NCBI GenBank assembly: GCA_037903355.1
Contig: JBAJFE010000010.1
Location: 496,001-560,000, forward strand
Direction: 5' to 3'
DNA: 64,000 nucleotides
DNA from: Trichuris trichiura
Lineage: Eukaryota; Nematoda; Enoplea; Trichinellida; Trichuridae
Below, piece by piece: positions 1-64,000 of the stretch. The first letter of the stretch is position 1. Each line of letters opens with the position of its first letter. The notes below the pieces were generated by a model. It was not told the DNA's origin. It searched no databases and worked only from the letters and a program-made list of their open reading frames with translations. A program made the position numbers and the translations under genes.

Positions 1-2640
1 ACAAGCACAAAACAAGCTATAGACGCCAAATAAATGAGAAACAAACACAGCCATACTGTTAATAAGAAGGTTGATTGGCGCACGATCTACCCGAACCTGC
101 AAACACTTTACATTATATCTGCGAAACTATTTATTGTTTTTTATGTTTACTACGGCGGGAAAAGTCTTCGAATATGACCGCTGCGTACTTCCATTGCTCA
201 TATCGAATCAGCTTAAGACATAGGCACAAAATCCGTGTACTGCGAAGGTGCAGTTGATTTTGATATTTCCAAGGTGCAGTTGGCATAGGACGTCCGACAG
301 GTGCTCTGCGTTATTGCAGCGGCGTAGGGTGATGGAAAACATTGCAAAAGCTTTGATTTATAGCCGGCGGAAGTATATGGAGAACCGAGAAAATAATTGC
401 CAAAGAGTTTTCAAGAGGAACAGCTCTGCTCCGCAGGAAAAAGCAACGCCGCCGATACTTCTGCTCAGGCGCGATGCTAGGTCGCCGTCCGTCAAGGTTT
501 TCAACCACACTTCTGCTCATTGCAACTGGAGTTGAATTACTAATATGTAACACCACTGTTTCCCTAAATGCCTTTCGGAACTGGTCAATGCTTTTGAGAA
601 TAATCTTGTTTAGGACATTTAACTGAGTGTAGTGTTACCGTCAATGCGTGTTGGTTTTTAATAAAAGAAATAGAATGTTCAGCTTAACCCCACTAGTAGA
701 GAGGATATTTTTCTGTAGTCGTATTCGTAGGAAATTCTGGCTAGTCTGCGATGTCACCAACGTCGTAGTTACACAGAAGGCTTTTGCCTAAAATTGTTCA
801 CAGCTATTGTGCTGTTGTAAACTTGACAAGAAGGTTAATTTTGGTCGGCTTATCCACGTAGGCTAAGCTAAGCTTCTTTCAGCGAAAGTGCTAACTTCCA
901 ATGGGATGAAATGTGAAACTGTGCGCGACATTCACGCAGAGCAGCTGCAAAACCCACAGCTTCTATGGTACACGTGTAGTATGCATGCTTTATGTACTTG
1001 CATACGAGGAGTGTTTACATTACATACGATTTCTAAGTGGTGAAAATTACTTATAACTAAAGTAGCTGCGGTATGAATGCTCTCTACAGCATAGATGCAA
1101 TATGTATGGTAATCTATGTTATAAATTGCTCTTGATGGTTTGGTAGATCTTCTACGGCTTTTCCCGTTTTTGTCTGCATTGGTATGTGTAGTTTAAACGA
1201 AACAGTTCCTCTACCAACAGGTGGATCAGCGATTATTGGGAAAACTTGGACAGGACCAACACAGTCAACTTTAACTTTCAAAGCTTTCGGAAAGCTCTAG
1301 TTCCGTCGTCAGTGAGATGGACGATCGCTCCTTTTTCGTTTTCCAAATAGTAATTTAATTTATTTGGTAATTTTCATTCAGCTTACCAAAGGTTTTCAAC
1401 TTGCAGTAGTTCATCACTAATCCGTTTTGGTTCATATAACGCCGCCTTAAGATTTGCCCCATGGAAAATTCACTGATATTAATAGGAAGGAGCGTATTAT
1501 TTCAAGTAGGATGAAATACTAGAAGCCTTGACCTTAATTAGCTCTCGGAAATAGTTTTTCAATTTAATGGGTTGTCTTGATCTAATGGTTTCAATATGAT
1601 GATAGGCAGCAATTTTAGAATAAGCATCTGCAGCAAAGAGTTCAATTTAGTTGCCTTAACACCTTCCGCGAGATTGTGAAGTCTCCTAAGTCGATCTTCC
1701 TAGATGGTGTTTATTCGTTTCGAAATCGTTAGGAAGGTTGAATTAACCCTCATCGTTCTTATGTCGACTAATAAAGCTCTTTCTTGGAAGAGTTTTGGAC
1801 TTTCAACTTCACTCTAAGTATCATTAGCTGGCGAGGTTTTCTGGTTTGTCACGCAAATGAAAACTTCATTCTTCATAACTCGGCTCTTTCAAACCATTTG
1901 TAGTTGCCCCAAGCCAACTTGCGCATCACGGATAACGCTAGAACCCGTTATCTTAAAGCAAAAATATTATCCTGCTGTTTTTGAAGCTGTTATTCAACTA
2001 TACAACAGCGGTAGTGGCAGCAGTGCTTCAGTTTTTCTGATGCACGCTAGAAATTATTCCTTTATTTTGCCATCTTTACTGCTCACCAGAGGACACTCAC
2101 GTGCAGTAGAAGACAGTACGAACGTGCGCGAGCACAGCTTTCGAACGAACATTGTTTTACCGGAAGAATTGGTTCTCTTCTGCGCACTACGACGTCCTGA
2201 TGCTAACAACGTTTAGTCGGCGGAATATCTTCACTTTGCAATTGCGTGTGTACGGCTAAAGTAAGGGTTCAAATCTTCTGAGAACCTTTGAATGAAACCG
2301 TTAAAACCTTCGCGCTGCTCTGTTAGACTTTGATACTCATAGAGATATGCTTTGGAAGTGAAATAACTTGACTTCGCATGAGTAAATTTCCGCTTAGAAT
2401 TAGCCAGTATTTCATTTAATAAGGTACAACAGAAGATTTGTTCCTTAATCATTTCGTTTAGTATTTCTGACTAGAAACGCATTCGCGTCAAACTGTAATT
2501 CTGTTATAACTTGCGCGCTTTCGAATACAGTACGCCATTGTTAATCGTCGGTGAGTCGTTGGCAGTCGCATAACTTGTTGCTCAGAATTTGTTCGCTTGC
2601 GTACAACCTACTTATGGGTTGTATGAAGAACAAGTATAGG
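1..2640. other. Intergenic, no supported gene
   Basis: No coding region with family resemblance, splice structure or codon continuity was seen on either strand; open frames are short and overlap in several frames. Positions about 961-1110 resemble about 51975-52130 on the same strand (TATGGTACACGTGTAGTA against TGTGGTACACATGTAGTA, followed by similar blocks), so this part is a dispersed repeat. Confidence 0.6.
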
Positions 2641-2645
2641 GCAAC

Positions 2646-3090
2646 ATGGCGACAGATGATCCCGCTACGGTAAGTTCATTCTTTGAATTGGTACGAACAC
2701 AGTTCAGCAGTCCGTAACTGTTCACATTTTAAGGAATCGGATGTCAGAGGCCTTAGAGCCGCATTCCTCGGATGGAGCTGGTAATGCTTTTTGCTGTTGA
2801 GTTTCTTGACCGAGTTGTAAATTGAATTCCGTAGGTATAGGTGCTTCTTCAACCAAGGACAATCATGACTGGCCGCGGAGATGGCCCATGTGATGGAATT
2901 AAAGCGGACATGTCATTTGAAGAGGGCAAAATGTTTCGACAAGGATATCAGAAAGATTTACGCGATTGCCATATCAGAAAATGGCCAACCATACGAATCG
3001 ACAGGCGTTTACGAGTGGAAAGCGAAACCAGTTTCTTTTGAAGCGCTGAATTGTAGAAAGGGTTTCCAGCAGCTAATGAAACATTGTTAG
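2646..3090 (+). CDS. Possible small spliced gene, unresolved
   Basis: An ATG at 2646 opens eight codons (MATDDPAT) followed by a good donor (GTAAGT at 2670). A second candidate exon starts after TTTTAAG near 2735 and ends at a GTAATG donor near 2782. A third begins after CCGTAG near 2834. The last block carries a frame ending in TAG at about 3088 with a protein-like composition (ENGQPYESTGVYEWKAKPV). I could not join the exons in one frame: each simple splice choice meets a stop. It may therefore be a pseudogene, or include a splice site I misplaced. I recognise no family. A faint likeness of the last block to the HORMA fold (Cys-Phe-Asp, then beta strands) is too weak to name. Confidence 0.22.
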
Positions 3091-3364
3091 ATTTATATTT
3101 TGCATATTTCTTGCCTCCAGTTCCACGTTTCTTGCTCATTGTCTTCGATGTATTAGCTGTGGATCCTTAAGAACTGTTGATGTTGATTGAAATAAACCTT
3201 TATGCATCAATAACTTGTAGTAAAGTGGAAATACTGAAATGCAAAAACCCACTAAAAGAGCTAACTGGAAGAAGCCGTTAATAAACTTCACATGAAACAT
3301 TGGTACAGTCGTTAATAAGATAGTTGTTTGATGATAAATTCGTTGCCTACGTTTGAAGTTGGAG

Positions 3365-3622
3365 TTACAACTTTGGTGTAGTTGTCGCCGAACTGTGAGA
3401 CATTTGCGACCGAGTGATATCACGGCCGGGTTTGCTGTCGCGTTGGCTTGTCGATTTTTCCATTCTCTGTTGTTCAGAATCTTGAAGCCCCAAAACAAGG
3501 CTAGAGAAACATCCGTGAAATAATAGTAAAAAAAGAGTTACAAACGTAAGCGTAAGAAGACCGCGAAAGTGCAAGCAGTACTTTCGCTGAAGTAAGGTCA
3601 TTTCTTCTATCATTGTCGCCAT
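3365..3622 (-). CDS. Possible short single-pass membrane protein
   Basis: An 85-codon frame starts MATMIEEM and has one strongly hydrophobic segment at about residues 20-45 (GLLTLTFVTLFLLLFHG), followed by a polar Ser/Thr/Arg-rich tail. A second frame on the same strand (3136-3498) also has a hydrophobic segment near its C-terminus. No family is recognised and no splice evidence ties the two together. Chance open frames of this size are common in this window, so this is recorded only as a candidate. Confidence 0.13.
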   Translation of the reverse strand: MATMIEEMTLLQRKYCLHFRGLLTLTFVTLFLLLFHGCFSSLVLGLQDSEQQRMEKSTSQRDSKPGRDITRSQMSHSSATTTPKL

Positions 3623-3639
3623 CTCAGGGCGCTACGCGA

Positions 3640-5470
3640 GAAGTGTCGCAAAGCTTTCCTAATTATTTAATTACGTCGCATCACCGTATCGAGTATATTT
3701 CGAAGTCCACTTTATTACGTACGAATATTAATTTGTCTTTATATGAGGATGCCCACAGACCGAAAAATGCAGGTTCCCTTGTGGCAAACATATCATCATC
3801 TTGTTGAACCTTTGCTGGCGAGTATGTTGACCCGTCCTGTTTTGCCCTTAATTAAGTATAAACCAAAATTTATGCCCTGTATTTTGGCTTAGGCTTGGGT
3901 AAGGACAGGACACGATGAAGAATAGGATCCCTTTTTCCTGTGAATCAGAAAGAATAGAAACTAAGAGCAAAAGGGGCACAACGGTGACCACAAACTTTTG
4001 GTTAAAAAAGAGAAAAAAGATGAAAGAAAAAAGGATAAAAGTAAATAGGAATGAAAATTCAAGGGAAGTGGAGCAGACTGTTTAAATTCATTTGTTTACA
4101 CCCCGCCTACAGTGGCTGTTCCAACGATTTCCCCGTTATTTTATGTTGCGCTTTCACCGTGGGCTGCTGCGTGAAGGCTGCTCTGAAGTAACACCGGCCA
4201 CGTGGAGCGAACCTCGATGAGTTAAGGATCGACTTGACGGAAAACCACGTCGGCTGGCAACACTGAAGAGCTCCTCACCAGAGGATCCTGGTGAAGGCAA
4301 GGAGAGCTTTTGTGATAGTTTTGTTTGTTTGGTTGTTTTCGTTGACGACAGCCCATGGTTGGGGTTGAAAGCTCTGCAACAAAACTTTTTGATGAAAAAC
4401 GGGAGACCCGTAAAAAAGAGAAGAAACAAACGTCTTGTTTACTGAATTCCAACGGCAAACGTAGGGTATTTAGGGTGCGAGAACCCATTGTCATACTGTA
4501 AGTTTGACTCCCTTTCTCATTTACTCTACTCTAAAGCTACGCCTAAACAAGAGGGAATATTCTAATTTAGGCTGCGGTAAAGGAAAACGAAGATGGCGGG
4601 TATTTTTGCCAGATAAGGCAGAACTGGATGGCAGCACGTTCGCCTGAAAGGAACCTGCATTTTCCTAACGATAAGGGGGACAAGTGGCAAGACTCCATGC
4701 GTTTCGCGCACTTTATTCCAATGCGCCTAAATGTTCATTCTTAAACTTAAAAATAATACTTCAGGTCTTTGCCCTTTTGTTCCCGGCCAAAAGTAGCCGT
4801 TGTCCGCACGGGGCAGAACCTGTTGTTTTGAATACAGAAGAGACTATCAGAGATCCGGTTGTATTCATCTTAGGTAGCAAAGAAAGGGATTGGCAGTGGC
4901 AAGTTTGTGAATAATTTATGGAGGAAGCAGCCACCGAACATTTATAGATACCAAAATTGGCGGAATGACCATAACTACGTGCACGATTACATGGTGAATT
5001 TTCCGTTTAGTAATTTTCTACGCCCATTCGACGCTAAGATACTCTAACAGCTGTGAGAAGACATTGCTCCATGGATTCAGTAACTAGCGAAAGGTACGTC
5101 ATATTGTGGCTACTTTCAACAGGGACGAAAGAGCAAAGATCCTATAATTTTGCTGCTTGAATACGAACTTCGGGCAGTCTAATGTTCGTAGTCCCATCTC
5201 ATATTTAAATGAAGTGCATGTACGCAACAGCTCGCTTGAGGAATATTTAGCCGCAACAAACGCGCCAAAACTCTCCTTAGTATTACCTACGATTGGAACG
5301 TTACGCTACGTTCGGCATAGCTCCATGTCGTCTCATATTTTCAGATTAGACGAATAGTTTGCCTACTCTCGCTGAAGTCACCTATCATTACGGTGTAAAA
5401 CGGTAGTTGCGCATTGCATGACAAAAACGCGTGACTGCGCTGGGGTTACAAAGTGCAAAAAGATTCGCAT
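3640..5470. other. Intergenic, no supported gene
   Basis: No recognisable gene. Near 3890 there is GGCTTAGGCTTGGGTAAGG followed by ACAGGA, related to the TTAGGC-containing repeat seen near 46345, 62043 and 62283. Confidence 0.55.
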
Positions 5471-5480
5471 TCGATTTAGT

Positions 5481-5496
5481 GGCCCTGAAAAGGGCC
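5481..5496 (-). terminator. Histone mRNA 3' stem-loop
   Basis: Read on the minus strand the site is GGCCCTTTTCAGGGCC followed by ACTAA. It is a 6-bp stem with a 4-nt loop matching the metazoan histone 3' processing element bound by SLBP. It lies about 35 nt after the H2B stop codon, the normal distance. This indicates a replication-dependent, non-polyadenylated histone mRNA. Histone downstream element candidates (the purine/T-rich GAATCTTTTT just after) are plausible but not certain. Confidence 0.93.
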
Positions 5497-5530
5497 GTTT
5501 GGGGTCAAATGACAGCAACAGAGTTGCCGC

Positions 5531-5902
5531 CTACTTGGTGCTCATGTACTTGTCTACTGCCTTTATCCCTTCGTTTACCGCGTGCCTGCTGAGCTCACCC
5601 TTCAGCAAAAGCCGAACTGCAGCTTGGATTTCTCTCGCGCCGATCGTATGGCGCTTGCTGTGATGGGCCAGACGGGAAGCCTCTGATGCTATTCGATCAA
5701 ACATGTCATTGACGAAGCTGTTCATGATCCACATTGACTTGCAGCTTATTTTCAGTTCAGGATGATATAACTTCAGCATCTTGTAAATGTAACTGGTGAA
5801 CGACTCCTTCCTTTTCTTCCTTCTTTTCTTGTCACTACTCGTTGTCGTCATGCGAGAGCTCCCAGCTTGCATCGCGCTTTCATCTGTAGATTTCTCAGCC
5901 AT
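5531..5902 (-). CDS. Divergent histone H2B
   Basis: Core nucleosomal histone that pairs with H2A. The chosen start is the seventh codon (MAEKSTDE) of a frame that could begin at 5920, giving about 123 residues, the usual H2B length. A basic tail ([11 protein letters not shown]) leads into the histone fold, with [48 protein letters not shown] and the C-terminal helix [21 protein letters not shown] all visible. It departs from canonical H2B at normally fixed places: SSKAMSIMNSF is [11 protein letters not shown] here, LAHYNKRST is LAHHSKRHT, and LLLPGEL is LLLKGEL. The Lys before YMS corresponds to the conserved ubiquitination site. It is intronless and followed by a canonical histone stem-loop, so it is probably S-phase or germline expressed. 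No H2A partner lies next to it. Confidence 0.93.
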
Positions 5903-5948
5903 CTCAAAAACTGCGAGCAAAAAATGACAAATGCCTATTCGACGGCGG

Positions 5949-5956
5949 TATAAATA
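5949..5956. promoter_or_regulatory. TATA-like sequence upstream of H2B
   Basis: TATAAATA (plus strand), read TATTTATA on the gene strand, lies about 50 nt upstream of the H2B start codon, in a place suited to a core promoter. The orientation is better for a plus-strand promoter, but no plus-strand histone follows. Weak call. Confidence 0.3.
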
Positions 5957-5959
5957 AGC

Positions 5960-8900
5960 GGCTGGGAAGCCATCTGGGTTAGCGTTGACTAATCACGATC
6001 GACGTTCGAGCCAGTAGCGGTAGTGTAGTACGCCCACGCATTATTTACTAGGTTGCTTCGTAAGTTCACTCCGCTTTCTCGACCTCTTCGATTATCGGAA
6101 TTCGGCGAGCAGAACAGTAGAATCATAGTGCAATGAACGATGTCAATTTTGCAAGCTTTCTTCTTCTTTGAAGAAATAGTTTGGTTTTTTTAATACACCG
6201 CCTTACGCTTTGTGTCGTTCCTACAATTCGGTAAATTGGTCTCAGAGCAAACTACTTTTACTTTAGCAGTGGTAAGGACAGTTTGGCGTGCAAGCAGTAG
6301 TACAAAGTCCTAAAGCAATTGCTGTCTGAACATCTATAATCTTTGCCTCGCTTTCTCGGCTTATTGCTAAGCTACTATTGTGTTCAGCTTATCAGTTTTT
6401 TCGCTAGTTTATGTTGATGACAGATTTGTTTAAAAAGTTTGGTTTTTTGTCGTATTTGTATGGTTTAAATGCAAGTGAGCTGATAGGTGCAAGAGCTGCT
6501 TTTCAAAAAATAGAACTTAGTATGCTCGCAGGCTAAGCAGAACTGATAAATAAAGAAAGCCGTCGGTTATCGGCATTTTTCATGATTGAAACTACGCCTT
6601 GCATTAATCACGCTCGATAATTGAGTTTCCACTGTACAAACCGTTCGATCAACAAACCCTTTGCTATTTGCTACTTCTGTTCAACGACTGGCCAGTTGTT
6701 CTATCTTGTGTCTATAAAAACGCAAGGGTTTGGAGGAGCAGGAGAAGAAGTTGGATAGCTATTTTTGGAACTCTATCATCGTTGAAGAAAACGCTGCAGT
6801 AGAGGACAGCATATGATCAGAAAAATGGTAATTAGATGAAGCGAAGTCTGGCAAATAGCTTGGAAACGGAAAAACCTCCCGTCTGGCTTTATGAGGGCTT
6901 GTTTTTGTGACCGTTCTTGGGCGTGGTCGCGCACTGCCGTGCTGCAGGATGAGGATATGTTGCTTCTTCTGCCTTTTCTGTTGAACTGCGCTGGCCTAAC
7001 GCCTTAAATGTTCCACACAGATTGTAGCGGTGACAGGCTGATTCTTTGGAAACTACTCGAAATGTATGACACTTTCACAATCCCATCAGACGAGGAGCAT
7101 AGTTTTTCGTCGATGCAATTCAGGCTTTGCTCACGAGGTTTAATCCTTACCAGAACTCAGCCACTTTTTCCTTTGCTTCATGTTGACGTGCAGATGTCAC
7201 TACTGGTCACCTGTAGTGATCTGGCTGAAGACCAAGGATCGAGCGAAGAGAAAACTTGAGTCAGAAACGCGCCAGACGTTTAGAGCTCACTCTATGCGGA
7301 ATAGCTTTGTTGGCTAGCTCTGCTTCCTAGCCACGCTTAAACCAACGGAGGCGGTCAGACGTCTCATGCTGGTACATAGAGGTGGATTAGCTTCTGTTGC
7401 CGTAAAGAATTATCTATCCGTACATACACAACGCTGAATAGTAAGGATGGTAGTAAATACGAATGATGTTCAATTTCAACGTATTGTTAAAGCCACAAGT
7501 TGAAGTTTAGCGAAGTGCTGGTCCTCCTTTGCGCGTGAGCATTCAGGAATACGAAGATTAGTTGTCCTGTGCGACGCATTCGTGCAACAGCAGTACTCTT
7601 TTCTATTTACAGCCGTTCTGCTGGATGTATTTCTGGCTTTAACAGGAAACCGGTCTTGCAGTGGAACAGCAGGATACGAACCCTTATGTTACCATCCATA
7701 CAACGCATTTTTTTAGCTACCAAAGGACCTTGTCGAACGGCTGAGATAAATGAGAGTCTGTTCTTCTCGCGGAAGAAATCTAATGCGGCCGCATGTACAG
7801 CAGGAATAACAATGGTTATTCGTTGGCACTTGGCGAAAAACTCGCGAATGCATCATCGTTCACGTAGAAGACCATTCGAGCAACACTTTGATACCACTGA
7901 TATGGTAATACATTTGAGCTGAGTGTACAATCATTAGCGATAAGTAGCGCGCGCTTACTGCAAGCAGCCGCAGGAAGAACAACTGCATCTTCGCATTGAG
8001 CATTCAGATTATTTTGTTTACAAAACGAATTGTGCCACCCACACGCTGAAGATGGAGTCTATGTAGTCACAGCTGAAGTGGCGCGATGAAGAATGAATCA
8101 GCACACACACACAGGAACATGGTGGACTTCTATTTAAAGGATTTAATGGTGTGCAGATGGGGATAGACGACGAAGCGTTCCATAACATTTTGCGAGAGGT
8201 CGCCATCATGTTCCCGCCTCACTGATACACGTTGTTTACATGTAGTTCCTCGTGTTACCATTGTTATTTATCATTGATGAGTACGTTTGTTTTTCTTGAA
8301 CAGAGCTTCTTCAAGGAAATGTGACCGCTGCATGCAGTGTAAGCATAAATAGAAAATGCATGGCATTATTATTTGGATACCAACGCTTCTAACCGCGCAG
8401 ATCAAACATAAACTGAAAATAATTTCGACTTAAGATTCGAAGTGCGGTTCGGCGCACCGTCATAATGGGAAAGGCTATGTTGAAGGCTGTTTGTAAGGGA
8501 TAAAAGCAGCATTAAAAATAGGAATGTCTATCATAGCTACAATGGGTTGTCAGTCAGAGCTGCGAGGGTTTTCCGGGCGGGGGCTCGAATGGGACTCGAA
8601 CAAAATTTAACTGTACTGGCTTGTCGAAGACATAGACAGGTATTTAATCGTGTATACTGTTTGGCATGAGAGCAGCCATGTGCAAAATGAAATTTACTTC
8701 AGAAGAAAACGGAACGACCTAACGAAACTATCGAATGGTCAGCGCGTTCTGTCCTCGAGTCGTTTCGTTCTCACGGTTTGGTGCTTAACAGTAGGTTATC
8801 ATTGGTCGTGAAAAACGAGGAAAAGTTGAAAGTAAGTCGAAAAGTGGTAGCAGCAGAGCTGATGTGCGGTTTCAGCTCGGTCGTGTTCATTGTCTGCTTC

Positions 8901-9985
8901 GACGATGGGACTATGCTGAACGAATTAGATTTGAAGCTCCAATGTTCCCGACTGCAGTCATAGAATACTTTACGGCGTGATTCTGGAGTTGGAGGTAAGT
9001 AAAGTTCGCGCTACTAAAAGAGTCACAGATCATCCAACGGCATTCGGAATTGACTTCACAAAAGGACTAAGAACTGATCAGGTTTTCGAAAGGCGTGAAA
9101 GTTACTCAACGGGGGAGGCGTGCTGCAGAACATCCAAACCTGCCTTCTGGCAAAGAAAAGCGAGAGGAATATTGTCGAGAAAGACTGAGAAGAACTCGTT
9201 CTTCTCTTTGACCCAAAACGGCTCTTTTCAAGAATACCACATTGGACGAAATGTTGCGTGTGGAAAGAGCGCGCTATTAAAAAGTAGAATAATTTGAAGT
9301 TTAAAAAACTGAAGCAGCTAACAGACAGTGTTTGCTCCTAGCAAGTGAAAAATGGAAAGAACTACAAGATACTCAGGTTAACCAGAGTTTTCTGGCGGTC
9401 TGTTTGGTCTTTACAAAAGCGTATGTTTCTTACAAACGTTCAAGGAAATTCCAGGATACCTTGGCTTCAATTTTCAGCATGTGCATCGCATGTTGAGGGA
9501 GGTTGCAAGGGTTTCCGAAACGCTACTGGAACTTTGGTAAATGAAAAACTGTTTACAACTGTGAGACAGAAATTATGAAACAGCTACATTGCTAAAGGAT
9601 AAGAAAAATGCTTTGCTACCCTTTTGTCGGGAACGTGAACACCTACAAAGGAATTAAGTAACACGTTACGTGACGTCATTCCAACTCGTCAAGTAGGCAT
9701 AGCATTAATACTGATATAAGGAGAAACTGGGTACCCAATAAATGAGGCGACATTTTGGATAGCCAATGACTTCTTAAAAACATGATGTTTTTTTGTACGG
9801 GAGTGTGAGTTTTCATATTGACAAATGTCTTTATTACGGATTGTCTCCCGTTGTGAAAAATGCCAATGACTTCTTTCACTAAAGATCAAAGAGCATCCCG
9901 GATTTACGAATTACGATTAAAACAACATCCGCTACCGACAGCAAACGATGCTATTAACGCCTAGAATATCAAACACGCGGTAGGG
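5960..9985. other. Intergenic, no supported gene
   Basis: About 4 kb with only short, overlapping open frames on both strands. I checked the longer ones (7008-7259, 7569-7922, 8977-9297 plus) for motifs, signal peptides and splice sites and found nothing that supports a gene. Confidence 0.55.
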
Positions 9986-9987
9986 AT

Positions 9988-9993
9988 TTTATT
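9988..9993 (-). promoter_or_regulatory. Poly(A) signal of the TRMT2A-like gene
   Basis: AATAAA on the minus strand (within CTCCAATAAAATCC), about 60 nt after the stop codon of the methyltransferase gene. It is the natural 3' end signal for that transcript. Confidence 0.7.
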
Positions 9994-10052
9994 GGAGCAT
10001 AGCCTCAAATGAACGATCATCTTTTTTCAACTACGAATCGGTAACCATAAAG

Positions 10053-11693
10053 TCATCCGTTTTTTTCAAAAAGCAGCAATAATTCGTAATGCTCCGTCAT
10101 GGGGAACATATCGACAGGTATAGCGTTTTTCAGGCTAAACGGACTGCCAGGAAACCGATTTGAAGTTCGACGACATAGATCAACGAAATTTCTGCTAGCG
10201 CCTCTCCTGTCACATGAAACATACACTAAGAAGCGCAGGGCATGACATTTTCTCAATGCAATGATTACATGCTGACCAATGCCTGCTCGAGGAGGGTCTA
10301 AGACACCAATACATGTTGACCATTTCACTGTTTGAAGTTCTGTAACACTGTCAATGAGATCTTCTGCCTTGCCGCAAAAATACTCGCAGTGCTTCACTTC
10401 GTTGGCAGACGCATTTTCTTTCGCGTCTTCAACCGCTTCCTTGACGAATTCAATTCCAATGACATGCTTGTAGTTCTTTGCAAGGAACACACCAATTGTT
10501 CCTGTTCCACAACAAAGGTCTAATAGAATATCCGCCTTCGTTGATTTGCATAGTTCTTCAATCGCGCTATACAACACTTCGCATCCTTTCGTGTTCACTT
10601 GGAAAAAGGCCGATGGTGAAATGCGAAAGCGCATATTGAAAAGCCTTTCGTAGACGAACGGACATCCGCCAAGAAGTTCGTAACGGGGCATGTCGCTTGA
10701 ATTGACCAGTTCTTGATAGTATACGGACGATATGCGAAACGTTATCAAATCCTGATAAAGGAAGTGGTCCACAAGCTGTCTTTTCAATTTTGCAACACAC
10801 GTTTCGTTTAACCCGGACGGATTAACTGTTATGATGATTAGTATATCCATTTGGTAGCAACGTACTGTCAACATGCGCCAAAAACCTTGCTTTGTATCGA
10901 CGTTATAGGGTGGTTTATCCGAAGATAGGATAAAACTGCGGAATCGTCTTACAACAGATTTCATCATCGTTGGAATATGCTTGCAGTCATCTACGGGCGC
11001 GACCGTGCAACCTTCTCTATGGCGAGTAAGCCTAAAGCCAACTTCTGGAGATCCATTGTTGTAACCAACAGAAAATTCGCATTTATTGCGATAGCTTTCC
11101 TGTTTGGGTGACGGACGAATAGCCTGCAAAATCCCGTAGTGTTCACTGGTCGGAATCGGTTCATTGCCAACGAAGGATATTTCCGCGGAGACGCTCTTCA
11201 AAAATGCCAAGCAGTTGTTTTGCTTCCGATTTAACTGCTCCTCGTATGGAACGTCATGCCATGGAGTAACAACGTCAGTAATACTAGTAGAGTCGCTTCC
11301 TGCTGAACTACTTTCTCGAAATCGCTTTATGCCTTCCATGGACTTTGACCAATCAGCCCCAGCCTTTCTAGCTCTAAGAGTACGCTTTTTCAGTGTGAAG
11401 CCGTTCAACTTCTCTATGGCCAGCGTTGATAGTTCATTGGTTTCAAATGTCAAGTATATATGATCTCCCACCGGGCAGAGTTTTTTCGGATTTAGTCCAA
11501 GGCGACCACACAGTTTTCTTGCATCCTTGGGACCAACGAAACGAGGCCAGTTATGAACAATAACGCAGCTCGATTTTTCAGCAGGCAAATTTGTTGCAGT
11601 CCCGCCAACACTTTCGCTAACATTTTCTGTACTTACGTCTGCTACTTCAGCCGACTCCTCCATCCAGCGAAACGACGTTCGAACGTTGGGCAA
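10053..11693 (-). CDS. TRMT2A: tRNA (uracil-5-)-methyltransferase, TRMT2A type
   Basis: Predicted SAM-dependent enzyme that makes 5-methyluridine in the T-loop of tRNA (position 54 in the family). The single open frame of 546 codons starts MPNVRTSF; MEESAEVAD at residue 11 is an alternative start. An RRM-like N-terminal domain occupies about residues 42-110 (SCVIVHNWPRFV, KKLCPVGDHIYLTF). The RNA m5U MTase core follows, with FFQVNT, the SAM loop DLCCGTGTIG at about 392-401, DPPRAG at 466-471, the catalytic Cys at about 494 in VYVSCD, and the general-base Glu at about 537 in MFPMTEHYE. All key residues are present, so it should be active. Length and RRM-plus-MTase order match animal TRMT2A rather than bacterial TrmA. 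It has no intron although other genes here are intron-rich, so a retrocopy origin is possible. Confidence 0.95.
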   Translation of the reverse strand: MPNVRTSFRWMEESAEVADVSTENVSESVGGTATNLPAEKSSCVIVHNWPRFVGPKDARKLCGRLGLNPKKLCPVGDHIYLTFETNELSTLAIEKLNGFTLKKRTLRARKAGADWSKSMEGIKRFRESSSAGSDSTSITDVVTPWHDVPYEEQLNRKQNNCLAFLKSVSAEISFVGNEPIPTSEHYGILQAIRPSPKQESYRNKCEFSVGYNNGSPEVGFRLTRHREGCTVAPVDDCKHIPTMMKSVVRRFRSFILSSDKPPYNVDTKQGFWRMLTVRCYQMDILIIITVNPSGLNETCVAKLKRQLVDHFLYQDLITFRISSVYYQELVNSSDMPRYELLGGCPFVYERLFNMRFRISPSAFFQVNTKGCEVLYSAIEELCKSTKADILLDLCCGTGTIGVFLAKNYKHVIGIEFVKEAVEDAKENASANEVKHCEYFCGKAEDLIDSVTELQTVKWSTCIGVLDPPRAGIGQHVIIALRKCHALRFLVYVSCDRRGASRNFVDLCRRTSNRFPGSPFSLKNAIPVDMFPMTEHYELLLLFEKNG

Positions 11694-11922
11694 TACTACT
11701 CGTACGCAAGCACAGTGCAGTAAACAGTAATCAAGTCATGCGCAGTAGAATGCATATCAACCGAAACGTTTTTTGTTCGATCGAACAAAGCGAATTTGCT
11801 ACTTTTTAAATATCATAACACCATGGAAAGCGATTAAATAAGGGCCTAGCGCCCGCTATTCAATTTGTTTATTGAATTAAAAACGACTGCTTTCAGTATT
11901 AGGACGACTGCTTTTAGTAATA

Positions 11923-12159
11923 CAGTTGAACCTCCCTAAGTTGACCGCCCAACTGAATGGTCTACTTACAGGCAAACTAGCATTGCGTCCATATACTACG
12001 TCATGAGTAAAGCGGTCAAATTCCCATCTACGGAGGTGGTCGACGTAAAGAGGTTGTCCTTTGCGCTTATTAACGTGCGGACCATCCAAATGGTCAAAAT
12101 TCGATCAACTTAGGGAGATGGTCGACATATAGAGGTGGTCAACTTTGGAGGTTCCACTG
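11923..12159. mobile_element. Short Tigger/pogo-like TIR element (237 bp)
   Basis: Ends are CAGTTGAACCTCCCTAAGTTGACC and the inverse of GGTCAACTTTGGAGGTTCCACTG, flanked by TA on both sides (11921-11922 and 12160-12161). The TA target duplication and the CAGT..AACCTCC terminus are typical of Tc1/mariner-superfamily Tigger/pogo derivatives. No transposase is encoded. Its interior matches, in inverse orientation, the element at 50185-50422. Confidence 0.8.
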
Positions 12160-12161
12160 TA

Positions 12162-14643
12162 TTTATGTTCAAGAACTGACGACCGTCAGGTGGACATTAA
12201 TTGGTTATCTTGATGCAGGCAAAACCAATGCCCGTAACTTGAACTTAAGCGTTATTTTAAGTTCATATGATCGTGATTTATCGCGGATAGCATTGGCGAA
12301 TAGGAGAAAAAGTGTGCCATTCATAGAATGATGCAATCGCAACTGTCTGCCGTTCTTTTCGAGGCAGCATTTCATTCAGTTTAACAAGTTTGCTTAGATC
12401 TCTCTAGTCTTTACCCATGTAATCGGCTGATAGTAGCGAAAAAAGAGAAAGTTTTATTTCGCTGAGGTCAAAACTGCTTTCTTAACTCAGAATTTTCAAA
12501 TAAAAGTTATTTAGACAAACGTGCACTACTCGTGATGACATCACTTTCCTTTCATAATCTTAGCAGGATCCAGTTTGCTCGTTTCGGATTGCCTGATAGG
12601 GCAACTTACCGTTAAGATGCGATTTCACGTGAAGCAGATGGGTTAAAGTTGACCTAGGCAGTTTAAATCAATGAATCTTGTGTCATCAGCATGCTAAACA
12701 GAGCAGTCATACTGAACTTTAAATAAACGCTGATTTCTTATTGAAATAAACTCGCTCATCTGGCCAACACGTGAGAATTAAGGATACCAATTCCTCGCGC
12801 AATGCGGCTTTGAGCAACATATGCATTAGAAAGCTTTTCAAGGATCTGCTAGGTCTAGAGACATCCGAGCGAACCAAATCGCCTAGAACAGCCCAAAAGT
12901 AAAATGGACTTACGCTTGTCGTGAGTGCATGAAAAGTATATGTGCATACTTGCCTATAATACTTTATTACTTATGACCATAAAATATATACAAATCCGTT
13001 GTATAACAAATAGTTCGTTAAAGCTTACACATACGAATTCTGAAAGACCTTACAGGGTACCATTTGCGTTCAACAGAAATACAGACGAATTCCAGCGTGT
13101 GGTACGGGTTCATATTCTTTTATACAGAAGCCAAAAAGTTAAACGAACACTACAGCATTTTAGTATTGAATTTATTGACCTTTCTGCAGTAGGCGTGACT
13201 GGTTTATACAAAGAAAGCAGGTAAAACTAACCATTTGGCTTCCGCGAATTTTTAAATGGAAATGACGAGCTTTTATCCTGCTCCAGTGGCGGGGTTCACC
13301 TTGCCCATTCATGAGCGCTGGACCCCAACTCACATCAGCATTAGTAGGACAGTGAGTGAACGAAATAACATGGTGACAAAATTACGCAACTATTCTTGTA
13401 CGGTTTCAACAAAACTAGCAAAAGCCTTTCTTGGCTTACGACTATCACATTTGCAATAAAAACACCAACAAGGAAGAGCGCTGCAAAAAAGCAAAGAATT
13501 CACGTGTTTAAACATCCACACTTTTATTGCACTTGCGCCAGGATACGGTAGAGCTTTTATTCATACTTTCTTTTCGCGTCTGGCTACTAGGAGAGGATTC
13601 AGGTCAAAAACCAACTGAATGGAGAGCAATGACATACCAACAAGCATATTACTTAAAAATTTCAGAAAGCATACAGAAACGTGATAATTGAATATCAAAC
13701 ACAATGTACTATTGTTATATGTCGTCACGCTGTTCATTCGAATTCACTTATGAAAAAGATGCAACCTTTCTACGGCAAAGATCCCGTCTACAAGCCAAAA
13801 TGAATTTGCAAATTGAGTTTGATTCAGCCAGTTCAAACAGGATCGAATGAACGCTGCGTACTGAAATTGTATACGCCGCAGAAATCCCAATGAGACAACA
13901 ATTCTCGGATAACATTTTCGTTATTTACAACCATCGAGGCAGTTCTAGTTAGTCGGACAAGACTGTCGAAAAGGTACCAACGCTGTCTAATGATTCGCTG
14001 AGCATAGTTTCACACTCATCAAAGCTTTGCAGAGGAGTAAGTGAGCTGGACTTTCGATTTTCGCGCTGCTCCCCACAACCATCAGGAACTCTAAAGTTAA
14101 ATGATATGAACACCGTCTTTCAAGATTGGATCAATATTTTACAACGAAAGCACACGTACGCTACCGCACGAAAACGCCAAGAAATACAAGGTTAAGCCGG
14201 CCAATGCACAACGAACAGCCTATACACCTTCACAAGTTCACATACTGCTCTTGCTTGACAACGTGACCCTCTAACCGTAACTTCAAATGAACGGATGTTC
14301 GCATATTTTCAAAAGCTCTTTTAAAAGTGCCTCCTGCTGAAACGAAAGCCTCAATTCCACTGCAAAAAAAGATTTGCCGTAAAAACATTCAAACAGAATA
14401 AACCAACCTGCCAACGGTGTGAGTGTCATAGACAGCATTGTTGATCATTTCCAGAGCTTTGTCAGTTTGGCGCTGGAAAAAGAAAAGGACTTACTTTATT
14501 TCGCAACAATTTCAACAAATAAACTTTGCAACTTCAAAGCTTTTTTTCACGTAAAGTTAATCGTTTATAGAGTCCAACGGTTACTTGACAATAACTCATT
14601 CACTGATATGAAGGCGTAAGGTTCGTAACGGGTTTGGTGGTTG
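12162..14643. other. Intergenic, no supported gene
   Basis: AT-rich sequence with short chance frames only (for example 12925-13224 plus, Lys/Ile/Tyr-rich and without motif). No RNA gene or obvious repeat was found. Confidence 0.55.
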
Positions 14644-14940
14644 AACAAGAAATGTACATGGATATCCTGTGAACAGCCGTGTGTGTATATCCTCGACAGG
14701 TCAAGGTTCGACTAGACAGGCACGCACACGACTCGGAAAGGTGGAGGAGCAACTCCTGAGGAAAAACTCGGTGGGAGGGCAACTCCTGCGTGCGCTGATG
14801 ACGGCTCAAGATTGAGCCGAAAGCTTCGCCAGACTATTGTTTGGTTTTTCATACTTTGAACGAGATTAAAGATTTTTCACTTTTTTGACTCGTTTTATGG
14901 GCAAATAGAAACGGGAAAAAATCCATGTACATTTCTTGTT
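14644..14940. mobile_element. MITE-like element with 20-bp TIRs
   Basis: Starts AACAAGAAATGTACATGGAT and ends with the near-exact inverse ATCCATGTACATTTCTTGTT, about 297 bp. It has no coding capacity. The interior matches each arm of the larger foldback at 49403-50096, including the GTTTGGTTTT, CTCGTTTTATGGGCAAATA and CTCCTGAGGAAAAACTCGGT blocks. The surrounding sequence AACTCATTCACT occurs on both sides (about 14594 and 14942) and may mark an older duplication. Confidence 0.75.
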
Positions 14941-17900
14941 TAACTCATTCACTCATACAAACGCCCAACGCACCTTACTCTCCGCCAGACTAACAGTAGA
15001 CTTTCGAGCATGTTCTTGTACACGATAGAGACCCAGAGAAGGCTCATGTGCCATTAGATGTAGGCATTCCGACACGTCTTCACAAGCTAAGAATGACCAT
15101 ATTAACTAAATAGGGAACTAAATGAGATAACTGTACCTCGTCGGCACTTTTGCTCCAAGTCTTTGTCGTTTTGATTTGCACCGAACGACGACATATTCGT
15201 CTTACTTCTTTAAAGTAATAGTCACGTGCCAACTTTAGGATTTCATGGCGATAAAAGAAGCTCAATATGCTATGTGTACGAGAATATAATCCTCACGCCG
15301 AAAATACATTTCTTTGGGTATCCCTAACGTTAAGACGCCAGCGTAAGCACAGTGAAACTTATACCACTACGGCAAGTTTCTTAAAAACTTCTCGGAAAAG
15401 AATTGACATTCATTTGCTTCAAAGGCGGCAAATGCCATACAGTATCCGAAAATGAACGTGAAAGTAGCAACCGGTATCGCAACTATTTAGTCGCTGTAAA
15501 TCAGAGCTAATTTTTTTTCATAATGGTTCGAACGCAAAAGCAACAAGAGTAATATTCTCAACTTGTGAAAGTTGCTATATTAACAACAGGATAGCCTTGA
15601 CAACTTATCTAGTGAGATCAAAATAAAAACTTATTCTCTATTTTTTAACTGACATTTTGAACGTCTCCGAAAAAATAAAGAAATAAACCTAAACAGCATC
15701 CCTCATTAAAGCATTAACACTTTGTTTTGAAGTTGCTAAATTCGCTGTGTTACCGATAACTCTGAAGCCTACGAGACTACTATTCAAATTGCTCTTTCTT
15801 GAAACAGTAAAGTTCTGTATTTTACGAAGGACATAAAAACTGTAAGTCGTTCTGCCCACGTTTTTTTTATAATCCAGCGTTTTCATCCTTCAATCCTGCA
15901 GCTCACTTTGGAAATTATTTCATCTTTGGAAATAAGTTCCATCCTTGCAAAGACGTGTAAAGCGTATGATATGTAACATATGCAACTAGTAAAAGTTATT
16001 AATCAAGGCATGCCACCAACCATACAAAACAAAACTAGTCATAAAAAGAGCTGAATATGCATAGAGGTAACAAAGACTCACATAGATATCGTTATGAAGA
16101 AACTCGACAACCATTGTTCTACGATGCAGCCAACGAAACTGAAATCAAAACGGCCCGACCAAAGCAGTGGTAAAACACGCCGTCTAAAGAAACGTAGGCT
16201 CAATTTGTCCTGCCGCGCGGTTCCCACTTCTAGGCCGTTACCAGCTTTGCTTTGCGCTCAGGTGAAATTGAACCTTCAAACTGCAGCCATACGATACGCA
16301 ACTTAGATACAAAATAACCCTAATGAATTGGCTATTCTAGAGATGATCGAAAAAGCGTTAACTGAATGCTGAAATTATTTTAAATGCCAAAATAGCATAA
16401 GAAATGAGAGGGACAATTTTTACTTTCCAGTAAAAATACGGAAAAAATCACTGATTAAGAATTTATTCAATTGCCACTTCAGACTTTTGATAAACCACAG
16501 TCTGCTTATACCCTGCGCATCACTGTAGCTGAAGATGTGTTAGCGCGAAGTTTTTTATTTGCGTTGTTTGGGTCTGGTTTGTAATAACACCTTGGAAAAC
16601 GTTTTGGAGGCTTCACTCGCATATTAATTTCGATAAATAAATAAACATTTCCATGAACTATGAAACCATGATATTACCTACCATTTTGTACTGCTAAGCA
16701 AAATGTCTGTTGAATATGTCAGTTATAAACTAGACCGAACTTGTGCAAACGTTTCTTGCGATGAAACAATCACTACTGCATTCAACTGGAAACAATTTCA
16801 GCGCTAATACATGTAATAACGGGTCTCTGGTCTTACATTCAAATTCAACACTCCCATAATCTATATGTCTCCAGCCGTGAGCTACGAACGTTGCACAGAA
16901 CGAAGGACTTATCACACATTTAGTTAGGGAAGTTGTCTGCTTTAAAAACGTAGTTTTTTGGTATGGGATTCTAGTACTTCATGTAGAGCATAGAATTTTA
17001 CTCTTACATTATTTAAGTTCACGAAGATGTTCCTGGAGCTTTCAGACTACGTTTCAATCCTCTTCAGCGAACGGGAAGAGAAAAATAAAATGTTGTTGTT
17101 AGATATAACGGGACAGTACCGTAACAATAAAATTTTATACTTCGAGTGTTTTCCTGCAGCTTCCTCGATAACGTCCCCTTTTCGGAGTAGCAGTTTTTGC
17201 ATCGCCCCGTAACCGACAGCTTGGTTTAGCAAAGCAAACTTAACGCCAACGTACTGTTTGACACTGATGAATTTGCTTACAGCACTCATAAATGTAGCAT
17301 AGCGAGCAAACTTCAAAGTCAGGCTTGGAAAACACGCAAACAGAGCGGCTTTTCAACTTTTATAGTTAACCTGAGTTTCAGGTTTCCCTGATTTACAACT
17401 TGCAGTTTGTTTTTCTTCTTCGTTAGCAAGTCCGCAACGGCGCTAAATTCATGTTTACATAAATGCGAAGAAGGAAATGAGATAAATGGGTTTCTTACTA
17501 CGGGCTGCATATAAGCGCGTGAGGCATCGCGTTGCTGCCAGCAGGTTCTGCATGCAAGCTTAAATTTTGACTTGAGTTCCTCATTGGCCTGCAACTAAAG
17601 CAACTCCTCCTGCAATTGTAGTTGTGCCCTCTCAACTCCATAGAAAAAGTCTGTGATCCAATCCCGGACCTCCAACGGAAAGATATTATGAGCTTCCGAT
17701 GGCTTAACGCAAAATAAAAATGGCAGAAACTAGCGCTATTTTATCCCTTCAGATTAGACGATAATTCATGTTGGCAAATGAAACTGATGAGTGACCATTA
17801 ACTTCTTTCCTTTCTCGCAAGACGCGTTGAAGAACGACATCTTCGTCTCAGAAAACATAGCATTCTTCGACGGAACAAATGAACCGCGCTACGCGCGCTC

Positions 17901-17950
17901 ACCTATAAACTACAGCAAGGAGAACACCAGACTACGTTCTCGGACAAGCT
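14941..17950. other. Intergenic, no supported gene
   Basis: AT-rich, no recognisable genes. Open frames such as 15080-15265 and 17047-17316 (minus) carry no motifs and are not bounded by convincing splice sites. Confidence 0.55.
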
Positions 17951-18064
17951 TTCTGTGGGAGAACACTTGCGCCAAGAACGAAGGCTTCGATTCACTGAAC
18001 TGCTTACTAATGTAAGCGAGTACACGATAGAGGAAAGAGTCTCCGTTGGGGAAAACAATGCCTC

Positions 18065-18330
18065 CTTATATAAGGCATGATGACCCCATTAGCGGGGTGA
18101 CTGAGTTCACTTTAGCGCGACCTTGTCATCGGTGGGCATTTGAGGGACCACATGCCGCGGTCAGTCTCGCCCCGGACGCTGGTCATTGTACCCATTAAGG
18201 TGCTACCGCGGTTGGGCCACACTGGTGCGAGACTATTCAGAGCGGTCTTCACGCTGTGCGTCCTCGCTCTGTGCTCTGCGGGATTCATCCTCCTGCTGGT
18301 ACTGCCACACTTCCAGTCTGGATAGAGCTT
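18065..18330 (+). pseudogene. Conserved membrane-anchor exon remnant (left copy)
   Basis: A short reading frame contains RDHMPRSVS, then a hydrophobic helix LFRAVFTLCVLALCSAGFILLLVLPH, typical of a type II signal anchor. The same frame occurs inverted at 39530-39775, where it opens further upstream (MTPMAGFLSSLWRDLVIG). In the left copy that upstream part has in-frame stops (TGA, TAG), and in the right copy a frameshift hits the helix. Both therefore look like remnants of one ancestral exon, convergent to the pseudoprotease gene. Family unknown. Confidence 0.35.
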
Positions 18331-20410
18331 GCGAAACAGGAAAGCAGCATTTGACCTGTGTCGGTAATACAATGCAGCTGCTACTTGAGTTTCTCGCAAC
18401 TGACTAGACGCCAGCAACGCCACATATGCGTTTTGTAAAGCAGAGGTATTCAGTGTCTTTTTAGCTCCCGAAAGGTGCCCTACCGCCCACAGGTTAACCA
18501 ACTCCAAACTTCCCCTCTGCGCTTCAACGCCTTCGTACGGCTTTTCAGCGCTGCCAGGAATGAAACCGCCAGCATGGAAACGTACTGCTTTATGCTCCGC
18601 ACTAGTGCTGCGCAAGGCCCTTCCTTATATCGCCCCCATCCTTCAGCATTGAGATAGCTATCACCTTCCTCCGGAGTGTGAACACAACGTAGCCGTAGAG
18701 CGAACTAGTACGCAGTAAAAAATGCCCATGAGCAAAGGAAGCATCTTAGATTTCTACTACGTAAACGCTGAGTCATGAGGCCATCATTTAACTCGTAGAG
18801 GGCATCCTAAATGGTGGGAAGCAACAAGTGAAAAAAAACAGCTTCCACAGATAACATTGGGTGTAGCAATGACACCAAGAATTTACAGTGTGTTCATCAA
18901 CGAGAGAATGAACTCAAACTATGAGGTAATGTGTTTATACAACTGAAATGAATAGGGAGCAATTAATGCAACAATTTGGACAAAACAGTAGCGCTTCCAG
19001 ATGACTTCTACTGCTAGATCTCTGCTTCTTGGAGTTCTCAAAATAGTAGGGTAGAATGATGGACCGCTTCTCCGGTAACTGCTCTACCAGTGCGCATCAC
19101 TAACCAGTCGTAAAAAGATAAGTAAGGATCCCCTGCGAAACCTCCATGGGGAACACCTCCTGCCAAAAGTTCATTCACCCTACCAGCGACGTCGTTGCTT
19201 TTGCGTTCACCGCTATCCAAGGGATCCCTTACCCTACAACCCCCTAACCCCAATTGGTCCATCGACGTTTTTCAGGCCCCTTTGCTTATCACAGCTCTAC
19301 AAGAACTGTTTGCTGTACCTTAGCACCGAGCATCCACAAAGATAGCAAAAGCTGCTAAAAAAAAGCAAATCTTCGTGCAGTTCTGTCGATACTGTTCTAA
19401 ACATTGCATGTATTCCAGCAGGAAAGCACGTGGTTCATCCATGTTCACAAGAGTAGACTGAAAGAACTACCTCATTGTGCTCCTTTCCTCAATTTTCCAT
19501 CACTCATGCTAACTGGGTACAACAACTCACCATGTGCACAACCTTCAAATGGAACACTTTCAAAGCAAATCCAACCCAGGCTTAACCCAACTTGCGTTCC
19601 GCTATATAAGCGAAAGTTAAATTTGAACAGAAATCACTATTCCTGAACATTCAGTTAAACACACAAAAACATGCCACGCCGAGAAAACAACAAAGTTACT
19701 AAAGGCTACTCCACCCCGGCAATCAACCCTTTGTTATGACGAAGACACTTGTATCTTTACATCGTGAACTGCAAAACAACTAAATTTTTGTGGAGAGAAA
19801 AAGCAACCCCCACTGAGCAGAATTCAAAACGCGCTATCGGTAATGCGCAACTTCTCTCGGAAACAAGACTGTATCATGTCAGCAACAAAATTAAACCCTA
19901 TTGCAGCAATGAAACATTTCGTTTAGAAACGCAACCGGATTGTACTAAAGTTCGTTTCAAACTATGAAGGCTTCATCATTTCACTATATTGACTACTAAC
20001 AGACTCTCAAATTAAAAAAAGCAGACATATGAACCCTCATCAGTCAACTCTTGGAAAAAGTGCAATAGTGGAGCTGCTAACATGATGCCCAAAATAATAG
20101 TTTCCAAGAAAGTGAAATGTCCATGATACACAACGCTAAGCAATAGGTAATCATGAACACATTTAGCGTATTAAAACACTTTTTAACAAACCGTTGTTGA
20201 GTATGAATATGGACAATCACAAGACAACATAAAGAACCTTAGGAAACAACAAAAACGAAGCCAACTACCTAATACCAGACACCCATCGCAAAACATTGCA
20301 ACGGGAAAGAAACTACAAAGAGCACATGACTTTTCAGCTGTTGTCATGATCTCGAACTCCGCATTAGCCAAAAGCAAGTGCGCAGAACAGAACTTTACGT
20401 ACACTTCATA
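18331..20410. other. 3' flank of gene A, partly unique
   Basis: About 18330-19680 has no counterpart in the right arm and holds no recognisable gene; a long minus-strand frame at 18112-18615 is Ala/Arg-rich without motif. About 19870-20410 is inverted relative to 38770-39300. Confidence 0.5.
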
Positions 20411-20416
20411 AAAGCA

Positions 20417-20422
20417 TTTATT
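20417..20422 (-). promoter_or_regulatory. Poly(A) signal of gene A
   Basis: AATAAA on the minus strand (GTCTAATAAATGC), about 45 nt after the stop codon of gene A. It is conserved in copy B at 38809-38814. Confidence 0.75.
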
Positions 20423-20464
20423 AGACCATAATACGCAAGTATGAGATATGAATAACAAAGTTGT

Positions 20465-23400
20465 CTAAACGATATCGTTACTTATAGTGTCCACGTTCTG
20501 CACTTGACCGACATTGTCGCCTTCCAATTTAACGAAAAGTGCTACATCGTCTGGTAATATTTCGTTTTCACTTTCGCCAGCCGCGGAAGAACGACGTGTA
20601 GGAAATGAGTGATCATAAATACCAAACTGTACCCAATTTCCGGAAGACTGACAAACCAAAGGTGAACCAATAGGCTAAAAAGTGTGCACCAGTAAAGATC
20701 ATTGAAAAGATTCCTAATGATAAACTCACATATTGCAAAACGTTCTTCTGACCAACTCCACAGTACATGACGCTAGGCAAGAATTTTTTACCAAGATGTT
20801 GCTTACATTCCGTTGGTGTGAGCAACTGATATTGTACTCTCACCGGCATACCATGTTGACAAACACCAGAAATATAACATTGCATTCTCGATGAAGCACC
20901 TGTACCTGAATATGGCAATGGGAATGGTTGAACACCATTTATAACTTTCACTCTATGTTTCAATTTGAGCATAGTCATTCCAATGTCTTTCAATTCATCA
21001 TATCCTTCATAGAAAGGACGTGCGTAAACGTTTCCTACTTCTATTAATGTCCTGTTCAGTTGATCAACTGCCATTTTTCGTGGCAACAATGATCCAATAT
21101 ATACTTGATACTTATTATTACCCCTAAAATTATAATTACGTATTTCTGACGACCGCCTACCTGAAGAGGCGTTCACTTACGTAGGTGGAACACATCTAGA
21201 AGATGTCACTACTTCATCCGAATACTCTTCTCCACGTTTTGCATACAATGTTCCAGTGCAAAGTGGTTCAATGAACGATCCAGAAACGATAAAGATGTGT
21301 ACACCAGATGCACCAGGCAAATGATCATACTGATGATGTTCAGTTGAATTTCCTCTCGTACATGGTACAGTTTGCAGTGCTTCAGTTACATCAGGAATCC
21401 TACTGTCAATTTCATTACCGATTATTTCTCCACTTGATTTTCCCGGAAGGAGGCTATGCATACTGTTACCGATACCAATGATATCACAGCTTGCAGTACG
21501 GCCTTTTGCAATTGCGCTTTCACCAACAATGTTGTCTCGCACTAATATATGTTCGTGATCCTAAATTTATCCAACAAGTAGTAAACCGTATTTGGAATCA
21601 ACATGTAAACATTTACCGCGATTGTCTGATCGGACAGGTCATACTTTGGCAGTGATGGTAAGATTACCATGTTAACAGCTTCCAGTGAAGAACTTGGATA
21701 TTCCGCTGTCGGTAGAGGAGTTGGCAGAGGAACAATTTGTATAGCGTTATCATGTGTAGGGCAGATTAAAACTCCATTCGACGAATCAGGAGTTGGTTTA
21801 ACGGGTCTTTGTCCGGGTGTTGGACAGATGACAGGCCCTTTAGGCCTGTCAGGTACTGGATACGGTATTATTTCTTCGCCAAGGCTTGAACTTGAACTTC
21901 CTGAATGGTGTGGCCGTTTTGTCTTATTGAAACGTAACAAAGCAGCCAAACGAGTCTTTACAAGTCTAACGTTCAGTCTTATTACGCGAGTGGAGTCCTC
22001 TGTTTCTTCTGCTGATTTTGAACTATCTTTGGTTTCATGAGAAACAGTTATATGTTTAGAAGACGAATCTAATGACGATGACGACGACGACGATGAAGAC
22101 TTGCTTCTTTTCTGTTCAGGTCTACTGATTGTAGGCAGTGTTGTAGGAATGGGGATGTATACTTCGGAAATTATTCTGGTTCGCCGTCTACGCTTTTCCC
22201 GTGAAGCGGATGAAGACGATGATGAAGAAGATGATGCATGAGTTGGTTTATGTGGTTTGACTCCTGGTTGATGATCAACATTTTCATAAAGAGTTTGAAC
22301 TTTTTTGCCAGAAAACACGTCATGCGCTACATTGATTTCGCCGTAGAATCCCAAGTTCTGCTTGACGTTATTGTTTATCTTCAGCGACAACTGATTCAGA
22401 TAAACACCATATAGGTAAACCCGACCATTTACGAGACAAACCATTGGGGATCCGAGTTGCTAAAATTGTATTGCGTATAAATACGTTTCGATTAAACAAA
22501 AAAACTTCGACTTACAATGTATTGCCTTTTCTTTTCTTCCATAGCGCAAACACCGCGGTATTGAGGTGCTTTTGAGTTTGCTGCTAAGCAACGAGGCTTT
22601 CTAGTTATCATTACAATTTCTTCATCCATACGGTGTTCTCGTTTATCATAATAAGTTACATAGCACGAAGCAGAAGGTGGAGGTACGGAATCTCTTTCTG
22701 CCAAGCAAACAGGTACTACATTATCTACTCTCGATAAAGGCCTTTCAAGTTTCAGAATAGCAATGCCTCTAAGTGTTTCATTGTTCCCCCATGGTAAACC
22801 GTACAGGTTAACATCAGCTATTTTAACTTTTATTCCACGTCTTTTCTGGCGCGAAAATCGTGGAGAATTGGCAAATATCAGTAATTCCGACTTGGCTGAT
22901 GCTGGTGTGTACCTTAGCAAAATAACTACAAAGTTTAGCATTGCAATCGTATACGTGTCCAACATACTTCTTGAAGCAGTCTGCTGCAGTTATAATAAGA
23001 TCAGAAGTATTGGCAATCTGCTGATATCCGCCTCTATGTACCAAGCTTCCAATACATTTTGTTGATCCCTTTAGTCGTGAAGTGATGATCACGTTCCAAG
23101 GGAACATATCCTGTGCATTGTTTCCAGTGACGTAACTTTCAACAGTTCTTCCAAAGGTGTCTGTGTCACCACAGTACACTGGTCTCTGCTGGAAGAAAGT
23201 CTCTGATCCAATTTAAATGGCATTGTTTTACAAGAAAGCATTTCAATGCAAGGAATATGAAAGGAATCATTGTTTAAGAAACAGATGTTAAGTACTAGCA
23301 ATGAACAAGGGCTGATTAAATTTCCTTTCTGTACACACTTCCATTACTTTAATTGCTGTTCTATTGTTTACTCCTTTCTTTGTGCTAACGTTGACAGAAG

Positions 23401-25776
23401 CATATTATGCAAAGGCTCGCGCTCAGAACTGTCACAGCAATCTACGGCAGTTGCTTGTATGGCTGTACGACTTTTTGATGATAGAAGAGCTTCTCAGGAT
23501 TGCTTTGGTGTTAGACGGTTGTAGTACAAGTGGATCGCACAGAGGTTTGAAGGGACGCGCATGATAAGGAGGTGGAATGTAGCGATCTGAGCAGTTGTAC
23601 ATTACCTGGACTGGTGGTGCAGGTTGAGCGGGTCTTGTTGGTTTAGGACATGGTAACTTGCCAGGTCTTGGTGGTTTATTGTCCTGCAACATAGAAAAAC
23701 AGCAAGTGGACCGCCGCTGTCTAGACGTTCCAATAAAGTGTGGCATTCTAGCATTTGTGTCAAGCTTACTTTGGAATAACGATGTGAGCATGAAGGCGCT
23801 GGTGATTATGGCATAAAGCAGATTTAATTTCGAAACATTTCAAAGTTAAACGCATAAAATGTTCATCTGCTGATGCGCTTTGATAGCTTACGCTCTCAGT
23901 ATGTTAAAATCACACAGAAAATTTCATAATGATGTTTGCTGCGGAGAAAAATTGTAACATTTATACACCTTATAATCTCCAAACACAGATTATGAGCGAT
24001 TCTGAAACGTATGAAAAAAATTGTACTCTACTGTCTCTAACAATATGTTCTTGCATTTAGTGGTAAGACATTTGTACAGCCTGATTACAAACAGCATCGA
24101 CAACAGAAAAAAGTTTAAAATAAAGAATGGCGCGTCAAATCTGATCCAGTTAATCAAACACTGTCACTGTTCCGCAGCTTATATTTGGCTTTTGAAGGGT
24201 GATCTTGTTGGTTTCACCCTCTTACTATATTCAATCAAAGCGATCTCGCAGTCTCTGTCGGTCTGTTATTGATTGGCCTACGTACTGCTCTCGATAAATT
24301 TTACAGTTTGGGATAGTATCTTTTTTAACGACAACATGGTAAAATATTTGTTCACAAGAAGTTTACACTTGCACAACTCCTGTAACAATCAGAGAGGGAA
24401 CACATCAGATACGACTATTATCTGATATTCTGTCTACGAGGGCGAACGGTTTAGTAGTACTGTCATTACTGTTCGCTGAAGCTGTTTCTTTTTTGTAGAA
24501 TGTTTCTGTTCACCCAACCAGGTTTGGACTTTCCATGTTTATAAATGCCCCTTTTCCGCTGCAGACGGAATGAAGAGTAAAGGTTACCATATTTTCAGTG
24601 GGGACAATAAGTAAAGCTTCTTTTTTCACTCGCTCTTAACGGTTCGCAGAGACGGAATAATGTTGTTCACTTACTGTTGGTGGGTGCTTGCAACCTTGGT
24701 CTGGTTTCTCCTCAGAGGCACTGGATGATTTTTTTGTAGGTGATGGTTTCTGGCTCAAGCCGAGCTCAATGAATCCGTACACATTTGCTGGGTTTCTATC
24801 GAGCACCGTTGCGACATGTCCATAGAAATGGAGAGACTCCTTCTGGGATGCGGAAGCTCCTTTTGTGATCAGTTCAGACAGATATACACCATATTGATAT
24901 GCTTTTCCTTTCAGCAGACAAACCAATGGTCCTCCAAGTGACTTAAAATAAGATACATTGTAAAAGGTAGTATAATTAGGCTGCGTACTTTTTCTGTTTC
25001 AGTTCTATCGTGATGACTACACAGTCCTTTTGTTTTAGCCAATTCCGGGAAATGGCCAAAATTGCATAGAGAACCAGGCACCATTCTTACAATATCCTCA
25101 TCCAAACGTCTGTTATGATAGGTAGAAACGAAGCACTTGGATGTATCTGACGGAATAGCATATGCAGCTTTCACGCATACTGGGGAAACTTCCTTATTGA
25201 AGACGAATGGTTTCTTCAAAGTGACTAGAGCAATACCATTCCAAATGTTTTCATTTACTCTATTGTATGGCATGATTCGAATGCCTTTCGGTTCTCCGCT
25301 TTGGCCCTCATTTAAAAATAGACGAAGTCGGTCTAAACCGGCAAACACTTTGTAACTACTGGGTGTTCCCCATCGTTTTTTTAGCACGCTAAAAATGAAC
25401 AAAGTGAGATAAATCATTGAAAGTGATATAATCTTACTGTCGGAAGCAACTTCCAGCTGTCAATATCAATTTTGATGAATTTCTATGTCTGCCGTTGAAA
25501 TCAGTTTCAGGTATGATGCTTCCCAGGCATTTGAAACTTCCAAATTTGCCTCTTATAGCCACTGTCCATGGAAGAACCTCTGACTTGTTGTCCAGGTAAG
25601 CTTGGATTGATTGTCCGCCATATTTTTCCGGTTCACCACATTGGCTTGTGACTTCCTATGGCACAGGAATAACTCTTTATTCCACACATCTGAAGAAAGC
25701 GACTTCTTCTTACTTGTTGGAGCGAATAAAGGCATAATAGCCAAAGGCATGCTGCCCAATGATGTAGTATAGACAT
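20465..25776 (-). CDS. Secreted triple S1-like pseudoprotease, copy A (intact)
   Basis: Eleven exons (minus): 25714-25776, 25438-25655, 24989-25388, 24675-24941, 23606-23683, 22968-23188, 22516-22912, 21617-22459, 21181-21560, 20730-21123, 20465-20674. All junctions are GT-AG with matching phases, total 1156 residues. Residues 1-21 (MSILHHWAACLWLLCLYSLQQ, given as about 20) form a signal peptide. Three chymotrypsin-fold domains follow at about 27-290, 347-600 and 855-1130. Each keeps the Cys42-Cys58 pair, the ALLKL-type strand and a GGP/GSP-like Ser loop. Each lacks the triad: S90/G145/L229, D412/G465/L550, R951/G1004/I1089 stand at His57/Asp102/Ser195. The first domain has KYGG where an active enzyme has (R)IVGG. 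A Pro-rich linker (317-342) and a long Ser/Pro-rich linker with basic clusters (about 618-829) separate the domains. Proteolysis is excluded by sequence; a binding, decoy or inhibitory role outside the cell is inference. Joining domain 1 to 2-3 rests on phase continuity and the lack of a second signal peptide. Confidence 0.85.
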
Positions 25777-25811
25777 TCTGGGCTGTCAGTGCTTCTGGAT
25801 ATCTGTTCACC

Positions 25812-25820
25812 CTTTTTATA
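25812..25820 (-). promoter_or_regulatory. TATA box of gene A
   Basis: TATAAAAAG on the minus strand inside CCTATAAAAAGGG, ending about 35 nt upstream of the ATG at 25776. The same box stands at the same distance in copies B (33228-33236) and C (60320-60328), although upstream sequence differs in B. Confidence 0.7.
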
Positions 25821-25859
25821 GGAATAGAATTGCGTGGCTTCTTGTTTGCGTGCGCCATA

Positions 25860-27930
25860 TGTTCTATGGTACGTTCCTTTTGCGTATTAGAATTTTGCGA
25901 ATGCTTGCATTTATTTTCCGTGTGTTTAATAAACTAGCGTAGTCAAACTAACGTGGTAAACTCAGTAGTTTTACAGTGCCCTTTTTGGAAACGTGGTGCT
26001 ATTGTATAAACAGTCTTTTTGAATATGTTCTTCATGTTTTTTGTATCTTGTGGCTGCTGTTCAAACGCACTATAAGCTAACGAAACTCGCTGGTCTCGCT
26101 GTCTCTGCAGTGTGCATCTATTGTTTCCATTGAAAGCTATCGGTTTTCTGCTGAAGCAACGAGTGATTGATCAACTTGGAGGATCTTCTCCGCGTACAGT
26201 AGTAATGTCATAATCATTTGCGCCAGATTTTTTTTTCTTCTTGAATCATTTTACGCTGTACTCCGGGCTAAATTTTATTTGATCGTTTTGTGCTGCTCTT
26301 CATTCTCCTTCGTTCATTTGTTAGTCTTGGATAATTCCAGCAACTCACCAATCTTTAATCACTGTACAACATTCATTGAACCAGAAATGTATAAGTTAAG
26401 ATGTAACTGTCTTTCGAATTTGGTTCTGTCTAGGCACTGCTATGATTAAAGGGCAGTAATAGAACACGAGTAAGCAGTTCAAGTAATTTTTGAGTAGCGA
26501 AGATGTTATCCGAAGATGTTCACTGCGGTTTCTAAGCTGAGCTGCCAGCACATCGCAGTAACATTACATGTCAAATACGTAGCCAGTGCAGACACCATGT
26601 TAAAAGAGTTGTGGTAGTCGGCTGAACTAATCAAGTGAGAAGATGAGTAAATTTGATTTACATGACAAAACGCGCTTATGACATAAGGAAGTAAAGGGGA
26701 TAAGATTATAGACCACCTCCATACATTTCAGTGGTCCCATTTACGGTGGGTTTTTTCAGATTTACCGAATTTAGAATTACAACGCGAACCGTGAACATCC
26801 TGTTGGAAAGAAAATTTTAATGAAATTTAACTGTTAGAAACAATGAAACTGTTGGACAGATCAGATAAACTTGCCGTTACGATCAGTATTAACTCGAAGT
26901 ATTACTTTCATATGTCTGGGCAAAATGTGTGTGGACCCATTAACAAGAGTTACTGCACACTTTCTAGTTTCTAATGACTACGTTTTTGAAAAATAATTTC
27001 GACATCTCAAGCAGCGCTGCTAACTATTCAATGTATAGCCGGTAACGTTTGTAAGTTCTGGCTGCGTGTAGTGGTACTTCTACGCGAAAGTTTGTTTTCA
27101 ACCCAAAGAGCCCTTTCATCTTCGACTGGAAGTAACAGTGCAGTGACTGTAGAACTGTCCTTTGTTTCCCACTTGTTTTAACCACATCTCCCTGAAAATG
27201 TCTTGTATAAGTAATTTCGTAATCTTCTTGTTTAGGTAGTGCATAGTTCTTTTTCTATAAACATGTGTTCTGGGAAATGGCAGATGAAAGAATGCGGTGA
27301 TTGAATTTTCGTGGCAATGACGCAACTGAGTTAACATGAAAATTTTATCACAACGAAATGTTATGTCTGACGCATAAGTAAATTCACAATTTTGAAATCC
27401 ATTCTGCCAGTTTACCGAGCTGCCGCATATTCCTTTATATAGGTTAATCATAACTTCATTCTTGTGTGATTATATTTTACGCAAATGCTGGAATAGTTTG
27501 GGCTTTCAATATTAACGTTTCTTAATAGACACTAGTAAACTTCACTTTGCCAGTGATTTGGTCTGTTGGAGTTTCCCTAACAAGAGTTAACCACATGGAG
27601 TTACATTACTTCTCATTGTTTATTTTTTCTTTTTTGCCAAGTACGGAGAATGCGCTTCTTGCAATCTAAGGAGAGGAGAACTGGCAATTTTACAACAGCC
27701 TAAGTCATCTGGAAAGATAAGGCGGTTTTGGTTTTGTTTTGCCTATGAGCATATACCTTTTGTCCTTAGGCAAAAGTCTTTAAACGTTGAAACGAAAGAT
27801 ATGTTACTTTCTTGTCATCCTTCATTTCATGGTCGTTCCTGCGTTTGTCCGGTTTATGGTGACTGTTTTCTTGTCGCTGCTCAGTATATTAAAGTGCGGA
27901 AAAGTTCTATGGTGTAGTGTTAATATGAGG
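25860..27930. repeat. 5' flank of gene A, shared with copy C
   Basis: Sequence upstream of gene A that aligns in the same orientation with about 60366-63600 upstream of copy C. Shared blocks include CACTGTACAACATTCATTGAACCAGAAATGT, given here by its first bases CACTGTACAACATTCATTGA, and TAATTTCGACATCTCAAG. It is absent upstream of copy B. No gene is recognised inside. Short frames shared with the C flank (27116-27451 minus, 27787-27981 plus) have no motifs. The block may hold regulatory sequence. Confidence 0.8.
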
Positions 27931-29215
27931 AATGTTCGGAAAGTTCCCGGAAAGACGGTGCAGTGTCTAACAGGGTGTTAACTGATGGGCCAAAACTTGT
28001 TTTATTTTACCACTGTTATCTTCAGACTTGTACGGTGAGGTAGCGGTAGCCGACCCTCAGGCCGGGGGTTACAAGCTGCACCTAAAGTAATCGTTTTTCC
28101 TGTGATATGGAAAATTTCGCTTTAAGGTCGGAGTCAACATTACATTTCTATGCAAGCTTGGCTAGCAGCTGAGGAGGATTATTCAATCATTGCGGCAGGT
28201 TTTCAGCAGTAGTGCACCATCTAAATCAGTCGTCTGTAAGTGGATAAAGCTTTTCCAGCAGGGCAGAGGCCATCGAAGATGACCGGAGAGCAGGAAGGCC
28301 GGCAACCGTGACAACCAAAGGAACCGTAGCTCTTGTCTGGAACCTAGTAGAAGGACACCGCAAAATTATCATCAGGAGGATTGCTGAAATGGCTGGGATC
28401 TCCTTGCATTTCAGCACTTAGAATACTGCGTGAAACCCTTGGTCTGAGGAAGCTTTCAGCTCGGTGGGTTCCAAAAGCGTTACGCGAAGAACAGCTGGTT
28501 CAACGCGTTAACCTTTTTCCAGAGCTTTTAACGAAGATTGAAGCAAATGAGATCTGGTTTTTGACCGCCTCGTCATAAGAGATGAAACTTAGATCTACTA
28601 TTATGACCCTGAGAGTAAGATCCAATGCAAGCAGTGGTTATCGAGGGGGTCAGCAGGTCCAATCAAGTTCAAAGCGGAGCGGTCGGCTAGAATGGTTATG
28701 GCAACTATATTCTGGGTCTCAGACGGAGTAATTCTGACTGACTTCCTCGACGGAGAGCGAACGGTTACAGCAAGTTATTACAAGGCAGTATTAAGAAAAT
28801 TAAAAACAGCATTAGCAAAAAAACTGACTGGCAAGTTGCACTTCGGTGTCCTTTTCCATCACGATAACGCGCGGGCTCATTCGTCTAAGACTTTGAGGAC
28901 TGTTTCTCGTGAGTTTCGGTGTGAAGTCATTCCACACCCGCCCTACAGTCCTGATGTTGCCCCGTCGGACTTTTTCCTCTTCTCAAAGTTAAAAGAACAT
29001 TTAAACGGCAGGGTGTTCAGGTCAGCAGATGACGTGAAACGCGTCGTCTGGACTTGGTGCAATACACAGCCCCTAGGATTCTACAAAGAAGGTCTGCGAA
29101 GGTGGAGACACCGTCTGCAGAAGTGTTTAAAGGTTGACGGAAGATACGTTAAGAAATAAGTTTTATATCGTTGCAAATAAAATTTTTATTTAATTTTTTC
29201 AGGAACTTCGTGTAT
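27930..29215 (+). mobile_element. Degenerate mariner (D,D34D) transposon
   Basis: Homology between the A and C 5' flanks ends at about 27930, where CGGAAAGTTCCCGGAAAG occurs. The inverse of the right end near 29210 (CACGAAGTTCCTGAAAAA) is a plausible decayed terminal inverted repeat. The interior carries a mariner transposase remnant (28200-29159). Ends are approximate because the termini are diverged. Confidence 0.75.
28200..29159 (+). pseudogene. Mariner transposase, broken
   Basis: Fragments in three frames follow mariner order: the HTH/linker region (GRPATVTTK, RRIAEMAGIS), RILRETLGLRKLSARWVP, the first catalytic Asp in DET, then the long 3' block with HHDNARAHSS, HPPYSPDVAPSDFFLF and the terminal RWRHRLQKCL..GRY. 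The second and third catalytic Asp are separated by 34 residues, the D,D34D mark of mariner proper. At least three frameshifts and one stop (the Trp codon after DET is TAG) break it, so it is dead. Confidence 0.92.
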
Positions 29216-29627
29216 ATCTCTCGTATACTGGACGTCAAGAATATAGAAGGAATTTTTATTTCAGCTTAGCCCCAAACGAATGACGCTGCTTTTGAACGGT
29301 AACCAATGCATCAAGTGTTACATTCTTGAACATACATTAATATTTGGTAATAGGACGTCATTAGAGGCATATCAACAGATTTGAAAATATAACTTTCGTG
29401 GTACAGAACAGCAGAGTTTCATGCACTTGATCAGTTATTACGGAACGCGTCCTGTTGAAACTAGCAAGAAAGCATTTTATTTCCGTAGCCTTCGAGCTGT
29501 CCGTGACCTGTCCTCGAAGGATTTATGTTAGTTTTTGCACTGCTACGCATATCAACAGTTAATATTTTTATTGAAAAAACATTGTTCAAAGTACGCCATT
29601 CATTTGGAATAAAGCAAGATAATCTTC

Positions 29628-29699
29628 AGGTTCCACCGAGATTTGAACTCAGATTGCTGGATTCAAAGTCCAGAGTGCTAACCTTTACACCATGGAACC
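29628..29699 (-). tRNA. tRNA-Gln (anticodon UUG)
   Basis: 72 nt on the minus strand. The acceptor stem GGTTCCA pairs with TGGAACC, the D arm contains TGGTGTAAAGGTTAGCA, the anticodon arm is CTGGA-CTTTGAA-TCCAG with anticodon TTG, and the T arm is GAGTTCAAATCTC with a standard GTTCAAATC B box. There is no intron. This is a nuclear tRNA with intact pol III A and B boxes. It sits in the spacer of the inverted duplication. Confidence 0.96.
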
Positions 29700-29924
29700 G
29701 TGAGAGTGACTTTCGGTAGAGTGATTTAGCACCCTTACACGGTGGAACAATATCAGAAAAGAGTACTATGGCACTGCAACAGATGAAAGCCTTCACATTG
29801 TAAAAACGTGACGTCAAACACACAGACGACAATGTATCTTTAGGCGCAACAACTTCACCAACACTCACGCAGGACTAGCAGATAACGGTGCTTGGGACGC
29901 GTATAGCCAATAACTTTGCAAGTA

Positions 29925-30618
29925 CAGTAAAACCTCCCTAATCCGAATCCCTCTCTAATCCGAACTTGTGGCAGAGAACAATAGAACGACTGTATACATT
30001 AAAGCTAATTAGGCTCCCTGTGCGAAACGGGCAGTCACTTGGCGGCAACGGCTATAAGGGCAGTAAACAACTCGCCACCAGTCTTTTCGGTATGCGTTAA
30101 CATAGGCGCAGGCACGCTGTGGATCTGCCGAGCCAATCTGGACCAATAAGCTGATTGCAGCGAGGCACCTCGAGACTTAGGTTTCCCTGAATAAACAAAA
30201 TCGTGGATCACGAACTTGGTGTTTTTCAGTCGTATAAAAATACAATCTGTTCCCATATAACCCAATGATCGGCCGCTAACTCAGCTGATTTTCGAGCCAA
30301 CAGAGCAGGGTGGTAATTACGAATATGGAAAAATAAGTAAATGGCAACTATTTCCATGTAGCTTCGCGGTACTGCGTCCACACAATTTAAGAAACTAGTT
30401 TCTGCTGGTCAGTCGTTTTCCTTGAGCAGACGGATTTCGCTGCCCACGTTAAGCTATTCACCGCTTGCAGAGACTGACATCACGCTGTAGAAGCCAGGAA
30501 CATGCATCTAAAATTTCATTACCTGCTTTTCTGTAGCCTACTGTAAGCCTCCTCCATAATCCGGATTTTTCCGTAATCGGACCTCCCCTTCCGCGTTCGG
30601 ATTAGGGAGGTTTTACTG
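29925..30618. mobile_element. Tigger-like nonautonomous element (694 bp)
   Basis: Ends are CAGTAAAACCTCCCTAATCCG and the exact-type inverse CGGATTAGGGAGGTTTTACTG, with flanking TA at 29923-29924 and 30619-30620. No transposase frame is present. The termini are a variant of those at 11923 and 50185 but the interior is different, so it belongs to a separate family of the same superfamily. Confidence 0.88.
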
Positions 30619-30620
30619 TA

Positions 30621-33204
30621 CCTCGTTTCAATTTCCACAAGACGAAACTTAACGAACTTGCGGACTTTGAAAAGAAGGCTATAATTATAAAATCTTTAGA
30701 ATCCATGCTACGTTCTCATCCCTCGTCGACTGCAGGTGCATTCAAGAGTATTAACTCATTACAAAGTCTCAAGGTAGCATGGTGATATAAGGGTGCTGGC
30801 AACCAAGAGGGTGAATGGGGAAGCGCTACTTGCCTTCCCAGTGGGGACTCTTGGAAGCTAAGGGTTGCGCTCAGACGCAGACAGTTGACAGTGGTCGGCT
30901 CAGCGTCAATCAGCAACAAAAGATTTATGGACTTGGAAGAAAGAAATTACTTGTACTCGAATCATCGCTTTGGGCTCTCCAATTGTCCCTGAGGTGAAAA
31001 ACGCATCCAAATTATCGCGTAAGCAATTATGGGTTAAGATCATAATTCCGGAAATCAAGAGACTTAGTCAGAAAAGTTGTGTCATAGCTGTAAACTTTTA
31101 ACCGTTTTGCACTTGCAGCTGATTCAAAATTTGAACCCTTTTAAAACTTTATTGCCTGGAACCTTTAGCCAACTTGGAACTTTTAACCAATTCAGGATTT
31201 CGACCCGTTTAATTTGAGGCATTTTGGATTTTAAACTTTTCTGCATGTCAATAGTCTGAACTTATCCTGCTTTTCAAACTACTTGACGTTTGTAATTATG
31301 CAGACCTCTGCTTCAGGAACCAACGTTCGTACATATTCCATTCCAAGATTTGTGACTCTACGTAATCAGAAGTAAACATTTTTGAAATTGCACAAACTGT
31401 TCTTTAAGCAACGTTCTTTGTTACTTATGCCAGATCCGCTGTTTCAGTATTCACAGATTCAGGATTTGTATTATTTAAATTCTGATAGTCTAGAATTTTG
31501 AAACGTGCTTTTTGAACTTCGGGAACTTCAACTGACCTTGCGCATACGAGTTTCTTGTCGTCATTGAATAACTTAAGTTTTGCTAAAAATAAGCAAACGG
31601 CAAATGTGTATAAGTGATTGCAGCATTAGCAACGTGTCCATTCAGCTAAGTGAACTTAAGCGAAGCAAACGATATGAATTCTATTCAATGTTTTGCTTGT
31701 AAAGTTAGAGAAGGCTTAAAAAACAGCAACTTATTTGGTAATTGAGAAAAGCAAAAAACACGGACTTTCGCGATGGGTTAGTTCTGCCGTCAGTACAGAA
31801 AGATATAGGTTCGCCTAAATCGTCGTCCGCACACAACGATACGCTGTAAAGTCGTTTTTCTGTTTCCTGAAGCAAATGAGGCAGTACCGACGTCGCAAAC
31901 CTGATCCAGTGAATCAGATTCGTCCAAAACATACTGACCGACAAACCTTTATCACTGAAACATTCACATCACAACACCTGTTTTAATAGCCGGCCTTCTT
32001 AACGTCTCTTTTCCAGTTCCCTGATTTTGCTTACTGCAGGATTCGTTTAAAGTTGACATACCTTTATACCCTGCTACCCGCAGCTTAGAAAATTTAAACA
32101 GGTATTGGAAAACATGTGAGAGAAACACATAAATATAATAAAGAGCAATAAAATGCTTGGCACAATGTGCGTCTAAGGACATATAAAATGGGCATCAGGG
32201 GCTCAAGCAGAATTGCAAGATAAGTTCACAACTGTCACAACAAAAACTGATTAAAATTAATAAATGAATACTGCATGATTCGTAACGCTTCTTGACATGC
32301 AGCATCTATTTTTCATGACTTGGGTAACTGGAATGTGGACAGTTTAATATCTATGACAAGTGGGAGTTGTCTTGGCACATGTTCAGCAGAAAAATCCAGA
32401 CTAACGAAAACATGAAGGATAGAATTTTCGTTTTCAATTAATATTAGTTTAACCAGCCCATTTAATAGACGGATTCAGAAACCTCAGCACTGAATGAAAA
32501 CTCTAAGGCTCCGAGTAATTGCAATAACTGCTCTGTTGCTTCTCATAAACCGTCTTTTCATAAAAACACCGCCTACCAAAAGTGAAGCAGTAAAGACCTA
32601 CATCTATCCGCAACATTTTTGAATCAAGGAATGCTCCGAAGTGGGTAAAGGTCGACCGTAGAACGCAGGGAACACTTAAGGCTACTACGTCAACACAGAA
32701 CAGTTACCTGCGGCAAACGAACAGCGAATCATCAAATCAGTAACATTGAATTTCCACCATTTCATGCTGCGGTAAGGATAGAAAAACACTTTAGTAAAGA
32801 CTGCGCAACACCTAGTGCTGCACATACACGGAATGTCTTTTGCGTGGGCATCTCATTCTACAGAAGTTCTTCGATACTTACACGAACAGTCTGTCAGTGA
32901 TTTTCCAGAAACAACATGCATTCTGTGTAATCTGCGAAAATAAAACTGCAGAGGCACTGATGTTTTTCTATGTCGTTAGCAAAAGTTCTTATCAAACAAC
33001 ACACAGAACTCACAGAATAGCACAAAAATCTGTCCCAAAAGATCTGTTTACACAAAACAATCCGCCCTCAAAAAGGTCGGCTTAAAACGAACAAATCAAA
33101 CGGCATTGTCAGTTCGCAAACAGTCAAAAATTAAACAATGCATATAATCGCAAAAATTCAATAAGCAGCAAGAAGATTGCGAGGAAAATATTCCACAAGC
33201 AAAC
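30621..33204. other. Spacer of inverted duplication, no gene
   Basis: No supported gene. About 31095-31270 is a degenerate simple repeat of TTTTGAACCTTTTAA-like units. Frames at 31705-31944 and 31964-32182 (minus) carry no motif. The right arm of the duplication begins at about 33205. Confidence 0.5.
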
Positions 33205-33227
33205 AAACAGCCACGCAATTCTATTCC

Positions 33228-33236
33228 TATAAAAAG
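33228..33236 (+). promoter_or_regulatory. TATA box of copy B
   Basis: TATAAAAAG within CCTATAAAAAGGG, about 35 nt upstream of the ATG at 33272, identical to copy A. The inverted-duplication breakpoint lies about 20 bp further upstream. Confidence 0.6.
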
Positions 33237-33271
33237 GGTGAACAGATATCCAGAAGCACTGACAGACCAGA

Positions 33272-36200
33272 ATGTCTATACTTCATCATTGGGCAGCATG
33301 CCTTTGGCTACTATGCCTTTATTCGCTCCAACAAGTAAGAAGAAGTCGCTTTCTTCAGATGTGTGGAATAAAGAGTTATTCCTGTGCCATAGGAAGTCAC
33401 AAGCCAATGTGGTGAACCGGAAAAATATGGAGGACAATCAATCCAAGCTTACCTGGACAACAAGTCAGAGGTTCTTCCATGGACAGTGGCTATAAGAGGC
33501 AAATTTGGAAGTTTCAAATGCCTGGGAAGCATCATACCTGAAACTGATTTCAACGGCAGACATAGAAATTCATCAAAATTGATATTGACAGCTGGAAGTT
33601 GCTTCCGATAGTAAGATTATATCACTTTCAATGATTTATCTCACTTTGTTCATTTTTAGCGTGCTAAAAAAACGATGGGGAACACCCAGTAGTTACAAAG
33701 TGTTCGCCGGTTTAGACCGACTTCGTCTATTTTTAAATGAGGGCCAAAGCGGAGAACCGAAAGGCATTCGAATCATGCCATACAATAGAGTAAATGAAAA
33801 CATTTGGAATGGTATTGCTCTAGTCACTTTGAAGAAACCATTCGTCTTCAATAAGGAAGTTTCCCCAGTATGCGTGAAAGCTGCATATGCTATTCCGTCA
33901 GATACATCCAAGTGCTTCGTTTCTACCTATCATAACAGACGTTTGGATGAGGATATTGTAAGAATGGTGCCTGGTTCTCTATGCAATTTTGGCCATTTCC
34001 CGGAATTGGCTAAAACAAAAGGACTGTGTAGTCATCACGATAGAACTGAAACAGAAAAAGTACGCAGCCTAAGTATACTACCTTTTACAATGTATCTTAT
34101 TTTAAGTCACTTGGAGGACCATTGGTTTGTCTGCTGAAAGGAAAAGCATATCAATATGGTGTATATCTGTCTGAACTGATCACAAAAGGAGCATCCGCAT
34201 CCCAGAAGGAGTCTCTCCATTTCTATGGACATGTCGCAACGGTGCTCGATAGAAACCCAGCAAATGTGTACGGATTCATTGAGCTCGGCTTGAGCCAGAA
34301 ACCATCACCTACAAAAAAATCATCCAGTGCCTCTGAGGAGAAACCAGACCAAGGTTGCAAGCACCCACCAACAGTAAGTGAACGACATTATTCCGTCTCT
34401 GCGAACCGTTAAGAGCGAGTGAAAAAAGAAGCTTTACTTATTGTCCCCACTGAAAATATGATAACCTTTACTCTTCATTCCGTCTGCAACGGAAAAGGGG
34501 CATTTATAAACATGGAAAGTCCAAACCTGGTTGGGTGAACAGAAACATTCTACAAAAAAGAAACGGTTTCAGCGAACAGTAATGACAGTACTACTAAACC
34601 GTTCGCCCTCGTAGACAGAATATCAGATAATAGTCGTATCTGATGTGTTCCCTCTCTGATTGTTACAGGAATTGTGCAGGTGTAAACTTTTGTGAACAAA
34701 TATTTTACCATGTTGTCGTTAAAAAAGATACTATCCCAAACTGTAAAATTTATCGAGAGCAGTACGTAGGCCAATCAATAACAGACCGACAGAGACTACG
34801 AGATCGCTTTGATTGAATATAGTAAGAGGGTGAAACCAACAAGATCACCCTTCAAAAGCCAAATGTAAGCTGCGGAACAGTGACAGTGTTTGATTAACTG
34901 GATCAGATTTGACGCGCCATTCTTTATTTTAAACTTTTTTCTGTTGTCGATGCTGTTTGTAATCAGACTGTACAAATGTCTTACCAGTAAATGCAAGAAC
35001 ATATTGTTAGAGACAGTAGAGTACAATTTTTTCATACGTTTCAGAATCGCTCATAATCTGTGTTTGGAGATTATAAGGTGTATAAATGTTACAATTTTTC
35101 TCCGCAGCAAACATCATTATGAAATTTTCTGTGTGATTTTAACATACTGAGAGCGTAAGCTATCAAAGCGCATCAGCAGATGAACATTTTATGCGTTTCA
35201 CTTTGAAATGTTTCGAAATTAAATCTGCTTTATGCCATAATCAACAGCGCCTTCATACTCACATCGTTATTCCAAAGTAAGCTTGACACAAATGCTAGAA
35301 TGCCACACTTTATTGGAACGTCTAGACAGCGGCGGTCCATTGCTGTTTTTCTATGTTGCAGGACAATAAACCACCAAGACCTGGCAAGTTACCATGTCCT
35401 AAACCAACAAGACCCGCTCAACCTGCACCACCAGTCCAGGTAATGTACAACTGCTCAGATCGCTACATTCCATCCTCCTTATTATGCGCGTCCCTTCAAA
35501 CCTCTGTGCCATCCACTTGTACTACAACCGTCTAACACCAAAGCAATCCTGAGAAGCTCTTCTATCATCTAAACGTCGTACAGCCATACAAGCAACTGCC
35601 GTAGATTGCTGTGACAGTTCTGAGCGCGAGCCTTTGCATAATATGCTTCTGTCAACGTTAGCACAAAGAAAGGAGTAAACAATAGAACAGCAATTAAAGT
35701 AATGGAAGTGTGTACAGAAAGGAAACTTAATCACCTTGTTCATTGCTAGTACTTAACATCTGTTTCTTAAACAATGATTCCTTTCATATTCCTTGCATTG
35801 AAATGCTTTCATGTAAAACAATGCCATTTAAATTGGATCAGAGACTTTCTTCCAGCAGAGACCAGTGTACTGTGGTGACACAGACACCTTTGGAAGAACT
35901 GTTGAAAGTTACGTCACTGGAAACAATGCACAGGATATGTTCCCTTGGAACGTGATCATCACTTCACGAATAAAGGGATCAACAAAATGTATTGGAAGCT
36001 TGGTACATAGAGGCGGATATCAGCAGATTGCCAATACTTCTGATCTTATTATAACTGCAGCAGACTGCTTCAAGAAGTATGTTGGACACGTATACGATTT
36101 CAGTGCTAAACTTTGTAGTTATTTTGCTAAGGTACACACCAGCATCAGCCAAGTCGGAATACTGATATTTGCCAATTCTCCACGATTTTCCGCCAGAAAA

Positions 36201-38766
36201 GACGTGGAATAAAAGTTAAAATAGCTGATGTTAACCTGTACGGTTTGCCATGGGGAAACAATGAAACACTTAGAGGCATTGCTATTCTGAAACTTGAAAG
36301 GCCTTTATCGAGAGTAGATAATGTAGTACCTGTTTGCTTGGCAGAAAGAGATTCGGTACCTCCACCTTCTGCTTCGTGCTATGTAACTTATTATGATAAA
36401 CGAGAACACCGTATGGATGAAGAAATTGTAATGATAACTAGAAAGCCTCGTTGCTTGGCAGCAAACTCAAAAGCACCTCAATACCGCGGTGTTTGCGCTA
36501 TGGAAGAAAAGAAAAGGCAATACATTGTAAGTCGAATTTTTTTGTTTAATCAAAACGTATTTATACGCAATACAATTTAGCAACTCGGAGCCCCAATGGT
36601 TTGTCTCGTAAATGGTCGGGTTTACCTATACGGTGTTTATCTGAATCAGTTGTCGCTGAAGATAAACAATAACGTCAAGCAGAACTTGGGATTCTACGGC
36701 GAAATCAACGTAGCACATGACGTGTTTTCTGGCAAAAAAGTTCAAACTCTTTCTGAAAATGTTGATCGTCAACCAGGAGTCAAACCACATAAACCAATTC
36801 ATGCATCATCTTCTTCATCATCGTCTTCATCCGCTTCACGGGAAAAGCGTAGACGGCGAACCAGAATAATTTCTGAAGTATACATTCCCATTCCTACAAA
36901 CTGCCGACAATTAGTAGACCTGAACAGAAAAGAAGCAAGTCTTCATCGTCGTCGTCGTCATCGTCATTAGATTCGTCTTCTAAACATATAACTGTTTCTC
37001 ATGAAACCAAAGATAGTTCAAAATCAGCAGAAGAAACAGACGACTCCACTGCCGTAATAAGACTGAACGTTAAACTTATAAAGACTCGTTTGGCTGCTTC
37101 GTTAGGTTTCAACAAGACAAAACGGCCACATCATTCAGGAAGTTCAAGTTCAAGCCTTGGCGAAGAAATAATACCGCATCCATTACCTGATAGGCACTGG
37201 AACACGGTTCCAAAATCAGCAGAAGAAACAGAGGACTCCACTCGCGTAATAAGACTGAACGTTAAACTTGTAAAGACTCGTTTGGCTGCTTTGTTACGTT
37301 TCAATAAGACAAAACGGCCACACCATTCAGGAAGTTCAAGTTCAAGCCTTGGCGAAGAAATAATACCGTATCCAGTACCTGACAGGCCTAAAGGGCCTGT
37401 CATCTGTCCAACACCCGGACAAAGACCCGTTAAACCAACTCCTGATTCGTCGAATGGAGTTTTAATCTGCCCTACACATGATAACGCTATACAAATTGTT
37501 CCTCTGCCAACTCCTCTACCGACAGCGGAATATCCAAGTTCTTCACTGGAAGCTGTTAACATGGTAATCTTACCATCACTGCCAAAGTATGACCTGTCCG
37601 ATCAGACAATCGCGGTAAATGTTTACATGTTGATTCCAAATACGGTTTACTACTTGTTGGATAAATTTAGGATCACGAACATATATTAGTGCGAGACAAC
37701 ATTGTTGGTGAAAGCGCAATTGCAAAAGGCCGTACTGCAAGCTGTGATATCATTGGTATCGGTAACAGTATGCATAGCCTCCTTCCGGGAAAATCAAGTG
37801 GAGAAATAATCGGTAATGAAATTGACAGTAGGATTCCTGATGTAACTGAAGCACTGCAAACTGTACCATGTACGAGAGGAAATTCAACTGAACATCATCA
37901 GTATGATCATTTGCCTGGTGCATCTGGTGTACACATCTTTATCGTTTCTGGATCGTTCATTGAACCACTTTGCACTGGAACATTGTATGCAAAACGTGGA
38001 GAAGAGTATTCGGATGAAGTAGTGACATCATCTAGATGTGTTCCACCTACGTAAGTGAACGCCTCTTCAGGTAGGCGGTCGTCAGAAATACGTAATTATA
38101 ATTTTAGGGGTAATAATAAGTATCAGGTATATATTGGATCATTGTTGCCACGAAAAATGGCAGTTGATCAACTGAACAGGACATTAATAGAAGTAGGAAA
38201 CGTTTACGCACGTCCTTTCTATGAAGGATATGATGAATTGAAAGACATTGGAATGACTATGCTCAAATTGAAACATAGAGTGAAAGTTATAAATGGTGTT
38301 CAACCATTCCCATTACCATATTCAGGTACAGGTGCTTCATCGAGGATGCAATGTTATATTTCTGGTGTTTGTCAACATGGTATGCCGGTGAGAGTACAAT
38401 ATCAGTTGCTCACACCAACGGAGTGTAAGCAACATCTTGGTAAAAAATTCTTGCCTAGCGTCATGTACTGTGGAGTTGGTCAGAAGAACGTTTTGCAATA
38501 TGTGAGTTTATCATTAGGAATCTTTTCAATGATCTTTACTGGTGCACACTTTTTAGCCTATTGGTTCACCTTTGGTTTGTCAGTCTTCCGGAAATTGGGT
38601 ACAATTTGGTATTTATGATCACTCATTTCCTACACGTCGTTCTTACGCGGCTGGCGAAAGTGAAAACGAAATAATACCAGACGATGTAGCACTTTTCGTT
38701 AAATTGGAAGGCGACAATGTCGGTCAAGTGCAGAACGCGGACACTATAAGTAACGATATCGTTTAG
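33272..38766 (+). pseudogene. Triple S1-like pseudoprotease, copy B (disrupted)
   Basis: Same 11-exon structure as copy A: 33272-33334, 33393-33610, 33660-34059, 34107-34373, 35362-35439, 35856-36076, 36132-36526, 36581-37614, 37671-38050, 38108-38501, 38557-38766. Nearly identical to A, including introns. Exon 7 lacks one base near 36160 (CGGAATACTG against CGGAATTACTG) and one near 36190, leaving it 2 nt short and out of frame. Exon 8 lacks one base near 36900 and carries an in-frame 192-bp tandem duplication. Domain 1 and the first part of domain 2 would still be read, giving a truncated secreted product if expressed. The triad replacements (Ser/Gly/Leu, Asp/Gly/Leu, Arg/Gly/Ile) are as in A. 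The indels could be base-calling errors; if so, B is a second working copy. Confidence 0.82.
37021..37404 (+). repeat. 192-bp tandem duplication in Ser-rich exon 8 of copy B
   Basis: Two units, 37021-37212 and 37213-37404, each starting AAATCAGCAGAAGAAACAGA and ending in the region after the Ser run (GGAAGTTCAAGTTCAAGCC). Copies A and C have one unit. 192 is a multiple of three, so the duplication alone keeps the frame. The units already differ at several sites; the second matches A better. Confidence 0.9.
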
Positions 38767-38808
38767 ACAACTTTGTTATTCATATCTTATACTTGCGTAT
38801 TATGGTCT

Positions 38809-38814
38809 AATAAA
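38809..38814 (+). promoter_or_regulatory. Poly(A) signal of copy B
   Basis: AATAAA in GTCTAATAAATGC, about 43 nt after the stop, at the same place as in copy A. Confidence 0.65.
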
Positions 38815-39529
38815 TGCTTTTATGAAGTGTACGCAAAGTTTTGTTCTGAGCACTTGCGTCTGGCTAATGCGAAGTTTGAAATCATGACAACAGCTGAAAA
38901 GTGAAAAGTCATGTGTTCTTTGCAATTTCCTTCCGGTTGGAATGTTTTGCGATGGGTGTCGGGTAACAGGTAGTTAGCTTCGTTTTTGTGGTTTTCTAAA
39001 GTTCTTTATGTTGTCTTGTGATTGTCCATATTCATACTCAACAACGGTTTGTTAATAAGTGTTTTAATACGCTAAATGTGTTCATGATTACCTATTGCTT
39101 AGCGTTGTGTATCATGGACATTTCACTTTCTTGGAAACTATTATTTTGGGCATCATTGTTAGCAGCTCCACATTTGCACTTTTTCCAAGAGTTGACTGAT
39201 GAAGCTTCATGTGTCTGCTTTTTTTCATTTGAGATTCTGTTAGTAGTCAATATAGGGAAGTGATGAAGCCTTCATAATTTGAAACGAACTTTAGCACAAT
39301 GCAGTTACATTTCTAAACGAAATGTTTCGTTGCTGCAATAGCGTTTAATTTTGTTGCTGGCATGATACAGTCTTGTTTCCCAGAGGAGTTGCGCACTGAT
39401 TAGCCGTTTTGAATTCTGCTCACTAAGCACTGGTGTTTCCCTCAGAAAGCTTGGTTTACTTTGCAGGTAATGATGGAGAGACAAAATTGTTGTCGCAGAG
39501 GTGGGTAAAGATGTCGCATTGTACTGAAC

Positions 39530-39775
39530 ACTTGTTGGAACATGTGGCAGTGCCAGCAGGAGAATGAATCCCGCAGGGCACAGAGCGAGGACCATCAGCA
39601 TGAAGACTGCTCTGAACAGTCAAATCCGTGTAGCCCAATCGCGGTTGCACCTTAATGGGTGCAATGACCAGCGTCTGTAGCGATACTGACCGCGGCATGT
39701 GGTCCCTCAAATGAGAACCGATGACAAGGTCGCGCCAAAGTGAACTCAGGAACCCCGCCATTGGGGTCATGATGC
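39530..39775 (-). pseudogene. Conserved membrane-anchor exon remnant (right copy)
   Basis: Inverse counterpart of 18065-18330. It reads MTPMAGFLSSLWRDLVIG, then RDHMPRSVS, and breaks by a frameshift before the hydrophobic ALCPAGFILLLALPH segment, which is in another frame. Shared frame and composition in both arms suggest an ancestral coding exon for a type II membrane protein, now decayed. No family recognised. Confidence 0.33.
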
Positions 39776-39995
39776 CTTATACAAAGAGGTATTATTTTTC
39801 CCAATCCGACTCTTTCCTTTATCCTATGCTTGCTTACATCAGTAAACAGTTCAGTGAATCGAGGCCTTCGTTCTTGGCGCTAGTGTTCTCCTACAGAACA
39901 CCTTTGACAGCCACTACCCTTCAACGCTGAAGAAGACAGATCTGTTCGCTTAAGCGTCAAGCACATTTTTGATGCTTCAGCAGCCCCTAGCTAAA

Positions 39996-42900
39996 TGAGG
40001 CATTGCTTATCTAACTTTTCCCCGGTAGTCCCGACATGCTCTCTGTCTCTTACACTCAGTCATTACCGGTCATACATCGCTGCTCTCGGACAGTGAAGGA
40101 TCGTGCAAAAAAATTTAGTCTTTGGTGAGCCGAATGGTTGGCGCTGCGAAACCGTAGTCGTTTCTTAAGAATGCCTTGGACATCGAGTCATCTGTACCGC
40201 TTGTCGCCATGAAATCCTGGCGTACGCATTATCGCCTGTTACTGTACCGTTAGGACAAGAAATTTGTGGCGATACTACCTGAACAGAGACGTCCTTGCCT
40301 GGCTGCAGCAATGCTGAAAAGTGCTTAGAATGCGATTGAATGTTCAAGTTGAACGACGAATGGTCGTATGAGCTGAAAGTAGAAGAGACGGAAATAAAAT
40401 TGGACAGGCAGTTGGACCACGAGCAGAAGGTGGAAGAAATAGAGAAAGCCGTGAAGACTTTTCGACAGTCCGGCTGAACGATGCGTCGTCGGTCGTGCCG
40501 CAAATAGACGATGATACTCGAGTTGCAGACGAAAATCTGGCTTGACAACTTCGCTGGGAAATGGAAACCTTCAGAACGTAAAGCAAAAAACGCTGAAAAG
40601 CGGCCACAAAAGACGAACTAGTAGAACAGATCGTCGAATCAGGAACCAGGAAGTAGGGTTTGAAGTTCTGCTGTCAAGGTGCACAGGCCAACCGCAACTT
40701 CCAAACAACTGTCTCCTAAGTTAATTCCAGCTGTGAGCATTGCTACGTCGCCTTGGAAAGAGCTCGGTTTACAAAGCAGGCTAGAAAGATGTTAATAATT
40801 GCCTGTCGTCAGGTTACGCGCATGAACTTACAGGTGAAGATGAACTCAACAATCAGGAGCAATACTTTTTACCACACCACAGCGTGAGAAAGAAATCCCC
40901 GGCTACCCAAAAGTTAAGAATTGCTTTTTACTTATCCGCGTCGTACGATGGTCGAAGCCTGAACAACGCATTGATGACAAAACCAGCTGTGCAAAATGAG
41001 CTTCCTGTAATCTTACTTAAGTTCAACGAAGGAGAAGCCACCTTCGCAGCTGACATCGAGAGGACGTTCAGATGGACACGATTACGGATTAAAGATACCA
41101 GTTATCATAAATTCTTCTGGAAAAATAAAGGCGCAGGGAAAACAAAAGTTTTCTAAATGAATAAGGTGACCTTCAGGGGAACATGTTCCGCTTTAATCAC
41201 AAGCGGCACTCTTATGCGTATTGCTCATGAATATGGACAAAGAAGGCAAAGAAAAAGCGGTGAAAGCGGCGCGGAGCAGCCTTCGCACGGGCGACCGTGA
41301 CGATAGTGCTGAGACGATGTCAGAAACTAGCGCTCGTAGCCGCGAAGTGCGAGACATGCTAAAGAAAAGTGACTTTTAGCAGATAAAATGGATTTCAAAC
41401 AGCAAAGAACCAATGGAAGCTTTCAACGACGAGTCAACACCACCGCAGTCTGGAGAGTTGTATAACCCTGGAGAGGATACGTTCGACGCCAAGGTATTGA
41501 GAGTACGTTGGAGACTGCTCGACGATACGATTGTGTTCGAAGTCAGTCTTGGGAAAGTGATCTTCGCTCTCCATGGGTTGTTAAGCAAAATGGCAAAAAC
41601 ACCGACACCCATTTGAACTATTATCTCCCATCAATTCTCAAGCCAAAATAATGCACCGTAATTTGGGATTGCTCAGGTTGAATTGGGAAGACGAAATCCC
41701 TGCGGACCAAAGAAAATGGTGCCAGCAGTGGTTAGAACGGTTGGACGACTTAAAACTGTTGCCTATTTTGCGTTGTCTTTTTGCACGAGTAAAAGACGCA
41801 ACTTCTTCAGAATTACATTCTGCGATGCGTCACAAGAAGCTTTTGCGACGTCCGTCTGCCTCAGGAATATCTGGAGCAGTTTCTCAAAGGGGGCTGTCAG
41901 TGATTCTGAGGGGACGGTAAAGACAAAGGGGCATTTGACAGGGAACGCTGGCGCAGCCAGGGGTCGTTAAGGCCTTCTGGGAGCAATCCACAACTGGATC
42001 TTCCAGCTGACTGCTGCTGCTCTAAAGACTTGAGACTCACTGATTTAGTGTAGCTCGGTATCTGTCAGAAGAACGTAGGCTAGAACTCTACAAATGAACT
42101 GCGCCGGTTGAAACGCAAGGTGAGTGCACATACCGTGGACCTCTTCAAAGACATAGCTTAGCTCTCGCTTCTGCTTAGCTGGCTTGCTTACACGCTCGGT
42201 AAACTCTCCTGCTTTGTAGTGAGATGTGTGTTAACATCAATACAGAGCTCTTAACCGAACCTTGAATGCTGTGTATGTAAATTTATTACAGTCCCTATCC
42301 ACGGAAGACTTTTTACTGGTATTACAACGCTTTATCTAACTTTATGGAAAACCGACGTTGATATACTTAGACGCCGGACGGATCTGAGCAGGATCTAAAA
42401 CATGATCTGCAAATACTCAAGAATGATCCCGCAATGGAGAACTTTCCAGGTAATAAAGGGATTCGTTAAAAATGCGGCACATTTCAGGGGTCTATGAAAG
42501 CTTCTTCGAGAAAAGGGTGTTAAGCCGCATGCCGGTTTCAAGCAATCTTATTCACTTTTGCGGACTGAGGTTCTTCATATACTCCTGTTTGAAAAGGTTG
42601 GATTGCTAAATCCAGGACTGATTACATACGTAAGTTCCGACCCTCAGGATTTCTCACCGCTAACTCCTAACGCTATCATGAAACCATCCGTCAATTGTTT
42701 ATGTTTCGGTATAAAACTTCAATTATCCTTCGATGCGTCAACGGTACAATGAAATCGAACCTTTGTCAACGCTTTTCTGGGAACTGTAGAAGTATTACTT
42801 GCTTACATTATTTCAAAGAACTAAATAGTAGGTTCAGAAGAGAAATCTTTCGGTTGAAGACTACATTCTCCTAGTAAAAGCTAACACTTCCAAGAGCCAA

Positions 42901-43240
42901 TGGGTGGCCGAACGAATGGAAACTGTTTTCAGGACCTGATGATTTTGTTCGAGTAGTAAAGGTTGCAACAAAAACTGGAGCCTACATCCGGCAAATGCAT
43001 CGTCTTTGCTCATGATTCGAGAGCGACTCCCTGCATCTAGCAAGGACTACGTCGAGGGGAGGGCCAGGGATGTTCCAGCGGAATGTGAAGATGCGCGTTG
43101 TACTGAATGTTTGTTCGAACAATATTGACAGTCTCGAAGCTGAAGAAGATGAAATTGTTCGCCTAAGCATCGAGAGCATTTCTGACGTGTCACCAAATTC
43201 CCTCCAAGTGAGACATCGCTTATCTAACTTTTGCGCTGTA
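39996..43240 (+). mobile_element. Decayed BEL/Pao LTR retrotransposon
   Basis: Pol fragments lie in the correct order across several frames. From about 40855 the sequence reads YFLPHHSV, then KLRIAF..SASYDGRSLNNAL and ATFAADIERTF (reverse transcriptase start). At about 41300-41415 come REVRDMLKKSDF and KWISNSKE. At 41440-41960 comes the Pao domain (VLRVRW, LNWEDEIP, FCDASQEAF in a neighbouring frame). At about 42600-42700 a late integrase-region block reads YVSSDPQDFSPLTPN. Stops and frameshifts are frequent. A short direct match, TGAGGCATTGCTTATCTAAC at 39996 and TGAGACATCGCTTATCTAAC at 43209, may be what is left of the LTRs; the ends are therefore approximate. Confidence 0.85.
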
Positions 43241-43319
43241 ACTCCTAATTACTCGTTCCCGACTAGACTTAGCCGCTATTGCTCATACGCTGTTCCTATC
43301 GAACAGTAGGCGATTTCGC

Positions 43320-44513
43320 AGAAATAGATCTCTTTTCTCTCAGTAAAAGGTTGCTGGCTGCGCCTCTTTAGCTACTTTGTTGGCTACTGCCAACGAAAAG
43401 TGCTCGTGTTTTTAAATAAATTTATCGAAGTAGTGAGTTCAGTTTGAACTTAATATCGATTTACAGTCCTGAATGCAAATTAAGTTGACCTTAAAGTGGA
43501 ATTGTTTTGAAACTGTTTCATTTTAAGGTTGTGCCCAGTTAATGTAGGACATAAAAAATTGGGAAAAGAAGCACGCAGACATTAAGCTTAGCATGAGGCG
43601 AACTACGCCTACTGTCTGAACACTTTTATGCGCGGCACTGGAAAATGGTGTCAGCTATTGTAGGAAACTGAAACTTCTTCATTAAGAATCGTCATTGGCT
43701 GTGTTTAAAAATGTCCCACCTAACAGTTTCACAGAGCTCGTCATTTTACTGGATATCAATGTGTTGGGTAAATAAACTGATCGTTCATCCAACATATTGG
43801 ACTTCGCTTGCTGAGCATGACCACTTCTTTTGAAAACAGTAACTCTTCAGTTAACTGCTTTTGTTTTATTAATCTAACTCGCACGTAGACTAACAGTAGA
43901 GCTTCATCTCCTCGCTGAGTAGATTGACCGAGCTTTACAGAAGGTTTTGTACTTTTTCTCCAGTGTTCCAATTACAGTTTCTTCCGTATCGCCTATCTGT
44001 CTTCGACCAGTCTTATGACTGAGCAGAATATTTCCCATTATTTCAGTCGCTGCCCTGTGCAATAGATGCCTAAAAGTTCACACTTCTCTGATCGTATGCT
44101 CCATTTTAAACTTTACTGTCATCGAAAAAATAATGTAGTAAGCAAGCAAAAAGTCAGTATATAGCCTTGATGTGTAAGCAAACTAATTCCATGCGATGTA
44201 AACCTTTCCGAAGCCTTCAAAACGTTTCAAAGCAGGTGAAATCTTTTCCTGCTTTGTAGGGATGTTTCATTAAAGTGCATCACTAATCTTGATGGCGTTA
44301 CAGCTTCGTTGAAAACACTATGACAAACATGTGAATAGTTGCTCATCATCAGGCGAAACAGTGCACCCATACTTCGGCTACTTCGAGCAGTACTGCATTC
44401 ATTTTCTGCTTGTGCCGCCGCAAAACTTGTCTAAACAAATGCCTTTTAATCAGCGAAAGATAAAAGGAAAGTGCCAACATAACCGTTTGCAGATTCCTGC
44501 TATACATTGTAAG
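43320..44513. other. Intergenic, no supported gene
   Basis: No recognisable gene, RNA or repeat with clear ends. Confidence 0.5.
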
Positions 44514-45693
44514 TTACTGCGTATAATAACACCCACCCTTCCTCGCGGGAGGTTCAGTTCCCCGGAGGCACGTTCTAATCAACAGATTTACCTCAAACGA
44601 CCAATCAGCTGAACTGAAGAGGACATACAATAGCCGATACGTTGAAATGCCCAAAAAAAAATTGCTGCCCATGCTAGTTTTTACATTTGATTTTCAGCCT
44701 TTTGGTTGAAAGGATAAATATTTACTCTTCATCCTAGTTAATATAAATGCCTAGACATGCTAAGTAATATGCGGAAGCATCTCCTGTATTCTTAAGTTAT
44801 GGCGGATATGAGATATCCTATCCTACCTGCTAAGTACTTCGATAAATTCACCATTATCACTTCTTTGGAAGCTGCAGGCTTTTCTGCTAGTAGGAACGTT
44901 GTATTATCCACAAACATGAACAATGTCCTGCTAAAAATGGGTGCTGATCATTTGAAGTTGTCTTGGTTCAACATCAGGGCGAAACCTCTGCAGCTTCCCA
45001 TTTCCAATTGCTACATGATTCTACATAAGCTATGAGAAACCAACTCTATTGAATAGTTTTATTCAATACCTACGAAAACCTTGGTACGTGAAGCGCAAAT
45101 GAACATACTGAAAGTTCATTAACACAGCGCATGTGGCAGGGAACATTCATAGAACAGGAGACAAAACGATTAAGCTATACCTCGTATCTTACGTAGAATC
45201 ATCTAGCAATTGGAAATGGGAAGCTGCAGAGTTTTCACCCTGATGATGAACCAAGACAACTTCAAAAGATCAGCATCCATTTTCAGCAGGACGTTGTTCA
45301 CGTTATAAATAATGCAACATTCCTACTAGCAAAAAAGGTTGCCGCTACCAAGGAAGTGATAATAGTGAATTTATTGAAATACTTAGCAAGTAAGGTGAAA
45401 TATCACGTGTCCGCTATAACTTGAGAATACAAGAGATGTTTCCGCATATTATTTGGCATGTTTAGGCATAAGAAGCAGAATGAAGATCAAGTAAGGATTT
45501 ATCCTTTTAAGCAAAAAGCTGAAAATTAACTATAAAACCAGCATAGGCAACAACTTTTCTGGGCATTTCAACGTCTTGTCTATTGTACATCTTCTTCAGT
45601 TCACAGTCGGTTCAGGTAAACCCGCTGATTAGAACGTGCTTTCGTAGAACTATACTACCAGCGGGGGAAGGGTAGGTTTATTATACGCAGTAA
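44514..45693. repeat. 1.18-kb foldback (long inverted repeat) element
   Basis: Arms 44514-45035 and about 45180-45693 are inverse copies over more than 500 bp (for example CAGCTTCCCATTTCCAATTG and CAATTGGAAATGGGAAGCTG). The spacer is about 145 bp and itself contains small palindromes (ATTGAATAGTTTTATTCAAT). Outermost bases are TTACTGCGTATAATAA and TTATTATACGCAGTAA. No coding capacity. Likely a foldback-type nonautonomous DNA element; the arms have drifted, so insertion is not recent. Confidence 0.85.
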
Positions 45694-47126
45694 TGTTTGG
45701 TAGTTCCAGGAATCAGTTTACACAGAGTAGCAGTTAAGATATTATTTGGTAACATATCATTATGTTTGTGTTGAACGCATGCTAGAAAGCGCCCCGACGT
45801 GTAGTATGTTCCAACAGAGAAATAACAGCAATAAGACAATAGTGCTATCTATTATTTCAGTCCACTCATGGGAATACTCCTGCCCAACGTGCGTTCATGC
45901 TACAACACGAGCGGTATTATCTACTTTGCCTACAGAACTGCAGAAATATAGTTCCTTTCAGGGAACCGTTGGCTCTCGCTATGGACGCTCAGTGTTAAGG
46001 TACTGCAAGCGGTTTCCCTGATTACAATACGTCATTACCTGAGCTCTACTTCCAATCTCGTTCTCATATATATTCATGACTGGAGTGCCAGTTGTCTTAA
46101 CGGACGCATGTGTTACAGGCAACGTATGAAATCAGTCATTCTATAGAATGTTCAAAACATTTAAGCAGTGTATGAAACACTTAATATTTTACACATTTCC
46201 TAGGTATTCTATGCTATGCCTAACGGAAAAATGGCAAAGGATTAAATTAACTCCTTTTATCTATGCCCCTGCGCGTCTACAGTAGTAACACCTATGGGAC
46301 AAAATGGGCTGTTTTTTCGCTACTTTTCCAGCTACACTTTCCTTGCATCTCGCCTTAGGCTTAGGCTAGGGTGTTACAGGATAGCCGACAAGAACGTGAG
46401 AACAACTGAATGCTTTAGTCAAGAAGCTATACTAGCTATCGTGTTCCGCCTGAGCCGAAGCCTAAGCGAAAACAGAAAAACAATGTAGTCGTATCGTAGC
46501 AAAAGAATTGCACACTTTGCCCTGCGAGTGTCGCCAACATAGCTTTGCGAAGTCGTAGGAAACAAGTCTTCACTGCCAAGTTGCGCTTCACACTTTGCCT
46601 GAATACCCTGTCGCATCCTATATAATACCCAGGCAAAGTAGATAAAGTACATTAAAATAATACAGGCATTTTATAATTTGCCTTAAAACGATAAGCATTC
46701 TGTAGAATAATTAAGCATTATACAGAATGCCACCATTTCATATACACTGCCAGTTACATATACCGTTTGCCAAGCAGAGGGGTGCAGCCTGTCTTCTGCC
46801 GCTACCGCACCTGGAGTCAGTCCCATCCAACTTGGAAAAAGCTGCAACAACTGGACAAGCACTTATTTAGGAAATTGGAGATCACAGTGCTCCTATTTTC
46901 TCAGCTTTTAGATCATCCCGCTGCCCCCATGTTTAAACGTCACTGCAGGTGTAAAAGTAAAGGTGTAGAAGCAGATATATAAAAAGCAGACCTGTTTCCA
47001 GTGCAGTGCACTACTGGCTTTCATCGCAGTGTTCAAATACTTTAAAACAGTCAGTGGCCAATTGATTCAACGGAGCCATTTTGGCTACAATTTGGAAGGG
47101 TTGGTTATAATGTTCGCTAAACGTTG
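45694..47126. other. Intergenic with TTAGGC-containing inverted motif
   Basis: No gene. GCCTTAGGCTTAGGCTAGGG near 46345 is faced by its approximate inverse (CTGAGCCGAAGCCTAAGCG) near 46450, giving a roughly 100-bp loop. The first motif is shared with 62043 and 62283. Confidence 0.5.
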
Positions 47127-50100
47127 TCACGTTACCACGTGCCACACGTGCAACGATTCAGCATCAGTTGAACAGATGAACCATGGTATGTTTGGATTCC
47201 AAGAGAAATCGTACACCCTGTTTTTGTGCCCACCTTGTACGAACTGTGAAGCAACAACTGATAAACATAGTGCATAGTGGAAATAAAGCTTTACCAGGAG
47301 TTCTGGCGGTCCTTCGCTAGCTTCCTCCGGAGTTTGTTGCCGGTTAATTCGACTTAACAAATCGAAAAATAATCAGGACGGCTTGAAGACTACTTAGATA
47401 TCGCTTACTCTAAATCCCAAATAGCAACAGTTGAACCTGTGCCTCTTGATGCAATCACTGCCTGTTCATGTGGGGACCAAGCTATCTGAAGTTAGCTGAA
47501 ATTACAGCAGAACAGTCAGTGTTAACCTACCTGACAAATATCGCCTTGCTTGCATCCATATAACGTATGGACCGTTCGGCGCAAGTTTCTTATGTCCCAC
47601 ACAGCGATTGACTAAAATGATATAGTGGAAAGTAGAATGAACGCAATAAGTGCATTACTTTATCAGCTGAGCCAGTAGCAACAATGTACTCTGAGAAATG
47701 GTTGAAAGACAAACATAGTGTCCTCTCGCCGTGAGCCAAAGCCGCTAAAACGGGCTTATATCGGCTATTGAAACGAGTATCCCAGCTAAGAAATATATAA
47801 ATTATGAAACACCTTAAATCGCTTTGTTGCAAGAATAGAGACATACATTAACAAATTGTTGTCGTCACCAACCGATCCAAACAAAGTTTCGTGTAGACAA
47901 TGCCAGGAGACAGCATTTATCTTTCGATCATGAATGAAGTTAACATTGGCCATCAAAACGCCATTTTCTTCGGGTCTGTTGATGTCCCACAAACCGATGG
48001 TACAATTTTCCGAAGCACACAGTAAAAAACCTTCAACCAATGTGCTCCATGAAAGGCTATGCCCCATCTTTTCGCTTCCTCGGAGTTTCACCTCGGCAAC
48101 GCCAGTTTCTAAACATTCGCAAAGATAGAAAAATCAGAAAGGAGATTGTTATCAATGCAACCCGAATTCATAAAAACACGACTCCTTATTACTTACCAGT
48201 ATTCCTGGCGCACTTCTTCCAGTCAAAAAAGAGAACATCTTCGCGGGATATGACAGCAATTTTATTTAAGCTCTGGGGCATCTGCAAAGTTTCCAAAACA
48301 CTGTCGCCTAATTCGACGGTTCTTTCCAGAGACATAGGTTGTGCGATGCTGTCGACAGAATCTCTGCCTTGATCTTCCGTTAAAACTTCAAGATTGTCAA
48401 CATCACTTCCATTACGGTTAGCCCGATTTTTCTTTGGTATTCTGACTTTACCAATTGCGATTCGGCCAGACTCTTCCGCTGCATAAGTCCCTATCAATAT
48501 ACTATAGACACTCCAACCTCTAAAACCGGTCCTAAAACGGAACACGTGCTCCTTTCAGGTAGAGATGCCAAAAGGTGTAAAGAAATACCCGCTTTCTCCA
48601 TCAATCCACTTGCATACACCACATGGCCAAGGCAGACTGTACGAAGAATACTGAAAAGGGCAAAGTCATTTCACGATTAAAGAAAGGCGATAAGAATTTT
48701 ATTAATTAGCACTGCGATATTTCCGCATAAAATTTATTGCTTAGTGTAATTTTAGTCTATGCATAATGTGATGGCCTTGTATTTAGAATCAGCGCGTATT
48801 GGGACACAAGTTTCCAGTACTCCAGTTTTTTAATATTTCCGTAAAACGCGGCTGCGGGACTTACTGTTGTATGAATCTGTAATCTCGCAAAGATAAACAT
48901 TAACTGGCGGAAAGTTGGATTTTTATTAGTCCAAAACAAAGTAAGGCAACTACAAAGGATTTGAAATTTTTTTTACTCTGAGGAAAGTTTCTTCACCACG
49001 CTGACCACGGAACTAGAGCGTTCCGGTAATTCCGAAAACTAGTGAGGTCATTATTCTCCCTTTATTCGCCCACTCGCTGGCAGAGATTTTATTCGGTTCA
49101 ATTGCAAATGCTTACAAGAAACGGGAAAAACCGAGAAGAGACCAAATAAAATAAAAACGCAAGATAAAATTCCTGTTTAATGCCTTGCACGATTATACTT
49201 TGCAGGATGTGTGAAAGTTTTCTGTTTCTGTGTGTAATCTTTTGGATGGACGCAATCATGCACCAGAGAAAAACATCACAAAGATAGTTTGCTAACCCAC
49301 CAAATTTTCGCGGGATGCGGAAACACAGCATTTCTTTAGATACTCTCGGTTTTAAGAAAAGGTTTGATTAGGCAACGAAGTTTTTTGTTAACTTTGGTAC
49401 AGACAAGAGATGTACATGGATTTTTCCTGTTTGTATTTGCCCATAAAACGAATAAAAAAAAAGTGAAAAACTTTAATCTCGTTCAAGGGCATGAAAAACC
49501 AAACAAAAGTCTGGCGAAGCTTTCGGCTCAATCTTGAGCCGTCGTCAGCGCACGCAGGAGTTGCCCTTCCACCGAGTTTTTCCTCAGGAGTAGCTTCTCC
49601 ACCTTTTCAAGTCATGTGCGCACCTGTTAGGTCGAACCTTGACCTGTCGAGGATATACACACACATGGCTGGATCAGCTTCGGACCAACCGCCTTAGAGA
49701 CTGTCCTCGGTGGAGGCACAACGCGCAATAGGATGCTCAGTCAAAGTTAGATGATCACTTGACTGACCATCCTACTGCGCGTTGTGCCTCCGCCGAGGAC
49801 AGGTTCTAAGGAAGTTGCTCCAAAGCTGATCCAGCCATGTGTGTGCAGCCTCGACAGGTCAAGGTTCGACCTAACAGGCGCGCACATGGCTTGGAAAGGT
49901 GGAGAAGCTACTCCTGAGGAAAAACTCGGTGGAAGGGCAACTCCTGCGTGCGATGACGACGGCTCGAGAACGAGCCGAAAGCTTCCCCAGACTATTGTTT
50001 GGTTTTATGCCTTGTACGAGATTAAAAAAGTTTTTTCGCTTTTTGACTCGTTTTATGGGCAAATACAAACGGGAAAAATCCATGTACACCTCTTGTTTAA

Positions 50101-50917
50101 CAACTACACCCGTTAAAAACTATACGCCTTTTATAAACTTTGGTACGGTATCCTTTCTGGCAGATCAGATAATTTCACTACATAAAGTTGAACCTTCGAA
50201 GTTGACCACCTCTCTATGTCGACCACCTCCCTAAGTTGACCGAATTTAGACCACTTGGTTGGACCGCACGTTAATGAGCGCAAGGAAAACCCCTATACGT
50301 TGACCACCACTGTAAGTAGGAAGTTGACCGCTTTAGCGGTGACGTGGTATATGGACGCAATGCTAGTTTGTTCTCAGTAAGTTGACCAGTCCGTTGAGTG
50401 GACAACTTACAGTGGTTCAACTGCAATCTATTCAGCCGAGCCACTTATACCCACAGCCTCCTATGTTGACCACCTCCTATGCTGACCAGTTTTCCCCGGT
50501 CTCTTGGGTGGTCAACTTATGGAGGTTCTACTGTAATTTTTAAGGCTGGTGAATTAGAATATCAGTAAACAGACCAGAGATAATAACCTAATCCCCCAAA
50601 GAACTTAAAAATACGTACTTGCTACTTACTGCCTAGTGTTAGCGGAAAATTAGCACTTGTAAATAATTTTTATCTTTCAGCAAAACAACTGAAAATAAGC
50701 TTAAGAATTATAACAAGGTAGCGCTAGCCTTAGTTAAAATCAGGCAGAAGACTGCACGAATAGTCTGCACGAATTATTAAAAGTGAACTTCGACAGAGAA
50801 GGTCATAGGCAAAACCGTTAAAAAGAAGAACCGGCAACTCACGAAATCGTTCAGCAGAACGGAGCACTGCTCCCACTGCTTGACACTTTCTTCATTTTCA
50901 ATTTCAGCCATGCTCAT
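47127..50917 (-). CDS. RBBP4/RBBP7-type WD40 histone-binding protein
   Basis: Histone chaperone subunit of the CAF-1/NuRD/PRC2-type complexes (MSI1/LIN-53 family). Nine exons (minus): 50843-50917, 48589-48650, 48197-48519, 47847-48108, 47659-47785, 47531-47611, 47409-47485, 47295-47352, 47127-47243, all GT-AG with continuous phase, 393 residues against about 425 in human. It begins MSMAEIENEE, with the N-terminal helix EESVKQWEQCSVLLNDF that packs on the propeller, then LPWP, SILIGTY, a long acidic segment, and WD blades marked by GLWDI, FGSVGDDNNLLIWDTR, ATGSADK, AVWDIRNLR, AIWDL, GPPELL, GGHKNRVYDFSWNP and HVWHV. It is strongly diverged for this normally invariant family: blade 1 and the acidic segment are poorly conserved. 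The last acidic tail of human RBBP4 is missing. It may be a specialised paralogue. Intron 1 is 2.2 kb and holds a foldback element. Confidence 0.93.
49403..50096. repeat. 694-bp foldback element inside RBBP4-like intron 1
   Basis: Two inverse arms (49403-49745 and 49758-50096) meet at a short centre near 49750. Each arm matches the 297-bp MITE at 14644-14940 (ACAAGAGATGTACATGGATT end, GGTCAAGGTTCGACCTAACA, CTCCTGAGGAAAAACTCGGT). The whole can fold into one long hairpin. Frames seen across it are mirror images of each other and not genes. Confidence 0.85.
50185..50422. mobile_element. Tigger/pogo-like TIR element, second copy
   Basis: Starts AAGTTGAACCTTCGAAGTTGACC and ends GGACAACTTACAGTGGTTCAACTG. 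The interior (ATATGGACGCAATGCTAGTTTG, TTAATGAGCGCAAGGAAAAC) is the inverse of the 11923-12159 element, 238 against 237 bp. A TA stands at the left edge (50183-50184). Confidence 0.75.
50423..50533. mobile_element. Fragment of a third Tigger-like element
   Basis: Contains CTCCTATGTTGACCACCTCC and ends GGTGGTCAACTTATGGAGGTTCTACTG followed by TA, the same terminus type as its neighbour. The left end is not clear, so this is a fragment or the outer shell of a nested insertion. Confidence 0.55.
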
Positions 50918-51226
50918 TCTTGCAGAATCACAGACAGCACACTAGAAGCTGTATTCGCTGTAGACAAAACCGCAAAACCAGACAACGCAGAACGCAATAC
51001 AGTATACCCCTTACCGTAAAATGCATTCAAGTGCGAAAAATGACGTTTTGTCGATAGCGTTCCTCCGGGTACGTGCTAGTGGAATAATGCTGTTGCAAGC
51101 ATAGTTGCTGTTTTTACAGCCACAGGTCACTCCTTAGACAAGGTTTAATGATGTTGGTCCATTCCCTCTAGTCCACTGCCGTTGGCAAGTTGCGTTGGCT
51201 TAATCGCGTGGTTCATCTCATTTTGT

Positions 51227-51565
51227 TTACTGTAGTGCTTCCGCTATAATAAGATCACCCCAAAAAATAAACTCTCGCATGATTTTTTTAGAATGCTCGT
51301 TAATACAAACCCTACCCGAAAACAAGCCCCAGTTGCGATCGTCCCCCGGCGAGAAATATTTAGCAATGGTGGTGATGCATTCCGGGCTGGCAAAATGACG
51401 CTGTTGAACCAATGGCGCAGTGAGCCAACAGCGTTGAACTTTTCCAAATGTGTGAATTGTTAGCCTGGAAATAGTTGACTGCAGGAGCATATAGTTCCAC
51501 TGGCATACAGCCGGCAAAATGTCGCGTACGCTGCTTAGCTGCGCTAGAAACCTTAACGTACGCAC
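51227..51565 (-). CDS. Possible mitochondrial-targeted protein or 5' exon
   Basis: An open frame on the minus strand. From the internal Met at about residue 26 the first 35 residues (MLLQSTISRLTIHTFGKVQ, then RCW..QQRHFAS) have the Arg/Ser/Leu-rich, acid-free make-up of a mitochondrial presequence, with a plausible cleavage region at RHFAS. What follows (about 50 residues) has no family resemblance. It could be a complete 87-residue protein or a first exon. It lies 0.3 kb upstream of the RBBP4-like start, on the same strand. Confidence 0.22.
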   Translation of the reverse strand: MRTLRFLAQLSSVRDILPAVCQWNYMLLQSTISRLTIHTFGKVQRCWLTAPLVQQRHFASPECITTIAKYFSPGDDRNWGLFSGRVCINEHSKKIMREFIFWGDLIIAEALQ

Positions 51566-51586
51566 GCCAAAGCGCGCTTCAGCTTA

Positions 51587-51690
51587 ACCCAGCTGACTTG
51601 ATCTGTTTGACTTAACTTCACTGACTTGGCCTGAACCAACCTGACCAGGCCGAATTCACCCAACCAACTTGAGTTCAAGTCAACTGGATC
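51587..51690. repeat. Degenerate 10-mer tandem repeat
   Basis: Loose repetition of CTGACTTGAC-like words (AGCTGACTTGATC, TTTGACTTAACTT, CACTGACTTGGCC, CCTGACC). Short, imperfect, no function seen. Confidence 0.5.
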
Positions 51691-51699
51691 TAGAAGCAA

Positions 51700-54600
51700 T
51701 TAGTCCTATTGCCAAACCTGCATTCATGTGTACGATCTGCTTGGCATAAGTCCAGTATATTTGGTGCATAGGAGATAAGTGTAGTAACTACACAGCTGGC
51801 ACGTATGTATGCAGTGCATGCTACTTACACGTAAACTGTTTTCTGTTCTCCAAAGTTTCTACAACATATGCGTAATATGGAGGTTGTATAGAGTAGACAT
51901 TCAAAATATTTATGCAATTTGCGGCATTCACAACGTAAACTTTGCCTGTAAGCACAATACCTGCTATAGCCGCGGTTCCTGTGGTACACATGTAGTACGT
52001 TTGCTGTATATGCTTGCTTACGAAGACTATTTACGTTATTTAAGACTTCTACGTGGTACGCATTGCTTATGAATAGAGTATATTTGGCATGAGTGGTCTC
52101 TACGGCATTTAGCAGCGTCTATGGTGTATATAGTTGCGAAGTGGAAATATTTAGCGTCAAAGGGCCAATGGACTATCGGGTAGGAAACTAGTGATGCTCA
52201 GATCTACACTTTGTTCTCCTGAACCGTCCCTGTGAAGCTTTCCCAGCGGTCAAACGACGCAAGGGACGTATTTTAGGGAGGGATCAGCAGCATTTGCAGA
52301 GGCGGTGGGAAGTAATGGAAAGTCTTGGAGTCACAATGAAAATTAACAGTTAAGAAACTATACTTTACGCAATTAATATTTGCTTCGAGTTTCAACATTA
52401 ATAGCCGCATTAGTTTTTCGTTTGTTACGATTGAAAACGGGTAGCTGTCGCTTGTGGCATTAGTGGAACCTGAATGCACATTAGAATGTAATAACTTTGT
52501 GCGTTTGGCTGTAACAGAAGTTGCTTTATAGAATTGTGCGGAAAGGAAAGTAATCCTGGAAGGAGGAAGTCTTGATATGACCTCGATGTTGAACTTTTGA
52601 GGAAACCGTTTCAGAATGTCTTCGAAAAACAGAGCTGAAGCTAAACAAAAGCAGAATATATGGAAAAAACCGACTTAGAAAACAAATCATTTTGACTAAA
52701 GAAGTTTCGTTGGCATGAGCTAACACCTGCAATAGTTATTTCGGATAATCCAGTATGCAGTCCAAATGAAAACTTATTCCGTAGAAATTAGAAATAAAGC
52801 CTTACGAAAATGGGAGCACATGAAATTGTATTTCTTTATTTTGACCACAAAGCATTCTTTGTAAGTAGATAAATTCAGTCCAGTAAACAAATGCACATCC
52901 ACCCTCTGCTGATCTGTCACCGTCATAACACATGAACAACAGAAATCCCAAACAAGTAAGCCAAGTTATCGCTTGCCAAAGAAAACGCTTGCACCTGGCA
53001 TTCATGCAAGCTCAAGATCCAAGGGAGGTCAGATTTGTGAAGGGCATGGCCGCACAGCTGGGAAGGTATCCCGTAGAAACGAATCACATGGATAACAGGC
53101 AACGAGTAAACCTGATGCCCTGGATAAATAGTGCACCATAGAGTGTTCTAAAACGAGGTTGCTCCGTAAGGACAGGCTCCATTGTCGCAGAACAATGCAG
53201 ATGCAGTTGGCAGAAACATATTGCATGCAAAGAACGCCCGAAAGAGATCTGGTAAAAACGGAAACCGAACAATGGCAACATAAATTTTAAAAAATAAACA
53301 AAGATAACGGGAGCTTCTTGTAATGGCCAGGACAACATGGAAGGAAAAGAAGCAGTCTATTAAAGATCTTTAATTTCTTGTTTTCTCTTAATTCAGTCCA
53401 GAATTTCGACCGTTCGTTATTTAGGCTCTCGAAATGTTGCTCTATCGAATATTTCAGCCTGTTCACGATCACGAACTATTCGAGATACGAATTGAAATCA
53501 ACCATTCCAGAAATCACAAGCACACGAACACCATGCCACTTGGTAAAACCGTCAAACCAACGATGAGTGCATTTAGAGTTGGGATAAGAGCGTAACCTCG
53601 CGTTACATTCTTGCAGTGTTTGCGCAGTTAAAAGCCATGTACTGCTTCCTGTGCAAATCTAGCGTAAATTAGCTCTTGAACGTCTTTAACCTTAGAATAT
53701 CACAACTTATCATTTCAGGATTCTAAGTCTTCCTGCCAGCTGTTTGGACTACATTGTGACGATTCCACTGGTACACCTAATGTCGCAAACCGCTAAACTA
53801 CTAGTACCATTTCTTTGCATATCAGGTGAACTGATTAATCTTTGCTCAAAGTTAAAACGATCTGCGTTTTCTCTTTCCGCAAGGGCACCAGCCAGCGCCA
53901 TCCTTAATCACTAATAATACTTTCAAAAGTGGGACCTAACAAAATGGGTTCATGGAACTGCCAAGCCAAGCGCTGACCCAGCAATGACAAATGAGTGGCT
54001 CCAAACAAAACCAACCACCAACAGTAGTGTGATCTTTTAAAAAAATGTTGGTGTTAGCGATAATAAGCGAATCTAGCAAACTCCATTGAAGATGCGTGAC
54101 TTTCCAGATTGTCTGTTACCAAAAAGTAACAACCATGAACTTTAGAGCATTAATAGAACAAAATTTGCATATAAAAAAAAGTTTGAAGCTTTAAAGCTCT
54201 TAGACTTCTGCTGTAAAAAGCACGTAGCACATGTCATAGGTTAAATTTTAACCCAAAACATGGAACCTTTGGAAGTAAGTGTTCAGTGTACACCTATTGG
54301 TCCTTTCCGTTGCATTCCGCTCTAAACTCAAACGCTCTAAGCAGGCAAAAGCAAGTACGGAGTGCAGGCTGAGCTCCCTAGGAAACAGTCCGGAGCCAAA
54401 GTAAATCTGACTTATACTGATTACTCCTAACCAAATGTTAAGTTCAAATGAATTCATAGTAGCCTCTTCGACCTCATAAATATGCAACAAAACCATCGCA
54501 GGTGACCGTAGGCAGCGAAGCGTATATTAGACATCTGCAAACCTCTGTCTTAACAGAAATCAGTAAGTCTGTCCTTTATGAAATTCATACTAACAACAAA

Positions 54601-54870
54601 GGCTTAGAAAGCGAAGCAGCAAACATATACGCATAGTTATCAGAAGATATTCTGTTCTTAATGCTGAAATTCATAAGCAGGCTGAACCCAACAAGGCAAC
54701 TACGTGCCCAGAAGTGATCACAGTGACTCACATCAGTAAAAGCTTTCAGGACCACAGAGACTTAGCCCTTCTTGATACATTTGATCAGATTGCCCCACCT
54801 TCCTTGCATGCCTTGCCGATACCAACCTAGAGCAGTTTTAAAGATGAAGACAAACGCAGACATCATGCTG
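51700..54870. other. Intergenic, no supported gene
   Basis: No supported gene on either strand. 51975-52130 resembles 961-1110 (dispersed repeat). Confidence 0.5.
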
Positions 54871-54875
54871 ACTTC

Positions 54876-54881
54876 TTTATT
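54876..54881 (-). promoter_or_regulatory. Poly(A) signal of copy C
   Basis: AATAAA on the minus strand (GAAAATAAAGAAG), about 27 nt after the copy C stop. The 3' flank is unlike that of A and B. Confidence 0.6.
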
Positions 54882-54907
54882 TTCAAACACCGACATAGAG
54901 TAGCTGC

Positions 54908-57900
54908 TTAAACGAAAGAAGTTTCATAGGTTCTGAAATTCTGCACCTGACCGGCGTTGTCGCCTTCCAGTTTAACGAAAAGTGCTACATCCTCCGGTGG
55001 TAATTCGTTTTCACTTTCGCCAGTGGCATAAGAATGTCTTGCAGTGAATGAGTGATCATAAATACCAAATTGTACCCAACTACCGGAAGACTGACAAAGC
55101 AAAGGCGAACCGACAGGCTAAAATGCGCACCAATAAATCTTAGCAAAAAAAGTACCTGCAATTAACTCACGTATTGCAAAACGTTCTTCTGACCAACTCC
55201 GCAGTACATGACGCTTGGCAAAAATTTATCTCCAAGATGTTGCTTGCATTCCGTTGGCGTGAGCAGCTGATATTGAATTCTCACTGGCATACCATGTTGA
55301 CAAACACCAGAAACATAGCACTGCATTCTCGATGAAGCACCTGTACCTGAGTATGGTAATGGGAATGATTGAACACCACTTATAACTTTCACTCTGTGTT
55401 TCAGTTTGAGCACAGTCATTCCAACTTCTTTCAGTTCGTCATATTCCTCGTAGAAAGGAGTAGTGTAAATACTTCCAACTTCTATTAATGTCCTGTTCAG
55501 TTGATCAACTGCCATTCTCCGTGGCAACAATGATCCAACATATACTCGATAATTGCTACCACCCCTGAAAAATTAACTGCATATTCCTGACGACCGTCTG
55601 CTTGAAGAGGCGCTCACTTACGAAGGGGGAACACATCTAGAGGCTGTCACTACTTCATCTGAATACGCCTGTCCACGTTTTGCATACAATGTCCCAGTGC
55701 ATAGTGGTTCAATGGATGATCCAGATATCATAAAGATGTGTACACCAGATGCACCAGGCAAATGCTCGTACTGATGATGTTCAGTCGAATTTCTTCCCTT
55801 GCATGGTTCGGTAATCAGTGCGCCAGTTGCATCAGGAATTCTACTGTCGATTTCATTACCGATTATTTCTCCACTTGATTTTCCTGGAAGGAGGCTATGC
55901 ATACTATTACCGGCACCAATGATATCACAGCTTGCAGTATGGCCTTTTGCAATTGCACTTTCACCAACAATGTTGTCTCGAACTAATATATGTTCGTGAT
56001 CCTAAATTTATGCAACATATAGTAAATTATATTTGGAATAACGATGCAAATACTTACCGCGATTGTCTGATTGGACATATCATATTTTGGCAGTGATGGT
56101 AAGATTACCATGTTAACAGCTTCCAATGAAGAACTTGGATATTCCGCTGTCGGTAGTGGAGTTGGCAGGGGAACAATTTCTATAGCGTTGTCAGGTGTAG
56201 GGCAGATTAAAACTCCACTAGATGAACCAGGAGCAGGTTTAGTGGGTTTTTGTCCGGGCTTTGGACAGATGACAGGTCTTTTAGGTTCACCGGGTGGTGG
56301 ATACGGCTTTATTTCTTCGCCAAGGCTTGAACTCGAACTTCCTGAATGGTGTGGTTGTTTTGCCTTATAGGACCGTAACAAGGAAGCCAAACGAGTCTTT
56401 ACAACTTTAACGTTCAGTCTTATGACTCGAGTCGAATCGTCTGCTTCTTCAGCTGATTTTGTATTATTCCGAACTTCACGAGAGGCAGTCACATATGCAG
56501 AAGACGAATCCGATGAGGATGACGACGACGATGAAGACTTGCTTCTTTTCTGACTAGGTCTACTTATTGACGGCGGTATTGTAGCGAGGGGAATATACAG
56601 ATCAGGAAATAAGCCGGATCGTCGTTTATCGATTTCACGTGAAGCCGATGAAGACGATGAAGAAGATGATGCTTGAATTGGTTTATGTGGTTTGACTCCC
56701 GGTTGGCGACCAACTTTTTCAGAAAGAGTTTGAACTTTTTTGCCAGAGAACACGTCATGCACTACGTTGATTTCGCTATAGAATCCCAAGTTCTGCTTCA
56801 CTTTTTCGTTTATCTTCAGAGACAACTGATTCAGATAAACACCGTACTGGTAAGCGCGACCTTTTACGAGACAAATCATTGGGGCTCCGAGTTGCTAAAA
56901 TTGTATTGTCTGTAAATAAGTTTTGATTAATCAAGAAAATTCCAACTTACAATGTATTGCTTTTTCTTTTCTTCAATAGCGCAGACACCACGGTATTCAG
57001 GTGCTTTTGAGCCTGCTGCCAAGCAATGAGCGTTCCTAGTTATCATTACAATTTCTTCATCCATGCGATGTTCTCGTTTATCATAATGAGTTACATAGCA
57101 CGAAGCAAAAGGTGGAGGTACCGAGCCTCTTTCTGCCAGGCAAACAGGTACTACATTATCTTCTCTTGATAAAGGCCTTTCAAGTTTCAGAATAGCAATG
57201 CCTCTACGTGTTTCATTGTTTCCCCATCGCAAACCGTACAAGCTAACATCAGCTATTTTAACTTTTATTCCGCGTCTCTTTAGGCGTGAAAATCGCGGGG
57301 AACTGGCAAATACACGTAGCTGCGATTTGGCTGATGCTGGTGTGTACCTTAGCAGAATCTCTCCAATGTTTAATACTGAAATTGCATAGATGTCCAACAT
57401 ACTTGGCAAAGCAGTCTGCTGCAGTTATGATAAAGTCAGAGGTATTGGCAATCTGCTGATATCCGTCCCTATGCACCAAGCTTCCAATACATTTTGTTGA
57501 TCCCATTATTTTTGAAGTGATGATCACGTTCCAAGGGAACATATCCTGGGCATTGTTTCCAGTGACGTAACTTTCAACAGTTCTTCCAAAGGTGGCTGTA
57601 TCACCACAGTACACTGGTTTCCGCTGAAAGAAAGTCTTTGATCCAATAAAAATTAGTATTGTTTTACACGAAATCATTTCAATACAAAGATTATGAGATG
57701 AGTCATTGTTTAAGAAACAGCTGTTAACTATTAGCAGTAAACAAGGATTAAGTCTCCTTTCTGTACACACTCCCATTACTTTTATTGCTGTTCTATTGTT
57801 TACTCCTTCCTTTCTGTTTACGTTGATAGGATTATGTTATCCAAACGTTCGCTCTCAGAACTACCATAGCAAGCTACGGCAGTTGCTTGTATGGCTGTAC

Positions 57901-60284
57901 GGCTTTTAGGTTTTAGAAGAACTTCTCAGGGATGCTATGGTGTTATGTACTGAAAGGCTTGTAGTATAGGTAGATGTCACAGAGGATTGAAGAGAAATGC
58001 GTAATAAGCTAATGGAACGTAGCGCTCTGGGCAGTTGTACGCTACCTGGGCTGGTGGTGCAGGTTGAGCGGGTTTTGTTGGTCCAGAACATGGTGGTCGT
58101 GCAGGCTTGCCAGGTTTTTGTGGTTTACCGCCCTGCAACATAGAAAAACAGAAAGTGGAGTGACTAAGAGTTCCAATAGAGTGTCACATTCTAGGAGTTT
58201 CGTTAGGTTTACTATGGAAAAGCGATATGAGTATGAAAAGATTGTTGATCATGGCATAAAGCAGGTATAATTTCGACACTTTTCAAAGTGAAACGCATAA
58301 AATGTTAACCTGCGCAAGCTGTTTGATTGCTTGCTCTCCAAGTATGTTAAAATCGAACAGAAATATTCCATAACGATATTTCCTGAGGACAACAGCTGTA
58401 TTATTTATACTCGTTATAATCGTTGAACAAGGATTATGGGCGACTCGGAAACGTACGAAAAAAGTTGTACTTTACTGTCTTTAACTATTTGTTCTTCCAT
58501 TCACTGGTAGGACATTTTTACACTCTAATTACAGACAGCATGGACAACAGGAAAAGTTGTGACTGAAGAACAGCGTGAAAATTCCCATCGTCCTTATTCG
58601 ACATTCAGTGGTTGCTAAAATTATAATTGGATTCTCGCAGCTTCTAATGACGCCATTACGAATTGAAATGCACGTTTGACCTTTGTAAGGTAATTCTGTT
58701 CATTTCAACTCTGAGTACGTTCAGTAATAGGTATTTCGCAGTCCAAATAAGTTTGTTTTTGACTGGCCTACGTACTGCTCTCGAAAAATTATACACTTTA
58801 ACACTGTACCTTTCCTGACGACGAAATCCTAAACTGTTTGTTTATAAACAGTTACTGCCTCTGCTCAAGGACTGCTGGAATTAGAGACACCATACCTAAC
58901 AGGACTATTAACTGATATGCTGCCTAGAAAAGGTGAAAACCGTTCAGTAGCGTTGCCAATATCATTTCTCTGAAGATGGGAATTAATGTTTCATATAACG
59001 CTTCAGCTCACCCGTCCAGGTTTGCACTTTCCCGTGCTAATAAACGCTCTTCATCTGTAGCGGACAGAGTACGAGATACTCCGACACGGTTATGGGGTGT
59101 TATAATTTCAGTGCGCATGACAACTGAATGGCTTTTTTACCCCCTTACTGAAAGTTATCAACTACCGAATAATGGAATAAACTTACGGGTGATGGTTTGC
59201 AATCTTGGTGTGGCTTTTCTTCAGAGCTGCCTGATGATTTTTTCGAAGAAGATGGTTTCTGGCTCAAGCCGAGCTCAATGAATCTGAATGCATTTGCTGG
59301 GCTTTTGTCGAGCACCGTTGCAACATGCCCGTAGAAATGCAGAGACTGCTTTTGGAATGAGAACGCCTCTCTGGTGATCAGTTCAGACAGATAAATACCA
59401 AATTGATATGCTCTTCCGCCGACCAGACAAACCAATGGTCCTCCGAGTGACTTAAGATAGGAAACATCGTAAAAAGTATTATAATTACACTGTGTACTTT
59501 TTCTGTTTCAGCTCTGTCGTGAGTACTGCATATTCCTTTTGTTTTAGCCAATTCTGGGAAATGGCCAAAATTGCATACAGAACCAGGTACCATTCTTACA
59601 AGTTCCTCATCCAAGCGTTTCTTATGATAAGTAGAAACGAAGCACTTGGATGTGTCTCCCGGAATAGCATATACAGCTTTCACGCATACTGGGGAAACTC
59701 TTTATTGAAGACGAATGGTTTCCTCAAAGTGACTAGGGCAATGCCGTTCCAAATGTTTTCATTTACTGCATTGTATGGCATGATTCGGATGCCTTTCGGT
59801 TCTCCACTTTGGCCGCGGTTTCCGAATAGACGAAGTCGATCTAAACCGGCGAACACTGTGTAACTACTGGGTGTTCCCCACCGTTTTTGTAGTACACTAC
59901 AAACGAACAAAGTGAGATAAATCGTTGAAAGTGACATAATCTTACTGGCGGAAACAACTTCCAGCCGTCAGTATCAATCTTGAAGAATTTCTATGTCTGC
60001 TGTTGAAATCGTTCTCAGGTATGATGCTTCCCAGGCATTTGAAATTTCCAAATTTGCCTCTTATAGCCACTGTCCATGGAAGAACTTCTGATTTGCTGTC
60101 CAGGTAAGCTTGGATTGATTGTCCTCCATATTTAACTGGTTCACCACATTGGCTTGTGACTTCCTATGGCACAGGAATAACTCTTTATTCCACACATCTG
60201 AAGGAAGCGACTTCATGTTACTTGTTGGAGAGAATAAAGGCATAATAGCCAAAAGCATGCTGCCCAATGATGAAGTATAGACAT
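54908..60284 (-). CDS. Triple S1-like pseudoprotease, copy C (one frameshift)
   Basis: Eleven exons (minus): 60222-60284, 59946-60163, 59498-59896, 59187-59450, 58046-58132, 57403-57623, 56951-57347, 56058-56894, 55622-56001, 55171-55564, 54908-55117. Exon lengths equal those of copy A except exons 3 (399 against 400), 4, 5 and 8. The missing base in exon 3 is near 59700 (AATAAAGAGTTT against AATAAGGAAGTTT in A). It shifts domain 1 into a stop (FPQYA then TGA), so as written the gene is broken; without it the protein would be about 1156 residues. Triad positions are again lost: Ser/Gly/Leu, Asp/Gly/Leu and Arg/Gly/Val. Domain 3 reads KEVGMTVLKL, so not even a displaced Asp remains. Protein differences from A are spread over all exons, showing an older split than A/B. 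The Ser-rich and Pro-rich linkers are kept. Confidence 0.85.
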
Positions 60285-60319
60285 TCTGGGCGTTCTGTGC
60301 TTCTGGAGATCTGTTCTCC

Positions 60320-60328
60320 CTTTTTATA
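60320..60328 (-). promoter_or_regulatory. TATA box of copy C
   Basis: TATAAAAAG on the minus strand in CCTATAAAAAGGG, the same distance from the ATG (60284) as in A and B. Confidence 0.65.
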
Positions 60329-60365
60329 GGGATGGAGTTGCGCAGCTCTTTGTTTGCATATAGCA

Positions 60366-63300
60366 TATTTTCTATGCTAACTTCATTTTACGTATTAGAA
60401 TTTTACGAATAGTCTCGTTTTTCTTCCGTTTGTGTAGCAAATTAGCGTGGTTGAACTAGCGTGGTAAAGTCGGTAATTTCTAAGCAGCCATTTTTGAGGA
60501 CGTGATGCCATTGTATAAACAGTTTTTCTGGAGGCGTTTTTCGTTGTTTCATGCGGCTTCAAGCTGCTGTTTAAACGCAACATAAGCTAATGAAATTTTT
60601 CTTTTTGGCTGTCTCTGCAGGTTATTCTGCTTGAATTGTTTTTCGCCGGACTTTGGGTTAATTTTTATTTCATCGTTTTGTACTTGCTGCTCTTCATTAT
60701 GCTTCATTCGTTTGGTAGTCTTGGATAATTCCAGCAACTCACACTCAATCATTAATCACTGTACAACATTCATTGAACCAGAAATGTTTAAGTTAAGATA
60801 TAGTTGTCTTTCGAGTTTGGTTCTATGTAGGCACTGCTATTGTGAAAGAGCAGTAATGGAACACGAGTAAGCAGGTAAAGTAATTTTTCAGAAGTGAAGT
60901 TTTTTTCATTAATATGTTCAGCGCGGTTTCTAGGCTGAACTATCTCCGCTTCGCAGCAACATCACATGTCAAGTATGTAGCCAGTGCAGCCACCGTGTTA
61001 AAAATGTTGTGGTAGTTGGCTGAACTTATCAAGTGAGAAGATGAGTAAATTTGATTTACATGAAAAAACGCGCTTGTGACATAAAGAAGTAAAGAGAATG
61101 AGGTTATAGACCACCTCCATATATTTCAAGGGTCCAATTTACGGCAAGTTCTTTTGGATTTATCAATGCCGGATTTACAAGGCGATCCGTGAACTCTCCG
61201 TCGCAGGGAGAAGTTTAATAAAATCTAACCGTTCAGAATAAATGAGCCCATTGTGCGGATCCGATGAATTGGCTGGGTCTACTAAAAAGTTCTCCCCCTG
61301 GAAGTGACGGCGGCAGTATGAAAGCATAATCGACGACTCTACTGCGCAACGAAGTGTGATTAGTTGCACAACGAGAGAGACGGTGTCGTGAGGTTTAGTG
61401 AACACGTGCAAAGTAGTTGGCGCGGCAGCACAATAGAGCATCAGTGGCACATGCAGTGACCCATATGTCGGTCTAACGGATTAGCGCCAAAGAATTCTGC
61501 TGCACTGCAGAATTCTTCGGCGTTTGCAGGTGTCACTGATGCAGTTAGTGACCCGTTCGAAAGAGCGAAAGCGAAGGAATTATTCAGCTGCGCATGAATT
61601 GAAGGTACGGGAAACACGAAGGGGCGTGCAGTGGTTCACGCTAAGACCACGTCTTAGCGATTCGTGAAAAACATCGGAGGTCAACGGTCTGAGCCGCGTC
61701 TTGCCTTGGTAAACTGCGTAAAGCTCATTGCGCGTTATGTGTGTGCCGACGTCTAGTGATAGTATGCCATCGGCTGAAGCGTGTCGTGCGTTTGCGTTTA
61801 TTCTTTCTCAGCGCGTTTCTGTGATCAGGTCGAAACAGCCTCTAGCGAAGCCACCGCCTTCGCCGGACTCTTAGAATCACTGAACGGTATGTATGCTTGT
61901 TCGCGTTATCTGTCTCGCGCTTGAAACTGACGCTTGTTTACGCTCAGTGTCTCTGCCCCTACGCAACTGTTTGTCGTCCGCGTCAACGCGGTACACTAAT
62001 ACTCCTAATCGTAACGAAACACACACACACACACATGTTCAGGTTTAGGCTTAGGCTAGGGCAGAGCAGGATGGCCGACAGAACTACTGTACGACGGCAG
62101 CTGGAATGGTGAAACACATAGTCGCCGTCGGCATTGTTTCATTCTTTCAGTAATACGTGCCCTGTCCGCACTATGCACCTCAGTGACCGGTACGTACGCT
62201 TTTTCACGTTACGTATTTCCCATTGCTCGCATGCTAGTGTACGCATACTGTCCGCTACACGCACACAGACACCATGTTCAGTCTTAGGCTTAGGCTAGGG
62301 TAGGACAGGATGGCCGGCTTAGGTGCTGTACAACGTCGTTGGAAAAGGGTCAGCCAGACGTTTACCCTTTGCAGCGCAGCAGACATGCATTAATGTGTAG
62401 CTGACATGCACTTGTAAATTAGTGCGCGCCAATGCACGAACAATGCGATTGCGGAGGCTATTGTTTCTGTGATGCAATGATCCCCGCTTGACCTCCTTTG
62501 ATGTTGCCGCCTTTACTTCCGGGGGGAGAACTTTTAATGAGACCCGTTTTATATGTCTGCTTTTTTATTCTCTATTTTGCCATCGTTGTGAGCTAATGCG
62601 TGTAGTCCTAATAACGAGGGTTACTGCACAATTTCTAGTTTCTAATAACTACGTTTCTGAAAAATAATTTCGACATCTCAAGGATCGCTGCTAAATATTC
62701 AATGTATAGCCGGTAACGTTTGTAAGTTCTGGCTGCGTGTAGAGGTACTTCTACGCGAAAGTTTGTTTTCAACCCAAAGGGCCATTTCATCTTCGACTGG
62801 AAATAACAGTGCAGTGACTGGGGAACTGTCTTTTGTTTCCCACTTGTTTTGGTCACATTTCCTTGGAAATGTTTTTTATTATTAATTTACTAATCGTCGT
62901 GCTTTGGTAGTTTATTTTTCTTTTTCCATACACATGTGTTCTTAGAAATGGCAGATGAAAGAATGCGGTGATCAAGTTTTCCTAGCAGCAACTCAACTGA
63001 GTCAAACTCGGGAAATTTCATGACAACGAAGTGTTATATCTGACGTATAAATAAATGCACATTTTTGAAATCCGCTCTGCCAGTTTACTGAGCCACCGTT
63101 CATTCCATTGTACAGGATAATTATAACTTCATTCTTGTATGACCATATTTCACGCAAATGCTGGAATAGTTTGAACTTTCAACATTAAACTTTTTTTACC
63201 AGGCAATAGTAAATTTCGTTTTGCCAATGATTCGTTCTGTGGCAGGTTCCTTAACAAGAGTTTACCTCATGGAGTTACAATACTTTTGTTGCTTATTTTT

Positions 63301-63600
63301 TCTTTTTCGCCAAGTAAGGAGTATGTGCTTCTTGCAATCTAAGTTTTACAACAGGCAGTTGGCAGTTTTACAACAGCCTAAATCACCAGAAAAAATGAGA
63401 CGATTTAGGTTTTGTTTTGCTTACGAGCATATCCATTATGCCTTCAGGCAAAACTGCTGTTACTTTCTTGCCACTCTTCATTTCAAGGTCGTTCCTGCGT
63501 TCTTCCACTTTATAGTTACTGTTTTCTTGTTGCTGTTCAGTATGTTAGAGAGCGGAAGAAGTCTGGCGTATTATTAACATGTCAGTACGCTGTAAGTGTA
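60366..63600. repeat. 5' flank of copy C, shared with copy A
   Basis: Aligns with 25860-27930 in the same orientation, interrupted by the TIR element at 61275-62545. Shared stretches include TTCATTGAACCAGAAATG, GTCAAGTATGTAGCCAGTGC-like sequence and TAGCCGGTAACGTTTGTAAG. No gene recognised inside. Confidence 0.8.
61275..62545. mobile_element. 1.27-kb TIR element inserted in copy C flank
   Basis: The left end GGGTCTACTAAAAAGTTCTC and the following 20 bases are matched in inverse by the right end (GAGAACTTTTAATGAGACCC), about 40 bp with few mismatches. The paralogous flank of gene A lacks it, confirming an insertion. No transposase frame is seen. The interior holds two diverged tandem units (about 61885-62110 and 62187-62350), each with a CA-rich tract, then TTAGGCTTAGGCTAGGG and CAGGATGGCCG. 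No clear target-site duplication, so the superfamily is left open. Confidence 0.82.
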
Positions 63601-64000
63601 TGAATGCTGCTGGAAACGTTAGTTTGTTAAGGAAGAAGCGCTCAAGTTGTATGCAGGTTGCTCTCTATTCCATTCAAGGAGATTGGCTGTATGTCGCATT
63701 TATTATTTTCAGTTATCCCTGCAGTATATACTACGGATACGGCAGAGCGACTCTGCTTTGCGTTCTTTACGCAAACAGTCCATGCCGGATTGAAGAGCAA
63801 ATTACTTGTGTGCTCACACTTCTATTTGCATTAAGAACAGCTTCACGCTATGACGGGCAATAGTTGATCTCAGCGTTCTGAAAATTCTTTATTTACAACA
63901 GAGAAGCGCATCCTAAATTGCAGTATAAGAGTTTGTTCTTCAATTACAATAAACCTGGTTTTTAAACGGTTACATTCCGTAATAATGTTAATCCCTGCTG
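63601..64000. other. No supported gene
   Basis: Past the end of the A/C flank homology. A 94-codon plus-strand frame at 63579-63863 has a hydrophobic stretch but no recognisable family and no start context of note. Confidence 0.4.

What the first reader, a model, noticed from the sequence alone, without database searches (positions are those of the whole stretch)
20465..25776. A secreted protein of three tandem trypsin-fold domains, none with a catalytic triad
Seen: 11 phase-consistent exons give a signal peptide and three S1-like domains. At His57/Asp102/Ser195 they have Ser90/Gly145/Leu229, Asp412/Gly465/Leu550 and Arg951/Gly1004/Ile1089, while the structural Cys pair around position 57 and the hydrophobic strands remain. 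Known: parasite pseudoproteases exist; scabies mite SMIPP-S proteins, for example, bind complement factors. Inference: this is a dedicated non-enzymatic scaffold, perhaps host-facing. I do not know of a described three-domain form with every triad residue lost.
Basis: partly seen in the sequence, partly recalled or inferred. Interest (0 to 1): 0.88.

Follow-up and report, generated by a model that had tools for sequence, protein, structure and literature searches.

The report
Triple dead-protease protein of whipworms
A whipworm gene encodes a protein, probably secreted, made of three trypsin-shaped units that have each lost the parts needed to cut proteins, and it belongs to a whipworm gene family that keeps these losses, which suggests the units were reused for binding rather than cutting.

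Summary
The loss goes further: Cys191, Gly193, Asp194 and the 214-216 strand are also gone or rebuilt in the relatives aligned. The gene is one of many. The window has two more copies, both frameshifted as assembled, and 14 more loci were fetched from the same genome. Relatives are deposited from T. trichiura, T. suis and T. muris; 0 of 30 domains in ten aligned proteins has a triad. All close hits of my three protein searches were Trichuris. Pairwise dN/dS is 0.12-0.37 in the domains, so the sequence is under constraint. Each domain is a three-exon module with the same intron phases, which fits duplication of one module. Best reading: a secreted, non-enzymatic, multivalent binding scaffold. 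Host-facing action is plausible but untested. Human polyserase-2 has the same layout but keeps one active domain. New variant of a known kind.

The parts
25714..25776 (-). Exon 1: predicted signal peptide MSILHHWAACLWLLCLYSLQQ
   Evidence: also picked up as the control of the scan
25438..25655 (-). Exon 2: domain 1, start to the 57 region (LTAGSC)
24989..25388 (-). Exon 3: domain 1 middle, Gly at 102 (WNGIA)
24675..24941 (-). Exon 4: domain 1 end, Leu at 195 (KSLGGPL), and short Ser-rich tail
23606..23683 (-). Exon 5: 26-residue Pro-rich connector between domains 1 and 2
   Evidence: present in copies B and C and in L001
22968..23188 (-). Exon 6: domain 2, start to the 57 region (ITAADC)
22516..22912 (-). 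Exon 7: domain 2 middle, Gly at 102 (LRGIA)
21617..22459 (-). Exon 8: domain 2 end, Leu at 195 (IQLGSPM), then a Ser/Pro-rich linker of about 215 residues
21181..21560 (-). Exon 9: domain 3 first strand, insert, and 57 region (VTSSRC)
20730..21123 (-). Exon 10: domain 3 middle, Gly at 102 (DIGMT)
20465..20674 (-). Exon 11: domain 3 end, Ile at 195 (YPIGSPL), stop codon
33272..38766 (+). Copy B: head-to-head inverted copy; exons 1-6 96.8-100% identical to A; exon 7 is 2 bases shorter and exon 8 191 bases longer than in A, so the frame differs between those two places as assembled (not mended)
   Evidence: 192-bp tandem repeat at 37019-37387
54908..60284 (-). Copy C: diverged copy with matches to all 11 exons; one-base gap in exon 3 and no open frame past it as assembled (not mended)

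Best explanation
A secreted, non-enzymatic scaffold made of three trypsin folds joined by flexible linkers. Shown from sequence: one open chain, three S1 domains, no catalytic triad, rebuilt oxyanion loop and substrate strand, and constraint across a multigene family with members in three Trichuris species. Inferred: it is secreted by its signal peptide and works by binding partner proteins on surfaces other than the old active site, several at once, as SMIPP-S proteins of scabies mites bind complement proteins; the most likely partners are host mucosal or serum proteins, or the worm's own secreted proteases. My odds: non-enzymatic 0.95, secreted 0.85, host-facing 0.5.
For: Gene model and triad loss. 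Ten aligned full-length proteins, 30 domains: 0 of 30 have His57, 0 of 30 Asp102, 1 of 30 Ser195 (D3 of P0016, with R57 and G102), so 0 of 30 has a triad. 17 genomic copies, 153 site readings, 5 set aside (B D2_195, L004 D1_57, L014 D1_57 and D1_102, L013 D3_195: cross-domain or intron reads); 0 of the other 148 carry the catalytic residue. D1 G102, D3 R57 and D3 G102 are 10 of 10. Cys191 lost in 30 of 30 aligned domains, Gly193 and Asp194 in 30 of 30 (P0015 D3 has a gap at 194), and the SWG of 214-216 replaced in 29 of 29 readable domains. dN/dS of copy A against 11 other copies 0.12-0.37 in the domains. S1 fold matches. Trypsin-domain proteins are 21 of 148 and 21 of 468 T. muris ES proteins (PMC9524059, passages).
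Against: No transcript, protein or location data for this family were found. The dN/dS averages show no sign of an arms race. Not every replaced site is constrained: D1_57, D1_195, D2_57 and D2_102 are 5-6 of 10. D3 keeps an activation-like IVGESA or VIGESA in 4 of 10 proteins, after Lys in the two T. muris ones, so D3 may have lost function later than D1 and D2. Two of the three copies in the window are frameshifted as assembled. The family's names do not occur in the main text of the T. trichiura egg-extract proteome or the T. suis ES paper (supplements not seen). The structure model is of low mean confidence.
Confidence: 0.6

Rival explanations
1. Cofactor of the worm's own proteases: as recalled for insect serine protease homologues, the dead domains dock active Trichuris S1 proteases or their substrates and steer their activity, inside the worm or in its secretions.
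For: The same genome gives 165 PF00089 matches, a lower bound, and S01 proteases are raised in hatch-ready eggs and in L1 larvae of T. muris (PMC11819529, PMC8976045, passages), so partners are available.
Against: No co-expression or interaction data; no second domain type found by Pfam.
Confidence: 0.2
2. Structural matrix protein of eggshell, polar plug, cuticle or gland lining; the Ser-rich linker is modified or cross-linked and the folds give stability.
For: Ser/Pro-rich linker (43 Ser and 26 Pro of 218 residues); hits limited to Trichuris.
Against: Names of the family do not occur in the main text of the T. trichiura egg-extract proteome, whose first table lists proteins with 10 or more peptides.
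Confidence: 0.15
3. Decoy for protease inhibitors, holding serpins, WAP or Kunitz inhibitors through a mimic of the active site.
For: Trypsin fold; WAP, Kunitz and serpin genes are highly expressed in T. muris L1 larvae (PMC8976045, passages).
Against: The surfaces that canonical inhibitors grip (recalled), residues 193-195 and 214-216, are rebuilt in the aligned domains.
Confidence: 0.05

Closest known systems
Human polyserase-2 (PRSS36)
   Same: Secreted single chain with three tandem S1 domains; domains 2 and 3 lack triad residues and the activation motif (PMC1435904, passages).
   Different: Its first domain is active; not among the hits of my sequence searches.
Scabies mite SMIPP-S proteins
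   Same: Parasite family of inactive S1 proteins with a blocked S1 subsite that bind host complement proteins away from the old active site (PMC4031079, passages).
   Different: Mite, not nematode; single-domain form and independent origin are recalled or inferred, not tested.
Trichinella TS 15-1 / TsSerP
   Same: Sister-genus ES protein with two S1 domains and a hydrophilic stretch; its N-terminal domain is marked with R88/D142/S233 in a figure legend, which I read as triad positions (PMC6233931, passages).
   Different: Two domains, the C-terminal one with H389/D444/S533 and gelatin-cutting activity; not among the hits.
Deposited Trichuris 'Trypsin domain containing' or 'Peptidase S1' proteins (P0002, P0003, P0005, P0006, P0012 and others)
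   Same: Same family, layout and dead sites; three PF00089 stretches in each of the five scanned.
   Different: Names are general and do not remark on lost catalysis; some models are partial (P0004, P0007, P0008, P0011, P0013) and P0001 repeats part of D1.

Membership tests
S1 (chymotrypsin/trypsin) fold superfamily | Sequence profile and double-barrel fold | tested here: met
   PF00089 over cut-off in each domain; Foldseek and VIA matches for D1 and D3; D2 by Pfam and by a thrombin profile match
S1 peptidases (active enzymes) | His57, Asp102, Ser195 | tested here: not met
S1 peptidases (active enzymes) | Gly193 and Asp194 of the oxyanion and activation loop | tested here: not met
   30 of 30 aligned domains, one with a gap at 194
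S1 peptidases (active enzymes) | R/K-IVGG activation site | tested here: inconclusive
   Absent in 20 of 20 D1 and D2 domains; a degenerate IVGESA/VIGESA remains in D3 of 4 of 10 proteins
Polyserases | Several S1 domains in one chain | tested here: met
Polyserases | At least one catalytically active domain | tested here: not met
   By sequence only
SMIPP-S | Inactive S1 proteins in a parasite multigene family | tested here: met
SMIPP-S | Binding and inhibition of host complement | not testable with these tools
   Needs protein
SMIPP-S | Common descent with the mite family | tested here: inconclusive
   No mite protein named among the hits, whose sensitivity is limited
Nematode DUF316 trypsin-like family (PF03761) | Match to PF03761 | tested here: not met
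   No match at E up to 1 for copy A or up to 0.5 for P0003, P0005, P0009, P0012, P0016

The most novel reading that the evidence does not exclude
A whipworm-specific class of three-domain S1 scaffolds that was already fully dead before T. muris, T. suis and T. trichiura parted, expanded to at least 17 loci in one genome, and acts at the host epithelium as a multivalent binder: avidity built from protease folds.
Probability: 0.35. Interest if true: 0.82.

Novelty: new variant of a known kind. Interest (0 to 1): 0.62.

Why it matters
Reviews describe whipworm secretions as rich in trypsin-domain proteins, and these are often read as digestive or mucus-cutting enzymes. If a conserved multigene part of that class cannot cut, counts of serine proteases by domain overstate enzymes, and the family becomes a set of candidate binding proteins to test for host interaction, as antigens or as markers. 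It would also be a clear case of a multidomain enzyme architecture kept under selection with no catalysis left in any domain.

Tried and rejected
A separate gene for domains 2-3 was considered. P0004 (T. trichiura, 899 aa) is deposited that way, but it begins at MLQ, in what is intron in the present model, and I see no signal-like start there. My scan for a signal exon in introns 4 and 5 found 0 in copy A, one in intron 4 of copy C and three (two from one ATG) in intron 4 of L001, none of them alike; exon 1 was found in both control regions. Chance or a frame artefact was rejected on the E-values, the phase-consistent splicing and dN/dS. Relatives outside Trichuris: one search gave 16 Trichuris proteins and two vertebrate multi-S1 proteins (P0017, P0018), which keep triad residues at most aligned places but not in the third aligned domain of P0018; (D1-D2 alignment) gave 10 of 10 Trichuris; (D2 alone) gave two Trichuris proteins, one named 'Putative complement factor Bf', a label I give no weight, and one unnamed S1 protein at 26%. 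NCBIfam gave nothing. Positive selection was looked for only as pairwise averages. The T. trichiura population-genomics paper has no passage with the protease terms I gave. The whipworm genome paper and the T. muris vesicle paper are not held.

Full report
Gene and observation. The 20465-25776 model holds to the base: eleven minus-strand exons, ten GT-AG introns, 1156 residues, one stop at the end, and all nine named residues as stated. Each domain alone matches PF00089 above its curated cut-off, and no other Pfam family matched. Profile alignment with solved structures places the replaced residues of D2 at 57 and 102 (thrombin) and of D3 at 57, 102 and 195 (tryptase). Alignment of ten family proteins with intact S1 domains of two vertebrate proteins returned places the sites of all three domains.

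Depth of the loss. In the 30 aligned domains Cys191, Gly193 and Asp194 are replaced (P0015 D3 has a gap at 194), and Ser214-Trp215-Gly216 is replaced in the 29 domains that can be read: LSE or LSQ in D1; LNQ, MNQ, LNH, LRQ, QRQ or LSQ in D2; DH with Ser, Thr, Ala or Pro, or DYA, in D3 (residue numbers recalled, by alignment). One domain (P0014 D2) has a Cys at the column of Cys220 but none at 191. The R/K-IVGG activation site is absent in 20 of 20 D1 and D2 domains. D3 is different: copy A has IVGESA at 840-845, and 4 of 10 proteins keep IVGESA or VIGESA, after Lys in the two T. muris proteins; all ten lack Asp194 (one by a gap). I read this as a remnant of the old activation site, which also means that D3 may have decayed later than D1 and D2.

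Module origin. Each domain is three exons, (2,3,4), (6,7,8), (9,10,11). Each module starts at phase 0, has an intron of phase 2 just after the 57 region and one of phase 0 just before the 195 loop. D1 also matches copy A's own D2 exons (residues 139-222, 27%, and 229-275, 45%, E 2e-14). This fits duplication of one exon module; D3 did not match D1 or D2 in that search. In the model, residue 829 of P0003 aligns near residue 18 of factor XIa, so exon 9 holds the first strand and an insert.

Family. The window holds copies B and C. Searching the window's own genome with P0003 gave 53 matches on contigs C46, C28, C8 and C1; 14 stretches outside the window were fetched. With A, B and C that makes 17 loci, each with exons of D1, D2 and D3, though D1 is cut by a contig start in L004 and by the edge of the fetched stretch in L014. 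Only the best candidates are scored in such a search, so 17 is a lower bound. How many of the 14 are open was not tested. P0003 itself matches C46:138962-145252 at 94-99% over five pieces and 88% over a sixth, so the organism is T. trichiura or very close to it.

Dead sites across the family. Usual signature: S-G-L, D/E-G-L, R-G-I/V. One search gives 153 readings; after setting aside B D2_195, L004 D1_57, L014 D1_57 and D1_102 and L013 D3_195 as cross-domain or intron reads, 0 of 148 carry the catalytic residue. An earlier table had more such misreads and is superseded. In ten full-length proteins D1_102, D3_57 and D3_102 are invariant, D2_195 and D3_195 are 9 of 10, while D1_57, D1_195, D2_57 and D2_102 are 5-6 of 10. 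One domain, D3 of P0016, keeps Ser195 without the other two.

Selection. NG86 values for copy A against C, L001, L002, L003, L005, L006, L008, L009, L012, L013 and L014 are 0.12-0.37 in the domains (31 values; D1 of L013 and L014 not estimable) and 0.22-0.46 in exon 8 (nine values; L013 and L014 not read). dS passes 1 in several pairs, which is near saturation. Copy B, almost identical to A, gave 0, 0.08 and 0.15 in D1, D2 and D3, and 0.75 in exon 8, where it is partly out of frame. L004, L007, L010 and L011 were not included. These averages do not exclude sites under positive selection, and copy C is itself frameshifted.

Literature. Seen as passages only: reviews say that trypsin-domain proteins are among the commonest T. 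muris ES proteins (PMC9524059) and that chymotrypsin-A-like proteases dominate anterior expression (PMC8660643). Whether this family is among them is not stated in what I saw. Closest architectures: human polyserase-2 (PMC1435904) and Trichinella TS 15-1/TsSerP (PMC6233931). Closest mode of action: SMIPP-S (PMC4031079).

Verdict. The sequence claims are solid; the function is an inference. The best reading is a secreted multivalent binding scaffold, with host-facing action at about even odds.

Noticed in passing
window 19745-25911 and 33137-39490: Copies A and B lie head to head in inverted arms that are 96-98% identical, with a spacer of about 7 kb that holds a mariner-like transposase ORF at 28593-29159 (label by eye). 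Two more inverted pairs were seen: copy C with L003 (98.9%) and L006 with L007 (99.2%); gene conversion and assembly effects are both possible.
   Followed up: partly
window 36132-37614 and 59498-59896: Copies B (exons 7 and 8) and C (exon 3) have indels that shift the frame as assembled while A is open; real pseudogenes and base-calling errors cannot be told apart here.
   Followed up: partly
window 37019-37387: 192-bp tandem repeat, 1.9 copies, within the linker exon of copy B.
   Followed up: no
window 20465-25776, residues 840-845 of the product: IVGESA at the start of domain 3, like a worn activation site; VIGESA after Lys in the two T. muris proteins.
   Followed up: partly
window 10056-11735 minus: Long open frame resembling an RNA uracil methyltransferase of the TRM2 kind (by eye).
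   Followed up: no
window 5534-5992 minus: Open frame resembling histone H2B with an unusual N-terminal tail (by eye).
   Followed up: no
linker before domain 3, P0003 residues about 790-833: A stretch (PLPTPLP..EYPSSS.E ... HEHI) with many invariant columns in ten proteins inside an otherwise variable Ser/Pro linker; it may be a binding or modification site.
   Followed up: no
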